From assembly GCF_000744815.1 (NCBI RefSeq), contig NZ_JQMQ01000005.1, positions 5,971,801-6,035,800 on the forward strand: a stretch of 64,000 nt of DNA, given 5' to 3'. Numbering within the stretch: position 1 is the first letter of the stretch; each line of letters starts with the position of its first letter. This stretch comes from Phaeacidiphilus oryzae TH49. Its GTDB lineage: Bacteria; Actinomycetota; Actinomycetes; Streptomycetales; Streptomycetaceae. Both the position numbers and the translations under genes were made by a program. Shown here piece after piece: positions 1 to 64,000 of the stretch. The notes under the pieces are model-generated. The model did no database searches and had not been told where the DNA came from. It saw only the letters and a program-made list of their open reading frames with translations.

Positions 1-93
1 AGGGTGGGCGGTTAGTGCCCGGCGCAGGGATTCTGCGGCGGGGATGGCGGTGGGGGGCTGGTCGGTGGTGGGGGCTGCTGGGCTCTCGGACAT
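1..93 (-). CDS. Start of an unidentified protein, cut by the left window edge
   Basis: Only the first 31 codons are visible, beginning MSESPAAPTTDQPPTAIPAA. An ATG at 93 is preceded on the minus strand by GAAGGG at ribosome-binding distance. The gene lies downstream of the wall-hydrolase gene on the same strand, after a 144-base gap that holds no other gene, so it is probably part of the conjugation gene run. The Pro/Thr/Ala-rich start suggests a flexible N-terminus. The function cannot be told from this fragment. Confidence 0.4.
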   Translation of the reverse strand, partial: MSESPAAPTTDQPPTAIPAAESLRRALTAHP

Positions 94-237
94 GGTGGGA
101 CCCTTCGGGGTGCTGGTGAAGTTGAGGTCCCGGCGCCGGGGTGGCCCGTGCGGTGCGCTCCGTGTTGATCGGGCCGGTCTCCATGCACGCTCTGCTCTGG
201 GGTGTTCGTCAAGTCGGTGACTGGGGTGATGGGTTGC

Positions 238-1206
238 TCATCCAGTGGGGCGGCTGGCGGCAACGGGGGTACCGATCTGTTCTTGGCGGACGACGGCGCC
301 GGTGTGGGGGGCGTCGATCATGGCGCCGTTGCCGATGGCGATGCCGACGTGCTCGATGTGGGTGGGGTCGGGGCCGAAGAAGACGAGGTCTCCGGGGAGG
401 TACGGGGTGTTGGGTGGGAGGCGGCGGCCGTGGTCGTACTGGGCCTGGGCGACGCGGGGGAGGTGGATGCCGGCGAAGGCGTAGGCGGCCTGGACGAGGC
501 CGGAGCAGTCGAAGGCGTGGCCGGGGGCTTCGGCGCCCCATTGGTAGGGGACGCCGAGCTGGCTGCGGGCGTAGGCGACGGCGTCGGCGGCGGCCCGAGT
601 GGGGCCGCCCGTGCCGGCGGCGGGGGCGGCGGTGGCGTAGGTGCGGGCGTAGCCGAGGACGGTGCGGACGTAGGGCCAGGAGTGGTTGTAGGCGTAGATG
701 GCGTGGGGGATGTCGTGGCCGTTGCGGGCGCCGCTGGCGCACAGGAGGTGGGCGGCCGCGTAGGTGGCGTCGGTGGGGTCCCAGGGGGTGGGTGGGGTGG
801 CGCCGCCGGGCGGGACGGGGTGGTCGTAGACGGCGAAGGTGGCGGGGAGGAACTGCATGGGGCCGACGGCTCCGGCGGTGGAGGTCTGGTCGTGGGCGCG
901 GTCGTGGTCGGATTCGACCTTGCCGATGCCGGCCATGACGGTCCAGGGCAGTCCGGGGCAGGTGGCGGCGGCCTGCTGATAGAGCGTCAGCATGCGCGGC
1001 GGGATGTCGGCCAGGGCGCTGGGACTGGGGGCGGGGCCGGAGAGGAGGGAGGAGAGGCCGCCGGTGGCGAGCGCGGCCGCGGTGGTGAGGACGGCCGCGG
1101 CCGTGGCGGCGGCGAGGAGGAGGAAGGCGCCGCAGCCCGTGGCGGCGGCGCCCGCAGCCCGGGCTTCGGCGGACGGGTACGGAGAGGGGGACGTGGCGGT
1201 GGCCAT
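238..1206 (-). CDS. Bifunctional lytic transglycosylase / NlpC-P60 peptidoglycan hydrolase of the conjugative element
   Basis: A 322-residue exported wall hydrolase. Residues ~24-50 form one hydrophobic segment (signal anchor). Residues ~70-185 resemble a soluble lytic transglycosylase, with the candidate catalytic Glu98 in GKVESD and the later AIYAYNHSWPYV segment. Residues ~203-322 are an NlpC/P60 domain with Cys234 in FDCSGLVQAAY, His286 in HVGIAIG and a polar residue near DAPHTG. Such two-domain enzymes act as the VirB1-like component that opens peptidoglycan locally for a type IV secretion channel in Gram-positive conjugation systems. Its place at the end of the VirD4/VirB4 gene run supports that role. 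The ATG at 1206 lies 10 bases after the preceding gene's stop. Confidence 0.88.
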   Translation of the reverse strand: MATATSPSPYPSAEARAAGAAATGCGAFLLLAAATAAAVLTTAAALATGGLSSLLSGPAPSPSALADIPPRMLTLYQQAAATCPGLPWTVMAGIGKVESDHDRAHDQTSTAGAVGPMQFLPATFAVYDHPVPPGGATPPTPWDPTDATYAAAHLLCASGARNGHDIPHAIYAYNHSWPYVRTVLGYARTYATAAPAAGTGGPTRAAADAVAYARSQLGVPYQWGAEAPGHAFDCSGLVQAAYAFAGIHLPRVAQAQYDHGRRLPPNTPYLPGDLVFFGPDPTHIEHVGIAIGNGAMIDAPHTGAVVRQEQIGTPVAASRPTG

Positions 1207-1216
1207 GGGGCGCGGG

Positions 1217-2274
1217 TCAGGGTTGGCGGAGGAGGCCGGTGGGCCAGGCGGTCTCCGGCGTTGTCGGGGACGGGGCGGGGAGCGGGGAGGGGTCTGCGGT
1301 GTGGGGGAAGTCGGGGTCGGGGCGGTGGGTGGCGGGGAAGGCGTCGGGGAGTTGGGGGAGGGTCGTGCGGTGGGCGGGGTGGCCGAGGGGGAGCCAGACG
1401 GGCCGGTCGGGGGTGCCGAGGTCGCGGGCGGTGGTTGCGGCGGCGATATGGGCGAGGGCGGGGTGGTGGCCCAGGCGCTGGTGGAGGTGGGCTTCTCGGC
1501 GGGCGCTGTGGACGCTGAACAGGACGAGGGGTCGGGCTCCGGTGGCGTGGGCGGCCTCGGCGTAGGCGTCGAGCTTGGCGGCGAGGCGGGCGTGGGGTTC
1601 GGTACCGGTGTCGTACTCGAGGAAGAAGGCCGTCTCGCCGCCGGGGTGGGTGAGCCGGGCGTGCGCGTCGGGTTGGACGAGGTCGCCCCAGATGCGGGTG
1701 CAGCGCGGTTCGGACCACCAGCGGGTCAGCCGCACTGTCGAGGCGTGGCCGCCGTTGCTGGCGCCGTCGTGGTTGCCGGGGGTCTGGGGGCGGGCGAGGT
1801 GGGTGAGGAGGTCGTTGCAGCCGAGGTCGTGGGTGAGGGTGGGCCGGTAGGCGGTGCGGGAGGCGTGTTCGGGGTGCCAGCCGAGGGCGGCGGGGGTGGT
1901 GGCGTGGCGCAGGGCGAGGAGTTGGGCGCCGACGTGGCCGAGGACGTAGGTCTCGGGGGCGGAGCCGACGGGGAGGCGGAGGCGGAAGGAGTCGAGGAGT
2001 CCGAGGCGGTGGAGGGCGGCCAGGCGGCGGTTGGCGGTGCGGTGGCCGGTGAAGGCCAGGTGGGTGATCTGATGGCTGGTCAGGGCGGTGTGCTCGGCGA
2101 GGACGTCGAGGAGCCACAGGTCGCGCGGGGTGAGGCGGGCGGCGAGGGCGGAGAGCGGGGTGCGGCGGCGTCCGCCTCGGGAGCTGGTGCGGGAGGCCGG
2201 GGCGTCGGGGGTGGTGGGGCCGCGCCGGATGGTGACGGCGGGGCGGATCGGGGCTGGGGGTGGGGGTGCGGCAT
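1217..2274 (-). pseudogene. Replication-relaxation-type protein, reading frame broken by an apparent one-base loss
   Basis: The conserved body reads in one frame from about 2190 down to 1217. It contains RDLWLLDVLAEHTALTSHQI, a winged-helix-like start, then HRTANRRLAALHRLGLLDSF and a C-terminal part starting RLTRWWSEPRC. This resembles the replication-relaxation family found on actinobacterial plasmids and integrative elements. That frame has no upstream ATG or GTG. The natural start is the ATG at 2274, which overlaps the TGA of the coupling-protein gene (TGATG), but it reads in the neighbouring frame (MPHPHPQPRSAPPS) and stops near 2080. Losing one base between about 2150 and 2250 would explain this. 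The intact protein would be about 350 residues. A GTG at 1735 could start a 172-residue C-terminal piece. Confidence 0.6.
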
Positions 2275-4757
2275 CAGGAACTCCTGTTCTTCTTGGGCGG
2301 GGTGGCGGCGCCGGAAGCCTGTCGGTGGCGCGTGGGCGCGCCCGGGCCGAAGTTGCGGCGCGAGGCGTGGCGGGCGGCGGTGGCCCGGCCGCGGACGGGG
2401 GCGGGCAGTGGGTCGGTGCGCAGGGTGAAGGCGGGGGTGTTGGCGGCGTCGGCGACGAGGCGGGCGGCGGCCTGGTAGGCGCCGAGGTGGGAGAGGTCGT
2501 GGGCGGTCAAGTGTGGGGCGACGTGGCGTTCCAGGGCGCGGGCGTCCTCGGGGGAGGCGTTGAAGAAGACCTTGCTGCGGGCGTTGGCGGAGATGCCTTC
2601 GCGCAGGTCGGTGGGGAGTTGGGCGAGGTTTTGGTGGGCCAGGACGAGGGAGAGGCGGTAGCCGCGGGCCTCGGCGAGCATGTCCTCCAGCGGGTACGGC
2701 AGGGTGAGGAAGTTGTGCGCCTCGTCGAGGATCAGTGCGGCGTCGCGGCGTTGGTGTTCGCCGGCGTCGGCGCGGTGGGCGGCGGCCTGCCAGGTCTTGG
2801 CGACGATGAAGGAGCCGAGCAGGCGGCAGGTCTCCTCGCCGAGGACGCCCTTGGGCAGGCGGATCAGGGCGATGCCGCCGTCCAGGACGTGGTCGAGGTC
2901 GAAGGTGGAGGGGCCGGAGGCGATGGTGTCGGTGACGAAGGAGCGCAGCAGGAAGGCGCGGAGCTTGTTCATCAGCGGGCCGATCGCCGCCGCGCGGGAG
3001 GGTTCGGAGAGTTGTTCGTACCAGGTCCAGAAGCCGCGCAGGGTCTTGTCGGCGCCGGACAGGCCGGCCACGGCGCGGTGGCGGTAGGGGGCCTCGGTCA
3101 GCAGGCGGGGGATGTCGGCGAGGGTGACCTGGGCTCCGGCGGTGGGGCTGGTCATCAGGGTGAGGCAGGCGGCGCGCATCACGTCGTCGGTGCGCGGTCC
3201 CCAGAAGGCGGTGAAGATCCGGCGGAAGATGCCGACCAGGTTGTCGGTGACGACGTCGGCGGCGGCGCGGTCGCCCTCCAGGACGTTCAGCCGCGGGGGC
3301 GGGGCGTGGTCGCCGGGGTCGAGCAGGACGGTGCGGTCCAGGGCGTGCTCGGGGAGGCGGGAGAGGAGGTCGAGGACGAGGTCGCCCTTGGGGTCGACGA
3401 CCAGGACGCCGCGGCCGGCGTCGGCGTCGGCGAGGGCGAGCTGCGCCAGCAGGGTGGATTTGCCGGAGCCGGTGGCGCCCATGATGTGCAGGTGGTGGCG
3501 GGCGTCGGGGACGGCCAGGCCGATGCGGCGCGGGGGTCCCAGCTCGGCGCGGCCCAGGGGCTTGACGTGGGGGCCGGGGGCGGGGATCGGGATGGGCGGG
3601 GCGGTGGAGCGGGCGCCGGCCCGGGCCACGCCGGGGGCGTCGACGTCCAGCGGGAGGTGGGCGAGGGCGGCCAGCTCGGGGACGGACAGCAGGTCGCCGC
3701 GCAGCGGGAAGTGACGGGCCGTCATGACCTGGTAGGGGTGGGGCAGGCGGTGGCGCGCGTACCAGTTGCGGCCGGAGTAGACGGCGAAGCTGGAGGCGGT
3801 GGCGTGCGCGAGGGAGCGCGCCCGGCCGCGCGCGCCGGACGGGTCGCCGTCGGCGCCGGTACGGGCGGTGGCGGCGTAGCGCAGACAGGTCTCCCATTGC
3901 GGGCCGGCGGCCTTGGTGAGGGCGGCGCGCAGGTGGGGGCCGTGTTCGGGGTCGAGGGCGTGCGGGCTGCCGGTGCGCTGGGGTTGGTGGGTGAGCCAGT
4001 CCAGCAGGGCGGTGGCGCGGTGCGGGCCGGTGCGGCCGCTCTTCCAGGCGCGCAGCCGGTGTTTGGCGCGGGCCGCGCGGGCGCCGGTGGCGGGGCGGGC
4101 AAGGACCTGCACGGTGATCTCTTCGCCACCGGCCACCGCGCTGCCGGCGGCCAGGAGCGCGCGCAGCGGGTCCGTCTCGTGCTGGTGGTGCAGCGGCAGG
4201 ATCTCCGGTCGGGCGAGGCGAAGGACGCCGCCGGTGGTGTGCACCGGGCCCGGCCGGTGCGGGTCGGGCGGGGGTGCGGCACGGGGCGGAGGGAGGGGAC
4301 GGGGGCGGGTGTGGGCTCCGGGCCAGGCCGCCTCGACGGCGCGTTCCAGCAGGACGGGCGGCAGCGTCCCGGGGGCCCACAGGCACAGGGCGAGTCCGCG
4401 GGTGGTGAAGCGGTACTCGAGGACGAGGTGGGTCTGGCGGCCGGCGGCGCGCGACCACCACGGGCGCAGCAGTCCGACCAGGTGGGACCAGAAGGCCTCG
4501 GCGGCGGACGGGTCGATCTCGGGCGGGGCGAGGATCTCGGTGAGGTAGCCGTCGGCGGTCAGTCGGCGCTGCGCGCGGTGGTGCAGGAGGCGGCGTGCGG
4601 CCGCGGTGAGCGCGTACGTGCCGGCGGCGGTCGCGGCGAGGGCGGGGGCGTGCGCGGTGAGTGCGGGGGCGAGGTGCTGGGGCCAGCGGCTGAGCGGGCC
4701 GGTGGGGTCGAGCAGCCAGCGGCCCAGCGGGCCGCCGCCGGTCGCGGTGTGGTTCAC
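2274..4757 (-). CDS. VirD4/TraD-like type IV coupling ATPase
   Basis: An 827-residue protein. The GTG start at 4757 is preceded by GGAGGAGA and overlaps the end of the VirB4-like gene by four bases. Walker A is GATGSGKST near residue 425, a Walker B-like LILDEAHNFL lies near residue 675, and VLAHQNLAQLP follows as expected for the sensor region of FtsK/VirD4 ATPases. The N-terminal ~50 residues contain a hydrophobic stretch (APALAATAAGTYALTAAARR) that may hold it at the membrane. In T4SS families this ATPase brings the relaxosome or single-stranded DNA to the channel. The overlaps on both sides suggest one translationally coupled operon. It is not a TraB-type hexameric dsDNA translocase. Confidence 0.88.
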   Translation of the reverse strand: MNHTATGGGPLGRWLLDPTGPLSRWPQHLAPALTAHAPALAATAAGTYALTAAARRLLHHRAQRRLTADGYLTEILAPPEIDPSAAEAFWSHLVGLLRPWWSRAAGRQTHLVLEYRFTTRGLALCLWAPGTLPPVLLERAVEAAWPGAHTRPRPLPPPRAAPPPDPHRPGPVHTTGGVLRLARPEILPLHHQHETDPLRALLAAGSAVAGGEEITVQVLARPATGARAARAKHRLRAWKSGRTGPHRATALLDWLTHQPQRTGSPHALDPEHGPHLRAALTKAAGPQWETCLRYAATARTGADGDPSGARGRARSLAHATASSFAVYSGRNWYARHRLPHPYQVMTARHFPLRGDLLSVPELAALAHLPLDVDAPGVARAGARSTAPPIPIPAPGPHVKPLGRAELGPPRRIGLAVPDARHHLHIMGATGSGKSTLLAQLALADADAGRGVLVVDPKGDLVLDLLSRLPEHALDRTVLLDPGDHAPPPRLNVLEGDRAAADVVTDNLVGIFRRIFTAFWGPRTDDVMRAACLTLMTSPTAGAQVTLADIPRLLTEAPYRHRAVAGLSGADKTLRGFWTWYEQLSEPSRAAAIGPLMNKLRAFLLRSFVTDTIASGPSTFDLDHVLDGGIALIRLPKGVLGEETCRLLGSFIVAKTWQAAAHRADAGEHQRRDAALILDEAHNFLTLPYPLEDMLAEARGYRLSLVLAHQNLAQLPTDLREGISANARSKVFFNASPEDARALERHVAPHLTAHDLSHLGAYQAAARLVADAANTPAFTLRTDPLPAPVRGRATAARHASRRNFGPGAPTRHRQASGAATPPKKNRSS

Positions 4758-6544
4758 GTCTCCTCCTGGTGGATGCCGGTGAGCAGGAGGTCCTCCTCGC
4801 GCGGGGAGGCGAGGGAGCGGAACGCGGCCCGCTGGCCGGGGCCGGCGCACAGCAGGGCCTCGCCCGGGGCGGCGGAGGCGAGGTAGGCGGCCTCGCCGGC
4901 GGAGAGGTGGAAGGCGTCGATCACCGCGTCCAGGGCCTGGGGGGACTGGCGGAGCAGGATCTGGGTGGCGGCGTTGGCGGCCACCGCCCTGCCCAGGTCG
5001 GTGGCGAGGACGTCGGCGACGTCCTGGGTGACGACGGCGAGTCCGGCGCGGTGCTTGCGCGCGGACTTCGCCATCCGGAACAGGAAGCTCGCGCCGTGTC
5101 CGTCGCGCATCAGCTGCCAGGCCTCGTCCACGACGACCAGGCGGCGGCGCGGGGCGGCCGGGTCGGTGACGGTGCGCCAGATCCGGTCCAGGGCGAGCAG
5201 GGTGCCCGCCCCGGCGAGCTCGTCGGGCAGGGCTCGCAGGGAGTAGGAGACGAGGTGGCCGGCGGGCGCGGTGGTGGTGGGGCCGGTGAAGAGCTGGGCG
5301 TGCGAGCCGGTGGTGAACGGGGTGAGGCGGGCGGCGAGGGCGGCGCCGGGGGTGCTGCCGCCGCGAGTGCTGTCGCCGGGGGCGCCGTCTCCGCCGGGGA
5401 CTGTGTCGCCGTCGGCGGCGAGGTGGCGTTGCAGGTCGGCCAGGAGCGGGGCGGGGCGGGCGTGGGTGCGGATGTCGGTGGTGATGCCGGCCTCGCGGTA
5501 GGCGGCCAGGACCGCCCGGTCCAGTACGGCCCGCTCGTCGGCGTCCAGGGCGCTGCCGAGCAGCACGGCCAGGAAGGTGTGGGCGAACAGGGCGCGGCGC
5601 ATGAGCGCCTGCTCGCCGTCGGCGCGGTCCAGGTCGAGCGGGTTGAGGTGGACGCCGCCGGTGCCCAGGGCGATGACGGTTCCGCCGGCGGCGCGGGCCA
5701 GCGCGGTGTACTCGTCCTCCGGGTCGACCAGGTGGGCCTCGACGCCGGTGTAGAGCTGGCGCAGCACCTCCAGTTTGGTCAGGTAGGACTTGCCGGCGCC
5801 GGAGCGGGCGAGGGTGAGCGAGTTGTGGTTGTCCAGCGCCCAGCGGTCCCACAGCAGCAGCGAGTCGCCGCCGGTGATCCCGTACAGCACGCCGCCGCAG
5901 GGCGGGGTGGGCAGGGCGGGGGAGGAGAAGGGGAAGGCGGCGGCCAGGGCCGCGGTGTCCATGGTGCGGGCGGCGCCGATCTCGTCCAGGCCGAGCGGCA
6001 GGCAACTGGTCCAGCCCTGCAGCGGGCGCCAGGTGCAGGGGGCGGTGCGCAGCAGCATCGACTCGGCGATGGCGCGCACCGCGGAGACCTCGTCGGCGAG
6101 TCGGGCCTCGGTGTCGGAGTAGACGGTGAGGTAGAGGGCGGTGCGGAAGAGCTTGCCCTCGCCGCGGGCGACCCGCCAGGCCAGCTCGGCCGCGTCCTCG
6201 GCGGCGGCCTCGGTGTCCGGGTCCTCCAGCCGGCCGTGCCGCCAGGTGACGCGGCGCTCGGACTCCAGGCGGGCGCGGCTGCGGCGCAGCCGGTCTGCGG
6301 CGACCGCGGCCGGGACGGGTTCGATGTGCACGGCGAGGTCGAGCCGTCCGGGGTAGGACAGAAGCGGGTCCAGCCAGCCCGGCCCGACCTCCGCCGGGTA
6401 GCCGGTGACCTGCAGCGGCGCGGCCAGCAGATCGCCGACGGCGAGATGGCGGGGCGCCAGTTGGACGCTGTCCGGGCCCAACATCGGCTCGGCCGGGGCC
6501 GGTTGGTCGGTCGGCGGGAAGAGGCCCGCGAGGAAACCGGTCAT
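4754..6544 (-). CDS. VirB4/TraC-like conjugation ATPase
   Basis: A 596-residue ATPase with Walker A in ARSGAGKSYLTKLEVL near residue 248, followed by HLVDPEDEY, and a Walker B RRLVVVDEAWQLMRD region near residue 465. These are the signatures of VirB4-family ATPases that power type IV secretion. It follows the PrgI-like membrane gene with a four-base overlap and itself overlaps the coupling-ATPase gene. An ATG in a different frame at 6548 was set aside because only the ATG at 6544 gives the family sequence MTGFLAGLFPP. The residue motif TQDVADVLATDLGRAVAANA matches the usual region after Walker B. Confidence 0.88.
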   Translation of the reverse strand: MTGFLAGLFPPTDQPAPAEPMLGPDSVQLAPRHLAVGDLLAAPLQVTGYPAEVGPGWLDPLLSYPGRLDLAVHIEPVPAAVAADRLRRSRARLESERRVTWRHGRLEDPDTEAAAEDAAELAWRVARGEGKLFRTALYLTVYSDTEARLADEVSAVRAIAESMLLRTAPCTWRPLQGWTSCLPLGLDEIGAARTMDTAALAAAFPFSSPALPTPPCGGVLYGITGGDSLLLWDRWALDNHNSLTLARSGAGKSYLTKLEVLRQLYTGVEAHLVDPEDEYTALARAAGGTVIALGTGGVHLNPLDLDRADGEQALMRRALFAHTFLAVLLGSALDADERAVLDRAVLAAYREAGITTDIRTHARPAPLLADLQRHLAADGDTVPGGDGAPGDSTRGGSTPGAALAARLTPFTTGSHAQLFTGPTTTAPAGHLVSYSLRALPDELAGAGTLLALDRIWRTVTDPAAPRRRLVVVDEAWQLMRDGHGASFLFRMAKSARKHRAGLAVVTQDVADVLATDLGRAVAANAATQILLRQSPQALDAVIDAFHLSAGEAAYLASAAPGEALLCAGPGQRAAFRSLASPREEDLLLTGIHQEET

Positions 6545-7458
6545 GCAAGGACTCCAGGGGCGATCACGGGGCGTCCGGGCAGCGCCGGGTCGGGACTGGG
6601 CGGCGGGGCGGCCGGATCGCACGCCGCCTCCAGCGCGGTCCACGCGGCGCCGGCGTCCAGCGGGGTAACGGGGACCTCGGCGGCGGCCAGCAGCCCGGAG
6701 CTCTCCGCGGCCCGGGCGTGCAGGCGCGCACCGGCCGCCGAGTCCGGCCCGGATTCGCGGTGAACGAGCAGGACCTGACGGGTCAGCAGGCAGGGCTGCT
6801 CGCCGAGGGCGGCGAGGAAGGCGGCGTGGTCGAGCGCGGCCTGTTCCAGCAGCGGATGCGGCAGTCCGCGGGCGGCGTGCTCCAACTCGCCGATCCGAGC
6901 GGCGAGATCGAGACGGTGGGCACGTACCAGGATCTGCACCGGTCCGGTCAGGCCGTTCAGCCAGCGGCCCATCGCGCCCAGCAGTCCGCGCTGCTCGGCG
7001 CGGGTGCGCAGGGCGAGGTTGACGGTGCCCGCGCGGCTCAGCAGCGCCCGAGTGCCGTCGGCCAGGGCGAGGACGCCGTCGTCGGCCACGGAGATGATCG
7101 GCAGCCGCAGCGCCGCCAAGGGGGCCGGAAGTTGCTGGGGGGCGGAGGTCGGGACCAGGCGCTTGGAAGAGCGGTGGTGGCGCAGCGCGGCGGCCAGCCA
7201 GCGATCCATGCCCACCCCGTCCCGCCTGGCGAGCACCACCGCGGCGGCCACGGCCAGCACCAGGCCCGCGCCGACCGCGTAGAAGAGCGGTGGTACCCAC
7301 GGCCGACCCGCCTGCCAGCCGATCCACAGCGCCGCGCCGACGGCGCCGAGCTGGACGCATTGACGGGTGGTCAGATTGCCGATCAGACGGTCCTGGTGGT
7401 CCACCGCCGGGATCTTCACCAGCGACTCCCACGCCTCGTTCTCGCTTTCGCGGGCCAT
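6541..7458 (-). CDS. PrgI-like (SCO6880-type) inner-membrane protein of the conjugation channel
   Basis: A 305-residue protein with two adjacent hydrophobic segments at about 38-55 and 58-77 (LGAVGAALWIGWQAG and FYAVGAGLVLAVAAAVVLA), then a long soluble domain. The N-terminal signature KIPAVDHQDRLIGNLTTRQC matches the start of SCO6880/PrgI-family proteins, which are VirB3-like parts of Gram-positive T4SSs and almost always stand directly before a VirB4 ATPase, as here. The start ATG at 7458 overlaps the previous stop as TGATG. The soluble domain (ALADGTRALLSRAGTVNLAL) has no recognised catalytic site. Confidence 0.82.
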   Translation of the reverse strand: MARESENEAWESLVKIPAVDHQDRLIGNLTTRQCVQLGAVGAALWIGWQAGRPWVPPLFYAVGAGLVLAVAAAVVLARRDGVGMDRWLAAALRHHRSSKRLVPTSAPQQLPAPLAALRLPIISVADDGVLALADGTRALLSRAGTVNLALRTRAEQRGLLGAMGRWLNGLTGPVQILVRAHRLDLAARIGELEHAARGLPHPLLEQAALDHAAFLAALGEQPCLLTRQVLLVHRESGPDSAAGARLHARAAESSGLLAAAEVPVTPLDAGAAWTALEAACDPAAPPPSPDPALPGRPVIAPGVLA

Positions 7459-9392
7459 CAGCTCCTCTTCCTCTTCTTCCTTCTCGTGCTCGCGGGGTGC
7501 GCTGTCTGGTGGCGGTAGGGGCGGGGCGGTTCGGAGGCGTCGTCATCCATCGGGGGACGCAGCCGTACCGGTCTGGGCCGGGGCGCCGGCGGCGATCCGG
7601 TGGTCGGCGGCACGGGCGGGCTGCCGGGGGTTGGGTGCGGCGGTGCGGAACCGCCGGCCGGCGTGCCTGCCGTTCCTGTCGGGGCATCGGGGTCTGGCGT
7701 CGGTCTGGTCCCGGGCAGGCCCGGCTGCGGCGGTACCCCGGAGGGCGAGGGCGGAGACGACGGGGCGGAGGTGGATCTGCCCGGACCGTCGGCCGACGGT
7801 CCCGTTCGGGTCCCCGGGCTTCGGCCGCGTCGCTTCGCCCCTCCGCTCGCGGGACTGCTCGGTGCGCCGCGAGGCGGGCTGGCCGGTACGGGCCCTCCGC
7901 CGGGAGCGGCGCCAGGACCACTACTGGAGGGCGCGGTGCCGGGAGCGGGCCCCGCCGGTCCGCCGCCGCCAGGCGCTGCGGTGGGGTTACCAGTACTTCC
8001 GGAACCGCCGGGCACGGCAGGGGAGTTGGGCCCGCCTGCTGGGCCGCCGGGGCTCCTGGGGCCCCCTCCGGAAGGGGGAGAGCCGCCGGGCCCAGGCCTC
8101 TGCGGCCCACGGCCGGGGCCCCGGGCCCGGCCGGAACCGGCCCGGCGCCTGCCCGTGAAGCCGAGGAGCCCGCCGGACATGCCGGCCCTCCCGGCCAACT
8201 GGGCGCCGAGTCCGTACACGCCGAAGGGCCCGAGCAGCATTCCCAGGGCGACCTTGCGCAGGAGGTGGAGGGAGCCGCGCGGGTTGCCGAGCGTCTGGTG
8301 GATCGGGTTGGTGATCAGCGACCGGGTCCAGGCAGGGATCTTCAGCAGCAGGTACAGGCAGGCGCCGAGCACCAGCAGGTTCACCAGCGAGGCGGCGTTC
8401 GGCTCGCCGTACAGCGGGTAGTTGGCGGGGTCGAGGGTGACCTTGACCGCGGTGAGGAAGACGATCGCCTGCATGATCTGGATGGCCAGGACCGCGGTGA
8501 ACGCCCGCCACCACATCCGCGCCACCGGCTCGGTCCCCGGGGTGGCATGGCAGGCCAGCGCCAGCGGGGCGGCCACCACCAGGACGGTGAGCACCGCGAT
8601 CCGCACCACCAGGGTGAGTGCGAGGGCCAGCCCCAGCGCGGCGACGATCAGGCCGAGGGCGACGGCGTACAGCGGGGCTGTGGTCGAGTTGACGTTCGTC
8701 ACCAGCCCGACCAGGGTCCCGGCGAGATCGTCCGGGGTGATGCCGTCCCCGAACACCGCCTGCGCGATCGCGTTGGCCAGGGTGATGGCCTGATGGGTCA
8801 ACAGCAGCGAGAGGTTGGCGGCCAGCATCCCCCAGGCCAGCCGCGGCAGCAGCTCCCGCAGCGGGTAGCGCTGCTGGATGGTGCCGTGTCCCATCGCGAG
8901 CACTGCGGCGGCGAGCACCAGCAGCCCGTACAGCGAGCAGGCCAGCAGCCGCAGCCCGTCCCACAGTTCGCGCACCCGCGGCAGCACGGTCGGGTCCGGC
9001 GCGGCCAGCAGCAGCCGCACCACCGTGTTGAGGATCGGGGTGATGCTGGAGGCCAGCAGGTCCGCGAGGAACCCGGTGATCGCGGCCTTGATCTGTCCGG
9101 GGATGTCGAACGGGTCCGAGCCGCCCGGCTGGGGATTGGGGGAGGCCGGCGGGGCCAGTCCGCCCCCGGCGGGCGGGGCCGGCCGCGACTTGTTCGGCTC
9201 CGGGGCCGGGTGGGGGTTCGGCGAGGGGCCCGGAGAGGGGGAGGGGACCGCCGTGGCGCCGGGCGCGGGCGATGACGGCCCCGGGCCCGCCGGGGCCGCG
9301 GCAGCCGGCGGAGCGGCGAGCAGCAGGGCAGTCAGCGCGACCAGCACAGCAGCGAACTCGGCGACCCCGTGCGCGGGGCGGCGGGACGTCAT
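7458..9392 (-). CDS. VirB6/TrbL-like multi-spanning conjugal transfer membrane protein
   Basis: A 644-residue protein with a secretion signal at residues ~10-30 and a Pro/Ser-rich segment to ~75. A membrane domain of about six hydrophobic helices follows (for example LACSLYGLLVLAAAVLAMG and ALGLALALTLVVRIAVLTVL). The remaining ~270 residues are a low-complexity Gly/Pro/Ser tail ending in basic RRKKRKRS. This layout is typical of VirB6/TrbL channel proteins in actinobacterial elements. The ATG at 9392 overlaps the pilin stop (ATGA). The long disordered tail makes the reading frame easy to misassemble, but it stays open throughout. Confidence 0.8.
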   Translation of the reverse strand: MTSRRPAHGVAEFAAVLVALTALLLAAPPAAAAPAGPGPSSPAPGATAVPSPSPGPSPNPHPAPEPNKSRPAPPAGGGLAPPASPNPQPGGSDPFDIPGQIKAAITGFLADLLASSITPILNTVVRLLLAAPDPTVLPRVRELWDGLRLLACSLYGLLVLAAAVLAMGHGTIQQRYPLRELLPRLAWGMLAANLSLLLTHQAITLANAIAQAVFGDGITPDDLAGTLVGLVTNVNSTTAPLYAVALGLIVAALGLALALTLVVRIAVLTVLVVAAPLALACHATPGTEPVARMWWRAFTAVLAIQIMQAIVFLTAVKVTLDPANYPLYGEPNAASLVNLLVLGACLYLLLKIPAWTRSLITNPIHQTLGNPRGSLHLLRKVALGMLLGPFGVYGLGAQLAGRAGMSGGLLGFTGRRRAGSGRARGPGRGPQRPGPGGSPPSGGGPRSPGGPAGGPNSPAVPGGSGSTGNPTAAPGGGGPAGPAPGTAPSSSGPGAAPGGGPVPASPPRGAPSSPASGGAKRRGRSPGTRTGPSADGPGRSTSAPSSPPSPSGVPPQPGLPGTRPTPDPDAPTGTAGTPAGGSAPPHPTPGSPPVPPTTGSPPAPRPRPVRLRPPMDDDASEPPRPYRHQTAHPASTRRKKRKRS

Positions 9393-9736
9393 GCGCCGAC
9401 CAGGCCCTTGAGGATCCCCACCAGGACCGGGGCGAGAATGGCGAGCATGTAGCCGATCGCGGCCGACTTCAACGCCGTCTTGGCTTTCTCCACCTCGCCC
9501 GGGTCGCCCCCGGCCATCAGGTAGCGCAGCCCGCCGATGGTCAGGAACAAGGTCGCGAGCGCGGCGAGCAGACCGACGATCCAGTGGGTGATGTTGGCGA
9601 TCGTCTGATCCACGCTGTTCACCGCGAGCAGCGAGACGGCGTACGCGGACGGGCAGTTCAGCAGACCCACGACACCCGCAACCACTGGGCAGGCGAGGAC
9701 GACGGAGGCTGCGGGCGGATGGCGGGGCACGGGCAT
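9389..9736 (-). CDS. VirB2/TrbC-like conjugative pilin
   Basis: A 115-residue protein with two main hydrophobic helices after an N-terminal signal. The helices lie at ~45-70 (HWIVGLLAALATLFLTIGGL) and ~90-112 (AAIGYMLAILAPVLVGILKG), separated by the short loop RYLMAGGDPGEVEKAKTALK. The GGDPGEVEKAK loop is characteristic of VirB2/TrbC-type proteins in actinobacterial T4SS loci. The start ATG at 9736 has GGAG upstream on the minus strand. It is the first gene of the coupled operon that continues down to the wall hydrolase, so the promoter should lie in 9737-10034. Confidence 0.78.
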   Translation of the reverse strand: MPVPRHPPAASVVLACPVVAGVVGLLNCPSAYAVSLLAVNSVDQTIANITHWIVGLLAALATLFLTIGGLRYLMAGGDPGEVEKAKTALKSAAIGYMLAILAPVLVGILKGLVGA

Positions 9737-10034
9737 CGGACCACGCTCCTGCGAATGCACGGACGGATGGACAAGCGGGGGGAGGAGTTGGAGTCGGGGC
9801 CGGCATCGGGGCGGCGGCAGAGGGAGAGGTGACAGGCCGGTCCGGGGCGCACGACGCGGGCCGGGCGCGGACGAGAGCGGGCCGCGGGCCCTCACCTCCC
9901 TCACGGGATCGCGGTGCGGGCGGCGTGGAGGGGTGTCAGCGCCTCCCGGCGGACCCCGCTCCCGTCCGCGGCGGCCTGGCGCACGCCCCGGACCGGGCCT
10001 GTCACCTGCTAAAGCGCTCTCAGGGGCCCCGGCA
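9737..10034. promoter_or_regulatory. Intergenic region expected to hold the conjugation-operon promoter
   Basis: About 300 bases separate the pilin start from the end of the HTH regulator gene on the same strand. No reading frame here is supported by a start, ribosome-binding site and family-like sequence. No clear -35/-10 pair was recognised. The regulatory role is inferred only from position at the head of a coupled operon. Confidence 0.3.
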
Positions 10035-10838
10035 TCAACCCTCGATCAAGTGCTCGACCTCGGTGAAGGCCAGCGCCCCGGAGGTGATCGCGCTGGCCAG
10101 CCGGGCCTCCGCACGGCGCCGCCGCTTGTCGATCGCCTGCGGGGACATCCCGGCCTGTTCGGCCAGTGTTCGAGTCGACACCCCGCCCAGGCGGTAGTCC
10201 CCGACCAGCGCCGCGTCCCGGGCGCCGATCACCCCCTGACGCACCGCCAGCGACAGCAGCGCGTCCGGATGGATCGGCTGCCGCCGCGCCTCCGCCGGCG
10301 CGTCCGCCAGCTCCGCCTGCCGCGCCGCGAGCACCGCCTCCCGCTCGCGGTAGGTGCGGGCCGCCCGATCCGCGGCCCACACGACCCGCGCCGGGATCCT
10401 CCCGGCCTCCTCGGGCGGGGCCTGCCGGGCCACCGCCAGCGCGGACCACGCCGCTTCGATGATCACCTGCTGCAGGTCGAGGTTGTGCCCGGGCAGCATG
10501 CGGCACACCCGCGCGGCCACCCGGCGCAGACCCCAACCGACCATCCCCAGACAGGCCAGCCGCCACGACTCCGCCTCCGGCCCCTCCCCGCCGGCCAGTT
10601 CGCTCAGATGCCGCCAGATCGCGGTGCGCGCCGGATACCCGAGCGAGGGATGCAGCAGCAGCGAGCGCAGCGTCACCACGTCCACCTCCTCCTGCGGCAG
10701 CCCGGCATGCAGATGCCCGATCTTCACCGTCAGGGGTTCCGGACGCGCGGCCAGGCACTGGAACTCCAACTCCACCCGCCGCAGCGGCTCCACCGCCGCC
10801 CCCGCGGACTCCGGCACCTGGTACGAGAAAGCGCTCAT
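10035..10838 (-). CDS. Regulator-like protein with a sigma-region-4-type C-terminal HTH
   Basis: A 267-residue protein starting MSAFSYQVPESAG at the ATG 10838. The N-terminal ~170 residues are helical and not assigned to a family. Residues ~200-255 (LGGVSTRTLAEQAGMSPQAI followed by the basic DKRRRRAEARL) look like the helix-turn-helix of a sigma-70 region 4 or LuxR-like module. It lies between the conjugation operon and the divergent methyltransferase pair, on the strand of the transfer genes. It is therefore a candidate regulator of conjugation or of the divergent gap. No -10/-35-recognition region 2 is visible, so it is not called a sigma factor. Confidence 0.55.
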   Translation of the reverse strand: MSAFSYQVPESAGAAVEPLRRVELEFQCLAARPEPLTVKIGHLHAGLPQEEVDVVTLRSLLLHPSLGYPARTAIWRHLSELAGGEGPEAESWRLACLGMVGWGLRRVAARVCRMLPGHNLDLQQVIIEAAWSALAVARQAPPEEAGRIPARVVWAADRAARTYREREAVLAARQAELADAPAEARRQPIHPDALLSLAVRQGVIGARDAALVGDYRLGGVSTRTLAEQAGMSPQAIDKRRRRAEARLASAITSGALAFTEVEHLIEG

Positions 10839-11264
10839 CGGCGCGACTCCCCTCTGGGACGGGCGACCCGGGCGGCCGCCTCGCCACCAGATCGCCAGAG
10901 CCCATCCGGACAGCCCCCGGATCACCTCCGGACAGCCCGCGCCCGCTCCCGGGACGGGTCCGGGAAGGCTTCGGGACGCGATCTGGACGACACCCCGCCC
11001 GCCATCCAGAACTCACCCAGATCTCGGCGCTGACCAGCGCAAACCCTGCCCGTGCCCGCCGAGTTCACCACCCCGGACGGTCCGCCCGAAAGATCCCGGA
11101 ACTTCACCCGCGCCTCGACTTGCCACCCTGCCCGGACCCGCCGCCACCCGCCCGGCGTTCGTATGACTTTCCCCCGATCACCCAGCCCGTTGTCCGAAAC
11201 CGCCGCCCCGGCCACGTTTTAGGGATCGTCAGCGCCTTCCCGGCGACCGCCGGGCCCACCGCAC
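10839..11264. promoter_or_regulatory. 426-base divergent intergenic region of the element
   Basis: It separates the minus-strand HTH gene from the plus-strand methyltransferase pair. The motif TCCGGACAGCCC occurs twice about 22 bases apart near 10905-10940, and the stretch around 11160-11225 is less GC-rich than its surroundings. Open frames here lack start signals and look like shadows. It most likely carries two divergent promoters, and the repeated motif is a possible operator. This is inferred from layout. Confidence 0.3.
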
Positions 11265-12107
11265 ATGACCCGACCCACCCCCGGCTCAACCCCTGCCCCT
11301 GCCCCCGGCACCGGCACCGGCCGTAGCCCCCACCGCCCCGTGACCGGAGCCGACCGCCGCGCCCGCGAACGCGCCGCCCAGCGTGCCGCCGCCCACCGCC
11401 GCCCCACCCCGATCACTGTCTGGCTCACCCAGCCGCCCACCGGCTGCTGCCCGCACTGCGCCGACCCGACCGCCGCAGCCTGCGCCCACCGCATCCCTCT
11501 GGACCTGGCCGCCCAGCTGGTCACCGCCTTCACTCGCCCCGGCGACCTCGTCTACACCCCCGACGCCGGCAACGCCGCCCTCCCCATCGCCGCTGCCTGC
11601 GCCCGCCGCCGCGCCCTCGCCCACGCCCCGACCGCCGAGGCCGCCCGCCGCACCCACGCCGCCATCCATGAACACGCCGCCGACGCCGCCGCCCTGGCCG
11701 CCGTCCGCCGTGCCGAACCCCGCGCCCTGCCCGACCTCGCCGCCCGCGCCCGCACCCGCGCCGCCCTGGCCGTGCTGGCCCCGCACCACCCCGCCGCCCC
11801 GGCCGACGTGGCCTGCCTGGCCGAGGCCTGCGCCCGCAGCCTCGCCCCGGGCGGCGTCCTGGCCCTCATCTCCCGGCAGAGCGCCGGCGGCCCCGAACTG
11901 GCCGGCCACCTGGTCACCCACGCCCAGGCCACCGGGCTGATCTACCTCCAGCACATCGCCGCCGTCGAGGCCGAAGCCCGCGGCGAGACCCTCCACCCCC
12001 GCCCCCGCCCCCGGCATCAGCCCGGCGACCACGGCCCCGGCTGCGCCTGCGCCCGCCCCGGCCACCGGCTCGTCCACCACGACATCCACATCCTCCAGGC
12101 CCCCTGA
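11265..12107 (+). CDS. Degenerate paralogue of the adjacent DNA methyltransferase
   Basis: A 280-residue protein, 47 bases before a real methyltransferase gene. Its segment VWLTQPP...LVTAFTRPGDLVYTPDAGNAALP parallels the neighbour's VWLTAQQ...IRAYTRPGDVVLDPMCGIGTT, so the fold is probably shared. However, the SAM-binding DPMCGIGTT has become TPDAGNAALP and the catalytic SPPY has become APHHP. A Cys/His cluster GCCPHCADPTAAACAH (~61-76) and a second CACARPGHRLVHH near the C-terminus could bind zinc. Seen: loss of both catalytic motifs. Inferred: a non-catalytic partner or DNA-recognition subunit co-transcribed with the active enzyme. The start ATG at 11265 lacks a strong Shine-Dalgarno sequence. 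Confidence 0.6.
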   Translation: MTRPTPGSTPAPAPGTGTGRSPHRPVTGADRRARERAAQRAAAHRRPTPITVWLTQPPTGCCPHCADPTAAACAHRIPLDLAAQLVTAFTRPGDLVYTPDAGNAALPIAAACARRRALAHAPTAEAARRTHAAIHEHAADAAALAAVRRAEPRALPDLAARARTRAALAVLAPHHPAAPADVACLAEACARSLAPGGVLALISRQSAGGPELAGHLVTHAQATGLIYLQHIAAVEAEARGETLHPRPRPRHQPGDHGPGCACARPGHRLVHHDIHILQAP

Positions 12108-12154
12108 CGCCCCGCCAGCCCAGCCTCTCCCGCCCGCACCACCCCGGAGGACCC

Positions 12155-13117
12155 GTGTCCCAGCACCAGCCCCACCGCGGCGACACCCGCGACATCGACG
12201 AGCTGCCCACCTCGGTCTGGCTCACCGCCCAGCAGGACTCCCGCACCCAACGCACCGGCCGCTACCTGCCCGCCGCCATCGCCCACCCCGGCAAGATGCT
12301 CCCCGCCATCGCCCGCCACGCCATCCGCGCCTACACCCGCCCCGGCGACGTCGTCCTCGACCCGATGTGCGGCATCGGCACCACCCTCGTCGAGGCCGCC
12401 CACCTCGGCCGCCACGGCGTCGGCATCGAACTCGAACCTCGCTGGGCCGTCCTCGCCCGCGCCAACCTCCAGCACGCCCACACTCAGGGCGCCGAGGGCG
12501 CCGGCACCGTCTACCGCGGCGACGCCCGCGACGCCGACCGCATCGTCAACCCCGAACTCCACGGCACCGCCCGCCTCCTGCTCACCTCACCCCCCTATGG
12601 CCCCTCCACCCACGGCCACGTCCGCTCCAGCCGCGACTCCGGCAACCCCGGCGTCGCCAAGTTCCACACCGACTACGGTCACACCGCCGGCAACCTCGCC
12701 GACGCCCCCACCGACGAACTCGTCGACGCCTTCACCGAGATCCTCCGCTCCAGCCTCCCCCTCCTCGCCGACGACGCGATCGTCGCCGTCACCGCCCGCC
12801 CTTGGCGCCGCCGCGGCGAACTCGTCGACCTCCCCGCCGCCGTACTCGCCGCCGGCCGCGCCGCAGGCCTCGTCCCCCTGGAGCGCTGCGTCGCCCTCCT
12901 CGCCGCCGTCCGCGACGGCGACCTCGTCGCCCGCCCCTCCTTCTTCCAGCAGAACAACGTCCGCGCGGCCCGCACCAACGGCGTCCCCCTGGCCTGCATT
13001 GCGCACGAAGATGTGCTGGTCATGGCGGTGTCGACCGATGGGTCCCACGAGCGAGCCCGGTGCTCGGAGGCGCCGCACACCCCGTTCGCTGAACGATGCC
13101 TCCGGGCATCCCGATGA
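12155..13117 (+). CDS. Site-specific DNA methyltransferase (N4-cytosine or N6-adenine, SPPY type)
   Basis: A 320-residue enzyme starting at GTG 12155 behind CGGAGGAC. Motif I, the SAM-binding loop, is DPMCGIGTTLVEAA near residue 70. The catalytic motif IV is LLTSPPYGP near residue 147, preceded by a GDARD motif. SPPY favours N4-cytosine or beta-class N6-adenine methylation of DNA. No restriction endonuclease gene is visible nearby, so it acts as an orphan methyltransferase of the element. It may protect transferred DNA from host restriction. The last ~35 residues (SHERARCSEAPHTPF onward) look unlike the family, and base composition changes at about 13,030, so the 3' end may have been altered by recombination. 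Confidence 0.82.
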   Translation: MSQHQPHRGDTRDIDELPTSVWLTAQQDSRTQRTGRYLPAAIAHPGKMLPAIARHAIRAYTRPGDVVLDPMCGIGTTLVEAAHLGRHGVGIELEPRWAVLARANLQHAHTQGAEGAGTVYRGDARDADRIVNPELHGTARLLLTSPPYGPSTHGHVRSSRDSGNPGVAKFHTDYGHTAGNLADAPTDELVDAFTEILRSSLPLLADDAIVAVTARPWRRRGELVDLPAAVLAAGRAAGLVPLERCVALLAAVRDGDLVARPSFFQQNNVRAARTNGVPLACIAHEDVLVMAVSTDGSHERARCSEAPHTPFAERCLRASR

Positions 13118-13130
13118 GCTCGCGGTATCG

Positions 13131-13391
13131 GTGGTGATCCCTGTCGGCGGGCAAACGAATGGGGAGCGGCCAGGGGACTCCGCAGGTTCTACCTCGGCCG
13201 AGAAAGAATCGACCTCACCTGAGTCCGCGCCGGAGGTGAGCGCGGCGGGCTGCTCACCCCCGACGGTTCAGCGCTGCTGGCGTCACCGTGACTTCTCGCC
13301 GCGTGAGCGGGCGCAACTCGCGGAAATCCTAATCAGCGGGTTGCTGCGAGAGTTGCCGGAGGGGTTTGTCCAAGAATGCGGGACACCGTAG
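13131..13391 (+). CDS. Possible small hypothetical protein before the recombinase
   Basis: An 86-codon frame from tandem GTG codons at 13131/13134. The C-terminal part RERAQLAEILISGLLRELPEGF is plausibly helical. It occupies most of the 371-base gap between the methyltransferase and recombinase genes, where base composition is less GC-rich than in the methyltransferase. Genes placed like this beside a serine recombinase are sometimes excision factors, but nothing in the sequence shows that. There is no convincing ribosome-binding site. Confidence 0.3.
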   Translation: MVIPVGGQTNGERPGDSAGSTSAEKESTSPESAPEVSAAGCSPPTVQRCWRHRDFSPRERAQLAEILISGLLRELPEGFVQECGTP

Positions 13392-13392
13392 A

Positions 13393-13410
13393 GCGTCAGC
13401 CCGCTGACGC
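13393..13410. terminator. Hairpin upstream of the recombinase gene
   Basis: A perfect 7-base inverted repeat GCGTCAG / CTGACGC separated by CCCG. It lies directly after the stop at 13391 and about 80 bases before the recombinase start. It could be a small intrinsic terminator or a protein-binding site. No T-tract follows. Confidence 0.4.
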
Positions 13411-13488
13411 GTATGGTCCATGGAGCTCGCCGCCCCCGGGTTCGCACTGTCGGCCTGGGGGCTCGCCATGGGATGAAGGGGAAGAGCT

Positions 13489-15561
13489 ATGCCTCGTACG
13501 ATGCCTCATCGCGATCACGGCCTTGGTCCGCGGGAATCGACGGTCGCGATCTATCTGCGCGTTTCCTCCGCGAAGCAGCTCCGTGGGTACGGTCTCGATG
13601 TCCAGCTCGACGAGTGCCGGGCCTGGTTGGACTTCCGCGTCGGAAAGGGCAAGTACACCGCCGAGGTCTACACCGACGGTGGTGTGTCCGGGAAGCTGGC
13701 TAACCGGCCCGGACTGGACCAGCTCAACCAGGACGTGGCCGCCGGCAGGATCGGCCTCGTGGTGTTCGGGAAGCTGGACCGGATCGGCCGTACGATGAAG
13801 CACATTCATCGCTGGGTCTACGACACCACCGATCTCGGGGTGCGCATCGCGACCGCCGACGGGCGGATTGACAGCGATGACGAGATGTTCGGCATCCAGC
13901 TGAGCCTGCTCGCCTATATGGCAGAACTCGAGCACGCCATGATCCTGGACCGGACGGTCGGCGGCCGGGAGAAGAAGCTGGCGGCCGGAGGATGGCCCGG
14001 CGGCGTCGCGCCCTTCTGGCTCAAGCTGCCGCCCCCGGGAGTCGTGGCCGTGCCCACCCTGCGACCGGAAAAGGTCAAGCTGCTTGAGACGGCGGCCAGG
14101 CTGATCGTCGACGAGCATCACAACGGTGAGCAAGCAGCGCGTGCCCTGAACGCACTGGAGATGACCACCGCACGCGGGTTGCCCTGGTGCGGGGCCACCC
14201 TCATCCGTACGTTCAGGGAGACCGCGCTGGACGGCTACATCATCTACCGCAACACGGAGCGGGTGCACGGCACGACTCTGCGCCGGGACGCCGAGGGAAA
14301 CCCGCTCTACGGTGAGACGACGCACATTCCAGTTCCGATGCCGCTGCCCGCCGAACGCGTGGCCCAGGTGCGGCGGGCGCTGGACCAGAGGTCGTTCCGC
14401 ACGACCAGACTCAAGCAGTACATCCTGTCAGGCCGCATGCAATCGCCCTGCGGCTGCAAGTACGTAGGAAACCATCGCGCTGAGCGCGATCGGACCACAT
14501 ACCGGTGCACCGGTCGGAGGTCCACCCCTCCGTGCAAGTGCCGGGAGATCCTCGCAGCCCCGATGGAGCGCCTGGTGTGGTCGGAAGTCAGCCCGATCAT
14601 TGGCGACGCGAAGCATCTGGCGGCACTCGCCGCGGAGTGGCTCGGCTCGGTGCCTGAACGAGCGCAGGCCTATCGCGAGCGGATCGCGGAGCTGGACGCG
14701 CAGATCGAACGGAGCCGCAACACACGGAAGCGGAAGCTCATGGGGCTGGCCGCGGCTTTCAGCGCTGCGGCCGACAGCGCCGAGGACGGCACTGATGAGG
14801 ACATTCAGCGCGCGATCACGGAGATGCGGCTGGAACTCCGGGAGAAGGAGAGGAAGCTCGTCGCGATGCGGGAGGATACCGCCGCCCGACTCGGTGACGC
14901 GGAAGCGCAGGAGACCCGGGCTAAGGAGATCCTCGGGCTGATCTCGAAGGCGGCTCCTCGGCTGGCAGATCTGGCGTACGAGCAGAAGTGCGAACTCCTG
15001 GATCTGCTCGATGTGCGCATTCAGATCACCAGCGACCACTCCGGACAGCTACGCCCCGCGGGCTGTCCGTTCGAAGAGTGGTTCAGGTCCCGGGACGCGC
15101 TGGTGCCACCACCGCTGAGCGATGAGCAATGGCGGCGAGTCGAGGGATGCTTCCCGGCACCCAGGAAGGCCAGGGGAGTCATTCAACCGAGGGTGGCGTT
15201 CGAGGCGTCCTTGATGAAAGTGCGGGACGGGCTCCAGTGGACAGATCTGCCGACGTCGTTCGGGCGTCAACTCAGCGTGTATCAGCGGGCGCTGACCTAC
15301 TTCCACGACGGAGAGTGGGAGCAGGCCGTCCGGGCGCTCGGGGATTGCGGGGGGACGCCGGTGCCTCGGCGATATGTCTTGCCCGGCTTCAAGATCACAG
15401 GGTCCTTCGACATGCGTCTCCGCCGGGAATCGACGAACACATGTGAGGGGCCCGGCCAGCATGTTTCAAGCTCTTCACCGCGTACCCCGGGGTCTTCCTC
15501 TCCGACGACGGGCAGATCCTGCGGGCGATGCAGCGGGCCGCCAGGAACGGCGGGCTGGTGA
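13489..15561 (+). CDS. Large serine recombinase (integrase) with a C-terminal IS5-type DUF4096-like domain
   Basis: A 690-residue frame with ATG 13489 after GGGGAAGAG. Residues ~20-165 are the catalytic resolvase domain: AIYLRVSSAKQ carries the nucleophilic Ser, followed by GKLDRIGRTM and ELEHAMILDRT. A recombinase domain covers ~180-300, a zinc-ribbon-like CGCKYVGN...CTGRRSTPPCKC ~320-350, and a coiled coil ~385-480 (RIAELDAQIERSR and LRLEKERK-like repeats). Residues ~543-617 (LSDEQWRRVEGCFPAPRKAR to ALTYFHDGEWEQAV) match the N-terminal helical domain of IS5-family transposases. From about residue 659 the frame reads through the attachment junction into the hydantoinase gene in another frame, so the final ~31 residues are chromosome-encoded. 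It should catalyse integration and, with a partner, excision of this element. Confidence 0.9.
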   Translation: MPRTMPHRDHGLGPRESTVAIYLRVSSAKQLRGYGLDVQLDECRAWLDFRVGKGKYTAEVYTDGGVSGKLANRPGLDQLNQDVAAGRIGLVVFGKLDRIGRTMKHIHRWVYDTTDLGVRIATADGRIDSDDEMFGIQLSLLAYMAELEHAMILDRTVGGREKKLAAGGWPGGVAPFWLKLPPPGVVAVPTLRPEKVKLLETAARLIVDEHHNGEQAARALNALEMTTARGLPWCGATLIRTFRETALDGYIIYRNTERVHGTTLRRDAEGNPLYGETTHIPVPMPLPAERVAQVRRALDQRSFRTTRLKQYILSGRMQSPCGCKYVGNHRAERDRTTYRCTGRRSTPPCKCREILAAPMERLVWSEVSPIIGDAKHLAALAAEWLGSVPERAQAYRERIAELDAQIERSRNTRKRKLMGLAAAFSAAADSAEDGTDEDIQRAITEMRLELREKERKLVAMREDTAARLGDAEAQETRAKEILGLISKAAPRLADLAYEQKCELLDLLDVRIQITSDHSGQLRPAGCPFEEWFRSRDALVPPPLSDEQWRRVEGCFPAPRKARGVIQPRVAFEASLMKVRDGLQWTDLPTSFGRQLSVYQRALTYFHDGEWEQAVRALGDCGGTPVPRRYVLPGFKITGSFDMRLRRESTNTCEGPGQHVSSSSPRTPGSSSPTTGRSCGRCSGPPGTAGW
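15444..15470. other. Right attachment junction (attR) of the integrative element, within a hydantoinase gene
   Basis: In the hydantoinase frame a TGA at 15444-15446 ends any upstream reading. From 15465 the codons TTC AAG CTC TTC ACC GCG TAC CCC spell the conserved FKLFTAYP block of dihydropyrimidinases. Element DNA therefore gives way to chromosomal DNA somewhere within about 15447-15467. The shared core and the crossover dinucleotide cannot be fixed from one junction. The matching attL, carrying the 5' part of the gene, must lie to the left of the window. Confidence 0.75.
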
Positions 15562-16406
15562 TGACCCACGCCGAGAACGGCCTCGCCATCGACGTCCTGG
15601 TCGAACAGGCCCTGGCCCGGGGGGAGACGGACCCGCGCTACCACGGCGAGGTCCGCAAGGCCCTGCTGGAGGCCGAGGCCACCCACCGGGTGATCCGCCT
15701 GGCCCAGGTCGCCGGGGCGCCGGTCTACGTCGTCCACGTCTCCGCGCAGGAGGCGGTGACCGAGATCGCCCGGGCCCGCGACGACGGCCTCCCGGTCTAC
15801 GGCGAGACCTGCCCGCAGTACCTCTTCCTGTCCACCGACAACCTCGCCGAGCCGGACTTCGAGGGCGCCAAGTACGTCTGCTCCACCCCGCTGCGCCCCC
15901 GAGAACACCAGGCGGCCCTGTGGCGGGCCCTGCGTACCAACGACCTCCAGGTGGTCTCCACCGACCACTGCCCCTTCTGCTTCAAGGGCCAGAAGGAGCT
16001 GGGCCGCGGGGACTTCTCCAAGATCCCCAACGGCATGCCGGGCGTGGAGAACCGGATGGACCTCCTCCACCAGGCCGTGGTCGACGGCCACCTCACCCGC
16101 CGCCGCTGGATCGACATCGCCTGCGCCACCCCCGCCCGGATGTTCGGCCTCTACCCCCGCAAGGGCACCATCGCCCCCGGCTCCGACGCCGACATCGTCA
16201 TCTACGACCCCAACGCCCGCCAGACCCTCTCCGCCGCCACCCACCACATGAACGTCGACTACAGCCCCTACGAGGGCAAGGAGATCACCGGCGCCGTCCA
16301 CACCGTCCTGTCCCGAGGCGTCCCCGTCATCACCGACCACGAGTACGTCGGCCACCCCGGCCACGGCGTCTTCCTGCCCCGCAGCCTCACCCGATACCCG
16401 GGATAG
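15465..16406 (+). pseudogene. hydA: 3' part of a dihydropyrimidinase / D-hydantoinase gene, cut by the element
   Basis: The frame encodes about 313 C-terminal residues of an amidohydrolase-fold hydantoinase, which is normally ~465 residues. It starts at the FKLFTAYPG block, whose Lys is the carboxylated metal bridge in this family. It continues with GLVMTHAENG (His ligand), VYVVHVS (His ligand), ETCPQYLF, VSTDHCPF (Asp), PNGMPGVENRMDLL and the C-terminal KGTIAPGSDADIVIYDPN. The N-terminal ~150 residues with the HxH zinc site are absent, and the first in-frame start is inside the domain, so no active enzyme is expected while the element is integrated. Precise excision would restore it. The gene belonged with the F420-type oxidoreductase and NCS1 transporter 9-12 kb downstream. 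Confidence 0.85.
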
Positions 16407-16535
16407 GCACGCAGGTGGTGGGTCCGTTCGATGACCTGCCATTGACGCGGTCTGGTGGGCGTCGGCGCTGACGCTCACGTCGGTGTCGGCGCGGGTGCGA
16501 TCGGATGGCTGGATGGGCAGTGTCTCAGCGGGCAC

Positions 16536-16650
16536 TGACAGTCCTCCGTGCGATGAAGCCGCCCGGTGGCAACCTGCGGGCTGGTGATGACCCACGCCGA
16601 GAACAGGCTGATTGTCGACATCCTGGTCGAGCAGGCCCCCGGGAGGGCAC
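16536..16650 (+). pseudogene. Second, degenerate hydantoinase gene remnant
   Basis: About 115 bases resemble 15512-15635 of the neighbouring hydantoinase fragment. They include a 29-base exact match (15550-15578 and 16576-16604) encoding GLVMTHAEN. The surrounding bases are diverged (ENRLIVDILVEQAPG against ENGLAIDVLVEQALA) and the frame is lost on both sides. It is a leftover of a duplicated hydantoinase gene or of an earlier rearrangement at this insertion site. No gene is visible in the surrounding 16407-16812. Confidence 0.7.
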
Positions 16651-16812
16651 CTTCGCCTTTGGCCCCAGCCCCGGCCCCTCTCCGCCGCCATCCCGGGCCC
16701 AGCCGGACGCCGGCCCCCGTCGTGGCCTGGTCCGGTTCCGACGCATCCGGCGGGGTTCTTGCTGCGGCGCAGTGCCGACACCGGCCGTTGCCCGTGTGGA
16801 CTCCTGGCCTTG

Positions 16813-17451
16813 TCAATGGCCCGGCCTCCCGCTTCCGGGGTTTCGCGCGGCCGCGGCGGCCGCCTCGAAGGCGGTGACGTCGAGGACGTCGGCCTGGGTG
16901 GGCAGGACGGATTCCAGGAGAGTGCGGTGGACCTGCGGGTCGAGGTCGGCGCAGGCGTCGCTGAGGACCAGCAGCCGGTAGTCGCGGTCCGCGGCGTCGC
17001 GCACGGTGGAGAGGATCGCGCCGCTGGTGAAGATGCCGCCGAGGACCAGGGTGTCGATCCCCTGCTCGCGCAGGAACGGATCGAGCGAGGTCGTGCTGAA
17101 GGCGCTGACCCGGGTCTTGGTGACCGTGTGAGGGGCGTTGCCTGTGGCGCGCAGCACCTGGTGGAAGTCGTTCGCCGGCTCGCCCTCGCCCAGCGCGCCG
17201 GACCGGGCGAGCGGGGCGAACGCCTTGTTGTGGGCGGGCACGGCGGCGTGGTCCTCGGGAGTGAAGGCGACGCGTACGTGCACCTCGCGGATGTCCGCCG
17301 CGAGCGCGGCGCGCTGGGTGCGCTGGGCGCGTTCCAGGAGGCCGTCCGCGTCGGGGAGGGTGTCCAGGAGGGAGTGCTGCAGGTCCAGCAGCAGCAGCGC
17401 GGTTCGGCCGGGGGTGAGGGCACGGGTCGGGGTGTGGAACTGTGCGGTCAA
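16813..17451 (-). CDS. Isochorismatase-fold protein lacking the usual nucleophilic cysteine
   Basis: A 212-residue protein with the family's opening TALLLLDLQHSLLD (catalytic Asp), VHVRVAFTPEDH and a Lys-containing VTKTRVSAF segment. The cysteine position is changed: the usual GvxTdxCV motif reads GGIFTSGAILSTVRDA, with Ala where the nucleophilic Cys should be. This matches a known isochorismatase-like subfamily with TSG in that loop, whose activity is unclear. It is transcribed divergently from a MarR regulator with a 68-base gap, so it is probably controlled by that regulator. The C-terminus is Ala-rich. Confidence 0.8.
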   Translation of the reverse strand: MTAQFHTPTRALTPGRTALLLLDLQHSLLDTLPDADGLLERAQRTQRAALAADIREVHVRVAFTPEDHAAVPAHNKAFAPLARSGALGEGEPANDFHQVLRATGNAPHTVTKTRVSAFSTTSLDPFLREQGIDTLVLGGIFTSGAILSTVRDAADRDYRLLVLSDACADLDPQVHRTLLESVLPTQADVLDVTAFEAAAAAARNPGSGRPGH

Positions 17452-17519
17452 GGCTCGTCCTTTCCGGAGGGCGCAGGGGAATTTAGTACAGCGCTGGATA
17501 ATCGTGTAGCGTAGTAAAC
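17452..17519. promoter_or_regulatory. Divergent promoter/operator between isochorismatase-like and marR genes
   Basis: A short A/T-richer stretch around 17480-17518 contains TTTAGTACAGCGC and GTAGCGTAGTAAAC, an imperfect inverted pair centred on GATAATCG. MarR proteins usually bind such palindromes in the gap to a divergent target gene, which fits here. The assignment is by layout and symmetry only. Confidence 0.45.
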
Positions 17520-18023
17520 ATGATGAGCGAGGACCAAATCGACTGGCTGACCCCCGAGGAACTGCGCGTCTTCCGGGCCCTCAACCGCGCCTGGGAGGCG
17601 GCCGCGGCCCGCCTCGACGCCGACCTGGAGCGCGAGGCCGGCCTGCCGCGCACCTACTTCGACATCCTGTGGCGGCTGCGCCGCGCCCCGGGCCGGGCAC
17701 TCCGGATGACCCGCCTGGCGGAGATCACCCACTCCAAGGCCAGCCGGATCACCCACGCCGTCGGCCGGCTGGAGGCGGCCGGCCTGGTCCGCCGCGAGGT
17801 CCCCGAGGGCGACCGGCGCGGCTGGCTGGCCGTGCTCACCGACGAGGGGCTGGCGCGGGCCGAACAGGCCGCGCCGGTCTACGCCCGCAGCGTCCGCGAG
17901 AACGTCCTCGGGCCGCTCAGCGGGCGGCGGCGCGAACAGCTCACCGCCATCGGCGAGACCCTTCTCGCCCACCTCGATCCGGAGTCGCTGCCCGGCACCC
18001 CGGACGAAGAGACGGGCGCCTGA
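17520..18023 (+). CDS. MarR-family transcriptional regulator
   Basis: A 167-residue protein. The winged-helix part covers ~35-130, with the recognition region MTRLAEITHSKASRITHAVG and the wing REVPEGDRRGWLAVLTDEG, whose Asp-Arg-Arg is the usual MarR wing motif. ATG codons at 17520 and 17523 are both possible starts. It is divergent from the isochorismatase-like gene and directly precedes a FUSC-type exporter gene, so it may repress both in response to a small aromatic or phenolic ligand. That ligand class is inferred from the MarR/FUSC pairing. Confidence 0.87.
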   Translation: MMSEDQIDWLTPEELRVFRALNRAWEAAAARLDADLEREAGLPRTYFDILWRLRRAPGRALRMTRLAEITHSKASRITHAVGRLEAAGLVRREVPEGDRRGWLAVLTDEGLARAEQAAPVYARSVRENVLGPLSGRRREQLTAIGETLLAHLDPESLPGTPDEETGA

Positions 18024-18118
18024 CCGTGCCGTCCACCACCGGCCGGCCTGCCCCGGCCGCAGCGGCCCCCGGTCCGAACTCTCCGGCCGCGTTGCGCCGA
18101 GGGGCCCGAGGGGGCGCT

Positions 18119-19672
18119 ATGCGGGCACGGGCACTCGCGCGGGCCGCGCGGCGTGCCGCCCGCACGGTCACCGGCCTCTACCTCGCCCGCGAGGGCCACT
18201 ACGCCTGGCGTCTCGGCGGAGGGATGGTCCTCGCCCTGGGTGTCCCGTTGGGGATCGGTATCGCCGCGGGCCATGCGCCGTTCGGCGTCGCGGCCGGCAT
18301 CGGCGCCTATCTGCTGAACCTGCTGGTCCCGCAGGGCGACCTGAGGGCCCGCCTCCGGCAGGTCGGCATCCAATGGCTGGCCTGCTCGGCGGCCACGGCG
18401 CTGGGCGCCCTGCTGGGCGGCAGCCTGACGCTGAGCGTCCTGGCGGTCCTGGCGGTCGTGCCGTCCACGACGGCGGGGATGGCGCCGGTCATCCCCCTGG
18501 TGTTCGCCTTCCAGGGGCTGGCCGGTGTCGGCAGCGGTACCTATGTCCTGCTGTTCGCCGCCGGCGGCCTGTGGACCAGCCTGCTGCTGCTGACCCCGTT
18601 CATCGGGGGCCGGCCGGATCCCAGCCGGCCCAGCCGCCAGGAACCCCGCCGCTCTACGGGCGGGGTGTGGCGCCGGCACTGGGCGGGGGTGCGCATCTCG
18701 ATCGCCGAACGCCCGCCCCAGTTCCGCTACAAGGTGCGGCTCGCCGTCTGCTTCACCCCCGCCTTCCTGGCCGTGGACCTGCTCCACACCCCGCACGGGA
18801 TGTGGGTGCTGGCGGGCATCTTCGGCTGCCTGCGGCCGAGTTGGGGGCAGACCACCAGCCGGGTGGCCAAACGGGTCATCGGGAACGTCCTGGGCTCCAG
18901 CGTGGCCGCCGCCCTGCTGATCCTCGTCCCCGCACCCTCTGTGCCGGCGCTGGCGGCCGTCATCGTGGTCCTCGCCGGCACAGCCCGGACTCTGCGCGGC
19001 TACAACTACGGCCTGTGGCCCGTCTTCGCGGCGCCCGCCATGCTCCTGTTCTTCTCTCTCGACGCCCGGTCGACCTGGGTCGACGCCCTGGAGCGGATCT
19101 CCAACAACACGATGGGCGCCGCTCTGGCGGCGCTGGCCACCCTCTTCCTGTGGCCGCACCGCGAACAGCCCTTGGTCCCCGAACGGCTGGAGGAGCTTCT
19201 TCTGGCGCAGGCGCGCTACCTCGCCCGGGTGGCCGCCTTCGCCGGAGCGCCCCAGCCGGGCGAACGCGGCCGCACCCGCGAGGCCGTCGAGGCCGCCGAA
19301 CAGCGGCTCGCGGCCTCCAAGGACCGGCTCGCCGCTCAGCCGCGCCCGCCGCGGCAGCTGACGGCCCGGCTCGACGCCGTCCGGGACGCCTCCGCCCGCC
19401 TCCGTGCGCCCTTGGCCGCGCACCCACCGCACGCCGCCCCGCCGCTGCCCTACACCGCCGACGGCCTCCGCCGACTGGCGGCCCGACTCCGGGACGCCGG
19501 CGCTGCGATGGACAGCCCGGCGGTGACCCCGCCGGCGCCGATCGCGCCCCCGCCGGCCGAGCTCTGCCTTCCCGGCACGAGCAGCGACATCACCGATGCC
19601 GCGCTCGACCTCATCCGGCAGGCGACGAGTGCGGCCGAACTCGCCGTCGGGTCGGCCCCTTCGCCCCGTTGA
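18119..19672 (+). CDS. FUSC-family membrane protein (aromatic acid exporter type)
   Basis: A 517-residue protein with two blocks of hydrophobic helices (~40-160 and ~210-320) and a soluble C-terminal half that includes a helical EAVEAAEQRLAASKDRL segment. The duplicated membrane unit and the motif RVAKRVIGNVLGSS are typical of FUSC/YccS-type proteins that export aromatic acids or similar compounds. The ATG at 18119 has GAGGGGG in front. An in-frame GTG at 18026, three bases after the marR stop, would add 31 Pro/Ala-rich residues. Co-direction with marR suggests one transcription unit. Confidence 0.8.
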   Translation: MRARALARAARRAARTVTGLYLAREGHYAWRLGGGMVLALGVPLGIGIAAGHAPFGVAAGIGAYLLNLLVPQGDLRARLRQVGIQWLACSAATALGALLGGSLTLSVLAVLAVVPSTTAGMAPVIPLVFAFQGLAGVGSGTYVLLFAAGGLWTSLLLLTPFIGGRPDPSRPSRQEPRRSTGGVWRRHWAGVRISIAERPPQFRYKVRLAVCFTPAFLAVDLLHTPHGMWVLAGIFGCLRPSWGQTTSRVAKRVIGNVLGSSVAAALLILVPAPSVPALAAVIVVLAGTARTLRGYNYGLWPVFAAPAMLLFFSLDARSTWVDALERISNNTMGAALAALATLFLWPHREQPLVPERLEELLLAQARYLARVAAFAGAPQPGERGRTREAVEAAEQRLAASKDRLAAQPRPPRQLTARLDAVRDASARLRAPLAAHPPHAAPPLPYTADGLRRLAARLRDAGAAMDSPAVTPPAPIAPPPAELCLPGTSSDITDAALDLIRQATSAAELAVGSAPSPR

Positions 19673-19810
19673 AGGAGGGCCCAGGGGCCGACAAGCAGGC
19701 GCCCGGACGCCGACCCCCACTGCCCGCTGCCGTCAACCCGTTCGCTCGCGGATTCGGGCCCCACCGCCGGCTCGGGCGGACTGCCCGACCGCGACGAGCT
19801 GCTACGCGAC

Positions 19811-20143
19811 GTGATGGACCGTATCGGTGACAAGTGGTCGGTGACGGTCATCTGCCGCCTCGACGACGGGCCGCTGCGGTTCAACGCGCTACGGCGCGCC
19901 GTGGGCGGCATCACCCAGCGGATGCCGAGCGCGACGGCGCGTCGCCTCGAACGCGACGGCCTGGTCAGCCGCACCGTCGAGCCCACGGTGCCGCCCCGGG
20001 TCGAGTACGCGCTGACCGAGTGCGGGCACAGCCTCCACGGCGTCCTCGCCGAGCTGGTGGCCTGGACCGAGGCGCACCTCGACGAGATCCGCCGCGATGG
20101 TGCGGAGTACGACGCCGCTGCCGGGCCCCGCGCGGGGCAGTGA
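19811..20143 (+). CDS. HxlR-family transcriptional regulator
   Basis: A 110-residue winged-helix protein with MDRIGDKWSVTVICRLDDGP, FNALRRAVGGITQRM and SRTVEPTVPPRVEYALTECG, the three landmark segments of the HxlR family. The start is GTG 19811 or ATG 19814. The frame is open upstream (LPDRDELLRD), without a start codon back to the stop at 19672, so the N-terminus is slightly shorter than usual. The usual N-terminal Cys is not in the translated part. No divergent partner enzyme is seen, so its target is unknown. Confidence 0.82.
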   Translation: MMDRIGDKWSVTVICRLDDGPLRFNALRRAVGGITQRMPSATARRLERDGLVSRTVEPTVPPRVEYALTECGHSLHGVLAELVAWTEAHLDEIRRDGAEYDAAAGPRAGQ

Positions 20144-20288
20144 CACCTACCACTTACCACTGCACCACCGCCGCCCCATGCTCGCCGGGTCGGCGGCCGA
20201 GGGTTTAACCGGGTTCTCAGGCGGTTCACAGACTCCCCACGTAGGGGGCGCGCAGTCTGGGAGAGGAACCGAACGCAGGAGGCCGACC

Positions 20289-20501
20289 ATGCAGAACCTC
20301 CCCACCGCGATCTGGACCCTGGCCCGCACCACCGTCGAGGTGCTGCTGGCGCCGCCGGAGATCACCGCCCGGGCCCTGGCCGAGGCCAACGCCGCCCCGC
20401 AGCTGCGGTGGGGCCGGACACCGCGGACGGCCGCCGCGTCCCCGGGCCCCCGGCGGGACTGGACACCGGCACCGAATGGCGGCCCGCTGACCGCCCACTG
20501 A
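20289..20501 (+). CDS. Small protein of unknown function, 70 residues
   Basis: The ATG at 20289 has a perfect AGGAGG eight bases upstream, which strongly supports translation. The protein opens MQNLPTAIWTLARTTVEVLL, an amphipathic or weakly hydrophobic helix, then EITARALAEANAAPQL and a Pro/Arg-rich tail. No family is recognised. It stands alone between the HxlR gene and the convergent XRE gene. Confidence 0.6.
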   Translation: MQNLPTAIWTLARTTVEVLLAPPEITARALAEANAAPQLRWGRTPRTAAASPGPRRDWTPAPNGGPLTAH

Positions 20502-20506
20502 GGGCC

Positions 20507-21358
20507 TCAGCCCACCTCGACCCCGTCCGCCTCCGAGTCCGCCAGGGCCCGCAGCCGGGCCAACTGCTCGGCGGCGTCGGTGCCCTCGACGGGGAAGGCG
20601 GCCAGCATCCGGACGTCCTCGTCGGGGGTGAGCAGCAGCTCGCAGCGCAGCCTGATCAGCCCGAGCTCGGGATGGAGGACGTCCTTGCGGTCCGAGCGGC
20701 GGACCCCGACCTCGTGCCGGTCCCACAGCGCCCGGAACTCCTCGCTCCGGTCGAGCAGCTCGTCCACCAGCTCGGCGATCCGGCGGTCGCCGGGGCGCCG
20801 GGAGCGGGTCGCGCGGAGGTCCGCGACCAGCGCCGCCGCCAGTCTGGGCCGGTCCTCCTCGGGCGCCCGCCGGCGGTACGCGGGCTCGGTGAACCACCGC
20901 CGGAAGAAGTTCCCCTGCTGCCCGCCGCCGGGCTCGTGCCCGCCCAGCAGCGCGCGGTGGAGGGCGTTCTCCCAGACCACCTCGCCGCCCTCGGTGTAGA
21001 TGCAGACCGGGATGTCGGTCAGCCTGCTCGCCAGGCCGATCAGCCCCGGCCGTACCCGGTCGCCGGCCAGCCGCGGCGGCGCCGGCTGCCCGGCCAGGTG
21101 GCAGAGGTGGTCCCGCTCGTCGGGTTCGAGGCGGAGCGCCCGGGCGAGCGAGGCGACCACGGCGGCGGACGGCGCCGAGCCGCGGGCCTGCTCAAGCCGG
21201 GAGTACAGGTCGGTGGAGACCCCCGCCAGCTGCGCCACCTCCTCCCGCCGCAGGCCGGGGGTGCGGCGCCGGGCGCCGGCCGGCAGCCCCACGTCGGACG
21301 GGCGGAGGGCCTCGCGCTTCCGGCGCAGGAAGTCGGCGAGGCCGGGGCGGTCGATCAT
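20507..21358 (-). CDS. XRE-family regulator with MmyB-like ligand domain
   Basis: A 283-residue protein. The N-terminal HTH (~5-75) contains LADFLRRKREALRPSDVGLP, RRTPGLRREEVAQLAGVSTD and YSRLEQARG. The C-terminal ~170 residues match the MmyB-type ligand-binding domain (IPVCIYTEGGEVVWENALHR, FFRRWFTEPAYRR, HPELGLIRLRCELLL). The ATG at 21358 (MIDRPGLADFLRR) is chosen; an upstream in-frame extension is unlike the family. MmyB-type regulators usually control the adjacent divergent oxidoreductase, here the aldo/keto reductase, across a 140-base gap. Confidence 0.88.
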   Translation of the reverse strand: MIDRPGLADFLRRKREALRPSDVGLPAGARRRTPGLRREEVAQLAGVSTDLYSRLEQARGSAPSAAVVASLARALRLEPDERDHLCHLAGQPAPPRLAGDRVRPGLIGLASRLTDIPVCIYTEGGEVVWENALHRALLGGHEPGGGQQGNFFRRWFTEPAYRRRAPEEDRPRLAAALVADLRATRSRRPGDRRIAELVDELLDRSEEFRALWDRHEVGVRRSDRKDVLHPELGLIRLRCELLLTPDEDVRMLAAFPVEGTDAAEQLARLRALADSEADGVEVG

Positions 21359-21498
21359 CCTCCCATCCTGCCCGCCGGCGGGCGCCGCAGCCAGGGAGAG
21401 GGCCTCCCCGGATACGCCGTCCCTGCCCCCGCCCGCCTCGCGGCGCAAGGCTTGACCCGAGACCGGTCCGGACGGGACCGGAGATGGGGACGAGAGAC

Positions 21499-22521
21499 AT
21501 GCGCTACCGCACGCTGGGCCGCACCGGCATCAAGGTCAGCCCGTACGCCCTGGGGACGCTGATGTTCGCCACCTCGGTCGGCAACCCGGACCCGGCCGAC
21601 TCGGCCCGCATCCTCCACCGGGCGCTGGACGCCGGGATCAACCTGGTCGACACCGCCGACGCCTACGGGGACGCGGAGGAGATCGTCGGCCGCGCCCTCA
21701 AGGGACGCCGGGACGAGGTGGTCCTCGCCACCAAGGTGGGCCGCCCGATGGGCCAGGACCCCAACCGGCAGGGGGCCTCCCGCCGCTGGATCACCACCGC
21801 CGTGGAGGACTCGCTGCGCCGGCTGGGCACCGACCGCATCGACCTCTACCAGCTGCACCGCCCCGACCCGGGCACCGACCTGGAGGAGACCCTGTCCGCC
21901 CTCACCGACCTGGTGCGGAGCGGAAAGGTCCTGGCGATCGGCGCCAGCGGGACGCCGGCCTCCGACATCGTCGAGGCGCGGCGGGTGGCCGAGCTCCGCG
22001 GTCTGGAGCGGTTCCACACCGAGCAGCCGCCGTACTCGCTGCTCAACCGGGGGATCGAGCGGGAGCTGCTGCCGGTGGCGCAGCGGCACGGCCTCGGGGT
22101 GCTGGTCTGGGGCCCGCTCGGGCAGGGGATGCTGACCGGCCGGGTGCGGCAGGGGCGGGCGACCGACGTCCGCCGGGCCGGGATGATGAGGGCGTTCGGC
22201 GACGAGCGGCGGCTGGACGCCGTCGAACGGCTGCTGCCGCTGGCCGCCGAGGCGGGGCTGCCGCTGACCCATCTGGCGATGGCCTTCGCGATCAGCCACC
22301 CCGGGGTGACCAGCGCGCTGCTCGGGGCGCGCACCATGGAGCAGCTGGACGGCCTGCTGGCGGGCCTGGACGTGGTCCTCTCCGACGAGCTGCTGGACCG
22401 GATCGACGAGATCGTCCCGCCCGGCACCGACGCCGGCCCCCTCGACCAGGCGTACCTGCCGCCGGCCCTGCGGGACCCGGCGCTCCGCCGGCGCCCGGCG
22501 GACGCGCGCTCGGCGGCCTGA
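21499..22521 (+). CDS. Aldo/keto reductase
   Basis: A 340-residue TIM-barrel oxidoreductase. Catalytic Asp/Tyr lie in NLVDTADAYGDAEE near residue 50, Lys in VLATKVGRPMG, and His in DLYQLHRPDPGTD. The NADPH-binding end has GARTMEQLDGLLAGL. The start is ATG 21499 (MRYRTLGRTG), with an in-frame ATG five codons earlier at 21484. It is divergent from the MmyB-type regulator, which probably represses it. The substrate is unknown. Confidence 0.9.
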   Translation: MRYRTLGRTGIKVSPYALGTLMFATSVGNPDPADSARILHRALDAGINLVDTADAYGDAEEIVGRALKGRRDEVVLATKVGRPMGQDPNRQGASRRWITTAVEDSLRRLGTDRIDLYQLHRPDPGTDLEETLSALTDLVRSGKVLAIGASGTPASDIVEARRVAELRGLERFHTEQPPYSLLNRGIERELLPVAQRHGLGVLVWGPLGQGMLTGRVRQGRATDVRRAGMMRAFGDERRLDAVERLLPLAAEAGLPLTHLAMAFAISHPGVTSALLGARTMEQLDGLLAGLDVVLSDELLDRIDEIVPPGTDAGPLDQAYLPPALRDPALRRRPADARSAA

Positions 22522-22563
22522 CCAGGGGCCGGTGGCCGGGGCCGGCGGTTATCCTCGATCTTC

Positions 22564-23115
22564 GTGGGTGCAGCCGTGCGGGCCGAGGGCCGAGAAGACC
22601 ATCTGACGATACGAGTGGCGAAGCGGGACGAGTTCGCCGCGGTCGGCCGGCTGACCAGGGACGCGTACACGCTGGACTACCCCGGTCTCAGCCCCGGCTA
22701 TGTGGACGAGATGGGCCGTCCCGAGCTGCGCGAGCAGGACTACGAGCTGTGGGTGGCCGAGGAGCCGGGCTCCGGGGAGCTGCTGGCCACCGTCTCCGTG
22801 CTGCGCCCGGGCCGGGACAACGGCGGCGAGATCCGCCCGGGCGAGCTGTACTTCCGGCTGCTCGCGGTCGCGCCGAAGGCCCGCAGGCGCGGACTCGGCG
22901 CCCGGCTCACCCTGTTCACCCTCGAACTGGCGAGGGAGCGCGGCCTGGACGCCGTCGTCCTCCACAGCGGCCCGGAGATGCTGCCGGCCCACGCGCTCTA
23001 CACGGCCCTGGGCTTCCGGCGCGCGCCGGAGCGCGAGCGCAGCTTCCTGGACGACAGCGGCCGCGAGCTCCACCTCCTCACCTTCGTCCGGCCCCTCGAC
23101 TCGCCGGCGGAGTGA
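22564..23115 (+). CDS. GNAT-family N-acetyltransferase
   Basis: A 183-residue protein with the acetyl-CoA-binding loop VAPKARRRGLGARL near residue 105 and the family's C-terminal ALYTALGFRRAPERE. It starts at GTG 22564. The 3' end overlaps the convergent VOC gene by 38 bases, so the two transcripts are antisense at their ends. The acceptor substrate cannot be predicted. Confidence 0.88.
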   Translation: MGAAVRAEGREDHLTIRVAKRDEFAAVGRLTRDAYTLDYPGLSPGYVDEMGRPELREQDYELWVAEEPGSGELLATVSVLRPGRDNGGEIRPGELYFRLLAVAPKARRRGLGARLTLFTLELARERGLDAVVLHSGPEMLPAHALYTALGFRRAPERERSFLDDSGRELHLLTFVRPLDSPAE

Positions 23116-23494
23116 AGAAGTTGACCAGGTTGCCGTCGGGGTCGCGGAGCAGCAGCGAGCGGTTGCCCCACGGCATGGTGGTCGGCCCGGCGACGAACTC
23201 GGGGACGAGGCCGGGGGCCGAGCCGGGGACGGAGCCGGACAGCTCCCGGTAAAGGGCGTCCACGTCCGCCACCCGGAACTCGATGATCACACTGCGGTTC
23301 TCCGCCGGGCGGGCGGAGCCCGGGGCGAAGAGCGGCACGGTCCGGGTGCTGCCGATGGCGAGGGTGCCGTGCGGGGTCCGCAGCTCGGCGAAGTCCTCGG
23401 TGACCCAGGCCGCCGGCACCCCGGTGGCCTTCTCGTAGAAGCCGACCAGGCGGTCGATGTCGGCGGTGATGATGCGCGTCGATACGAAGTCCAT
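23078..23494 (-). CDS. VOC-family (glyoxalase/bleomycin-resistance fold) protein
   Basis: A 138-residue protein opening MDFVSTRIITADIDRLVGFY and closing with RSLLLRDPDGNLVNFFTPP, the typical two beta-alpha-beta modules of VOC proteins. The ATG at 23494 is only 63 bases from the divergent WYL-domain regulator gene. VOC gene/WYL regulator pairs of this arrangement are common in streptomycetes. Ligand or enzymatic activity is unknown. Confidence 0.85.
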   Translation of the reverse strand: MDFVSTRIITADIDRLVGFYEKATGVPAAWVTEDFAELRTPHGTLAIGSTRTVPLFAPGSARPAENRSVIIEFRVADVDALYRELSGSVPGSAPGLVPEFVAGPTTMPWGNRSLLLRDPDGNLVNFFTPPASRGAGRR

Positions 23495-23557
23495 GGCGGC
23501 CACGCTAGGAGCTGTACCGGACGGAACCCGCCCGGTATCAGGATTAGGCTGCGCACC

Positions 23558-24571
23558 ATGTCCCGACCGACCGCCCGTGTGCTGACCCTGCTGGAGCTGC
23601 TCCAGTCGGGCGGCACCCGGAGCACCGCCGAACTCGCCGACCGGCTCGGGGTCGACCCGCGCACCGTGCGGCGGTACGCGGAGCACCTGGCCGACCTCGG
23701 CCTGCCGGTGGAGTCGGTGCGCGGCCGGTACGGCGGCTACCGGCTGGGCCGGGGCTACCGGCTGCCGCCGCTGATGCTCGACGAGGACGAGGCGCTGGCC
23801 GTCCTCCTCGGCCTCCTCGCCGGCCCGCGGGCGGCCCGCGGCGGCGCGGCGGACACCGCGGCGGAGACCGCCGCGGAGACCGCCGCGGCCAAGATCCGCC
23901 GGGTGCTGCCGAGGCACCTCGCCGAGCGCCTGGACGGCCTTCTCGCCGCCCTCCGGTTCACCGACCGGACCGCCGCCGGGACGGCCGGCGCCCCCGCCGC
24001 CCCCTCCCCGGACGCGGCGGTCCTCCTCACCGTCGCGGACGCGGTCCGCCACCACCGCCCGCTGGCCGTCCGCTACACCGACCGCGAGGGCCGGCGCAGC
24101 GACCGCACCCTCCATCCGTACGGGATCGTCTCGCACTCCGGCCGCTGGTACGTGAACGGCGCGGACCCCGGCGCAGGGGAGGAGCGGACCCTCCGCCTCG
24201 ACCGGATCGCCGACGCGCGTGCGCTGCCCGGCGCCTTCGAGCCGCCCCCGGGCGGGGCCGACCGGGCCGAGCGGGTGCTGGCGGGCTTCGCCGGGGCTGG
24301 GTACCGCCACCGGGTGGAGCTCCGTATCCAGGCCACCGTTCGGCAGATCCGGGCCCGTCTCCCCCCGGCGATCGCCCTCCTCGACGAGGCGGAGGCCCCC
24401 AGCGAGGAGATCTGGCGGGCCGTCACCATCCATGCGGAACGGCTCGATTGGCTCCCGCCGCTGCTGGCCGCCCTGGACCGCCCGTTCGTGGTCCGCGCCC
24501 CCGACGAGCTCCGGGCACTCACCCTCGCCTTCGCCGAGCGTCTCGCCGACCGGGCGCGCCGGGCCCCGTGA
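23558..24571 (+). CDS. YafY-type HTH/WYL-domain transcriptional regulator
   Basis: A 337-residue protein. The N-terminal winged helix (RVLTLLELLQSGGTRSTAEL, DRLGVDPRTVRRYAEHL) covers ~5-65. The WYL domain covers ~155-225, with VRYTDREGRRSDRTLHPYGI and GRWYVNGAD followed by RTLRLDRI. A WCX-type C-terminal domain covers ~245-330. Between them is an Ala/Thr tandem (AAETAAETAA), encoded by short direct DNA repeats. It is divergent from the VOC gene and likely controls it. WYL regulators sense small ligands or nucleic acids. Confidence 0.88.
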   Translation: MSRPTARVLTLLELLQSGGTRSTAELADRLGVDPRTVRRYAEHLADLGLPVESVRGRYGGYRLGRGYRLPPLMLDEDEALAVLLGLLAGPRAARGGAADTAAETAAETAAAKIRRVLPRHLAERLDGLLAALRFTDRTAAGTAGAPAAPSPDAAVLLTVADAVRHHRPLAVRYTDREGRRSDRTLHPYGIVSHSGRWYVNGADPGAGEERTLRLDRIADARALPGAFEPPPGGADRAERVLAGFAGAGYRHRVELRIQATVRQIRARLPPAIALLDEAEAPSEEIWRAVTIHAERLDWLPPLLAALDRPFVVRAPDELRALTLAFAERLADRARRAP

Positions 24572-24608
24572 CCGCGCGGGAGCGGGAGCGCGCCGGCGTC
24601 CGTCCTGG

Positions 24609-25364
24609 TCAGAACTCGCCGCCGGAGGCGTGGAGGGTCTGGCCGGTCAGCCAGCGGGCGGCGTCCGAGGTGAGGAAGGCGACGACCTCGGCGATGTCGC
24701 CGGGCTCGCCGAGGCGGCCCAGCGGGGTGTCGGCGAGGATGCGCTCCAGGACCTCGGGGCGGCCGCGGGCGGCCAGGGCCTCGGTGCGGACGGCGCCGGG
24801 CAGCACGCTGTTGACGGTGATCCCGCGCGGGCCGAGCTCCTTGGCGAGGGACTGCATCAGGGCGTCCGCGGCGGCCTTGCTGGCCGCGTAGATCCCGGAC
24901 CCGGCGCGGCGGGAGACCGCGGCGCCGCTGGACATCAGGACGATCCGGCCGCCGTCCGGCAGCCGCCTGGACGCCTCCCGGAAGAGGCGGAAGGCCGAGC
25001 GGGTGTTGGTGTCGAAGACCAGGTCGTAGTCGGCGTCCGAGAGGTCGGCCAGGGCGCCGAAGCGGGCCACCCCCGCGTTGCAGACCAGGATGTCCGCCGG
25101 GCGGCCGAAATGCCGCTCGGCGGCGTCGAAGAGGACGGCCGGGGCGTCGGGCGAGGTGACGTCGGCGGGGACCGCGAGCGCGCGGGCCCCGGCGCGGTGG
25201 ACGGCGTCCACCGTCTCCGCCGCCGCGCCGGCGTCCGCGCGGTAGTCGACCACCACCGCGGTGCCGTCCCGGGCCAGCCGTTCGGCCACCGCGCGGCCGA
25301 TGCCCCGGGAGGCTCCGGTGACGATGGCGAGGCGGGTCTCGGGCGGCAGCGGGGCGTCGGCCAT
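24609..25364 (-). CDS. Short-chain dehydrogenase/reductase (SDR)
   Basis: A 251-residue Rossmann-fold oxidoreductase. TGASRGIGRAVAERL is the cofactor glycine motif, CNAGVARFG the NAG motif, and SGIYAASKAAADAL holds the Tyr-x3-Lys active site near residues 155-159, with the catalytic Ser in LMSSGAA. The C-terminus GQTLHASGGEF matches the FabG-like group. The start ATG 25364 (MADAPLPPETRL) is chosen over a longer frame of non-family sequence. The substrate is unknown. Confidence 0.88.
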   Translation of the reverse strand: MADAPLPPETRLAIVTGASRGIGRAVAERLARDGTAVVVDYRADAGAAAETVDAVHRAGARALAVPADVTSPDAPAVLFDAAERHFGRPADILVCNAGVARFGALADLSDADYDLVFDTNTRSAFRLFREASRRLPDGGRIVLMSSGAAVSRRAGSGIYAASKAAADALMQSLAKELGPRGITVNSVLPGAVRTEALAARGRPEVLERILADTPLGRLGEPGDIAEVVAFLTSDAARWLTGQTLHASGGEF

Positions 25365-25502
25365 CCGGCCATCGTGGCACGCGGGCCGCGGCGTGGGACA
25401 TACCGGTGACGCATCGGCGACGCACCGGCGCGCGCTCTGGTGCCGCCGGGCCCGGGGCGTGGATACTCGGTCCACGGCCGTCCTGACGGGAGGTCACCTC
25501 AC

Positions 25503-26522
25503 ATGGACCTGGGCCTCGTTCTCCAGACCGACCCGCCGGCGGCGGCGGTCGTCAGCCGGATGCGCCGGGCCGAGCGGGCCGGCTTCCGGTACGGCTGGAC
25601 CTTCGACTCCGCCGTGCTGTGGGAGGAGCCGTTCGTCGTCCACAGCCGGATCCTGGAGCACACCGCGAAGCTCCGGGTCGGGCCGATGGTGACCAACCCG
25701 GCGACCCGCGCCTGGGAGGTCACCGCCTCCACCTTCGCCACCCTCAACGAGATGTACGGGCCGCGGACGGTCTGCGGGATCGGGCGCGGGGACTCCGCGC
25801 AGCGCGTCGCGGGACGCCGGCCGGCCACTCTCGCCCGGCTCGGCGAGGCGATGACCGTGATCAAGACCCTCGCCGAGGGCCGCGCCGCCGACGTCGGCGG
25901 CACCGAGCTGCGCCTGCCGTGGGTGCGGCCCGGCACGCCCGCCGCCCGGCTGCCGGTGTGGATGGCCGCTTACGGGCCGCGGGCCCTGGAACTGGCGGGC
26001 CGTCAGGCGGACGGCCTGATCCTGCAGTTGGCCGACCCGTACCTGGTCGAGTGGATGGTGCGGGCGTTCCGGGCGGCCGCCGAGAGGGCCGGACGCGACC
26101 CGGACGCGCTGACGGTCTGCGTGGCCGCGCCCGCGTACCTGTCCGACGCGGAGGGCCTCGGGCACGCCCGGGAGCAGTGCCGCTGGTTCGGCGGCATGGT
26201 CGGCAACCACGTCGCCGACCTGGTCGCGCGGTACGGGGACGCCTCCGACGCGGTGCCCGCCGAGCTGACCGACTACGTCAAGCGCCGCCAGAGCTACGAC
26301 TACGCCCACCACGGCCGGGCCGGGAACCCGGACACCGCCTTCGTCCCGGACGAGATCGTCGACCGCTTCTGCGTGCTCGGCACCGCCGAGCAGCACCTGG
26401 CCAAGCTGGAGCGCCTCCGGGCGCTGGGCGTGGGGCAGTTCGCCGTCTACGCCATGCACGACGCCGTGGACCCGCTGATCGACGGCTACGGCGAGCACGT
26501 CGCCCCGCGCCTGCGGGGTTAG
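25503..26522 (+). CDS. LLM-class F420-dependent oxidoreductase of the hydantoin/pyrimidine-associated type
   Basis: A 339-residue luciferase-like monooxygenase-fold protein starting MDLGLVLQTDPPAAAVVSRM behind GGGAGG. Landmark segments are TNPATRAWEVTASTFATLNE, CGIGRGDSAQRVAGRRPA, PVWMAAYGPRALELAGRQAD and VDRFCVLGTAEQHLAKLERL. This subgroup is commonly found beside dihydropyrimidinase and NCS1 transporter genes. Here it directly precedes an NCS1 gene, and the truncated hydantoinase lies upstream on the same strand. It probably needs F420 (or FMN) and takes part in hydantoin or pyrimidine degradation. The exact reaction is unknown. Confidence 0.85.
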   Translation: MDLGLVLQTDPPAAAVVSRMRRAERAGFRYGWTFDSAVLWEEPFVVHSRILEHTAKLRVGPMVTNPATRAWEVTASTFATLNEMYGPRTVCGIGRGDSAQRVAGRRPATLARLGEAMTVIKTLAEGRAADVGGTELRLPWVRPGTPAARLPVWMAAYGPRALELAGRQADGLILQLADPYLVEWMVRAFRAAAERAGRDPDALTVCVAAPAYLSDAEGLGHAREQCRWFGGMVGNHVADLVARYGDASDAVPAELTDYVKRRQSYDYAHHGRAGNPDTAFVPDEIVDRFCVLGTAEQHLAKLERLRALGVGQFAVYAMHDAVDPLIDGYGEHVAPRLRG

Positions 26523-26599
26523 GGCGGACCGGCCCGCTCAGCCGGCTCCGGCCGCCCAGCCGGCCCGCAGCACCCCCTCTCGACCCCCGGGAGCCCGCG

Positions 26600-28252
26600 A
26601 TGACCGCGACACCCGCGCCGACCCCCGCGTCGACGCCCCCAGAACCCGGCGTCATACCCGAGGGCGAGCGGCCGACCGGCCGCTACGCCAACCCCGACCT
26701 CCTTCCCATCCCCCCGGAGCGGCGCACCTGGGGGACCTACAACTTCCTGGCGCTGTGGGTCGGAATGTCCCACTGCATCCCGTCCTGGCTGCTCGCCAGC
26801 GGCCTGGTCGCGGCCGGGATGGACTGGGTGCAGGCGGTGGTCACCATCGCCGCCGCCAACGTCATCGTGCTGCTGCCGATGCTGCTCACCGGGCACGCCG
26901 GGCCGAAGTACGGGATCCCGTTCCCGGTCTTCGCCCGCACCTCCTTCGGGCTGCGCGGGGCCAATCTCCCCGCGCTGATCCGGGCCGCGGTGGCCTGCGC
27001 CTGGTTCGGGATCCAGACCTGGATCGGCGGCGAGGGGATCTTCCTGCTGGCCGGGAAGGTCTTCGGGCACGGCTGGCTGACCGTGGGCCAGTTCTGGGGC
27101 TTCCCCTGGACCCAGTGGCTCTCCTTCGGGATCTTCTGGCTGATCGAGGTCGCCGTGATCGTCCGCGGGATGCAGACCCTGCGCCGCTTCGAGAACTGGG
27201 CGGCACCGGTGGTGCTGCTGGGGGCGCTGGCACTGCTGGGCTGGATCACCGACAAGGCCGGCGGTATCGGCCCGCTCGTCGACCAGCCGTCCAGGCTGGG
27301 CTGGGGCCGGCACTTCTGGCCGGTCTTCTTCCCCTCCCTGATGGGGATGATCGGCTTCTGGTCGACGCTGTCGCTCAACATCCCGGACTTCACCCGCTTC
27401 GGCCGCTCCCAGCGCGCCCAGCTCCGCGGCCAGGCGCTGGGACTGCCGACCACCATGACCCTCTTCGCCCTCCTCTCCGTGCTGGTCACCTCCGGCTCGC
27501 AGGCGGTGTACGGGGCGCCGATCTGGGACCCGATCCAGCTCGCGGCGAAGCTCGACAATGTGGCCGGGGTGCTGCTCGCGCTGGTGCTGGTGATGGTCGC
27601 CACCCTCTCGGTCAACCTGGCAGCGAACACGGTGAGCCCGAGCTACGACTTCGCCCATCTGCTGCCGCGCTGGATCGACTTCCGCACCGGTGCGCTGATC
27701 ACCTGCGTACTGGGCGTGGTGATCATGCCGTGGCGGCTGACGTCCAATCCGCACGTGTACATCTACACCTGGCTCGGCACCGTGGGCGGGCTGCTCGGCA
27801 CCGTCGCCGGGATCCTGATCGCGGACTACTGGGTGGTCCGCCGCACCAGGCTGGCCGCCGCGGAGCTGTACAGCGGCAGCGGGCGGTACCGGTACGCGGC
27901 CGGGTGGAACTGGCGGGCGGTGGCCGCGTTCGCGGTGGGCGGGCTGCTCGCGGTCGGCGGCTCGTACTCCACCGTCGCGGGCGGGGTGAAGCAGGGGCCG
28001 TTCCCGGCCGGCGGGCTGGTCCCGGCGCTGAAGCCGCTGGCCGACTACGGCTGGGCGGTCGGGCTGACCGCCTCGCTGCTGGTGTACTGCCTCCTCACCT
28101 GGTTCGTCCCGCCGTGGCGCGCGGCGCACGCCGGGCCGCGCGGGGCCGGAGCGGCCGCCGGCGGGTCGCCGGGCGAGGAGGGCCGGCCGGCCGACGCCGA
28201 GGGCCGGCGGCGCCGTGGAGAGCGACGGCTCGCGGACGGCCAGTCGCCGTGA
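26600..28252 (+). CDS. NCS1-family nucleobase/hydantoin/allantoin transporter
   Basis: A 550-residue integral membrane protein with about 12 hydrophobic helices. Family motifs are NPDLLPIPPERRTWGTYNFL at the N-terminus, GPKYGIPFPVFARTSFGLRG, and the substrate-site helices ACAWFGIQTWIGGEG and NIPDFTRFGRSQ, followed by NLAANTVSPSYDFAHLLP. It follows the LLM gene by 77 bases on the same strand, ATG 26600. The likely cargo is hydantoin, uracil or allantoin, judged from the pairing with a hydantoinase locus. The charged C-terminal tail is unusually long. Confidence 0.88.
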   Translation: MTATPAPTPASTPPEPGVIPEGERPTGRYANPDLLPIPPERRTWGTYNFLALWVGMSHCIPSWLLASGLVAAGMDWVQAVVTIAAANVIVLLPMLLTGHAGPKYGIPFPVFARTSFGLRGANLPALIRAAVACAWFGIQTWIGGEGIFLLAGKVFGHGWLTVGQFWGFPWTQWLSFGIFWLIEVAVIVRGMQTLRRFENWAAPVVLLGALALLGWITDKAGGIGPLVDQPSRLGWGRHFWPVFFPSLMGMIGFWSTLSLNIPDFTRFGRSQRAQLRGQALGLPTTMTLFALLSVLVTSGSQAVYGAPIWDPIQLAAKLDNVAGVLLALVLVMVATLSVNLAANTVSPSYDFAHLLPRWIDFRTGALITCVLGVVIMPWRLTSNPHVYIYTWLGTVGGLLGTVAGILIADYWVVRRTRLAAAELYSGSGRYRYAAGWNWRAVAAFAVGGLLAVGGSYSTVAGGVKQGPFPAGGLVPALKPLADYGWAVGLTASLLVYCLLTWFVPPWRAAHAGPRGAGAAAGGSPGEEGRPADAEGRRRRGERRLADGQSP

Positions 28253-28333
28253 CCCGGGCGCGGCGGGGTGCTGAGCTGGGCCGGCGGGCCGCCGCGCGCC
28301 CGTGCTCCGCGTCCCGCGGCCCGCGACCGAGCC

Positions 28334-28379
28334 CCGCGGCAAGGGGCCCGGCCTCAGGCGGCCGGGCCCCTTGCCGCGG
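28334..28379. terminator. Bidirectional terminator with a perfect 20-base stem
   Basis: The arms 28334-28353 and 28360-28379 are exact reverse complements (CCGCGGCAAGGGGCCCGGCC) with the loop TCAGGC. It stands between the convergent NCS1 transporter and YceI genes, so it can serve both. Streptomycete terminators often lack a T-tract, as here. Confidence 0.85.
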
Positions 28380-28396
28380 TGGGACCGCCGGGGTGG

Positions 28397-28915
28397 TCAG
28401 GCCGTACCGGCGCGGGTGAAGTGGAGGGTGGCCGACACCGTCGTCGGACCGCGCATCGCGCTCAGCTGGTTCCAGGTGATGCCGTGGTCGGCGCGCTCGA
28501 CCTGGAACTCGGTGCTGAGGACGACGGAGCCGTCCTGCTCCTGGCGTACCACGGCCTCGACGGCCTGCGGCCGGCTGACCCCGCGCACCGTCAGCTCGCC
28601 CTCGACCTGGACCTTGTCGCCCTCGCCCGTGGCGGCCCTGGCCACCGCGAAGGTGATCGTCGGGTGGCGCTCGCACTCGAAGAAGTCGGCGGAGCGCAGA
28701 TGCTGGTCGCGCTTGGCGTTGCCGGTGTCCACGGACTTGGAGTCGACGGCGATCGCACCGGCGGCGGTGCCGTCCGGGTACACCTCGCCCTCGCCGGAGA
28801 CGGTGGTGAAGGTGCCTCGCACCGTGACGAGGCCCCACATCCCCTTCTGTTTGAAGGCGACGTTCGAGCGGGCTGAATCGAGTTTCCACGAGCCGGTCGC
28901 GACATCGGTCGACAT
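28397..28915 (-). CDS. YceI-family lipocalin-like protein
   Basis: A 172-residue protein with the family pattern TGSWKLDSARSNVAFKQKGM, VRGTFTTVSGEGEVYPDGTA, DQHLRSADFFECERHPTITF and GELTVRGVSRPQAVE. It has no signal peptide, so it is probably cytoplasmic, as in many actinobacterial YceI proteins. The fold binds long amphipathic molecules such as polyisoprenoids. ATG 28915. Confidence 0.9.
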   Translation of the reverse strand: MSTDVATGSWKLDSARSNVAFKQKGMWGLVTVRGTFTTVSGEGEVYPDGTAAGAIAVDSKSVDTGNAKRDQHLRSADFFECERHPTITFAVARAATGEGDKVQVEGELTVRGVSRPQAVEAVVRQEQDGSVVLSTEFQVERADHGITWNQLSAMRGPTTVSATLHFTRAGTA

Positions 28916-29041
28916 GGCTTCTCCGCGTAGGCGTTGAGTCGGGATGTGTGGCTGTGCCTCGCTGCGCACGCCCGTGGGCGTCAGGGAAATCCTATGCCCG
29001 TTGACGTGGGGGCGGGGGGCGGTTAGCGTCCGGGGGAGAGA

Positions 29042-29058
29042 TTGACAAAATGTTGAAA
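29042..29058. promoter_or_regulatory. A/T-rich partly symmetric element before the DUF6986 gene
   Basis: TTGACAAAATGTTGAAA stands out in a very GC-rich context, immediately upstream of the start region. The halves TTGACA and TGTTGAA are roughly inverted. It could be a -35 region or an operator for a catabolic repressor. Overlap with the translation-start region suits repressor blocking. No regulator is named on this evidence. Confidence 0.4.
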
Positions 29059-29089
29059 TCGCTGGTCCGTGGGGAAGGGATGGTGGCGC

Positions 29090-30460
29090 GTGGCGCGGTC
29101 GGTCTTTGGGGACGGGGGCAAGGGCGTCGTCGCGGAGGCGGACGCCCGACTGGCGGGCGTGGACGAGGAGTTGGCGCGGCGCTTCCCCGGCGAGCCGGCC
29201 GGCCGGCAGCCGGTGCACACGGTGTACGTGCCGGGGGACGCCTTCGGGCCGGGGACCGTCCGGGAGTGGGGCGAGCGCGCGCTGGCCGCGCTGGAGGAGC
29301 ACGCGCCGGACGCGGCCGCCCTCGCCGCGGCGGTCGGCGCGCCGGTGGACGACGCCCTGTACGCGCGGGTCCGGGAGAAGCTGCGCCGGGAGCCGGTCGA
29401 GGACCTGCGGGTGGACTTCGAGGACGGCTACGGCGTCCGGGACGACGCCGAGGAGGACGCGGCCGCCGCCGCGGCCGCCAGGACGCTGGCCGCGATGGCG
29501 AGGGAGGGCGCGCAGGCGGGCCCGGGCGCGCCGCCGTACTTCGGGATCCGGATCAAGTGTCTGGAGGCCGCCGTCCGCGCGCGCGGGATCCGTACCCTGG
29601 ACGTCTTCCTCGCCGAGCTGCTGGACGCCGCGGGCGGGGTACTGCCGGCGGGGCTGCTGCTGACCCTGCCCAAGGTGACCTACCCTCAGCAGGTCTCCGC
29701 GATGGCCCGGTTGTGCACCCGGATCGAGGAGTCCGCCGGGCTGCCGACGGGCCGGCTCGGCTTCGAGATCCAGATCGAGACCACCCAGTCCATCCTCGGC
29801 CCGGACGGCCGGGCGACGGTCGCCCTGATGATCGACGCCGCCGAGGGCCGCTGCACCTCGCTGCACTACGGCACCTTCGACTACAGCGCGGCGTGCGGGA
29901 TCAGCGCGGCCCACCAGGCGCTGGACCACCCCGCCGCGGACCACGCCAAGGCGGTGATGCAGACCGCCGCCGCGGGGACCGGGGTCCGGCTCTCCGACGG
30001 CTCCACCAACGTGGTGCCGGTGGGCGGCACCGAGCAGGTGCGCTCCGCCTGGCGGCTGCACCACTCGCTGGTCCGGCGCTCCCTGGCGCGCGCCTACTAC
30101 CAGGGCTGGGACATGCATCCCGGCCACCTGCCCACCCGCTACGCGGCGGTCTACGCCTTCTACCGGGCCGGGCTCGGGGACGCCTCGGCGCGGCTGGCCG
30201 CCTACCTCGACGCGCTGGACGCCGCGCGGCTCGGCGCGAGCGCGAGCGCGGGGACGGGGACGGGCCCGGGGGCCGGGGCGGGCGCCGGCGAGCCCGCGGT
30301 GCTGGACGAGCCGGCCACCGCCCGCGCGCTGGCCGGCTATCTGCTGCGCGGGCTGGACTGCGGGGCCTGGGCGCCGGAGGAGCTCGCCGCCCAGGGCGCG
30401 CGTCCGGCGCCGAGCCGCGCGCGGCTGGAGGAGCTCGCCGGGCGCTCGAAGCAGGGGTAG
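29090..30460 (+). CDS. DUF6986 protein, CitE/HpcH-HpaI aldolase-like
   Basis: A 456-residue protein related to citrate-lyase-beta/HpcH aldolase TIM barrels. VDFEDGYGVRDDAEEDAAA holds acidic residues near residue 110, KVTYPQQVSAMARLCTRIEE lies mid-domain, and LGFEIQIETTQSILGPDGR carries the metal-binding Glu. HYGTFDYSAACGIS and YYQGWDMHPGHLPTRYAAVY follow. The start is uncertain: GTG 29090 keeps the family-like length, and GTG 29069 adds seven residues. A Gly/Ala low-complexity insert (~380-400) is encoded by short GC repeats. In streptomycetes such proteins are often near purine/allantoin catabolism genes, but no such gene is adjacent here. Confidence 0.8.
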   Translation: MARSVFGDGGKGVVAEADARLAGVDEELARRFPGEPAGRQPVHTVYVPGDAFGPGTVREWGERALAALEEHAPDAAALAAAVGAPVDDALYARVREKLRREPVEDLRVDFEDGYGVRDDAEEDAAAAAAARTLAAMAREGAQAGPGAPPYFGIRIKCLEAAVRARGIRTLDVFLAELLDAAGGVLPAGLLLTLPKVTYPQQVSAMARLCTRIEESAGLPTGRLGFEIQIETTQSILGPDGRATVALMIDAAEGRCTSLHYGTFDYSAACGISAAHQALDHPAADHAKAVMQTAAAGTGVRLSDGSTNVVPVGGTEQVRSAWRLHHSLVRRSLARAYYQGWDMHPGHLPTRYAAVYAFYRAGLGDASARLAAYLDALDAARLGASASAGTGTGPGAGAGAGEPAVLDEPATARALAGYLLRGLDCGAWAPEELAAQGARPAPSRARLEELAGRSKQG

Positions 30461-30743
30461 CCACACCGCAAGCGCGTGGCGCGCGAGGTGGCGCATCCGC
30501 CCCGAAGAGGCCCGGATGTGCACTGCCGCCCCACGGATTGCCGGATTCTACAGATGAATTGCCAGCGGGCGCGCACTACTTGAGTGCGCGCCCGCAAGTG
30601 TGCGCATGCGCCTAGGATTTCTCCCACTTGCTTGCGAATACCGCGAAAGCAGTGCTAGCAATTTGCCAAAGGTCACTCGGGATTCGCCCTGTGGCCGCAC
30701 GCCGTCGGATTCACCCGGCACGCAACGCAAGGAACAGCACGCC
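30461..30743. promoter_or_regulatory. Promoter region of the small-protein/XRE pair
   Basis: A 283-base gap of clearly lower GC content (for example AATTTGCCAAAGG and GAATACCGCG). No gene is supported here. Low GC just upstream of a regulator operon suggests promoters, but no unambiguous -35/-10 pair could be assigned. Confidence 0.35.
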
Positions 30744-31022
30744 ATGCGCCTTACTTTCCTTGGAACCACGTCGAACAACGGCAATTGCCCTACGCTCTAC
30801 CTGACAGATCGCGACACCTACGTCGTCCAGGGATACCTGGTCACCGACCAGGGCGCCCTCGATCAGCTGCGGGATCTCAATCCCGGCGAGACCGCCGTGG
30901 AAATCCCGCGCGCGCTGCTGGAGTTCGCGCCCCCCGGCGCGCTCCCCCGGATGGGGGGCCTCCCGTCCACGAGCGGGGCTGAACTGGTCACCGGTGCCGC
31001 AACGGGGGAAGACTCGGCATAG
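30744..31022 (+). CDS. Small conserved partner of the downstream XRE regulator
   Basis: A 92-residue protein with ATG 30744 after AAGGAA. The core MRLTFLGTTSNNGNCPTLYL followed by TDRDTYVVQGYLVTDQGALD and TAVEIPRALLEF resembles small proteins encoded beside XRE/DUF5753 regulators in streptomycetes. These pairs are of the WhiJ-like type, in which the small protein modulates the DNA-binding partner. The gene is 60 bases before the XRE gene, on the same strand. It is not a DUF397 protein by its motifs. The function is inferred from the pairing. Confidence 0.7.
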   Translation: MRLTFLGTTSNNGNCPTLYLTDRDTYVVQGYLVTDQGALDQLRDLNPGETAVEIPRALLEFAPPGALPRMGGLPSTSGAELVTGAATGEDSA

Positions 31023-31082
31023 GCGGCCGGAGCGGTCGGGACCGCCCCGGCCGCCCGGACCGACTATGGGGAGCAGCACTCT

Positions 31083-32492
31083 ATGACCGATTTCCAGCGC
31101 GAACGCGAGGCGCTCGGCGCCTGGCTGCACCGTCTGCGCCGGGACTCCGGGCTGAACGGCAAGGAACTGGCGCTCAGACTGGGCTGGGCGCCGTCCAAGG
31201 TCTCCCGGATCGAGAACGGCCGGCAGACCCCCACCGAGCCCGACATCGCCGCCTGGGCGGGGGCGGTCGGCCGTCCGGACGCCGCGGAGGAGCTGGTCGC
31301 CCGGCTGCACGCGCTGGACAGCCACTATGTGTCCTGGCGCCGCTCGCTGCAGGCCGGGCACGCCCCCCGGCAGCGGGTGGGCGCCGAACTCGACGCCCAG
31401 ACCCGGGTGTTGCGGATCTTCGAGCCAGGGATGATCCCCGGCCTGCTGCAGACCGCGGAATATGCCCGCACCCTCTTCAGTGGACTGGTGGACCTCAACG
31501 GGAGCCCCGCGGACATCGCCGAGGCGGTCCGGGCCCGGATGGAGCGCCAGCATGTGCTGTACGAGCCGGACCGGGAGTTCCACATCCTGGTCACCACCGC
31601 CGCGCTGCGTACCCGGGTGTGCCGTTCCGAGGCCCACCGCGGGCAGCTCGACAGACTGCTGGCGGTCTCCTCGCTCGGCAACGTCCGGCTGGGCGTGGTC
31701 CCGGACCGGGCGGGATGGCCGCTGGCCCCGTTGCACCCGTTCTGGATCTACGACGAGCGGCTGGTCCAGGCGGAGATCTGGACCGCCGAGCTGAACCTCA
31801 CCGAGCCCCGTGAGATCGGCCTCTACCGCCGGGTCTTCGACTCCTACGCGGAGATCGCCGTGTACGGCGCGGAGGCCAGGCGGATCGTCAACCAGGTGGT
31901 GGAGGAGCTGGTCCGGGAGGAGGAGGCGGCAGCGGAACGTTCCGCCGCGGCCTCCGCACCGGCGCCCCGGCCGGAGGCGACCGTGCCGGTGCAGGCCGCC
32001 CGGCCGGGGGCGGAGGCGGCTCCCACCGCCGGTCCCACTTCCGGGCCCTCGGCCTCGGCCGCACCGCCGGCCGCCGTCGGCGTCCCGTCCGGCGAGGGCG
32101 GTTCGGCGGGCGAGGGCGGCACGCCGACCGTCGGCGGCTCCGGTTCCGGGCCCTTCGGGATGCGCGGGGCCGGCGGCGGCGGCCGGCCGGCCGGCGAACC
32201 GCTCCGGCAGCAGCCGCACTCGCAGCAGCAGCCGCACTCGCAGCCGCAGCCGCAGCCGCAGCCGCAGCAACCGCAGCAGTCGCCGCAGAACCAGCTCCCG
32301 CCGCAGCTCGCCCGTAGTGAAGAGGTGCGGCAGCCGCCCGCGTTCGATCCGGCGCACGCCGTGGGAGTCGCCGGCGGTGACGGTGGAGGAGGCAGCGGAG
32401 GCGGCGGCCCCGACGGCGCCGCCGCCCGCGCGCCCGCCCCCGAGGGCGAGGCCGACCTCTACAGCAACTCCTCGCGCGCAGAGCAATCCTGA
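31083..32492 (+). CDS. XRE-family regulator with DUF5753-type domain and a Gln/Pro-rich tail
   Basis: A 469-residue protein. The HTH covers ~8-65 (LRRDSGLNGKELALRLGWAP, SKVSRIENGRQTPTEPDI). The DUF5753 domain covers ~95-275, with IFEPGMIPGLLQTAEYARTL, VRARMERQHVLYEPDREFHI and LGVVPDRAGWPLAPLHPFWI. The last ~180 residues are disordered Pro/Gly/Ser sequence. They include a Gln-rich tract near 375-405 encoded by CAG/CCG-rich triplet repeats at about 32,205-32,290. It acts with the small protein upstream. The tail is much longer than in typical family members (~280 residues). Confidence 0.87.
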   Translation: MTDFQREREALGAWLHRLRRDSGLNGKELALRLGWAPSKVSRIENGRQTPTEPDIAAWAGAVGRPDAAEELVARLHALDSHYVSWRRSLQAGHAPRQRVGAELDAQTRVLRIFEPGMIPGLLQTAEYARTLFSGLVDLNGSPADIAEAVRARMERQHVLYEPDREFHILVTTAALRTRVCRSEAHRGQLDRLLAVSSLGNVRLGVVPDRAGWPLAPLHPFWIYDERLVQAEIWTAELNLTEPREIGLYRRVFDSYAEIAVYGAEARRIVNQVVEELVREEEAAAERSAAASAPAPRPEATVPVQAARPGAEAAPTAGPTSGPSASAAPPAAVGVPSGEGGSAGEGGTPTVGGSGSGPFGMRGAGGGGRPAGEPLRQQPHSQQQPHSQPQPQPQPQQPQQSPQNQLPPQLARSEEVRQPPAFDPAHAVGVAGGDGGGGSGGGGPDGAAARAPAPEGEADLYSNSSRAEQS

Positions 32493-32518
32493 GCAACCGT
32501 CGACAATCCCGGCCCGGG

Positions 32519-32538
32519 GCTCCACCCCCGGGTGGAGC
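32519..32538. terminator. Short hairpin after the XRE gene
   Basis: The arms GCTCCACCC and GGGTGGAGC are exact reverse complements with a two-base CC gap. It lies 27 bases after the XRE stop and before the next gene on the same strand. It is a small terminator or attenuator. Confidence 0.5.
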
Positions 32539-32615
32539 GGGCCGTCGGCCGTCCGCCCGCAGGATCCGCCCACGGGCGGTGGCCGCCGGCGTCCGCGGGG
32601 ACGAGGCTGGTGGGC

Positions 32616-33275
32616 ATGAGCAGTCTCCACTCCGCCCTCACCACGCTGACCTGGGTCTGCATCCTCGTCTTCGTCGCTGCCTGGATCCTCGGCGCGATCT
32701 GGTTCGGCCTCAGGTCGCCGGGCGGGGGCAGGAGCCGGCCCGGCGGCCGGCGGCGGGCCCTGGTCTCCCGGCTGGCGCTCGTGCTGGGGATCGCCCTGGT
32801 CATCCGGCTCACCAGCGGCGCCGGGGGCGGCTCCGGGCCCGGCTTCGGCTTCGGCTCCGGTACCGGCGCCGGCTCCGGCGTCTGGCGGCATCTCACCTGG
32901 TGGCAGCCGGCGGTGGCGGTGACGGGCGCGCTCCTCGCGGTCGCCGCCACCGCGCTGCTGCTCTGGGCGCGCTGGACGCTGGGGGTGATGTGGACCAGCG
33001 TTCCCACCGTCCAGGAGCACCATGAGCTGGTCACCACGGGTCCGTACCGGATCGTGCGGCACCCCATCTACACCGGCCTGCTGGCGTTGATCCTCGGCGC
33101 CATGCTGGCGCACGGCTTCGGCGTCTGGCTGGTCTACTTCGGGCTCGCCGTGCCGTGGCTGCTGCGCCGGGTCCGGGTCGAGGACCGGCTGATGGCGGGG
33201 CGCTTCGGCGAGCGGTACCGGGCGTACCGGGCGGAGGTCCCCGCGCTGCTGCCGTACCCCAGGCCTGGCCGGTAG
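32616..33275 (+). CDS. Isoprenylcysteine carboxyl methyltransferase-family membrane protein
   Basis: A 219-residue protein with about four hydrophobic helices and the family signature GPYRIVRHPIYTGLLALILG near residue 150, then GERYRAYRAEVPALLPYP. The RHPxYxG motif binds S-adenosylmethionine in ICMT/phospholipid methyltransferase-like enzymes. A Gly/Ser-rich loop (~75-90) separates the helices. ATG 32616. The methyl acceptor in bacteria of this type is unknown. Confidence 0.85.
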   Translation: MSSLHSALTTLTWVCILVFVAAWILGAIWFGLRSPGGGRSRPGGRRRALVSRLALVLGIALVIRLTSGAGGGSGPGFGFGSGTGAGSGVWRHLTWWQPAVAVTGALLAVAATALLLWARWTLGVMWTSVPTVQEHHELVTTGPYRIVRHPIYTGLLALILGAMLAHGFGVWLVYFGLAVPWLLRRVRVEDRLMAGRFGERYRAYRAEVPALLPYPRPGR

Positions 33276-33320
33276 CGGAATGCTCTGGCGTGGCGTGGAT
33301 CGAACACGGAGGATGTGGCC

Positions 33321-35456
33321 ATGCCCGAGACTCGAAGCGGTACACCCTTCCACGACCTGGACGCCTTCCTCCGGATACCGAGGATCGGCGGGCTCGCGCT
33401 CTCCCCCGACGGGCGCCGGCTGGTCGCCGCCGTGCAGCGACTCGCCGCCGACGGAAAGCGGTTCAACGGCTCGCTGTGGGAGCTCGACCCGGACGGCGAG
33501 CGCCCGGCCCGCCGGCTGACCCGCTCCGCCAAGGGCGAGTCCGCCCCCGGTTTCCGCCCGGACGGCACCCTCCTCTTCCTCTCCGGCCGGCCCGCCGAGG
33601 GCGCGGACGCGACCGAAGCCACCGACGCGAGCGGCGCCGACGAGGCCGCCGAGGCGGCCGGTCCCGAGGGCGGGAAGCCCGGGAAGGACGAAGCCGAGGA
33701 GACCACCGCCCTGTGGGCGCTCCCGCCCGGCGGCGGCGAGGCCGAGCGGGTGGCGGCCCTCCCCGGCGGCGTGGACGGCTACGCCACGGCCCGCGCGGCC
33801 GACCGGATCGCCCTCGGCACCAGCTTCCTGCCCGGAGCCGCGGACACCGCGGCGGACGCCGAGCTCCGGGCCGCCCGCCGGAAGGACGGCACCAGTGCGA
33901 TCCTCCACGAGGAGCCGATGGTCCGGTTCTGGGACCACGACGTCGGCCCCGCCGTCCCGCGGCTGCTGACCACCGGTCAGCTTCCGGCGGAGCAGGGCGC
34001 CCTGGTGGACCACGGGTCGATGTCCCGGCACACCGGGGAGTACGCCCTCTCCGCGGACGGCGCCCTCCTCGCCCACGTCGTCGACGCCGGCGACCACCCC
34101 GACGAGGCCCGTACCGCGATCGTGGTCAGCGACGCCGCCACCGGCAAGCGCCTGCGGGTCCTGGACGAGCCCGGCCGGGACTACTACGCCCCCGCCTTCA
34201 CCCCGGACGGCCGCGGCCTGGTCGCCGGCGTCCACCCGCACGACCGCTGGGAGGAGAGCGGCGAACCGAGCCTGGTGCTGATCGAGGACGCCGGGGACGC
34301 CGCCTCGGAGCCCCGCGACCTGCTGCCCGAGTCCGAGCTCTGGCCCTCCGCCCCGCTGGTCTCGCCGGCGCCGGGCCCCGACGGGGAGCTGGTCCTCTTC
34401 TTCGCCGCCGACGAACTGGGCCACGCCCCGGTCTTCCGGCTGACCGTGCCGCGGACCGGCGCGCCCGCGCAGCCCGTCCGGCTGACCGCTGACGGCGCCT
34501 ACTCGGAGCTCGCCGTCACCCCGGACGGCCGCACCCTCTACGCGCTGCGCTCGCACATCGACGCCCCGCCGGCCCCGGTCCGGCTGGACGCCTGGGCCGC
34601 GGACCAGCAGACGGCCGTGATCCCGGCGCCTGGCGCGCTCGGCCCGGCGGACTTCCCCGGCCGGCTCGCGGAGGTGCGCACCACCGCCGAGGACGGGATG
34701 GCGCTGCGCTCCTGGCTGGTCCTCCCCGAGGAGGCGGGCGCGGACGCCCCGGCCCCGCTGCTGCTCTGGGTGCACGGCGGCCCGCAGCACACCTGGAACG
34801 CCTGGACCTGGCGGTGGAACCCGTGGGTGGCGGCGGCCAACGGCTACGCCGTGCTGCTGCCCGACCCGGCCCTCTCCACCGGCTACGGCAGGCGGATGCA
34901 CGAGCGCGGCTGGGACAACTGGGGCGGCAACCCGTACACCGACGTGATCGCGCTGACCGACGCCGCCCTGGAGCGGCCCGACCTGGACGCCTCGCGGACC
35001 GGGATGATGGGCGGCTCCTTCGGCGGCTACATGGCGAACTGGATCGCGACCCAGACCGACCGCTTCCGGGCCATCGTCACCCACGCCAGCCTGTGGAACC
35101 TCAACGGCTTCGCCGGCACCACCGACTTCCCGGCCGCCTGGCGCCGGGAGATCGGCGACCCGCTGAGGCAGCCGGAGCGCTACGAGAAGAGCTCCCCCCA
35201 CCTGCGGGCCGCACAGATCAGCACGCCGATGCTGGTCATCCACGGCGACAAGGACTACCGGGTGCCGATCGGCGAGGGCCTCGCCCTCTGGGCGGACCTG
35301 GTGCGCTTCGAGGTCCCGGCGAAGTTCCTGTACTTCCCGGACGAGGGCCACTGGATCCTCAAGCCGCCCAACATCCGCCTGTGGTACCGGACCTGGCTCA
35401 ACTTCATGGCCCACCACGTCCTCGGGGCCGAGTGGGTGCGTCCGGACCACCTCTGA
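33321..35456 (+). CDS. S9-family (prolyl-oligopeptidase-type) serine peptidase
   Basis: A 711-residue protein. The N-terminal ~440 residues are a beta-propeller-like region with repeated LSPDGRRL, FRPDGTLLFL and VTPDGRTLYAL elements. The C-terminal ~260 residues are an alpha/beta hydrolase, with the catalytic Ser near 566 in MMGGSFGGYMANW, the Asp in IHGDKDYRVP and the His in FPDEGHWILKP. There is no signal peptide, so it is cytoplasmic. ATG 33321 follows GGAGG. An acidic insert (~95-125) is longer than usual. It resembles acylaminoacyl or dipeptidyl peptidases of this clan. Confidence 0.9.
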   Translation: MPETRSGTPFHDLDAFLRIPRIGGLALSPDGRRLVAAVQRLAADGKRFNGSLWELDPDGERPARRLTRSAKGESAPGFRPDGTLLFLSGRPAEGADATEATDASGADEAAEAAGPEGGKPGKDEAEETTALWALPPGGGEAERVAALPGGVDGYATARAADRIALGTSFLPGAADTAADAELRAARRKDGTSAILHEEPMVRFWDHDVGPAVPRLLTTGQLPAEQGALVDHGSMSRHTGEYALSADGALLAHVVDAGDHPDEARTAIVVSDAATGKRLRVLDEPGRDYYAPAFTPDGRGLVAGVHPHDRWEESGEPSLVLIEDAGDAASEPRDLLPESELWPSAPLVSPAPGPDGELVLFFAADELGHAPVFRLTVPRTGAPAQPVRLTADGAYSELAVTPDGRTLYALRSHIDAPPAPVRLDAWAADQQTAVIPAPGALGPADFPGRLAEVRTTAEDGMALRSWLVLPEEAGADAPAPLLLWVHGGPQHTWNAWTWRWNPWVAAANGYAVLLPDPALSTGYGRRMHERGWDNWGGNPYTDVIALTDAALERPDLDASRTGMMGGSFGGYMANWIATQTDRFRAIVTHASLWNLNGFAGTTDFPAAWRREIGDPLRQPERYEKSSPHLRAAQISTPMLVIHGDKDYRVPIGEGLALWADLVRFEVPAKFLYFPDEGHWILKPPNIRLWYRTWLNFMAHHVLGAEWVRPDHL

Positions 35457-35513
35457 CCAGCGAGGCCGCGCGCCGAATTGACGGTGGATCACGATCTGTG
35501 CAGTCTGCACACG

Positions 35514-36877
35514 ATGAGGAAGCTGCGCTCGAAGAGTCGTTCGGGGCGGCTGCGGGCCGTCGTCGCCGCGCTGGCCGCCACGGCGGTGCTGGCCGCCTCG
35601 GCGGCCTGCGGCGGAGGCGGGAACACCGGGTCCGGCGATGGGACGACCGCGCCCACCGCCGTCGGCGGCGGAGCCGGCATAGCGCCGGCCACCGCCGGCC
35701 CGCGCCGCATCGCCGCCTGGCCGGCCCGGTCACCGCCGGCGGACCGTCCTTCCACGCCCAGACCGTCCGGATGGTCGTCCACAGCACCGTGGCCGGCCGT
35801 TCCCCGCGCCTGGAGTTCTCCAACCGCTACGGCAGCGGCCCGCTGGTGCTGGGCGCCGTGGACGTGGCGCTCCGGCAGGGGAGCGGCGGCAGCGGGGACG
35901 CCGTCCCCGGCAGCCACCGCACCGCCCGCTTCGCCGTCGCCGGCGGCGGGCCGGGCGCCGCCGCCACCTCCACCAGCGTCACCATCCCGGCCGGCGGGGA
36001 GGCCGTCACCCGGCCCGTGGCCCTGGCCGTCGGCGCCGACCGCTCCCTCCTGGTCAGCGTCTACCTGCCGAACCCGACCGGGCCGTCCTCCTTCCACGCC
36101 AACGCCGACGGCACCACCTGGGCGACCGCGCCCGGCGGCGGCGACCACGCCGCCGACGACAGCACCGCGGACTACCCGCGGACCTCCACCCACTGGTACT
36201 ACCTGGACGGCGTCGACCTCGTCCCCGACCGGGCCCGCGACACCGTGGTCGCGTTCGGCGACTCCATCACGGACGGCTCCGCGGCCACCCCGAACGCCGA
36301 CCGCCGCTGGCCGGACGACCTGGCCCGCCGCTTCACGGCCCGGCCCGGCGGCCGGCCGTACGCGGTGGTGGACGCCGGGATCGGCGGCAACCGGCTCCTC
36401 ACCGACGCCCCGCTGCTCGAACACGGCGTCCCCGGGGTCGAACGCTTCACCAGGGACGCGCTGGACCGTCCCGGCGTCCGGTCGGTCGTCGTCCTGGAGG
36501 GCGTCAACGACATCGGCAACGACGCCGGACCGCACGGCGGTCCGCTCACCGCCGCCGAACTCGTCGGCGGGCTGCGGCGGTTGATCGACCTCGCGCACGC
36601 CCGGCACGTCCGCGTCTGCGGCGGAACGATCCTGCCCTTCCGCGGCGCCTTCTACTGGAGCCCGCAGGGCGAGCGGATCCGGGAGGCGGTCAACCGCTGG
36701 ATCCTCACCTCGCACGCCTTCGACTGCACTGTCGACTTCGCCCGCGCGGTCGCCGATCCCGCCGACCCCGAGCGGCTGGCCCCCCGCTACGACAGCGGCG
36801 ACCACCTCCACCCCGGCTCCGCGGGCTACCAGGCGATGGCGGACGCGGTCGACCTCCGGCAGGTCACCGGCGGCTGA
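35514..36877 (+). pseudogene. Exported SGNH/GDSL hydrolase, frame broken by an apparent one-base loss
   Basis: The ATG at 35514 starts a lipoprotein-like signal (VVAALAATAVLAASAACGGG) and a linker ending RRIAAW in one frame. The catalytic part continues in the neighbouring frame from about 35,725: GPVTAGGPSFHAQTVRMVVH, VVAFGDSITDGSA (nucleophile Ser), VDAGIGGNRLL, EGVNDIGND, and SGDHLHPGSAGYQAMAD (Asp-x-x-His). Adding one base just after the TGG codon near 35,722 would fuse the two in order, giving ~455 residues as expected. No other damage is visible, so a consensus error is as likely as a true null allele. If intact it would be a membrane-anchored esterase. Confidence 0.75.
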
Positions 36878-36938
36878 CGGCGGCCGGACCGGCGCGGCCG
36901 GGCGGGTCCGTCCCCCGACCGGGGCAGCCGGCCTGGCC

Positions 36939-36978
36939 GGCCGCCCGGTTCAGGCGCCCGGTTCGGCCGCCCGGTTCA
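36939..36978. repeat. Three short direct repeats between convergent genes
   Basis: CGCCCGGTTC occurs three times within 40 bases, between the SGNH hydrolase stop and the TetR stop. The sequence is GC-rich and could fold, but no clean terminator stem was found. Confidence 0.5.
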
Positions 36979-37661
36979 GCCGACGGGGTTCGCCGTGGCC
37001 GCCGGACGGGCCGGAGCCCGGGTGGGGGCCGCCGGCACCGGCAGGTGGGGGGCCAGCAGAAGGCGGATCACCTCCTCCAGGCGGCGGTAGGCGTCGGCCA
37101 GCGTGCTGCGGCCGGTCACCCAGGCGATCAACTCGCCCTGCCAGGCCGAGTCGATCAGATGCGGCACCACCGACCGGGCCTGCGGCGGAAGTTCGGGAAG
37201 GATGGTGCGCAGCGACTCCTGGCCGACGCAGGCCATCCGCTGCACCGCCTCGCTGGCGAAGGGATCGGTGGAGACCGCGACCGAGACCAGCAGGTGGGCC
37301 ATCTGCGGCTGCCGCTGGAAGGCCCGCAGCCCGCGGTGGACGAAGTTCACCACCCGGTCCGCGGGCTCGTCGGGGCGACGGCCGCCGCCGGCGCCGCCGC
37401 AGCCAGGTCGGCGAGCAGCTGCGCCCACCAGTCCGCGACCGCGGCGGCCAGCAGATGGTCCTTCGAGGAGAAGTACCGGTACGCGGTTCCCAGCGCGACC
37501 CCGGACCGCTCGCTGACGTGCTTCATCTGGACGCGTTCCACGCCCATCTCGGCGACCAGCTGGGTTGCTGCCTCGACCAGGTTCCTGCGGCGTTCCAACT
37601 GGCGGGGAGACATGGCCTCGACCGGCCGAGGGGACAGGTCAACCTTGGACACGCGCCCCAT
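36976..37661 (-). pseudogene. KstR-like TetR-family regulator, frame broken by an apparent one-base loss
   Basis: The N-terminal DNA-binding part reads from ATG 37661: MSPRQLERRRNLVEAATQLV, GVERVQMKHVSERSGVALGT, AYRYFSSKDHLL. It resembles the HTH of KstR-type regulators of sterol/lipid catabolism. After about residue 90 the frame runs to a stop near 37,347. The ligand-domain sequence (DEPADRVVNFVHRGLRAFQR, QMAHLLVSVAVSTDPFASEA, AWQGELIAWVTGRSTLADAY) continues in the adjacent frame down to 36,976. One missing base near 37,365-37,395 would reconcile them into ~228 residues. Since the halves are otherwise well preserved, a sequencing error is plausible. Confidence 0.75.
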
Positions 37662-37698
37662 TCTACGGGGCGACCCCGCGCCGTAGTATGACGCCTGA

Positions 37699-38241
37699 TC
37701 AGGTGAGACGGATCTGGCCGCCGCTCACCCGCACCTTCTGCGGCGCCAGCGGGGCCGGGGCGGGACCGGCCGCGACCGACCCGTCCTCGACCCGGTAGCG
37801 GCTGCCGTGGCAGGGGCAGTCGATGGTGCCGCCGGCCACCTTGTCGACGATGCAGCCGGCGTGGGTGCAGACCGCGCTGTACGCCTTGTACGTCCCGGCG
37901 GTCGGCTGCACCACCACGACCTTGGCGTCGGCGAACACCTTCCCGCCGCCGACCGGGACCTCCGAGGCGGCGCCGAGGGCCCGGCCGCCGGCGGCCGGGG
38001 AGGAACCGGCCATGCCGCTGCTGCCGCTGCCGCTGCCGCTGCCGTCGCCGTTTCCGCTGCCCGAGCCGGCCGAGCTGCCGGAGCTCCCGGAGCCCCCCGA
38101 GCCGCCGTAGCCGGACGAGCCCATGCCGCCGCAGCCGGCCAGCAGCAGGCCGCCCGCCGCCGCGCCCGCCCCGGCCAGCAGCGCGCGCCGGGCCGGGCAG
38201 CCCGGAAGGGCGGGGGCGTCCGTCGTCTCGTTCTCTGCCAT
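37699..38241 (-). CDS. Exported Rieske [2Fe-2S] lipoprotein
   Basis: A 180-residue protein. Residues ~10-40 hold a twin-arginine-like ARRALLAGAGAAAGG region and the lipobox LLAGC. A Gly/Ser-rich linker covers ~40-85. The C-terminal Rieske domain has both cluster-binding motifs, CTHAGC and CPCHGS, with the pattern CxHxGC...CxCHGS. It is probably exported folded by Tat and anchored as a lipoprotein, acting as a small electron carrier. ATG 38241 after GGGAG. Confidence 0.9.
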   Translation of the reverse strand: MAENETTDAPALPGCPARRALLAGAGAAAGGLLLAGCGGMGSSGYGGSGGSGSSGSSAGSGSGNGDGSGSGSGSSGMAGSSPAAGGRALGAASEVPVGGGKVFADAKVVVVQPTAGTYKAYSAVCTHAGCIVDKVAGGTIDCPCHGSRYRVEDGSVAAGPAPAPLAPQKVRVSGGQIRLT

Positions 38242-38311
38242 GGTCAACTCCCGTTGTCCGTGTGGCTGTTGGGACTTCGGGGGGTGGTTACGCGGGCGAC
38301 GGGCGAACGGT

Positions 38312-39241
38312 TCAGCCGTTCTTCCCGGGCTTCTCCTCCGGTCCTCGGGACTCCCCGGGCTTGCGCAGCCGCTCGCGGACCAGCGCCTCCTGCACGCAGG
38401 AGGCGACCAGGTCGCCGTCCCGGGTGTAGAACTCGCCGAGGGCGAGGCCGCGCCCGTCCGAGGCGGAGGGGCTGCGCTGGGCGAAGAGCAGCCACTCGTC
38501 GGCCCGGAACGGCCGGTGGAACCACATCGCGTGGTCCAGGGAGGCCACCGAGAGCTCGGAGCGGGCGCGCTTCTGCCGCGGCGGCTGCCGGTCCAGCGAG
38601 GCGGTCCCGGCCAGCGTCAGGTCCGACATGTAGGCCAGCGCGCAGACCTGGAGCAGCGGGTCGTCGTCCGGCAGCGGCGCGGAGGCCCGCACCCAGACGA
38701 ACTGCTCCGGCATCCCCGGCTCCTCGGCCGGCAGCCCCTCCGCCCGCCGCGGCACGAAGCGCAGGTCCATCGCCAGATGGGTGTGGGAGGCGGCGTACCC
38801 CTCGGGGTCCAGCTCCTTCCACGCCGGGTACGGGTCCGGCAGCTCCTCGGGCGGCGGGACGACCGGCATGGTGCGCTGCCGCCCCTCGTCCTTCTCCGGG
38901 ACCTTGAAGGAGGCGGAGAGGGTGAAGATCGCCTCTCCGTTCTGCACCCCGGTCACCCGGCGGGTGGTGTACGACCGGCCGTCGCGCACCCGGTCCACCT
39001 CGTACACGATGGGCCGCCGCGGGTCGCCCGGGCGCATGAAGTAGCCGTGCAGCGAGTGGACATGGCGCTCGGCGCCGACCGTACGGCCGGCCGCCACCAG
39101 GGCCTGGGCGGCGACCTGGCCGCCGAAGGCGCGCAGCGGCGCGCCGGCGTGGCACCAGCCGCGGAACAGGTTCTGCTCGATCTCGTCCAGGCGGAGCAGC
39201 TCGGCGAAGGCGCCCTTGCGCGCCTCTTCCTCGTCGGTCAT
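38312..39241 (-). CDS. tesB: Acyl-CoA thioesterase II (TesB family)
   Basis: A 309-residue double-hotdog thioesterase. The first hotdog contains GAPLRAFGGQVAAQALVAAG and HSLHGYFMRPGDPRRPIVYE. The second contains SLDHAMWFHRPFRADEWLLF (Asp/His active-site region) and GLALGEFYTRDGDLVASCVQ. It hydrolyses medium- and long-chain acyl-CoA. The C-terminal ~25 residues are charged. It precedes the Rieske gene on the same strand with a 70-base gap. Confidence 0.92.
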   Translation of the reverse strand: MTDEEEARKGAFAELLRLDEIEQNLFRGWCHAGAPLRAFGGQVAAQALVAAGRTVGAERHVHSLHGYFMRPGDPRRPIVYEVDRVRDGRSYTTRRVTGVQNGEAIFTLSASFKVPEKDEGRQRTMPVVPPPEELPDPYPAWKELDPEGYAASHTHLAMDLRFVPRRAEGLPAEEPGMPEQFVWVRASAPLPDDDPLLQVCALAYMSDLTLAGTASLDRQPPRQKRARSELSVASLDHAMWFHRPFRADEWLLFAQRSPSASDGRGLALGEFYTRDGDLVASCVQEALVRERLRKPGESRGPEEKPGKNG

Positions 39242-39312
39242 CCGATCATCGTGGCAGGTCGGGCCGGGGCACCGGGTGTGATCTCGCCCACTGGACGCGT
39301 GCCGTCGCCCGC

Positions 39313-39789
39313 TCAGCCCTGCGGGATCTTGCGGAAGTCCCAGGAGCGGATCGCGGTCGGGGTGATCCGCAGCCAGTCGTGCCTGCCGTCCGGCGGCACC
39401 TCGTCCAGGCCGAAGTTCTTCCGGGCGAAGCCCTTGCGCACCGCCGGCGGGGCCTCGGCGGGCTCGGCGGAGCCGCGTACCTCCACCCCGCGCAGCTCCC
39501 CGTACTCGTGGCCGGCGTCGACCACGACGGCCACCCGCGGTTCGCGGACCGTGTCGGCCCAGCGCTGACTGCGGGTCAGCGAGTACAGCCAGAGGGCGCC
39601 CTCGCCGTCGCCCTCGCCGTCGTCCTCCCCGGCGGGGTCCCAGTAGAACCAGAGCGGGGTCGCGTGCGGGGAGCCGTCGGCGGAGACCGTGGCCACCCGG
39701 CAGGTGCGCTGCTCGGCCAGGAAGGCGTCGCGCTCCTGCCGGTCCATCATGATCCGCCGCCCGCGCCGCTGTTCATTCCTCGATGTCAT
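39313..39789 (-). CDS. PPOX-fold (pyridoxamine-phosphate-oxidase-like) flavin/F420 protein
   Basis: A 158-residue split-barrel protein with CRVATVSADGSPHATPLWFY near residue 30, SLTRSQRWADTVREPRVAVV, and a C-terminal HDWLRITPTAIRSWDFRKIP. The family uses FMN or, often in actinobacteria, F420. An acidic GEDDGEGDGEGALW insert is local. The ATG 39789 is used; internal ATGs at 39750/39747 are alternatives. A KstR-like palindrome lies 15 bases upstream, so lipid or sterol-related regulation is possible. Confidence 0.82.
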   Translation of the reverse strand: MTSRNEQRRGRRIMMDRQERDAFLAEQRTCRVATVSADGSPHATPLWFYWDPAGEDDGEGDGEGALWLYSLTRSQRWADTVREPRVAVVVDAGHEYGELRGVEVRGSAEPAEAPPAVRKGFARKNFGLDEVPPDGRHDWLRITPTAIRSWDFRKIPQG

Positions 39790-39803
39790 GGGCGCACGTT
39801 ACC

Positions 39804-39817
39804 TAGAACGAGTTCTA
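39804..39817. promoter_or_regulatory. Palindromic operator TAGAACGAGTTCTA (KstR-like box)
   Basis: The arms TAGAAC and GTTCTA are exact reverse complements with a GA spacer. This fits the known KstR consensus (AACnnGTT core with flanking T/A). It is just upstream of the PPOX start, where a repressor would block transcription. The KstR-like regulator gene at 36,976-37,661 is 2 kb away. Confidence 0.65.
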
Positions 39818-39867
39818 TTCCGGAAGGGCCACGGCCGGCTCCGCGATCACCCGGTAGGCTGCCCGCC

Positions 39868-39912
39868 ATGAACCCGTACACGGCTCTCGTACTCCCCCCT
39901 CCCGCGCGCTGA
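39868..39912 (+). CDS. Candidate 14-codon leader peptide upstream of the DMT exporter
   Basis: ATG 39868 to TGA 39912 encodes MNPYTALVLPPPAR, with a weak AGG-containing ribosome-binding site. It ends in Pro-Pro-Pro, a sequence known to stall ribosomes. After the stop, CGGGCAG (39915-39921) can pair with CTGCCCG (about 39,972-39,978), and GCGCTGA/GCGCTGAAC repeats offer alternative folds before the exporter start at 40,042. This is the layout of a ribosome-mediated attenuator, but expression is not shown. Confidence 0.4.
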   Translation: MNPYTALVLPPPAR

Positions 39913-40041
39913 GCGGGCAGGGAAGACGGAGGGGCCGCAGGCGCTGAACGCGCCCGGCCCGCGCTGAACGCTGCCCGCGGAGACGACACCCACCCGTCCA
40001 CGCGCGGACCAAGCGCTCATCCCGTACGGAGTCACCCCCTC

Positions 40042-41085
40042 ATGCGCGCGACCTCACGCACGCTCCCGCGTTCCCTCGACCGCCCCGGCGCGGCCGGCCT
40101 CCCGGCCGAAGCCGGCCACCCCGGCGCCGCGCCCCGCCTGCTCTCCGTGCCGCGCGGGCTCGCCTACGCGGCCTTCGCCGCCGTCTCCTGGGGCACGGCC
40201 GGCGCCGCGGCCACCCTCCTCCACCAGTTCTCCGGGCTCGGCCCGTTCGCCATCACCTTCTGGCGGTTCTCACTCGGCGCCCTGCTGCTCCTCGCCGGCC
40301 GGATCCGCCGGCTGCCCCGGTGGCGGCAGCTGCGCCGGGAATGGCCGTGGCTGCTCGCCACCGCCGCCGGGATGTGCGTCTTCCACGTCTGCTACCAGAC
40401 CGCGATCGTCCTCTCCGGGCTGGCCGTCGGCACCGCCGTCACCCTCGGCGCGGCCCCGGTGCTGACCGCCCTCGCCGCCCGGCTGCTCTTCGGCGAGCGG
40501 ATCGGGCGCGGCGGCGCGACGGCCGTGCTGCTGGCCGTCGGCGGCCTGCTGCTGCTGGCCTTCGGCGGCGCCGGCGCCGGGACCGCCTCCGGTGGCACCG
40601 CACCGCTCTGGGGCTATCTGGCCGCCCTGGGCTCGGCGGCCGGGCTCGGCGCCACCAATCTGCTCAGCCAGTTCCAGGCCCAGACCCAGGCCCAGGCCGG
40701 GCGGCCCGGCGGCAGCGGGCTGAGCGCGCCGGACCGGGCGGCCGGCGGGTTCGCCGTCGGAGTGGTGCTGCTGCTCCCCGTGCTGCCCTTCGTCCAGCTG
40801 CTGCCCACCGGCGGCCGATGGGTCGAGGCGTACGGGCTGATCGCCTTCCTCGGGCTGGTGCCCTCCGCGCTGGCCTACGCGCTGATGTTCCGCTCGCTGA
40901 CCGTGGTCAGCGCCACCACGGTGACCGCGATCGCCATGCTGGAGCCGGTCGCCGCGCTGCTGCTCGGAGCGACCCTCCTCGGCGAGCGGCTGACCGCGCC
41001 GGCGCTGGCCGGCACCGGGGTGCTGCTGCTCGCCGTGCTGCTGCTGGCGCTCGCGGAGCGGCGGCGGCCTGGCCGTCCGGGGTGA
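40042..41085 (+). CDS. EamA-family DMT-type membrane exporter
   Basis: A 347-residue protein with ten hydrophobic helices in two EamA repeats. The first has WGTAGAAATLLHQFSGLGPF, FWRFSLGALLLLAG and AVGTAVTLGAAPVLTALAA. The second has LVPSALAYALMFRSLTVVSA and TAIAMLEPVAALLLGATLLG. A Gln-rich cytoplasmic loop (QFQAQTQAQAG) lies between them. These proteins export amino acids or drugs. The 129-base leader region contains the small ORF described above. Confidence 0.9.
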   Translation: MRATSRTLPRSLDRPGAAGLPAEAGHPGAAPRLLSVPRGLAYAAFAAVSWGTAGAAATLLHQFSGLGPFAITFWRFSLGALLLLAGRIRRLPRWRQLRREWPWLLATAAGMCVFHVCYQTAIVLSGLAVGTAVTLGAAPVLTALAARLLFGERIGRGGATAVLLAVGGLLLLAFGGAGAGTASGGTAPLWGYLAALGSAAGLGATNLLSQFQAQTQAQAGRPGGSGLSAPDRAAGGFAVGVVLLLPVLPFVQLLPTGGRWVEAYGLIAFLGLVPSALAYALMFRSLTVVSATTVTAIAMLEPVAALLLGATLLGERLTAPALAGTGVLLLAVLLLALAERRRPGRPG

Positions 41086-41110
41086 GCAGCGCGGATGAAA
41101 GGATGAGCGG

Positions 41111-42418
41111 GTGCATCCACCGTCCCACCCGCTCGCCCTCTCCTCGCTGCTGCCCGGTCCGCTGGCCGAGTTCGCCTCCGTGCTGGTGCTGATCGGCGTG
41201 CTCGCCTTCGCCGTGCTGCGGCCGCGGGGCTGGCCGGAGGCGCTGGCGGCGGTGCCGGGGGCGGGGCTGCTGATCGCCCTCGGGGCGGTGCCGTCCGGCC
41301 CCGCCTGGACGCAGCTGCGCACGCTGCTGCCGGTGGTCGGCTTCCTGGCCTGCGTCCTCGTGCTGGCCTGGCTGTGCGCCGAGGACGGGCTCTTCGAGGC
41401 GGCCGGGGAGCTGGTCGCCCGGTACACCGGGAGCAGCGCGCAACGGCTGCTGGTCGGGGTGTTCGCGGTGGCCGCCGTGGTCACCGCGGTGCTCAGCCTG
41501 GACGCGACGGTGGTGCTGCTGACCCCGGTGGTCTTCGTGACCGCGTCGAAGGTCGGCGCGCATCCGCGCCCGCAGGTGTACGCCTGCGGGCACCTCTCCA
41601 ACACGGCCTCGCTGCTGCTGCCGGTCTCCAATCTGACCAACCTGCTGGCGCTGGGCGCGAGCGGGCTGAGCTTTCTGCGGTTCGGCGCGCTGATGGCCCT
41701 GCCGTGGGTGGCCGCGGTGGCCGTGGAGTACGGGATCTTCCGCTGGTTCTTCCGGGCCGACCTCGCCGAGCCGACCACCGAGGAGCGCAGGACGGGGGCG
41801 GAGGGGCCGTCCGGCCGGCTGCCGGTGTTCACCCCGGTGGTGCTGGGGCTGACCCTGGTCGGCTTCGTGGTCTGCTCGCTGCTGGGGGTCAACTCGGCCT
41901 GGGCGGCCTTCGCCGGCGCGCTGGTGCTGGCCGTCCGGGCGGTGGCGCGGCGGCAGGCGACGGTGCGGGGGGTGGTGCTGGCGGCGAACCCGGCGTTCTG
42001 CGTCTTCGTGCTGGCGCTCGGGGTGATCGTCTCGGCGGTGGTGCAGAACGGGCTGGGCCGGGCGGTGGGCGACGTGCTGCCGCGGGGCAGCGGGTTCCTG
42101 TCGCTGCTGGCGATCGCCGGGATCGCGGCGGTGCTGTCCAACGTGATCAACAACCTGCCGGCGGTGCTGGCGCTGCTGCCGCTGGTCGCGGGGGACGGGG
42201 CGGGGCCGGTGCTGGCGGTGCTGCTGGGGGTGAACCTGGGACCCAACCTCAGTTACGCGGGGTCGCTGGCGACCCTGCTGTGGCGGCGGGTGCTGCGTGA
42301 CCACCAAGTCGACCCCGGGATCACCCAGTTCACCCGGCTCGGCGCGGTGACCGTCCCGGCGACGCTGCTGGCCGCGACGGCGGCGCTGTGGGCTTCGCTG
42401 GCGGTCACGGGCGGCTGA
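41111..42418 (+). CDS. ArsB/SLC13-type anion permease
   Basis: A 435-residue membrane protein with about 11-12 helices. Family features are VLSLDATVVLLTPVVFVTAS, CGHLSNTASLLLPVSNLTNL and VLSNVINNLPAVLALLPLV, followed by LGVNLGPNLSYAGSLATLLW, the paired anion-binding loops of ArsB/CitT-like transporters. It starts at GTG 41111, 25 bases after the EamA gene. No ars regulator or reductase is near, so arsenite may not be the cargo. Confidence 0.85.
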   Translation: MHPPSHPLALSSLLPGPLAEFASVLVLIGVLAFAVLRPRGWPEALAAVPGAGLLIALGAVPSGPAWTQLRTLLPVVGFLACVLVLAWLCAEDGLFEAAGELVARYTGSSAQRLLVGVFAVAAVVTAVLSLDATVVLLTPVVFVTASKVGAHPRPQVYACGHLSNTASLLLPVSNLTNLLALGASGLSFLRFGALMALPWVAAVAVEYGIFRWFFRADLAEPTTEERRTGAEGPSGRLPVFTPVVLGLTLVGFVVCSLLGVNSAWAAFAGALVLAVRAVARRQATVRGVVLAANPAFCVFVLALGVIVSAVVQNGLGRAVGDVLPRGSGFLSLLAIAGIAAVLSNVINNLPAVLALLPLVAGDGAGPVLAVLLGVNLGPNLSYAGSLATLLWRRVLRDHQVDPGITQFTRLGAVTVPATLLAATAALWASLAVTGG

Positions 42419-42433
42419 GCCCGGAGGGCGGAC

Positions 42434-42461
42434 GAGGGGCGCGGGGTTTCCCGCGCCCCTC
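42434..42461. terminator. Terminator with a perfect 12-base stem between convergent genes
   Basis: GAGGGGCGCGGG (42434-42445) and CCCGCGCCCCTC (42450-42461) are exact reverse complements around the loop GTTT. It sits between the permease stop and the end of the MBL hydrolase gene. Confidence 0.85.
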
Positions 42462-42510
42462 ACCAGCGTCCTCGGTGCTGCGCTCCGGGCGCTCCGGGCG
42501 CTATGGGGCG

Positions 42511-43785
42511 CTACGGGGTGGCCGTGGTGGCCACGGGTGCGGCGGGGCGGGGGGCGCCGCAGCGTTCGGTCGGGGACGGCGCTGCGATCGCGCGCCACCA
42601 CGGCTCCGGCGCGGGGGCCTTCGCGGGCTCGAAGGGGGCGCCGACGCGCGGCAGCGCGAGGGTGACCCCCGCGGACGCCGCCGCGGCCAGGGTGCGTTCC
42701 GCGGGCTCGTCCCAGGGATGCGGCGCCAGGTTGAAGGTCGCCCAGTGGATCGGCAGCATCAGCTCGCCGCCCAGGTCGAGATGGGCCCGTACGCCCTCCT
42801 CCGGCGTCATGTGGACGTCCGGCCACAGCTCGGGGCTGTACGCGCCGATCTGAACCATCGTCACGTCGAACGGCCCGTGCCGGGCCCCGATCTCGGCGAA
42901 GCCGGGGAAGTACCCGGTGTCCCCGCTGTGGTAGACCCGGTGCCGCTCGCCCTCCACCACCCAGGACGCCCACAGCAGCAGCGGGCTGGTGCGCGGGCCG
43001 CGCGAGCAGTAGTGCCGGGCCGGCGTCGCTGTCAGCCGCAGCCCGGCGGCCTCGGCCGTCTCGTTCCAGTCGAGTTCGACGATCCGCTCCGGCCGCACCC
43101 CCCACAGTTCGAGGTGGGCGCCGAGCCCCAGCGGCACCGCGAAGACCGCGTCGGAGCCGACCAGGCCGCGGATGGTCGGCATGTCCAGATGGTCGTAGTG
43201 GTCGTGGGAGACCACCACCGCGTCCACCCGGCCCAGCCGGTCCAGCGGGATCGGCGCGGGATGCAGCCGGCGGGGGCCGAAGCCGCCGATCGGCGAGCAG
43301 CGCTCGCCCCACACGGGGTCGAAGAGCACCCGCCGGCCGTCGATCTCGGCCAGCACCCCGGCGTGACCCAGCCAGGTCACTCGCAGCCCGGAGGCCGGCG
43401 GTTCGGCGAGCTCCTCGGGGGTCAGCGGATGGACGGGGATCTCCCCGGCCGGCAGCCGCCGGCTGCGGTCCTCCGCGAGGAAGGTGGTGCGCAGTGCGGA
43501 CAGCATGGACCCCGGCTCACCGCGCCGGGTGGGGACGGGGTTGCGGAAGGCGCCGTCCACGAAGTTCGGCGAGCGCAGGATGCGCTCCAGCCGCTCCCCG
43601 GCCGGTTCGGCGCCGAAGGAGTCCGGGCGCAGCCGGCGGGCCACCGTCCCGGCCGCGTCGGTGACGCGCTCCGAGACCCGCTCGGTGACGTGGCCGGCGA
43701 CCAGGGGAACGGAGCGGGAGACCGAGCCGGGGATCGTACGGGCGGCCTTGTTCAACCGCGAGAGCCAGGGGGTGGAGCCGGGCAC
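42511..43785 (-). CDS. MBL-fold metallohydrolase, UlaG/NAPE-PLD-like
   Basis: A 424-residue protein. An N-terminal ~110-residue extension (WLSRLNKAARTIPGSVSRSV) precedes the beta-lactamase fold, which has VVVSHDHYDHLDMPTI (HxHxDH metal motif), TPARHYCSRGPR, YHSGDTGYFPGF and the C-terminal LPIHWATFNLAPHPWDEPAE. The last motif and overall layout match the group including N-acylphosphatidylethanolamine phospholipase D and UlaG lactonase. The substrate is unknown. ATG 43785. Confidence 0.88.
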   Translation of the reverse strand: MPGSTPWLSRLNKAARTIPGSVSRSVPLVAGHVTERVSERVTDAAGTVARRLRPDSFGAEPAGERLERILRSPNFVDGAFRNPVPTRRGEPGSMLSALRTTFLAEDRSRRLPAGEIPVHPLTPEELAEPPASGLRVTWLGHAGVLAEIDGRRVLFDPVWGERCSPIGGFGPRRLHPAPIPLDRLGRVDAVVVSHDHYDHLDMPTIRGLVGSDAVFAVPLGLGAHLELWGVRPERIVELDWNETAEAAGLRLTATPARHYCSRGPRTSPLLLWASWVVEGERHRVYHSGDTGYFPGFAEIGARHGPFDVTMVQIGAYSPELWPDVHMTPEEGVRAHLDLGGELMLPIHWATFNLAPHPWDEPAERTLAAAASAGVTLALPRVGAPFEPAKAPAPEPWWRAIAAPSPTERCGAPRPAAPVATTATP

Positions 43786-43980
43786 GGCACCTCCTCGATC
43801 AGGGACGCCCCCGGACGGGGGCCTGACCTGCGGTCGCGCCGTCGGGCAGCGCTGCCCGGCCGCTGCGCTCCGACCCGACCGCCTCCGGCAGCGTACCCGG
43901 CGGGCCCCCGGCCGACCCGCCGAGCGGAGACGTGTTGATCTACCCGGGGGCGCCGGGCGGGGGCCCGGCGGCGGCCCGGC

Positions 43981-44433
43981 TCAGGCGTAGAAGCGGGTGA
44001 TCGTCTCGGCCACGCAGTGCGGCTTCGGGCTGCCCTCGCTGCTGACGGTGAACCGGACGACGGCCTGCCGGCCGCCCGGCACCTCGTCCAGCGAGACCAG
44101 CTCGGCGCTGCCCCGGACCTTGGTGCCGACCGGCACGGGGGAGGGGAAGCGCACCTTGTTGGAGCCGTAGTTGACGGCCATCTTGATGCCCTCGACCGCG
44201 TAGCACTCCTTGGCCAGCAGCGGGATCAGCGAGAGGGTGAGGAAGCCGTGGGCGATCGGGCCGCCGAACGGGCCGGCCTTGGCGCGCTCCGGGTCGACGT
44301 GGATCCACTGGTGGTCGCCGGTGGCCTCGGCGAACAGGTCGACCTGTTCCTGGGTGACGGTGTGCCAGTCGCTGCTGCCCAGCTCGGTGCCGACGGCGGC
44401 GGCCAGCTCGTCCAGGGAGGCGAAGGTCTTCAT
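43981..44433 (-). CDS. MaoC-family (hot-dog) dehydratase-like protein
   Basis: A 150-residue hotdog protein. It contains FAEATGDHQWIHVDPERAKA, with the catalytic Asp and His of R-hydratases, and then GPFGGPIAHGFLTLSLIPLL. It likely hydrates 2-enoyl-CoA or acts as a related hydratase. ATG 44433. A perfect palindrome sits 50-65 bases upstream. Confidence 0.9.
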   Translation of the reverse strand: MKTFASLDELAAAVGTELGSSDWHTVTQEQVDLFAEATGDHQWIHVDPERAKAGPFGGPIAHGFLTLSLIPLLAKECYAVEGIKMAVNYGSNKVRFPSPVPVGTKVRGSAELVSLDEVPGGRQAVVRFTVSSEGSPKPHCVAETITRFYA

Positions 44434-44482
44434 CGGGCGGCTCCTCAGCGTCGCGCGCGGTGCGGATACGGCAGCGAGGGTA

Positions 44483-44498
44483 TACCGACTGGTCGGTA
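44483..44498. promoter_or_regulatory. TetR-type operator TACCGAC-TG-GTCGGTA
   Basis: The arms TACCGAC and GTCGGTA are exact reverse complements around TG. ACCGAC...GTCGGT palindromes are typical TetR-family operators in actinobacteria, frequently for lipid-metabolism genes. It lies 50 bases before the MaoC start on one side and about 95 bases before the first gene of the Tad-side operon on the other. Confidence 0.6.
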
Positions 44499-44591
44499 GG
44501 GCGTCCAGAGGATCCCGGTCACAGTGGTCACAGTGGCAGGTGGCGGGCGCTACGCTCGGTTCGCAGGCGACGGGCCTAGCCGGGGGGCGGG

Positions 44592-45638
44592 GTGAGCGGG
44601 TTGGAGAGGCCGACCGAGTCGGCCGGCGCGGGGGGCAGGGAGTCCGCGCTCGCCGTGGACGTGGTGCTGGTCGGGGCGGAGTGCCCAGACGACCGGGCGC
44701 TCGGCGGCTCGCTGGGCGCCGCGGCGGGCGCTGCCGCGCTCGGCCGCGCGCTGGCCGCGGGCCTGCTGGACAGCGGCCCCGAGCACTGCCGGATCAGCAC
44801 CGCCCTGCCGGACGGCGACGCCAACGCGCTGCACACCGCGGTCCGCGAGGGCGCCGGGCGGCCCGGGCGGCTGCTCGTCGTCTATCTCGCCGGGCAGCTG
44901 GTGGAGGACCCGCGGCGGCGGCGTCCGGTACTGGCCGTGGCCGGCTCCCGGCGGGAGGACGCCGGCCGGCTGGGGCTTCCCGTCTCCTGGGTGGCCAGCG
45001 CGATGGAGCACGGCCGGCACCCGGAGGCGCTGCTGCTGGTGGACGTCGCGGTCGGCCGTGCGGACTGGCCGCGGCTGGGGGCGGTCCCGGTGGATCTGAC
45101 GGGGGACCAGGAGGCGGGCGCGGGCGTGAGCGCGGGCGCGGGCGTGAGCGTGGGGACGGGCGCGGGAGCAGGTGCAGGCCGGGCCGTCCGTTCCGGGCAG
45201 GCCGGCGGGCGTGCCGCCGAGGCGGTGTCCCTCCAGGTCTGGGGCCGGATCGTGCGCTACGGCGGGCACGGCGGGGTGTCCCGGCTGCGCCGGGTCGCCG
45301 GGCCGGAGGGCGCCTCGCTGCACGCCGGCGGTTTCGCCCGGGACCTCGCCGTCCTCCTCAACTCCGGGCTGCCCGGCGGGGAGCCGGTGCTCGACCCGGC
45401 CGCGCTGGACGGGGCGCTCGGCTCGGCGGGCTCGCCCTCCGAGGGCGTACGCGACCTGCCCGCACCCCCGCGCAGCCGGCTGCTGCTGCGCAATCGCGCG
45501 GCCCTGCGCGGACGACTCTCGCTGGACGCCCTCCCGCCCGCGCTGCGGGCCGAGTTGACGGCTGGTCAGGGCCCGGTCAACCAGCGGGAGGCGCCCCGCC
45601 GGCCGGACCGGCGGCAGGGCCGGCGCGAGCATTCCTGA
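44592..45638 (+). CDS. Caspase-like-fold protein without catalytic residues, at the Tad locus border
   Basis: A 348-residue protein opening at GTG 44592. The core ALAVDVVLVGAECPDDRALG, RISTALPDGDANALHTAVRE, RPGRLLVVYLAGQLVEDPRR and RHPEALLLVDVAVGRADWPR follows the alternation of strands and helices seen in caspase-like peptidases. The usual GHG catalytic His motif has become AGQLVED and the catalytic Cys strand has become LLLVDVAVG. An Ala/Gly-Val repeat loop (GAGVSAGAGVSVG) lies mid-protein. It parallels the protein at 58,728, at the far end of the same gene run. Function is unknown; a non-enzymatic scaffold is inferred. There is no signal peptide. Confidence 0.55.
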   Translation: MSGLERPTESAGAGGRESALAVDVVLVGAECPDDRALGGSLGAAAGAAALGRALAAGLLDSGPEHCRISTALPDGDANALHTAVREGAGRPGRLLVVYLAGQLVEDPRRRRPVLAVAGSRREDAGRLGLPVSWVASAMEHGRHPEALLLVDVAVGRADWPRLGAVPVDLTGDQEAGAGVSAGAGVSVGTGAGAGAGRAVRSGQAGGRAAEAVSLQVWGRIVRYGGHGGVSRLRRVAGPEGASLHAGGFARDLAVLLNSGLPGGEPVLDPAALDGALGSAGSPSEGVRDLPAPPRSRLLLRNRAALRGRLSLDALPPALRAELTAGQGPVNQREAPRRPDRRQGRREHS

Positions 45639-45786
45639 ACATCCGGGAGACAGATCCGACCACTCCGGACTACATGGCTGTCGGAAGAATTTTCCCGGCA
45701 CCCTGGGACATGAGGGGGTGTGCGTCATATTCTGCAAACCCCGCAGGGTGATGTGAACAGCGGGAGTGGCGCAACGAGGGGGAGCG

Positions 45787-46395
45787 ATGCGGCGCGAGCT
45801 GTGGTCACGGCGTACAGCGCCGGCGCTTACCGTCGGCGTCCTCCTGGTGGTCCTCTGGACGCTGTCCGCATGCGCCGGCGGGGGTGGCGCGCAGACCCTC
45901 GACGGTGATCCGGTGGCCGGAACCGGCGGCGGCACCCCGGCCGCTCCGCCCAGTTCGCCGATCCCCTCCACCGGTCCGCAGGGCGCGGCCGGCGTGGAGG
46001 TGCTGCGGATCTACCGCGGTTACTGGGCCTCCGAGATCCACGCCTCCGCCACCGCCGACGCGGCCGGTTCCGGCCTCCAGACCTACGCCACCGACAAGGC
46101 CCTCAGCGACGCCCTCGCCGGCGTCGTCCGCCTCCAGCGCTCCGGTCTGGTGATGACCGGGCGCCCGATCTACCGACCGAGGGTCACCTCGGTGGACCTC
46201 CAGAGCGACCCGCACACCGCGACGCTGTGGGACTGCCTCGACGTCACCGGCTGGCACCAGGCCACCGCCAAAGGCCACCACGACGCCGACCCCGCCCAGC
46301 GGCTCACCCGCTATGTGATCACTGTCCAGGCCAGGACCGTGGGGGAGACATGGATGATCTCCGACGTCAACCGCTACACCACCCAACCGTGCTGA
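45787..46395 (+). CDS. Secreted lipoprotein at the start of the Tad operon
   Basis: A 202-residue protein with a basic N-terminus, a hydrophobic segment and the lipobox LSAC near residue 28 (VLLVVLWTLSACAGGGG), then a Pro/Ser-rich linker. The body (~75-202) contains IYRGYWASEIHASATADAAG, LVMTGRPIYRPRVTSVDLQS, HTATLWDCLDVTGWHQATAK and MISDVNRYTTQPC. It resembles small NTF2-like extracellular lipoproteins found with actinobacterial Tad loci. ATG 45787 follows GGGGGAG. Its stop overlaps the next start. Confidence 0.75.
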   Translation: MRRELWSRRTAPALTVGVLLVVLWTLSACAGGGGAQTLDGDPVAGTGGGTPAAPPSSPIPSTGPQGAAGVEVLRIYRGYWASEIHASATADAAGSGLQTYATDKALSDALAGVVRLQRSGLVMTGRPIYRPRVTSVDLQSDPHTATLWDCLDVTGWHQATAKGHHDADPAQRLTRYVITVQARTVGETWMISDVNRYTTQPC

Positions 46396-47429
46396 CGCGT
46401 TTTCGGGCACTGCGCGGCGGACTGGCCGCGCGGGCCGCCGTCACCGTGGCGGCCACTGCCGCCACCACCGCGCTGGCCTTCGCCGTGCCCTCGCCGATCG
46501 GCGCGGCGGCCTCGGCGGCCCCGGCGCGCGGCGGCGGGGGCGGGGGTGGGGGCAGCGGCTCGGTGTCGCAGTGCCAGATCGACTACGTCTGCACCGTCGC
46601 CAAGGACCCCGGTTCTCCGGGCTCGGCGAGTGGCGGCGGAGGGGGGAGCAGTGGCGGAAGCGGCGGCGGCGGGGGCATGCCGACCTGCAGCTACCAGGGG
46701 AAGACCTATGCCTGCGAGGTGCCCGGGGTAGGCGTCTTCGACTCCAGCGACGGCTGCTACTACCAGCAGGCCCAACCGCAGCCGCCCGCAGGGGACATCG
46801 CCTGGCAGGGCCACCAGCCCGGCGACGGCGCGGTGTACACCCGGACCTGCCTGGACCAGGGCGGGGGCGGCCAGATCGATGTCTGGCGGCCCAGGCCACC
46901 GGCCGTCCCGGGCGCGGTGGTCAGGGTGAACCCCGCGGACCTGGCCCGCCAGGCCCTGCAGAAGAACCCGCTGCCGGTCTCCCAGGTCGAACTGGCGCCC
47001 GCCGACAAGGCGCTGGTCGGCATGCCGATCTGGCTGTGGCTGGCCCGGCCGGCCGGGATGGCGGCCTGGCCGACCGCCGCGCGGCCGCTCGCCCTCCAGC
47101 CGGTCACCGCCGGCGGCACCACGGTGACCGTGGAGGTCTGGATCACCCAGGTGGTCTGGGACATGGGCGACGGCCACACGGTCTCCTGCAACGGGCCCGG
47201 CACGCCGTACCAGACCGGCGACTCCACGCCGGACTGCGGCTACCAGGGCTACGGGCAGCCCTCCGCGAACCAGCCCGGCCACCGCTACCCGGTGAACGCC
47301 ACCGTCCAGTGGGCGGCCCGCTGGCGGGTCACCGCCGGGGGCAACGGCGGCGGGCAGCTCGCCCTCGACCCGGTGCCGCAGCGGGCCGGCTCGATCGAGA
47401 TCGACGAACTCCAGGTCCTCAACAACTGA
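46389..47429 (+). CDS. Secreted Cys-containing protein of the Tad locus
   Basis: A 346-residue exported protein. GTG 46389 overlaps the preceding lipoprotein gene by seven bases. The signal peptide is ARAAVTVAATAATTALAFAV. A Gly/Ser-rich segment carries CQIDYVC and CSYQGKTYACEVPG, and the body has WITQVVWDMGDGHTVSCNGP and NQPGHRYPVNATVQWAARWR. Cysteines occur in pairs, suggesting disulphides. No enzyme family is recognised. The WDMGDGHT/GHRYPV pattern recalls PKD-like beta-sandwich modules. It is probably surface-exposed and associated with the pilus. Confidence 0.7.
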   Translation: MLTRFRALRGGLAARAAVTVAATAATTALAFAVPSPIGAAASAAPARGGGGGGGGSGSVSQCQIDYVCTVAKDPGSPGSASGGGGGSSGGSGGGGGMPTCSYQGKTYACEVPGVGVFDSSDGCYYQQAQPQPPAGDIAWQGHQPGDGAVYTRTCLDQGGGGQIDVWRPRPPAVPGAVVRVNPADLARQALQKNPLPVSQVELAPADKALVGMPIWLWLARPAGMAAWPTAARPLALQPVTAGGTTVTVEVWITQVVWDMGDGHTVSCNGPGTPYQTGDSTPDCGYQGYGQPSANQPGHRYPVNATVQWAARWRVTAGGNGGGQLALDPVPQRAGSIEIDELQVLNN

Positions 47430-47477
47430 CGGCTGGTCACAGCAGTGCAGCGCAGAACGAAGGGCGGCAGGAAGCGG

Positions 47478-48299
47478 ATGGTGGACAACCCGGCGAACAC
47501 CGCCTACCAGCGCGCCGCGGCGCCCCCCGGCGGGCCCGGCGGCGGCTACGGGACGCCCCTGGCCAACGGCGGCGGCCACGGCGGTGCGGGCGGCGCCGAC
47601 GGCGGCAGCGGCCCGGGCGCTGTCGCGCCACCGCGCGCCCTGCGCGGGCGGCGGCGCAGACCGGCCGTGCTGGCGCTGGCCGTCGCGCTGATCGCGGCCG
47701 GCGGCCTCGGCGGTGCCGCGCTGTACACCTCCACCGGCAAGCGGGTCGCGGTCCTCGCCCTGGCCCAGAACGTCTCCGCCGGGGAGACGATCACCAGCCA
47801 GGACCTGGCCGAGGCGCGGATCTCCCTCGACCCGGCGCTCCGGCCGCTCAGCGCCCACAGCAAGGTGGTCGGCATGCGGGCCACCACCGACCTCAAGGCC
47901 GGCACCCTCCTCACCAAGGACGACCTGAGCAATGCCCCGCTGGTCACGGCGGGGAAGCAGGTGATCGGCGTGGCCGCCAAGAACGGCCAGCTGCCGGCCC
48001 GGCGGCTCTACCCCGGCGGTTCGGTGCTGATCGTCTCCACCCCCAGCGCGGCCGGCAACAGCGGCAGCGGCGGCGGTTCGGGCAGTGGAACGGGCAGCTC
48101 CGGCTCCTCCGCCAAGTCCGGTTCTGTGCAGCCCAGTTACGCCGCCACCGTGGTCGACGTCGGCCAGCCGGACGTCAACGGCACGGTGGTGGTGGACGTC
48201 GCCGTACCGGCCACCCAGGGCCCGGCCGTCGCCGACCTGGTCGCCGGCGGCCGGTTCGCCGTGGTGATCGCCGCGCAGGGCGGGGGTGGCGGGGGATGA
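47478..48299 (+). CDS. cpaB: SAF-domain (CpaB/RcpC-like) pilus assembly protein
   Basis: A 273-residue protein with a disordered Gly/Pro-rich cytoplasmic start, one TM helix at ~73-95 (PAVLALAVALIAAGGLGGAA) and an outside SAF domain. The SAF domain reads VAVLALAQNVSAGETITSQD, VGMRATTDLKAGTLLTKDDL and VIGVAAKNGQLPARRLYPGG. SAF domains are typical of CpaB/RcpC-type Tad proteins. ATG 47478. The stop overlaps the next gene's ATG (ATGA). It is shorter than Gram-negative CpaB. Confidence 0.78.
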   Translation: MVDNPANTAYQRAAAPPGGPGGGYGTPLANGGGHGGAGGADGGSGPGAVAPPRALRGRRRRPAVLALAVALIAAGGLGGAALYTSTGKRVAVLALAQNVSAGETITSQDLAEARISLDPALRPLSAHSKVVGMRATTDLKAGTLLTKDDLSNAPLVTAGKQVIGVAAKNGQLPARRLYPGGSVLIVSTPSAAGNSGSGGGSGSGTGSSGSSAKSGSVQPSYAATVVDVGQPDVNGTVVVDVAVPATQGPAVADLVAGGRFAVVIAAQGGGGGG

Positions 48300-49507
48300 C
48301 CGTGGTCGCGATCGCCGGCGGTCCGGGCGCGCCCGGCGCCACCACCACGGCATTGGCGCTGCTGCTCGCCTGGCCGCTGGGCCCGGGGCGGCGGGTGCTG
48401 CTGGCCGAGTGCGACCCGGACGGCGGGGCCGTGCTGGCCGGTGCGCTGGAGGGCCGGGTGGAGGCCGTGTACGGGCTGCGCAACCTGGCCGTCGCCGACC
48501 GCCGGGGCCTCCTCGCCGAGACGCTGTGGAGCCAGCTCGTCGACCTGTCGCCGGACGGGGAGCAGAACCGGCTGCTGCTGCCCGGGCTCACCGATCCGGC
48601 CCAGGCGCCCGGACTGGCCTACACCTGGGAGCCGCTGGCCCGGTTGTTCCAGGACCTCCACCTCCAGGGCTGCGACGTCCTGGTCGACCTGGGCCGCTCC
48701 GGGGCGCACGGCGCCTCCTCGGTGCTGGCCCGGCGGGCGGACGTGGTGCTCACCGTCCTGCGGTCCACCCTGCGCGGGGTCAACTCGGCGCGGCCGAGGG
48801 TGAGTTCGCTGCACGCGGAGCTGGACGCGCAGGGTACAGGGGCGGACGCCCACGGCCTGCTGGTGGTGGGTGAGGGGCCGTACCCGGTGGCGGAGGTGGC
48901 GCGGCGGCTCGGCGCCCCCGCGCTGGGGCTGCTGCCGTATCTGCCGAAGCAGGCGCGGGTGCTCTCCGACGGCGGGGAGCCGGACCGGCGGTTCGTCCGA
49001 TCCGAGCTGATGCGCGCGGCGCGCTCGACGGCCGACGCGGTACGGCAGTTGACGGCCCGCCGCCGGGCCCGGCTGGGGCTGCCGGACGTGCCGCCGCAGG
49101 GCGTGGCGCAGGGCCTGCCGCAGGCCCCGCCGCCCGGGCCGGGGCAGGCGCAGGGGCCGGCGAACGGGCGGGTCCACGGCCCGGCGCAGGCCGGGCCCTA
49201 CCCCCACCCGCAGGCGGGACCGCAGCCGCAGGCGGGACCCAACCCACAGCCGGGACCGCAGCCGCAGCGGGCCCAGCAAGACCCGCGGGCCCAGGCGGGC
49301 CGACAGCAGCCCCCCGGCGTCCACCAGGCCCCGGGCGTCCCCCAGGCCCCCGGCGTCCACCAGCCGTCGGGGGCGGGCGGTCCGGGCGCGGGCGGTCCGG
49401 CGGCCGGGAGTCCGGCGGCCGGCGACCCCGCGGCGCCCCTCGCCGGGCTCGCTCCCCATCCCGCGCCGCCGCAGCCCGGCCCCGGCCATCCCCAGGTGAT
49501 CCGCTGA
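48296..49507 (+). CDS. TadZ/CpaE-like MinD-ParA-fold protein with degenerate P-loop
   Basis: A 403-residue protein. VVAIAGGPGAPGATTTALAL matches the deviant Walker A region of MinD/ParA proteins, but the signature lysines are missing (GAPGATTT). It is followed by LLAECDPDGGAVLAGALEGR, DVLVDLGRSGAHGASSVLAR and VLRSTLRGVNSARPR. The C-terminal ~130 residues are Pro/Gln/Gly-rich with short repeats (PQAGPQPQ and GVHQAPGVPQAPGVHQ). Such atypical ParA proteins (TadZ) localise Tad machines. ATGA overlap with the SAF gene; TGATG at its end. Confidence 0.75.
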   Translation: MTVVAIAGGPGAPGATTTALALLLAWPLGPGRRVLLAECDPDGGAVLAGALEGRVEAVYGLRNLAVADRRGLLAETLWSQLVDLSPDGEQNRLLLPGLTDPAQAPGLAYTWEPLARLFQDLHLQGCDVLVDLGRSGAHGASSVLARRADVVLTVLRSTLRGVNSARPRVSSLHAELDAQGTGADAHGLLVVGEGPYPVAEVARRLGAPALGLLPYLPKQARVLSDGGEPDRRFVRSELMRAARSTADAVRQLTARRRARLGLPDVPPQGVAQGLPQAPPPGPGQAQGPANGRVHGPAQAGPYPHPQAGPQPQAGPNPQPGPQPQRAQQDPRAQAGRQQPPGVHQAPGVPQAPGVHQPSGAGGPGAGGPAAGSPAAGDPAAPLAGLAPHPAPPQPGPGHPQVIR

Positions 49508-49679
49508 TGCCCAATCCGCCCCACCCGAACGCGGAGGCCGTGAACGGCTTCCACGGCGTCCCGCGGCCCCCGCCGGCGGGCCCGTCGGGACGCTCGCGCC
49601 AGGCGGCGCCTGGGGCGCCGCCGACCTGCCGCCGTCCGCACCCGCCGCACCCGCCCCGCCTGCGGTCGTCGGTACGCCC

Positions 49680-51068
49680 GTGGACCCGGCGGTGGCACGG
49701 GAGTTGAAGCGGCAGGTGGCCGCCGCCCTCCATGAGCGGGTGGCCCAGGACCCGGCCGCCGGAACCGACCAGGCCACCACCCGCCAGCGCGGCCGGGCGC
49801 TGATCGAGGAGGCGGTCGCCCGGTGGTCCGACGCCCACGCCCTGGCGCATGGCGTGCCGCCCACCCGGGAGCAGGACCGCGCCCTCGCCGAGGCGGTCTA
49901 CGACCTCCTCTTCCGGGCCGGCCGGCTCCAGCCCTACCTGGACGACCCGGAGGTGGAGAACATCCTGGTCAACGGCTGCGACCAGGTGTGGGTCGCACGG
50001 GTCGACCAACCCCTGCGCCAGGTGCCGCCGATCGCCGACAGCGACGACGAACTCATCGAGCTGCTCCAGGATCTGGCCCGCCGGCACGGCGGCGGTGAGC
50101 GCACCCTCTCCACCGCCAGCCCGATGCTCGCCCTCCGCCTGGAGGGCGGGATGCGCCTCCAGGCCCTGACCGGCGTCACCCCGCGCCCGTACGTGGCCGT
50201 CCGCCGGCACCGGGTGGCCAGCGCCACCCTCGGTGACCTGGTCCAGCTCGGCACCGTGGACCACACCCTGGCGGCCTTCCTGGCCGCCTGCATCCGGGCC
50301 CGGAAGAACGTGATGATCACCGGCACCCAGGGGGTCGGCAAGACCAGCCTGCTGCGCGCGATGGCCGGCGAGATCCCCGCCGACGAGCGGATCGGCACCC
50401 TGGAGTCGGAGTACGAGCTGTGGCTGCACACCCTCGGCCATCTGCGCCAGGTGGTGCCGATGGAGGCCCGGGAGGGCAACGGGGAACGCGTGGACGGGCG
50501 CTCCGCGGGCGAGTTGTCGATCGGTGAGCTGATCCCGGCCGCGCTGCGGATGTCGCTCTCCCGGATCATCGTCGGCGAGGTCCGCTCGGCCGAGGTGGTC
50601 CCGATGCTCCGGGTGATGACCAACGGCGAGGGCGGCTCGATGTGCACCCTCCACGCCCGCACCCCGCACATGGTCGTCGACCGGATCGCCGAACTCTGCC
50701 TGGAGTACGGCGCCCAGATGACCGACTCGCTGGCCTACCGGCTCACCGCCAACGCGCTGGACTTCATCGTCCACCTGGCGATGGTCGACGAGACCGCGAT
50801 CGGCGGGCGCCGGCACCGCTTCGTCTCGCACGTGCTGGAGGTCAGCGGCCTCGGCGAGTCCGGCCGCCCGGCGCTGAGCACCGTCTTCGGTCCCACCGCG
50901 GGCGAGCCGCGGGCGGTACCGCAGCTGCCCCCGGCCTGCCTGGACGACCTGCGGCGGGCCGGCTTCGACGCCCGGCTGCTCGAGGTCTCCCCGCACGGGA
51001 GCTGGGCGGCCCCGCTCGACCTGCGGATCCCCGGGGGCGGCGGACGTCCGGGAGGTGAGACCCGATGA
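49680..51068 (+). CDS. cpaF: CpaF/TadA-type secretion ATPase
   Basis: A 462-residue ATPase from GTG 49680 (VDPAVARELKRQVAAAL). PYLDDPEVENILVNGCDQVW and RRHGGGERTLSTASPMLALR are N-terminal family segments. Walker A is GTQGVGKTSLL near residue 217, LESEYEL and RIIVGEVRSAEVVPMLRVM form the Asp-box/Walker B, and CTLHARTPH is the His-box. It powers Flp pilus assembly. The ATG 49507, coupled to the upstream stop (TGATG), begins MPNPPHPNAEAVNGFHG in the adjacent frame. The CpaF frame is also open back to there without a start codon, so a lost base near 49,590 may hide ~58 further N-terminal residues. Confidence 0.88.
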   Translation: MDPAVARELKRQVAAALHERVAQDPAAGTDQATTRQRGRALIEEAVARWSDAHALAHGVPPTREQDRALAEAVYDLLFRAGRLQPYLDDPEVENILVNGCDQVWVARVDQPLRQVPPIADSDDELIELLQDLARRHGGGERTLSTASPMLALRLEGGMRLQALTGVTPRPYVAVRRHRVASATLGDLVQLGTVDHTLAAFLAACIRARKNVMITGTQGVGKTSLLRAMAGEIPADERIGTLESEYELWLHTLGHLRQVVPMEAREGNGERVDGRSAGELSIGELIPAALRMSLSRIIVGEVRSAEVVPMLRVMTNGEGGSMCTLHARTPHMVVDRIAELCLEYGAQMTDSLAYRLTANALDFIVHLAMVDETAIGGRRHRFVSHVLEVSGLGESGRPALSTVFGPTAGEPRAVPQLPPACLDDLRRAGFDARLLEVSPHGSWAAPLDLRIPGGGGRPGGETR

Positions 51069-52111
51069 TCGTCCCCTCCACCGACCTGCTGGCCTTCGCC
51101 CTCTGCGGCGCCGCCGTGGTGGCCGGTCTTGTCGCGCTGTGGGCGTATCTGCGCGGCAGCGAGCCGGGGACGGGCCGCGGCGGGCGGCCGGACGGCGAGC
51201 GCGGCCTGGCCGTACGCCTCCGGCGGGCCTGGTACGGGACGACCGGGACGCCGAACCCGCGGACCGTGCGGCTGCGCCGGATCCAGGTCGGGCTCTCCCT
51301 CCTCGGCGGCGCCGGCGGCTGGCTGTACACCGGCGTCCCGCTCTCCGTGCTGCTGGTCCCGGTGCTGGTCTTCGCGCTGCCCTGGCTGCTGGACTCCACC
51401 CGGTCGCAGACCGACCGGATCGAGCGGCTGGAGGCCCTGGCGGAGTGGACCCAGCGGCTGGCCGACGTCCTGCTGCTGGGGGTGGGCCTGGAGGCCGCGG
51501 TGGTCAGCAGCCGGCGTACCGCGCCCGCGGCGCTGGAGCGCGAGATCAACGACCTGGCCGGGCGCCTCCAGGCGCGCTGGGCCCCGGCCGACGCCCTGCG
51601 CGCCTTCGCCGACGCGCTGGACGACTCGACCGCGGACAAGGTGCTGGCCGCCCTGCTGCTCCGGGCCACCGACCGCGGCCCCGGCCTGGCCCGGGCGCTG
51701 GGCGACCTGGCCGAGTCGGTCCGCGAGGAGGTCCGGCAGCGCCGGGCGATCGAGGCCGACCGGGCCAAGCACCGGGCCACCGTGCGGTGGATGGTGCTGA
51801 TCATCCTGGGCGTGGTCGCCGTCGGCTCGCTCAACCACCGGTACACCGCCCCCTACGGCAGCGCGCTGGGGCAGTTGGTGCTGCTGGTGCTGGCGGCGGC
51901 GTTCTTCGCGGTGGTGCTGTGGATGCGTTCGCTGGCCGGCCAGAAGCCGGTGCCGCGCTTCCTGGAGCGGGACCGCCGGTCCCGCGCCGGGCTCCTCCCG
52001 CGGAGGCGGGCGGCGGAGCCGGACGGTGAGGGGGGTGGCGCCGGGGGCCCGTCTCCTGACGGGCTGCCGGCGCCCCTGCCCTCCGGAACCGAGGGGGTGG
52101 CCGGACGATGA
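51065..52111 (+). CDS. tadB: TadB-like Flp pilus membrane protein
   Basis: A 348-residue protein with N-terminal hydrophobic helices (LAFALCGAAVVAGLVALWAY, LLVPVLVFALPWLL) and a type II secretion F-domain: WTQRLADVLLLGVGLEAAVV, DSTADKVLAALLLRATDRGP, LARALGDLAESVREEVRQRR. C-terminal helices (VRWMVLIILGVVAVGSLN, VLLVLAAAFFAVVLWM) follow. It forms the inner-membrane platform with TadC. ATGA overlaps on both sides indicate coupled translation. Confidence 0.88.
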   Translation: MIVPSTDLLAFALCGAAVVAGLVALWAYLRGSEPGTGRGGRPDGERGLAVRLRRAWYGTTGTPNPRTVRLRRIQVGLSLLGGAGGWLYTGVPLSVLLVPVLVFALPWLLDSTRSQTDRIERLEALAEWTQRLADVLLLGVGLEAAVVSSRRTAPAALEREINDLAGRLQARWAPADALRAFADALDDSTADKVLAALLLRATDRGPGLARALGDLAESVREEVRQRRAIEADRAKHRATVRWMVLIILGVVAVGSLNHRYTAPYGSALGQLVLLVLAAAFFAVVLWMRSLAGQKPVPRFLERDRRSRAGLLPRRRAAEPDGEGGGAGGPSPDGLPAPLPSGTEGVAGR

Positions 52112-53019
52112 CCCCGCTCGCCTGGCTGATCGTGGTCGGCGCGCTGCTCGGCGGCGGACTCGCGCTGCTGGTCGCTGAGTTGCGGCCGGGGCCGCCTGAC
52201 CTCGGCGCCGCCCTGGACCGCCTGGGCGCCGGCCGCGGCAGCGGGATGGCGGTGGAACCGCCTGCCCGGCGCGCCGGCGCGGAGTCCGCCACCCCGCGGC
52301 TCGACCGGCTCGGCGGGCGGCTGCTCGACCTGCCCGGGCTGACCCTCCCGCACCGCGAACTCGCCCTCCTCGGCCGCACCCCCGCCCGGTTCATGGCGCA
52401 CAAGCTGCTCTTCGCGCTCCTCGGCCTGCTGATCCCGCCGTACCTGGTGGTCTTCGCGGCCCTGATCGGCACCGGGCTGTCGCCGGTGGTGCCGGTCATC
52501 GGATCGCTGGGGCTCGCGGCGGCGCTGTGGTTCCTCCCCGACCTGGTGGTGCGGAGCGAGGCCAAGGCCGGACGGGTGGAGTACCTCCACGGCATCGCCG
52601 CCTACCTGGAGCTGGTCGCGCTGGAGCGGGCCGCCGACTGCGGCCCGGCGGAGGCGCTGGTCCGGGCCGCCGCGGTGGGCCGCTCCGCGGTCTTCCGGCG
52701 GATCACCGATGCCCTGGACCGGGCCACACTGGCCCGGCAGGCGCCCTGGGACGGCCTGGAGGCGCTCGCCGGGGAGCTGGGCCTGACGCCGCTCCAGGAC
52801 CTCGCGGACATCATGCGGATCTCCGGTACGGACGGCGCCGCCGTCTACCGCACCCTGCGGGCCCGCGCCCGCAACCTGCGGGCGGAGCTGCTGGCCGAGG
52901 ACCTGGCCCGGGCGAACGTGGACAGCGAGCGGATGGTCGCCCCCGGCTCCGCGCTGGTCACGCTGATGACCGTGCTGATCGCCTTTCCCGCCGTCTACCA
53001 GATGTTCCGAGGGGGATGA
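52108..53019 (+). CDS. tadC: TadC-like Flp pilus membrane protein
   Basis: A 303-residue protein with an N-terminal TM, two central helices (FALLGLLIPPYLVVFAALIG and VVPVIGSLGLAAALWFLPDL) and an F-domain: IAAYLELVALERAADCGPAE, ALAGELGLTPLQDLADIMRI. The C-terminal TM is LVTLMTVLIAFPAVYQMF. It partners with TadB. It starts four bases before the tadB stop. Confidence 0.87.
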   Translation: MTPLAWLIVVGALLGGGLALLVAELRPGPPDLGAALDRLGAGRGSGMAVEPPARRAGAESATPRLDRLGGRLLDLPGLTLPHRELALLGRTPARFMAHKLLFALLGLLIPPYLVVFAALIGTGLSPVVPVIGSLGLAAALWFLPDLVVRSEAKAGRVEYLHGIAAYLELVALERAADCGPAEALVRAAAVGRSAVFRRITDALDRATLARQAPWDGLEALAGELGLTPLQDLADIMRISGTDGAAVYRTLRARARNLRAELLAEDLARANVDSERMVAPGSALVTLMTVLIAFPAVYQMFRGG

Positions 53020-53109
53020 CCGGCCCCTCGTCCGTATCCATTGATCGCTATGTCGATGAAGAGACCCCGAGCAACGCCAGGCACCCCCGAAGGAACCACA
53101 GGAGTCCCC

Positions 53110-53361
53110 ATGAGTCGGAACCTCCGATCCGCGGTCCCCAGCTCGCTGCCCGACTTCCTCCTCCCCGCCGTGATGGCCGTCCACGTGATCCGGCACCGCG
53201 CCCTCCGCGTCCAGCACGCCCGCGCGGACCGCGAGCGCGGGGCGCTCAGCATCGAACTCGCGCTGCTGGTGCTGGTGCTGATCCTCGCCGCCGGGCTGGT
53301 GGTGGCCGCGATCACCAAGCTGGTCACCTCCAAGGCGAACCAAATCGGCAACACGCCGTGA
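53110..53361 (+). CDS. flp: Flp-type prepilin
   Basis: An 83-residue protein. A basic ~50-residue leader ends at ERGALSIELALLVLVLILAA. G-ALSIE places Glu at +5 after a Gly, the prepilin-peptidase pattern, followed by a hydrophobic helix and a short tail TSKANQIGNTP. The mature pilin would be ~40 residues, as for Flp pilins. ATG 53110 has AGGAG-like bases upstream (AACCACAGGAGTCCCC). The stop overlaps the next GTG start (GTGA). No prepilin peptidase gene is in the window. Confidence 0.78.
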   Translation: MSRNLRSAVPSSLPDFLLPAVMAVHVIRHRALRVQHARADRERGALSIELALLVLVLILAAGLVVAAITKLVTSKANQIGNTP

Positions 53362-53801
53362 GGTTCCGGCCTCGCCTCCGCCTCCGCGTCCCCCGAGGGG
53401 AGGAGGGGGCGATGTCGATCAGCCTGGCCATGGTCTTCCCGGCCGTGCTGGCGCTGATCCTCCTCGTCGTCCAGGCCTGCCTGTGGTGGTACGCCCGCCA
53501 GGTGGCCCTCACCGCGGCGCGCGAGGGGAGCGAGGCCGCACGGGCGTACGGGGCGTCCACGGACGCCGGCGACGTCCAGGCGCGCAACGTCCTCGACCGG
53601 GTGGGAGGCGGGTTGACGGATCGTCAGGTGGAGATCAGCCAGATCGGCGCGGCGGCCGGCGGGGCGCCGCAGATCACCGTGACGGTGTCGGTGCGCGCGG
53701 AGTCGCTGCTGCCCTTCGTGCCCGGGCTGGCCATCGCCCAGCATGTCACCGCGCCGGTGGAGGAGTTCGTGCCGGACCCGGCGGTGGGGGCGGGCGGATG
53801 A
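53358..53801 (+). CDS. TadE-family minor pilin-like protein
   Basis: A 147-residue protein starting at GTG 53358. It has a basic N-terminus, then GEEGAMSISLAMVFPAVLAL, a TadE-like TM with VVQACLWWYARQVALTAARE, and an extracytoplasmic domain ending VTAPVEEFVPDPAVGAGG. The prepilin-like site lacks the usual Glu at +5, having a Leu there. Coupled starts on both sides. Confidence 0.85.
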   Translation: MRFRPRLRLRVPRGEEGAMSISLAMVFPAVLALILLVVQACLWWYARQVALTAAREGSEAARAYGASTDAGDVQARNVLDRVGGGLTDRQVEISQIGAAAGGAPQITVTVSVRAESLLPFVPGLAIAQHVTAPVEEFVPDPAVGAGG

Positions 53802-54241
53802 AGGGGCGGGAGGATGAGCGGGAGGACGGACGGGAGAACGGCGGGATCGCCATCGAGGCGGCCATCCTGGTGCCGGCCATCCTGCTCTTCGTGCTCCTCG
53901 CGGTCGGCGCCGGCCGGATCGAGTCGGCCGGGGGAGTGGTGGACGCCGCCGCCCGGGACGCCGCGCGCAGCGCCTCCATCGCCCGGACCGCGGCGGCCGC
54001 CCAGGCGGCGGCCGAGAACGCGGCCCGGACGACGCTCAGCCAGCAGGGCGTGGACTGCCCGGACGTGCAGCCGCAGGTGGACACCTCCGGGCTGGACGCC
54101 CAGCTCGGGCAGACCGGGTACATCACGGTCACCGTGGTCTGCACGGTGCCGCTCGGCGACCTGATGGTGCCGGGCCTGCCGGGCTCGCACACCATGAAGA
54201 GCACCTTCACCTCGGTCGTCGACGCCTACCGGGCACGCTGA
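53798..54241 (+). CDS. TadE-like minor pilin
   Basis: A 147-residue protein beginning with an acidic/basic stretch (REDEREDGRENGG). A TadE-type helix GGIAIEAAILVPAILLFVLL follows, with Glu after the Gly-Ile-Ala-Ile, a good prepilin-type pattern. The downstream segment has GGVVDAAARDAARSASIART and a CPDVQ...VVCTVPLG pair of cysteines. It lies between the TadE- and TadG-like genes. Confidence 0.85.
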   Translation: MKGREDEREDGRENGGIAIEAAILVPAILLFVLLAVGAGRIESAGGVVDAAARDAARSASIARTAAAAQAAAENAARTTLSQQGVDCPDVQPQVDTSGLDAQLGQTGYITVTVVCTVPLGDLMVPGLPGSHTMKSTFTSVVDAYRAR

Positions 54242-54257
54242 GGAGGCCGGGGAGAGG

Positions 54258-54752
54258 ATGCGGAGAACCCCACTGCGCCGGCCGTGCGACGCGCGCGGCT
54301 CGCGCGGCTCGCGCGGCTCGCGCGGACCGCGCGGACTGCGCCGGCCGGGCGGGCTGCGGGAGGAGAGCGGTGCGCTCTCGCTCTTCGTCGCGCTGAGCGC
54401 GGTCGCGCTGCTGGTGGTCATCGGGCTGGTGATCGACGGCGGCGGGCGGCTGCGGGCGCTGGAGAACGCGGACGCGGTCGCCCAGGAGGCCGCGCGTGCC
54501 GCCGGCCAGGCGATCGACCAGCAGGCGGCGCTCAAGGGCCAGGGCTTCACGGTCGACCCGGCCAAGGCGGAGGCCGCCGGACAGCAGTACCTCGCGGCCA
54601 GCAACGCCCGCGGCACCGTGGTCGCCACCGCGCGGACCGTCACGGTGGACGTCTACGGCGACTACCACACCACCATCCTGGCCCTGATCGGCCTCGGCGA
54701 CCTCACCGTCCACGGCCACGGCAGCGCCACCCTCATCGCCCGAAACGACTGA
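54258..54752 (+). CDS. TadG-like membrane protein of the pilus locus
   Basis: A 164-residue protein. A basic N-terminus (GSRGSRGSRGPRG) is encoded by 9-base repeats at 54293-54337. ESGALSLFVALSAVALLVVI forms the TM with a prepilin-like Gly-Ala-Leu-Ser. The outside part has GRLRALENADAVAQEAARAA, typical of TadG/Rv3654c-like proteins. It ends DLTVHGHGSATLIARND. ATG 54258 is 16 bases after the previous stop. Confidence 0.8.
   Translation: MRRTPLRRPCDARGSRGSRGSRGPRGLRRPGGLREESGALSLFVALSAVALLVVIGLVIDGGGRLRALENADAVAQEAARAAGQAIDQQAALKGQGFTVDPAKAEAAGQQYLAASNARGTVVATARTVTVDVYGDYHTTILALIGLGDLTVHGHGSATLIARND
54293..54337 (+). repeat. 9-base tandem repeat in the TadG-like gene
   Basis: Three exact copies of GCGCGGCTC are followed by two variants (GCGCGGACC, GCGCGGACT), encoding Ser/Arg/Gly triplets. 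Unit length keeps the frame, so slippage would change the number of basic triplets before the membrane helix. Confidence 0.85.
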
Positions 54753-54769
54753 TCCCGGAGCCGACAGCC

Positions 54770-58582
<3,813 letters not shown>

Positions 58583-58727
58583 CGGGCACGAGAACCCCAG
58601 GATGCGGAATACTGCTCGTTCGACGCAGGTGTGACAGCGCCGCAACGGGCGCGACGGACGACGGGGCGGAACGGCATGAACGGGCGTGGGACCGAGGGGC
58701 GGACGGGGCGCCGAGGGGGTACCCGCC

Positions 58728-61037
58728 GTGACTGACCTGCCGGAGACGCCCCGCGACCTGCCGTTCAGGCCGCCGGCGCCGCTGAAGGAGACTCAGGAGC
58801 TGCCCGCGCTGGACGCCTTGACGCCGCCTGGCGCCGAGGCCGCGCCGATACCGGGGGCGGCCTCGCCCCAGCCCCCCTCAAGGCCCCTCACCTTCGCCGC
58901 GCCCCAGAGCGCATGGCCCTGGGCACCCCCACCGGCGACGCCCGCGTCGTCCCCCTCCACCCCCCAGCACACCGCGCCTGCGGGCCTCCCCGCCGCCGCG
59001 CCGCAGACCCAGCCGCCCGCGCCCGCGTCGCCGCCTCCCCCTCCGATCCCGGCGTTCGCCCCGGAGCCGGTGGCTGTGCCGCAGAGCCAACCGGCTCCCG
59101 ACTCCGTGGGCGCCTTCCACGGTCAGCCGCCGGCGCCCGAGCCGCAGGCGGTGTTGCAGGGGCAGGCGTCTGTGCCCGGACCGCCGCCTCCCCCCTTGAA
59201 TCCGGCGTTCGCGCCGGAGCCGGTATCTGAGCCGCAGGGCCAGCCGGCCCCCGGTTCCGAGGGCGTGGCCTACGGTCAGCCGGCCGCGCCTGAGTCGCAG
59301 GCGGTGTTGCAGGGGCAGGCGTCCGTGCCCGGACCGCCGCCTCCACCCTTGAATCCGGCGTTCGCCCCGGAGCCGGTGGCTGTGCCGCAGGGCCAGTCGG
59401 CCCCCGGTTCCGAGGGCGTGGCCTACGGTCAGCCGGCCGCGCCTGAGTCGCAGGCGGTGTTGCAGGGGCAGGCGTCCGTGCCCGGACCGCCGCCTTCACC
59501 CTTGAATCCGGGGTTCGCGCCGGAGCCGGTGGCTGTGCCGCTGGGTCAGTCGGCCCCCGGTTCCGAGGGCGTGGCCTACGGGCAGCCGCCCGCGCCTGAG
59601 TCGCCGACGGTGTTGCACGGCCAGGCGCCCGTGCCGCCGCCTTCACCCTTGAATCCGGGGTTCGCGCCGGAGCCGGTGGCTGTGCCGCAGGGCCAGCCGG
59701 CCCCCGGTTCCGCAGGCGTGGCCTACGGGCAGCCGCCCGCGCCCGAGGCGCCGACGGCGTTGCACGGCCAACCGTCCGTGGACGGGCGGTCGTCCGCGTC
59801 CTTTGTGCCGGGGTTCGGGCCGGAGCCGGCGACGGTGTCGCAGGGGCAGGCTGAGCCTGGGGCCGGGGACGCGGCCTACGGCCGGGCGGTCGCGCCCGAG
59901 CCGCCGACTCTGGTCTACGGCCAGGCGTCCGGCCCGGTGGCGCCGGCCGGTTTCGGTGAACAGGAGTTCGGGCCGGAGCCGGCGACCGTTCCCGCTGGCC
60001 AGGCCCCCGCGCCCGCGCCCGCCTTCGCTGCCGCTGCCGCTGCCGCAGGCGACGACGCGTGGCAGCTCTCGCCCGAGATCGGCGGCCCCGCGCTGCGGGG
60101 GCGGGTTCTGGTGGTCGAAGGGGGCCACGGGCGCGGCCTCCGGCGCTACCTGCCGCGCCGGGCCGGGGGCCCGCTCAGCACCGGGCTCTCGACGCTCCTC
60201 GCCGCCATCTCGCCGCAGATACTCGTCGCCGCCGATGTGGTGGACTCTGTGCACCTGCCGAGCGCCACCGACCCGTACACGGCCCTCACCCACATCCGCG
60301 CCGCCGCGCGGCACCCGGGTCCGCTCCTCGTCCACCTCGGCGGGCACCTGGTGGTCGACCGCCGCACCGGGCGGCTCAACCTCGCGCTGCGCGACACCCG
60401 CCCGTCCGCCCTCCGCGCCGACGCGCTCCCGTGGTCCGACGTGGCCGCGCAACTGCGCTCGCGCCCGCCGGAGTGGGGCACCCTGGTGATCGCCGACCTC
60501 ACCGCCGACCCCAAGGCGATGCCGCTCCTGCGTACCGTCCCCTCGCCGCTGTCCCAGGGCATGCCGCTGTGGGGTGCGGTCAGCTCCGATCCGGACCAGG
60601 TCGGGATCTTCACCCGCGCGCTGGTCGAGGTGCTGCACACCGGACGCCCCGGCGCGGGCGCGGCCCTGACCCCGGATCAGATCCGGGGCCAGGTGCAGAG
60701 CGTCCTGCGACCCGACACCATTGTGGTCGCCGCCTACGACAACAGCGCCCAGGTCGCCTTCCGCAACTCGGCCCGCCGTACGGTCACCCCCTCCGCGCTG
60801 GCCACGGAGGCGGAGGAGGCCGCGGCCGAGCCGGCGCCCGGCACCGTCCCGCCGATGCCGTCGGCACCCCCCACCGTCCACCTCACCTCCGCGCCCGCGC
60901 CCGCGCCTGCCCCCGCCCCTGCGCCCACGTCCGCGCCGCAGCCGCCGCCGCAGCCGCAGGAGCCCGCCCCCGCCCCGCCGGCGCCGACTCGCCCCTCCCC
61001 ACCCCGGACCCGCTCGCCCGGCACCGCGATGCCGTGA
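58728..61037 (+). CDS. Pro-rich repeat protein with a C-terminal caspase-like fold lacking catalytic Cys
   Basis: A 769-residue protein from GTG 58728 (GTG 58686 also possible). The first ~430 residues are Pro/Ala/Gln-rich, with ~51-residue repeats. Residues ~445-690 form a caspase-like domain: RGRVLVVEGGHGRGLRRYLP, VDSVHLPSATDPYTALTHIR, PLLVHLGGHLVVDRRTGRLN, WGTLVIADLTADPKAMPLLR. The catalytic-His strand keeps GGH, but the Cys position (ADLTADP) has none. It pairs with the protein at 44,592 across the locus. The end (PTRPSPPRTRSPGTAMP) may be frame-shifted: the next frame continues with DPLARHRDAVIAIVSAADAG, which looks like genuine protein. Confidence 0.65.
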   Translation: MTDLPETPRDLPFRPPAPLKETQELPALDALTPPGAEAAPIPGAASPQPPSRPLTFAAPQSAWPWAPPPATPASSPSTPQHTAPAGLPAAAPQTQPPAPASPPPPPIPAFAPEPVAVPQSQPAPDSVGAFHGQPPAPEPQAVLQGQASVPGPPPPPLNPAFAPEPVSEPQGQPAPGSEGVAYGQPAAPESQAVLQGQASVPGPPPPPLNPAFAPEPVAVPQGQSAPGSEGVAYGQPAAPESQAVLQGQASVPGPPPSPLNPGFAPEPVAVPLGQSAPGSEGVAYGQPPAPESPTVLHGQAPVPPPSPLNPGFAPEPVAVPQGQPAPGSAGVAYGQPPAPEAPTALHGQPSVDGRSSASFVPGFGPEPATVSQGQAEPGAGDAAYGRAVAPEPPTLVYGQASGPVAPAGFGEQEFGPEPATVPAGQAPAPAPAFAAAAAAAGDDAWQLSPEIGGPALRGRVLVVEGGHGRGLRRYLPRRAGGPLSTGLSTLLAAISPQILVAADVVDSVHLPSATDPYTALTHIRAAARHPGPLLVHLGGHLVVDRRTGRLNLALRDTRPSALRADALPWSDVAAQLRSRPPEWGTLVIADLTADPKAMPLLRTVPSPLSQGMPLWGAVSSDPDQVGIFTRALVEVLHTGRPGAGAALTPDQIRGQVQSVLRPDTIVVAAYDNSAQVAFRNSARRTVTPSALATEAEEAAAEPAPGTVPPMPSAPPTVHLTSAPAPAPAPAPAPTSAPQPPPQPQEPAPAPPAPTRPSPPRTRSPGTAMP
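59043..59790 (+). repeat. About 4.5 tandem copies of a 153-base coding repeat
   Basis: The phrase TTGAATCCGG recurs at 59196, 59349, 59502 and 59649, with spacings of 153, 153 and 147 bases. Most of each unit is near-identical. The units encode ~51-residue Pro/Gln-rich repeats (AFAPEPVAVPQ, VAYGQPAAPESQAVL, QGQASVPGPPP). Partial, more diverged copies flank on both sides. Recent unequal recombination is the simplest origin. Confidence 0.9.
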
Positions 61038-61651
61038 TCGCGATCGTCAGCGCCGCCGATGCGGGGGAGCACCGCCGAGCGGCCGACCTCGCCGCCGAGT
61101 TGGAGACCGAGGTGGCCACCGAGCGCGGCCACGACACCCCGGCCGTGCTCCAGGTCCGCCAGGTGCGGGCGCATGTCGCGCGCCTCTCGGGGGAGCAGGC
61201 CGAGGCGGCCGGTCTCTACCGGGCGGTGGCCCTCGAACTCCTCCGGGTGCACGGCGCCGAGCACGACGAGACCCTCCAGGCCGCCGCCAACGCGGAGGCC
61301 TGCTGGCGGGCCATCGAGGACGATCCGACCGCCCGCCGGGTCGGCCGGGACATCGTCGACATGCGGCGCTCGGTGCCCGGTGAGGACGGCCGCCGCCTCC
61401 GCGCCGCCGAGCGCTACCAGGCCCGCCTCACCGGCGCGCTCCCCACCCCGGCCCTCCCTTCGGCGCCGGACCTCGCCCCAGGCCCGGACGACCTCTCGGT
61501 CTACTCAGACCCGGCCCCGGAGCGGGAGCCGCAGCCCGAGCCGACACCGCCGACCCCGACCACCGTGTCCCCCACGCCGGATGACGCCACATCAGGCGAA
61601 GACGAGGTCTCGACCAGCGCCTTCCGCAAGCCCGCCCCCGAGGACGGCTGA
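61034..61651 (+). CDS. TPR-like C-terminal protein or the frame-shifted end of the preceding protein
   Basis: A 205-residue frame starting at GTG 61034, overlapping the preceding TGA (GTGA). Content is alpha-helical: GEHRRAADLAAELETEVATE, RQVRAHVARLSGEQAEAAGL, LELLRVHGAEHDETLQAAAN, VGRDIVDMRRSVPGEDGRRL. It ends with an acidic/Pro-rich tail. The same frame is conserved-looking upstream of the GTG (TPDPLARHRDA), which argues it is really fused to the preceding protein and that one base is missing near 60,990-61,010. As a separate coupled gene it would encode a small TPR-like partner. Confidence 0.6.
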   Translation: MIAIVSAADAGEHRRAADLAAELETEVATERGHDTPAVLQVRQVRAHVARLSGEQAEAAGLYRAVALELLRVHGAEHDETLQAAANAEACWRAIEDDPTARRVGRDIVDMRRSVPGEDGRRLRAAERYQARLTGALPTPALPSAPDLAPGPDDLSVYSDPAPEREPQPEPTPPTPTTVSPTPDDATSGEDEVSTSAFRKPAPEDG

Positions 61652-61654
61652 CGC

Positions 61655-62446
61655 TCACACCGCGACCAGCCGCCCGCTCCGCCCCCGCAGCCGCAGCGAG
61701 GCGAGCGTCCCGCAGGCCAGCGCGACGGCCAGCAGGGTTACGCAGGCGGTGAACGAGGTCCGGGCGTCGCCCGCCAGCGCGGCATGCAGTCCGCGCACGG
61801 CCCAGTACCCGGGAGACGCCGGGGCCGCGTCCGCGACCCAGCGCGGCAGCACGCTGAGCGGGACCAGCGCCCCACCGAGGCTGCTCAGCAGCATCCCGCC
61901 GATGTCGAAGGCGGCCGACAGCTCGCCCATGCTCCGGGCCAGCACGCCGAACAGCGCCCCCATCCCCAGCAGCGTGCCGCTCCAGCACAGCAGCACGCCT
62001 GCCAGCAGCAGCGGGTGTCGGACCGTCAGGCCGAAGGCGAGAACGCCGCACCCCACGATCAGCAGCTGCTGCGCCAGCAGCGCGGCGAAGACCGGCACCG
62101 CCTTCCCGACCAGCAGCTCGGCCGCCCGCAGCGGCGCCGCCCGCAACCGGTCCCAGGTGCCGGCCAGCCGCTCGGTGAGGATCGCGCTCCCGGAGATGCT
62201 GAGCGCCAGCAGCGAGAAGGTGACCAGCGTCCCGGCGACCGCCTGCTCGGTGCCGGCGCCGGGGCCCTGGGCGGCCAGGTAGAGCGGCCGGAGCAGGGTC
62301 AGGAAGACCAGCGGGAGGACCATCCGGCTGAGCACCGGGCCGGGTTCGCGGACCATCAGCAGCAGGTTGTGCCGGATCAGCACCCCGGTCCGCAAGACCG
62401 ACTCGAGGACCGGCTCGAGGACCGACTCAGGCAGCGGCGCCATCAT
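61655..62446 (-). CDS. ABC-2-type transporter permease
   Basis: A 263-residue protein with six hydrophobic helices. It opens with RTGVLIRHNLLLMVREPGPV and contains LTERLAGTWDRLRAAPLRAA and LGGALVPLSVLPRWVADAAP, typical ABC-2 permease landmarks. The start at 62446 overlaps the ATPase gene end by 20 bases. It exports a drug or lipid; the cargo is unknown. It ends four bases from the convergent TPR-like gene. Confidence 0.88.
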   Translation of the reverse strand: MMAPLPESVLEPVLESVLRTGVLIRHNLLLMVREPGPVLSRMVLPLVFLTLLRPLYLAAQGPGAGTEQAVAGTLVTFSLLALSISGSAILTERLAGTWDRLRAAPLRAAELLVGKAVPVFAALLAQQLLIVGCGVLAFGLTVRHPLLLAGVLLCWSGTLLGMGALFGVLARSMGELSAAFDIGGMLLSSLGGALVPLSVLPRWVADAAPASPGYWAVRGLHAALAGDARTSFTACVTLLAVALACGTLASLRLRGRSGRLVAV

Positions 62447-63320
62447 CCGCCCTCTCCTCCTCCCTCTCCTCCTCCAACTGCCGGTAGAGGTCGTCGAGAT
62501 CGGGCCGCCGGACGTCCACCGACGCCGGAGTGCGCCCGGTGGCCAGCAGCGCGGCCAGCTCGGCGCCGGGATCCCGGGTCCGCAGGCGGAGTTCGGGCTC
62601 GGCCGGGTCGGCGAAGGTCACCCGTAGTTCGCCCGGCAGCTCCCGGGTCAGCTCCTGCTGCGAGCCCCGGGCGATCACCCGCCCGGCCCGGGCGAGCGCC
62701 AAGGTGGCGTCCAGATCGACCAGTTCGGGCAGGTAGTGGGTGGTGTACAGGACGGCGGCTCCGGCCCGGGCGCGAGCCCGTACGGCGGCGAGCAGCGCCG
62801 AGCGGGTCTCCGGGTCGGCTCCGGCGGTCGGCTCGTCCAACAGCAGGAGCGGCGGCCGGCCGACCATCGCGGTGGCCGCCTGCACCCGGCGCCGCTGACC
62901 GCCGGAGAGGAGTCCCACCGGACGGTCGGCGAGCTCGCTGAGCTGCAACTCCTCCAGCACGGCGGCGATCTCGGCGTCCCGCCCTCGTCGTCCTCGCCCG
63001 CCTCCGGTGGACCCCGCCAGCCCGGCGAAGAGCCGGAGGTTCTGGCGTACGGACACGGTGGCGTAGAGGGACGGCTCCTGCGGCGCCACCCCCAGCAGCC
63101 GCCGGGCGGCCCGGCCGTCGCGCAGCGCGTCGACGCCGCCGATCCGGATCCGGCCCGCGTCGGGGCGGACCAGTCCGGTGACGGTCTCCACGAACGTGGT
63201 CTTCCCGGCGCCGTTGTGGCCGATCAGGCCCACGATCTCACCGGGTCGCACGGTCAGGTCGAAGCCGTCCAGAGCGCGCCGCCGGCCGTAGCGCTTGACC
63301 ACTCCTTCGGCGTTGAGCAT
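62427..63320 (-). CDS. ABC transporter ATP-binding protein (DrrA-like)
   Basis: A 297-residue ATPase. Walker A is GHNGAGKTT, with the Q-loop region LLGVAPQEPSLY, the signature LLSGGQRRRVQAA, Walker B LLLLDEPTAGAD and the switch TTHYL. A C-terminal extension (ELRVTFADPAEPELRLRTRD) is typical of exporters of the DrrA type. It is divergent from a TetR gene that probably represses the pair. ATG 63320. Confidence 0.92.
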   Translation of the reverse strand: MLNAEGVVKRYGRRRALDGFDLTVRPGEIVGLIGHNGAGKTTFVETVTGLVRPDAGRIRIGGVDALRDGRAARRLLGVAPQEPSLYATVSVRQNLRLFAGLAGSTGGGRGRRGRDAEIAAVLEELQLSELADRPVGLLSGGQRRRVQAATAMVGRPPLLLLDEPTAGADPETRSALLAAVRARARAGAAVLYTTHYLPELVDLDATLALARAGRVIARGSQQELTRELPGELRVTFADPAEPELRLRTRDPGAELAALLATGRTPASVDVRRPDLDDLYRQLEEEREEERADDGAAA

Positions 63321-63366
63321 CGAGCCACCCCCTCAACCCTCTGTGCGAGCCGTTCTGTTCAACCAG

Positions 63367-63396
63367 GTATACGCTGTATACGTCTACACTGTATAC
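63367..63396. promoter_or_regulatory. Three GTATAC sites: TetR operator and promoter region
   Basis: GTATAC occurs at 63367-63372, 63376-63381 and 63391-63396, between the divergent ABC and TetR genes and ending two bases before the TetR ATG. GTATAC-GCT-GTATAC forms a close palindromic pair. The sites overlap where a -10 element would lie, so binding would block transcription on both sides. Confidence 0.75.
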
Positions 63397-63398
63397 CC

Positions 63399-64000
63399 AT
63401 GGTGGGACGACGGGAAGAGATCCTGGACGCCGCCCTGGCCGTCGCGGACGAGCAGGGGCTGGACGCGGTCTCCATGCGGGCCGTGGCCGATCGGGTCGGA
63501 GTGACACCGATGGCGCTGTATCGGCATGTCAGCGGGAAGGCCGAGCTGCTGGACGGCATGCTGGGCCGCCTCCTCGCGGCGCTGCTGCCGACCCCGACGA
63601 AGGCCGCGAACGCCGCTGACTCCCCGCCCGCCGGGTGGAAGGGGCGCCTTCGCGCGTTCGCCCTCGCCTTCCGGGAGGTGACGCGGCGACACCCGTGGTC
63701 CGCCCAGTTGCTCTTCTCGCGGCCGGCGGTGACCCCGGACGCGGTACGCGTCGTCGACCTGATCTACACCGCGCTGCTGGAGGCCGGCGTGCCGGAGTGC
63801 GAAGTGCCCCGCCTGGAGCGGATGGTGAGCACTTTCGTGATCGGCTTCACCGCCTCCGAGGCCTCCGGCCGCTTCGGCGCCGGAAGCCTCGACCCGCGCG
63901 GCCGCCGCGGCCGGCTGCCGGAGGGGGAACTCCCCGGCCATGGTGCGCTCGCCCACTGGCTGGACCGGCCCGTCGACTACGCCGCCGAGTTCGACGCCGA
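63399..64000 (+). CDS. TetR-family regulator, cut by the right window edge
   Basis: At least 200 residues. The HTH reads MVGRREEILDAALAVADEQG, LDAVSMRAVADRVGVTPMAL, YRHVSGKAELLDGM. The ligand domain starts RLRAFALAFREVTRRHPWSA and includes LERMVSTFVIGFTASEASGR. It is similar to TetR proteins with a TetR_C-type domain for drug-like ligands. It is divergent from the ABC-2 exporter, making it the likely local repressor. The ATG is at 63399; the C-terminus is outside the window. Confidence 0.9.
   Translation, partial: MVGRREEILDAALAVADEQGLDAVSMRAVADRVGVTPMALYRHVSGKAELLDGMLGRLLAALLPTPTKAANAADSPPAGWKGRLRAFALAFREVTRRHPWSAQLLFSRPAVTPDAVRVVDLIYTALLEAGVPECEVPRLERMVSTFVIGFTASEASGRFGAGSLDPRGRRGRLPEGELPGHGALAHWLDRPVDYAAEFDA

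Follow-up and report, generated by a model that had tools for sequence, protein, structure and literature searches.

A serine-recombinase element that splits a dihydropyrimidinase gene at its catalytic lysine codon and carries a complete spare copy

Introduction

Mobile elements are thought to limit the harm they do through their choice of integration sites, which fall in tRNA genes, at gene ends or in dispensable genes. Integrases that use gene ends without disruption and serine recombinases that disrupt dispensable genes have both been described (review PMC5704250). The locus analysed here, in Phaeacidiphilus oryzae TH49, has features of both groups. Like the ICEs, IMEs and prophages that enter the 3′ or 5′ end of a tRNA or protein gene and restore that end, its element is site-specific for a conserved gene and would cause no net loss of function, but its site is internal, at the active site of the encoded enzyme, and it supplies a complete gene rather than an end (contrast PMC5704250). 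Like the serine-recombinase IMEs of dispensable genes (rumA and others), it uses a serine recombinase to enter an internal site of a conserved gene, which is split; those IMEs are described as disrupting (PMC5704250), whereas this element brings a full replacement. The gin element in gerE also splits a coding sequence (PMC5595907, in excerpt) and restores its gene by excision, in contrast to the supply of a gene while integrated that we describe below.

A complete replacement copy may be a third solution beside gene-end use and dispensable-gene disruption. In the literature searched, which took in few subscription journals and is therefore weak evidence of novelty, we found neither a description of this solution nor a precedent for attachment sites in hydantoinase/dihydropyrimidinase genes or for elements carrying a replacement of their own target. 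Engineered gene drives with a recoded rescue break their target and carry a functional copy that is re-spelled at the target site. The element considered here differs in being natural and bacterial, and in using site-specific recombination and probably conjugation instead of a nuclease; the resistance of its altered copy is predicted from sequence.

Results

A hydantoinase gene split at its catalytic lysine codon

The stretch of DNA analysed (the window) comprises 64,000 nucleotides of the P. oryzae TH49 genome (G000; contig C5:5971801-6035800). The original prediction described a serine recombinase frame followed by a hydantoinase frame that begins at the FKLFTAYPG block and lacks about 150 N-terminal residues. 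This is indeed how the locus reads: the 3′ part of the hydantoinase/dihydropyrimidinase gene (hyd) opens at 15465, at residue 151, with TTC AAG CTC TTC ACC GCG TAC CCC GGG, and its first 150 residues are missing. The left end of the element and the 5′ half of hyd, which the prediction had proposed to look for elsewhere in the genome, were both located 50.9 kb upstream on the same strand, and the two halves fit in frame. The relevant features are as follows:

15465..16406, plus strand: severed 3′ part of hyd, residues 151-463 of 463 (313 codons), with 90% nucleotide identity to the complete spare copy
15465..15470, plus strand: attR core TTCAAG (Phe-Lys codons, catalytic Lys included), common to both junctions
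C5:5935901-5936374 (L006 5902-6375), outside the window, same strand as the 3′ part: hyd 5′ half, ending at the same TTCAAG
C5:5936369-5936374 (L006 6370-6375), outside the window: attL core TTCAAG, matching the attR core
C5:5936496-5937887 (L006 6497-7888), outside the window, in the orientation of the operon: complete spare hyd gene, separated from the left end of the element by 121 bp
16542..16638, plus strand: downstream remnant of a hyd copy, 97 bases, 79% identical to the 3′ part, its best matches being the hyd copies of P. oryzae itself

The distance from attL core to attR core is 50,896 bp (C5:5936369 and C5:5987265). Rejoining the flanks at TTCAAG gives ...V T S F K L F T A Y P G V... 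with the frame intact, and the core in the predicted attP is flanked by an inverted repeat (CCAGCA...TGCTGG), which is what the site of a large serine recombinase (LSR) should show. In the dihydropyrimidinase/D-hydantoinase family, one active-site lysine is carboxylated. The lysine of the core aligns with this residue, the TS-x-K lysine of the solved enzymes (3sfw). The genes 5′ of the split hyd encode a carbon-nitrogen hydrolase and a class-III aminotransferase (Pfam), and the three genes together seem to resemble a pyrimidine or hydantoin catabolic operon.

The proposal that a site-specific element splits hyd at the catalytic-lysine codon is borne out by the TTCAAG core at both ends. It is also borne out by insertions into the same codon in further genomes, including those of other genera, which show that the P. 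oryzae junction is not a matter of chance. An assembly artefact was rejected, as other genomes have the same layout and a single contig holds both ends in G001, G002 and G138.

A complete spare gene inside the element

The original prediction went on to propose that integration turns the enzyme off and excision turns it back on. This part is not supported, because the element itself contains a second, full-length hyd gene, which lies 121 bp from the left end in the orientation of the operon and, being outside the window, was beyond the view of that prediction; the same complete copy led us to reject simple disruption of hyd by the element. The spare shares 87% DNA identity with the severed 5′ half and 90% with the 3′ half, and scores 562 bits on TIGR02033 (cut-off 393). 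Because the spare lies inside the element, excision would remove it while restoring the old gene, and the number of intact hyd genes would stay at one. Across the 11 spare copies described below, the metal-ligand and catalytic residues that were checked, core lysine included, are invariant (11/11), and dN/dS is about 0.12, a value that indicates purifying selection and is rough because dS is near saturation. A scan for promoter and terminator consensus sequences around the left junction found neither, which fits read-through, if weakly, and the spare is probably transcribed as part of the host operon.

Recurrence of the layout across genomes

A host 5′ half followed by a complete hyd gene at the same codon was found in 11 genomes (G000, G001, G002, G050, G138, G005, G232, G240, G181, G339 and G106), among them Streptomyces sp. 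JH14 (G001), S. endophytica HNM0140 (G002) and S. ochraceiscleroticus (G005). At least five of the ten besides P. oryzae also retain the far 3′ half. An LSR adjoins the same hyd codon as in P. oryzae in G001, G002, G138 and G050, where the complete gene lies 154-277 bp behind the host 5′ half; overall, the distance from core to copy is 121-277 bp and the spare is always on the element side of the core. The core is TTCAAG at both ends in G000, G001, G002 and G050, and TCAAG in G138. The elements span about 166 kb in G001, about 157 kb in G138 and about 111 kb in G002, and the left-end sequence that follows the core is common, with variation, to 10 of the 11 elements. In G005 the complete gene lies between degraded halves. 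No LSR was found at E <= 1e-60 in G232, G240, G181, G339, G106 or G005, and we therefore read the elements there as decayed. A third hyd match in G232 and in G240 is presumably the 3′ half. Damage to the severed 3′ half is evident as a frameshift in G002, a stop in G138 and a large deletion in G005, so that a switch is impossible in these three.

The element and its recombinase

The features of the element within the window are as follows:

1..15464, no strand assigned: right-hand portion of the element, which measures 50.9 kb between its TTCAAG cores; the remaining 35.4 kb precedes the window and has the spare at the left end
238..9904, minus strand: type IV secretion/conjugation module (NlpC/P60-SLT, Replic_Relax, TraG/TrwB-like coupling ATPase, PrgI, a VirB6-like membrane protein assigned by position, and a T4SS pilin; Pfam), with a homologous module in the G002 element
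12155..13117, plus strand: DNA methyltransferase (Pfam N6_N4_Mtase), with a homologue in the G002 element
13489..15561, plus strand: LSR with a C-terminal DUF4096 (IS5-type) domain (Pfam Resolvase PF00239, E = 1.6e-28; DUF4096, E = 3.9e-12), its frame crossing the attR core and stopping in host DNA

The homologues of the module and of the methyltransferase occupy the same place in the G002 element, and a homology comparison did not show the module in the G138 element. No classical relaxase was identified. On this gene content, the elements of P. oryzae and G002 may be called ICE-like at most. Upstream of the window, the P. oryzae element also encodes an Rhs-repeat protein of 2386 residues that contains a pretoxin HINT domain (L008 1048-8205) and a sugar-modification cluster (GT28, DegT aminotransferase, ATP-grasp, GDP-mannose-type epimerase and low-molecular-weight phosphatase; L007 3919-9174).

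The recombinase has a Resolvase domain and a zinc-ribbon recombinase region (PF13408, 23.2 bits, just under the cut-off of 25.3), and a short core is shared by both ends of its element; it is on these grounds a large serine recombinase. Within the body of the protein (13489-15459), DUF4096 is the N-terminal domain of IS5-family transposases; no precedent for an LSR-DUF4096 fusion was found in the literature searched, which left subscription journals mostly outside. Integration alters the C terminus of the LSR, in that the last ~30 residues and the stop codon come from host DNA (15459-15561), and the predicted circle would encode a different, shorter tail. Serine integrases of Streptomyces phages (the Haizum, Tefunt and Sentinel group) are about 40-43% identical to the LSR over at least 95% of the query. 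These are similar recombinases but belong to phages, and Haizum, the only one examined, has no annotated hyd or permease copy beside its integrase. A search of plasmids returned no relatives of the LSR at 1e-40.

Re-spelling at the attachment site

In comparisons among host genes, the att region shows less divergence than the gene as a whole (ratio 0.67). Spare-host divergence relative to host-host divergence, by contrast, is highest at the att core: at least 13 of the top 15 of 468 windows overlap or adjoin it, and nearly all 15 start at columns 156-169, the core being at column 160. Between the broken gene of P. oryzae and its own spare, the att/gene divergence ratio is 3.06, and none of 1596 host pairs is that high. 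AAA encodes the core lysine in 11 of the 21 spare-type genes but in none of the 66 host-type genes (Fisher 1.3e-8), the spare counts being not all independent since the spare clade reflects shared ancestry; at the other lysine codons of the same spare genes AAA occurs in 11 of 264 cases (4%; 8e-9 against the core). Parsimony on a tree built without the att region requires at least six independent G-to-A changes at the core. Spares with the core TTCAAA, and thus altered at the target site, are those of G000, G138, G232, G240, G339 and G106, and many of the att-site changes in spares are synonymous. GC3 is somewhat lower overall in the spare copies. There are exceptions: the G002 spare keeps TTCAAG and has an att ratio of 0.44 against its own host gene, so immunity, if real, is not universal, and the G001 spare is average (0.99). 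Re-spelling may block the element's own and related recombinases, which would make the spare a site-immune rescue copy.

Spares travel with the element and may have replaced native genes

A whole-gene tree built without the att patch places 11 of 11 element copies in one clade (support 0.957). The same spare clade is recovered when the 5′ and 3′ parts are treated in trees of their own, although the 3′ part alone supports it at only 0.63. In G001, G002, G050 and G138 the broken gene falls among host genes, apart from the spares. As judged from these trees, the spare copies travel with the element and not with the host lineage. The broken gene of P. oryzae is nested in the spare clade as sister to its own spare.

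Ten genomes have a lone spare-type hyd gene. A tree of the upstream aminotransferase, from genomes with a usable gene, scatters these among the host-type genomes and so disagrees with the hyd tree; G214, for example, is sister to G003, whose hyd gene is host-type. The simplest reading is that the lone genes are spares that replaced the native gene in place, with the element since lost or moved. G050 has a second LSR with a hyd 3′ part (L069, G050 contig 24, 8189-9121), in which the first 40 bases are heavily re-spelled (TTCAAATTGTTTATGGCATACGCCCGC) and the remainder matches host genes. This suggests that the second LSR inserted into a hyd gene that was already re-spelled.

Related recombinases in an ABC-2 permease gene

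Two relatives of the LSR (43-50% identical), one in Streptomyces sp. BV286 and the other in D2-8, lie next to the 3′ part of an ABC-2 (DrrB-like) permease gene. The severed 5′ half is in both cases followed, at a distance of a few kb, by a complete permease gene; its protein is 80-83% identical and its spelling is AT-richer around the junction. The junction in BV286 (L014) is not clean. These relatives are small (about 4-6 kb; L014 2085-7948, L015 3150-7440), and the one in L014 consists of little beyond the spare permease and the recombinase. A wider sample gave one possible further permease case, G099, in which a complete permease gene and a 3′ piece from residue 42 are about 11 kb apart.

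Discussion

Our preferred reading, to which we assign a probability of roughly 0.8, is that the LSR element breaks its hyd target yet supplies a replacement that has often been made site-immune. It would integrate at TTCAAG, the Phe-Lys codons with the catalytic lysine of the host dihydropyrimidinase gene, and split that gene. The same event would bring in a complete element-borne copy that follows the severed 5′ half after 121-277 bp, in matching orientation, and is probably read by the host operon. In many elements the att site of the spare has been re-spelled, through the core TTCAAA and/or altered flanks, such that the element's own and related recombinases presumably cannot cut it. A spare may sometimes outlive its element and become the only hyd gene of the host, which a later element could strike again.

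Several alternatives were weighed against this reading. A reversible switch, in which integration inactivates hyd and excision restores it as for the sporulation-gene intervening elements of bacilli, would account for halves that join in frame in P. oryzae, and such switches do exist, as gin in gerE illustrates (PMC5595907, in excerpt). We nonetheless consider it highly improbable here: in all the cases examined the 5′ half is followed by a complete hyd gene, so that the broken copy is never the sole copy, and in G002, G138 and G005 the severed 3′ half has decayed. We likewise give very little credence to an ordinary tandem duplication in the host into one copy of which the element merely landed. 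The two copies in P. oryzae are adjacent and 87-90% identical, and a few genomes have two full-length hyd genes elsewhere, but duplication within each host is at odds with spares from different hosts and genera that cluster together and away from the broken genes of those same hosts, and with a spare that is always found 121-277 bp from the core on the element side.

Two further alternatives accept that the spare is real. The re-spelling could have arisen by neutral divergence, or because selection on the att site was relaxed, rather than through selected immunity, as might be supposed from the spares of G002 and G001, which show no excess of att changes against their own hosts, and from the somewhat lower GC3 of spares overall. 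This we judge unlikely, given that the changes peak at the core, that the same G-to-A change arose at least six times where AAA makes up 4% of other lysine codons, and that many changes are synonymous, unlike what relaxed protein constraint predicts. The other alternative concerns P. oryzae only, where we take the spare-type broken gene and the 97-base hyd remnant, which an earlier round may have left as a scar, to reflect two invasions. The broken gene could instead be native to an unsampled lineage that was the source of the copies captured by elements. This is a less favoured but serious possibility: P. oryzae is the only genome of its genus in the sample and its aminotransferase clusters with those from other genera of the family, whereas the position of the broken gene inside the spare clade, as sister to its own spare, and the further remnant downstream (16542-16638) argue for an earlier spare.

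The supply of a replacement by the hyd element may be one case of a wider class of break-and-rescue elements, in which each recombinase family targets the middle of a conserved gene and brings a full, site-immune replacement, and in which the native gene of many species has given way through repeated rounds of insertion, spare domestication and re-targeting. With two targets seen, dihydropyrimidinase and the ABC-2 permease, we lean slightly towards this generalisation.

The target of the hyd element is a catalytic codon in a conserved catabolic gene, and the cost is met with a complete and often re-spelled copy. If re-spelling confers immunity, these elements would be a natural counterpart of the recoded-rescue gene drives. 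Where the severed host halves have decayed, losing the element's copy would mean losing the function. The elements also yield recombinases directed at a new target gene. AAA at the core lysine of single-copy hyd genes in element-free genomes would be a readable scar of past invasions, and may provide a direct, sequence-based route to the long-term evolution of such drives and of resistance to them.

What the first reader, a model, noticed from the sequence alone, without database searches (positions are those of the whole stretch)
44592..61651. Two pseudo-caspase proteins bracket a Tad pilus locus
The proteins at 44,592 and 58,728 share a caspase-like strand/helix pattern and the linked phrases LLVVYLAGQLVEDPRR and PLLVHLGGHLVVDRRT, but both lack the catalytic Cys and the first also lacks the His. 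They flank and are co-directional with all Tad genes. A catalytically dead protease fold used as a pilus scaffold or sensor would be new.
Basis: partly seen in the sequence, partly recalled or inferred. Interest (0 to 1): 0.7.

Follow-up and report, generated by a model that had tools for sequence, protein, structure and literature searches.

The report
Dead caspases in a pilus locus
A gene cluster that builds a thin surface pilus (Tad/Flp type) in Kitasatospora-like soil bacteria carries, at its two ends, two proteins with the fold of caspases but without the cutting residues; the pairing is real and conserved in dozens of species, and the proteins probably act as binding or scaffolding parts, though their job has not been tested.

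Summary
The proteins at 44592-45638 (C1) and 58686-61037 (C2) are homologous caspase-fold proteins. AlphaFold2 models with pLDDT 76.5 and 88 match MALT1 and other caspases at Z 15-16, and NCBIfam's EACC1-associated caspase profile hits both at E 5e-8 and 4e-11, far below its membership cut-off. Catalytic Cys is absent in all 46 C1 and 39 C2 orthologues. C1 has also lost the His; every C2 keeps it, with Ser in place of Cys (Thr in the window).

C1 is the first gene of the Tad cluster in all 45 named loci. It co-occurs with the >=80%-identical TadA in 82 of 84 genomes that hold either (Streptomycetaceae sample of 297). Relatives show C2 is one protein with a C-terminal TPR-like domain; the window splits them by a frame change. 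A tree joins C1, C2 and a stand-alone pseudo-caspase-TPR family in one dead clade, so catalytic loss preceded recruitment to the pilus locus.

Limits: most Streptomycetaceae Tad loci lack them, so they are accessories of one Tad clade; in Kitasatospora, 2.5-17 kb of unrelated genes separate C2 from the pilus genes; function is inferred. Best guess: a non-proteolytic cytoplasmic scaffold or adaptor of the Tad motor.

The parts
44592..45638 (+). C1: stand-alone pseudo-caspase, 348 aa, soluble; first gene of the cluster; catalytic His replaced by Gln, Cys replaced by Ala (DVA)
45766..46395 (+). small putative lipoprotein (TLSACAGGGG lipobox-like), conserved second gene
   Evidence: no family at its cut-off
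46305..47429 (+). conserved secreted-looking protein of unknown function (exact start uncertain)
47445..48299 (+). CpaB/RcpC-like SAF-domain protein
   Evidence: SAF E 2e-9; CpaB E 1.8e-4
48296..49507 (+). TadZ/CpaE-like ATPase
   Evidence: sequence MTVVAIAGGPGAPGATTTALAL; CbiA E 0.047; position conserved
49680..51068 (+). TadA/CpaF motor ATPase
   Evidence: T2SSE E 5e-21; TIGR03819 E 3e-48
51065..52111 (+). TadB
   Evidence: T2SSF E 1e-10
52108..53019 (+). TadC
   Evidence: T2SSF E 1.4e-4
53110..53361 (+). small pilin-like protein (candidate Flp)
   Evidence: hydrophobic pilin-like segment; no family match
53358..53801 (+). TadE-like pseudopilin
   Evidence: PF07811 E 1e-9
53798..54241 (+). 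TadE-like pseudopilin
   Evidence: PF07811 E 1e-7
54258..54752 (+). TadE/G-like (Tad, PF13400)
   Evidence: E 0.0016
54839..58582 (+). membrane protein with LysM and C-terminal BTAD-like domain
   Evidence: LysM E 7e-8, BTAD E 3e-4; start uncertain
58686..61037 (+). C2: Pro/Gln-rich N-terminal region with repeats, then pseudo-caspase domain (about 60100-60780), then Pro/Ala linker; His kept, Cys replaced by Thr (Ser in other species)
61034..61651 (+). TPR-like domain; in 44 of 46 scored relatives it is the C-terminal part of the same protein as the pseudo-caspase; here in another frame with a GTGA overlap
59029..59780 (+). five 153-bp (51-aa) tandem repeats in the N-terminal region of C2

Best explanation
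SHOWN: C1 and C2 are two catalytically dead caspase-fold proteins that form a conserved accessory module of one clade of Tad (Flp) pilus loci in Kitasatospora, Streptacidiphilus, Peterkaempfera and the window's genus. They descend from a Streptomycetaceae pseudo-caspase family related to the EACC1-associated caspases, and the catalytic Cys was lost before the family entered the Tad locus. INFERRED: both proteins are cytoplasmic, since they have no signal or membrane segment, and they work by binding rather than cutting. The most likely arrangement is that C1 and C2 pair through the caspase dimer face (as c-FLIP pairs with caspase-8), that the blocked active-site groove holds a peptide of a partner, and that C2's TPR-like domain and long Pro-rich arm tether the complex to cytoplasmic Tad parts (TadZ, TadA, or the cytoplasmic tail of the LysM-BTAD protein). 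There they would help place, assemble or switch the pilus motor. The identity and conservation are about 95% certain; the scaffold mechanism about 40%.
For: Fold: C1 model pLDDT 76.5, best Z 16.4 (rmsd 3.2, 194 aligned) to MALT1; C2 domain pLDDT 88, Z 15.0 (rmsd 3.1, 178 aligned) to MALT1; the C2 list also holds the pseudo-caspase c-FLIP-L, 3h13, Z 14.4. Dead site: Cys column C1 V43/A3 of 46, C2 S38/T1 of 39, group B no Cys in 24; His column C1 Q43/R3, C2 H39; 27 EACC1-type caspases chosen for an intact Asp-x-Cys motif all have His at the His column. Linkage: C1 precedes the same ordered Tad genes in 45 of 45 named loci, as far as the contigs reach. C1 and TadA >=80% identical: 82 both, 1 and 1 alone, 213 neither; C1 to TadA 4483-5818 bp, same strand, 74 of 74 on one contig; all 75 strong C2 genomes carry this TadA, same strand in 71 of 71 on one contig. 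History: pseudo family one clade 100/100 against canonical caspases, C2 nested in group B 97/84, C1 separate 96/88; Tad loci with pseudo-caspases form one TadA clade, SH-aLRT 98. Architecture: pseudo-caspase and TPR-like part fused in one ORF in 44 of 46 loci; no membrane segment. The family has its own near-invariant residues not shared by canonical caspases, such as Trp127 and Pro-Leu-Trp171-173 of the C2 domain, as expected if a new binding role is under selection.
Against: Most Streptomycetaceae Tad loci sampled lack both proteins, so the apparatus does not need them. Four Streptacidiphilus loci have a divergent C1 but no C2 at the locus, so C1 can serve without C2. Group B pseudo-caspase-TPR proteins exist away from Tad genes and on plasmids, so C2's activity may be general. 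In Kitasatospora, C2 lies 2.5-17 kb beyond the LysM-BTAD gene among unrelated genes. No interaction, expression or phenotype is known. Related species share these states by descent, so the co-occurrence counts are not independent events.
Confidence: 0.45

Rival explanations
1. C1 and C2 are dominant-negative or decoy partners of the cell's active EACC1-type caspases. They tie the state of the pilus, or an attack through it, to a cell-death or conflict system.
For: The window's genome has two canonical EACC1 caspases elsewhere. Inactive caspase domains are common in related actinobacterial conflict systems, where decoy or dominant-negative roles were proposed (PMC7159879). One Kitasatospora has a canonical EACC1-like pair inserted beside C2.
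Against: No EACC1 partner gene, MoxR or vWA gene in the cluster; no PADLOC match. Streptacidiphilus G002 has C1 and C2 but no canonical EACC1 caspase at E 1e-5.
Confidence: 0.15
2. C2 is only a neighbour: a vertically inherited pseudo-caspase-TPR gene of general function that happens to lie near the Tad cluster. Only C1, if either, serves the pilus.
For: C2 is nested in group B, whose members are mostly unlinked to Tad. Unrelated genes lie between Tad and C2 in Kitasatospora. Loci with C1 but no C2 exist.
Against: C2 is adjacent to the Tad genes in the window, Peterkaempfera and Streptacidiphilus. It is always co-directional and always in genomes with this TadA (75 of 75).
Confidence: 0.25
3. 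C2 is still an enzyme: the conserved His with Ser (Thr in the window) at the Cys position forms a serine-type dyad in a caspase fold.
For: His is kept in 39 of 39 and a hydroxyl residue sits at the Cys position in 39 of 39 C2 sequences.
Against: In caspases and metacaspases Cys-to-Ser changes are known to abolish cleavage (general knowledge). The canonical motif after the nucleophile is lost. Most B members lack both residues.
Confidence: 0.06
4. The resemblance is spurious and the proteins have another alpha/beta fold.
For: No Pfam match.
Against: Profile E-values, two models and all top PDB matches agree on caspases.
Confidence: 0.02

Closest known systems
EACC1-associated caspases (NCBIfam NF047832; system 4 of PMC7159879)
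   Same: Caspase fold; significant profile match (E 5e-8 and 4e-11); same bacterial group
   Different: Scores 32.7 and 42.7 against a cut-off of 140; no catalytic Cys; no EACC1 partner gene; separate clade in the tree
Pseudo-orthocaspases of cyanobacteria and alphaproteobacteria (PMC6426788)
   Same: Bacterial caspase homologues without the His-Cys dyad
   Different: Those carry Tyr and Ser at the dyad; here Gln/Val (C1) or His/Ser or Thr (C2). Different lineage; the abstract ties them to photosynthetic bacteria, not to Tad
c-FLIP-L protease-like domain (PDB 3h13)
   Same: A pseudo-caspase that acts by pairing; structural match Z 14.4 to C2
   Different: Animal protein with death-effector domains; similarity is of fold and possible working principle only
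Tad/Flp pilus loci of Streptomycetaceae
   Same: Same core order: lipoprotein, unknown, SAF, TadZ, TadA, TadB, TadC, TadE, TadE-like, LysM-BTAD
   Different: Other clades of the locus lack the pseudo-caspases
Inactive caspase domains in VMAP conflict systems (PMC7159879)
   Same: Dead caspase domains in multicellular actinobacteria, thought to bind peptides or act as decoys
   Different: Those are effector domains with vWA/MoxR partners, absent here

Membership tests
Caspase fold (clan CD, C14-like) | caspase alpha/beta fold | tested here: met
   Top PDB matches all caspases, paracaspases or metacaspases; Z 15.0 and 16.4
Active caspase-type peptidase | catalytic His-Cys dyad | tested here: not met
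   Cys absent in all C1, C2 and B; His absent in C1
EACC1-associated caspase (NF047832) | score above curated cut-off of 140 bits | tested here: not met
   32.7 and 42.7 bits
EACC1-associated caspase (NF047832) | upstream EACC1 partner gene | tested here: not met
   5' neighbour of C1 is a divergent MaoC-like gene; 5' neighbour of C2 is the LysM-BTAD gene
Pseudo-orthocaspase | Tyr and Ser at the dyad positions | tested here: not met
   C1 Gln/Ala in the window; C2 His/Thr
VMAP ternary conflict system | MoxR and vWA genes next to the caspase | tested here: not met
   None among the cluster's genes
Tad/Flp pilus locus | TadA ATPase with TadB and TadC | tested here: met
Tad/Flp pilus locus | TadE-type pseudopilins and CpaB-like protein | tested here: met
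Tad/Flp pilus locus | Flp pilin | tested here: inconclusive
   53110-53361 is pilin-like by sequence but matches no family
Tad/Flp pilus locus | prepilin peptidase in the genome | tested here: met
   Not in the cluster; one PF01478 gene elsewhere in the genome, C5:2938431
c-FLIP-like pairing pseudo-caspase | forms a heterodimer with another caspase-fold protein | not testable with these tools
   no complex prediction or binding data

The most novel reading that the evidence does not exclude
A pair of dead caspases forms a heteromeric, non-proteolytic cytoplasmic platform that places or switches the Tad pilus motor. It would be the first caspase-fold part of a bacterial pilus machine, and a bacterial parallel to c-FLIP-type pseudo-caspase regulation.
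Probability: 0.3. Interest if true: 0.75.

Novelty: new variant of a known kind. Interest (0 to 1): 0.5.

Why it matters
Caspase-fold proteins in bacteria are discussed almost wholly as death or defence enzymes. A conserved, dead pair inside a pilus gene cluster points to a structural or regulatory use of the fold in surface organelles. It also names an unannotated pseudo-caspase-TPR family ('hypothetical protein' on Streptomyces plasmids) with a simple test bed: Kitasatospora, in which targeted gene deletion has been done (PMC9500057). What the Tad loci of streptomycete-like bacteria do is itself an open question; no study of them was found in the library searched.

Tried and rejected
Pfam and PADLOC gave no family for C1 or C2.

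Group B neighbourhoods were clustered to find a shared partner gene. None was found beyond the TPR-like part; contexts differ by genus and include plasmids and integrative elements with conjugation genes.

The gap between the LysM-BTAD gene and C2 in Kitasatospora was examined as possible effector cargo. It holds unrelated genes on both strands; the canonical caspase found there in one genome is a single case.

dN/dS was attempted, but synonymous changes are near saturation at this G+C. Close C2 pairs give 0.17-0.24, and C1 pairs range 0.10-1.0, so this is weak support only.

Two family-wide C2 searches failed for technical reasons and were replaced by a 200-genome search.

Literature searches found no paper linking caspases with Tad pili, nor one on Kitasatospora Tad pili. 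The library lacks most subscription journals.

The split of C2 and TPR in the window was considered as a natural split, a mutation or a sequencing error; it cannot be decided here.

Full report
WHAT IS IN THE WINDOW. The window is from a 7.8-Mb, high-G+C genome of the Streptomycetaceae, in a genus of which no other genome was among those searched. Genes from 44592 to 61651 all lie on the + strand, mostly with gaps under 175 bp or 4-bp overlaps, and are flanked by genes on the - strand. Inside are a CpaB-like SAF protein, a TadZ-like ATPase, TadA (T2SSE E 5e-21; TadA family E 3e-48), TadB and TadC (T2SSF), several TadE/Flp-like pilins and a membrane LysM-BTAD protein. The only prepilin peptidase detected is elsewhere in the genome. 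This is a Tad (Flp) pilus locus. Its first gene is C1 (44592-45638). Its last genes are C2 (58686-61037) and a TPR-like ORF (61034-61651).

ARE C1 AND C2 CASPASE-LIKE? Pfam finds nothing, but NCBIfam's EACC1-associated caspase profile matches both at E 5.1e-8 and 4.4e-11, well under its cut-off of 140 bits. Searches with C1 and with C2 land on the same intermediate genes. AlphaFold2 models built on family alignments are confident over the caspase core: C2 domain mean pLDDT 88, pTM 0.86; C1 76.5 and 0.74, with low-confidence loops. Foldseek's best PDB matches are all caspases, MALT1 paracaspase, metacaspases and a bacterial homologue. VIA-align gives Z 15.0 (rmsd 3.1, 178 residues) for C2 and Z 16.4 (rmsd 3.2, 194 residues) for C1 against MALT1; the pseudo-caspase c-FLIP-L appears at Z 14.4 for C2.

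THE DEAD ACTIVE SITE. In an alignment of 141 sequences, the catalytic His and Cys columns were read from canonical EACC1-type caspases. The 27 canonical ones were chosen for an Asp-x-Cys motif, so their Cys is there by selection; their His is not. C1: 43 Gln and 3 Arg at His; 43 Val and 3 Ala at Cys (46 sequences). Divergent C1 of four Streptacidiphilus: Gln and Glu. C2: His in 39 of 39, Ser in 38 and Thr in the window at Cys. Group B (stand-alone relatives): mixed, never Cys. The Asp before the nucleophile position is kept almost everywhere. The family has new near-invariant residues of its own. This is a long-standing pseudo-enzyme family rather than recent decay.

CONSERVATION WITH TAD. Forty-five named loci from Kitasatospora, Streptacidiphilus, Peterkaempfera and relatives under other names all have C1 just upstream of the same ordered genes, as far as the contigs reach. 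Among 297 Streptomycetaceae genomes, 82 have both C1 and a TadA at least 80% identical, one has C1 alone (a short contig), one has TadA alone (the contig starts at TadA), and 213 have neither. C1 lies 4.5-5.8 kb upstream of TadA on the same strand in all 74 same-contig cases. All 75 genomes with a strong C2, in a 200-genome sample, carry this TadA; C2 lies 7.8-29 kb downstream on the same strand in all 71 same-contig cases. These counts share descent, so the Fisher value overstates independence.

LIMITS OF THE LINK. The same Tad core exists in other Streptomycetaceae clades (TadA 40-66% identical) with no pseudo-caspase within about 10 kb. On a TadA tree the loci with pseudo-caspases form one clade, SH-aLRT 98: an accessory gained once, not a general Tad part. 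Four Streptacidiphilus loci have C1 without C2, and G014 has a single member at the 3' end. In Kitasatospora, 2.5-17 kb of unrelated genes lie between LysM-BTAD and C2, while in the window, Peterkaempfera and Streptacidiphilus C2 is adjacent.

ORIGIN AND TRUE FORM OF C2. The tree puts C1, C2 and group B in one clade (100/100) apart from the canonical caspases sampled. C2 is nested in group B (97/84) and C1 is a separate clade (96/88). Group B proteins are mostly pseudo-caspase-linker-TPR fusions, present in many Streptomyces and relatives, some on plasmids or integrative elements, annotated 'hypothetical protein' wherever an annotation was listed. Outside the family, only weak hits (E >= 3.7e-7) appear in a class-wide sample of 296 genomes. 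In 44 of 46 loci where both parts were found, pseudo-caspase and TPR-like part are in one ORF, including nearly all C2. The window breaks the frame in the Pro/Ala linker near 60860-60990, so its C2 and TPR ORFs are probably one gene, either broken, naturally split (GTGA overlap) or misread. The TPR label rests on weak Pfam matches, best E 9.7e-6 in a relative. Thirty of 69 genomes that have only group B show no TadA at E <= 1e-60, so this protein's activity does not need Tad.

MECHANISM. Neither protein has a membrane or signal segment, so both should be cytoplasmic, where TadZ, TadA and the ends of TadB and TadC are. With no catalytic Cys, a binding role is the simplest reading. Known pseudo-caspases act by pairing or by holding partners (c-FLIP; general knowledge), and inactive caspase domains in related actinobacterial systems were proposed to be peptide-binding or dominant-negative (PMC7159879). 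The TPR-like part and the repeat-rich arm of C2 fit a tether. I therefore favour a cytoplasmic scaffold or adaptor for this Tad clade. Steps shown: fold, dead site, conservation, fusion, clade restriction. Steps inferred: location, pairing, partners, effect on the pilus.

VERDICT. No earlier report was found in the library searched. I rate it a new variant of a known kind.

Noticed in passing
L089 (G013:C12), about 10963-12949 of the reverse complement; caspase at G013:C12:362840-363505: One Kitasatospora has a canonical EACC1-type caspase with a short upstream gene inserted between the LysM-BTAD gene and C2 of its Tad locus.
   Followed up: partly
L067, L071, L308, L310 and other plasmid records: Pseudo-caspase-TPR (group B) genes are common on Streptomyces plasmids and integrative elements, some with conjugation genes nearby, annotated 'hypothetical protein' wherever an annotation was listed.
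   Followed up: partly
window 59029-59780: Five 153-bp tandem repeats encode 51-aa Pro/Gln-rich units in the N-terminal arm of C2.
   Followed up: no
window 60860-60990: Frame change in a GC-rich Pro/Ala repeat separates the pseudo-caspase from its TPR-like part; a Peterkaempfera-group genome (L083) and one Kitasatospora (L286) show the same kind of split.
   Followed up: partly
G000:C5:1068720-1069352 and 6434092-6434724 (outside the window): Two canonical EACC1-type caspases in the same genome, over the curated cut-off.
   Followed up: no
G000:C5:3815414-3816253 (outside the window): A second, stronger T2SSE-family ATPase gene (E 1e-63) elsewhere in the genome.
   Followed up: no
L063, L100, L101 upstream of the pseudo-caspase: Three genomes of one genus share four conserved genes (clusters 12-15) divergent from the group B pseudo-caspase; their look suggests a secretion or conjugation system, not tested.
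   Followed up: no
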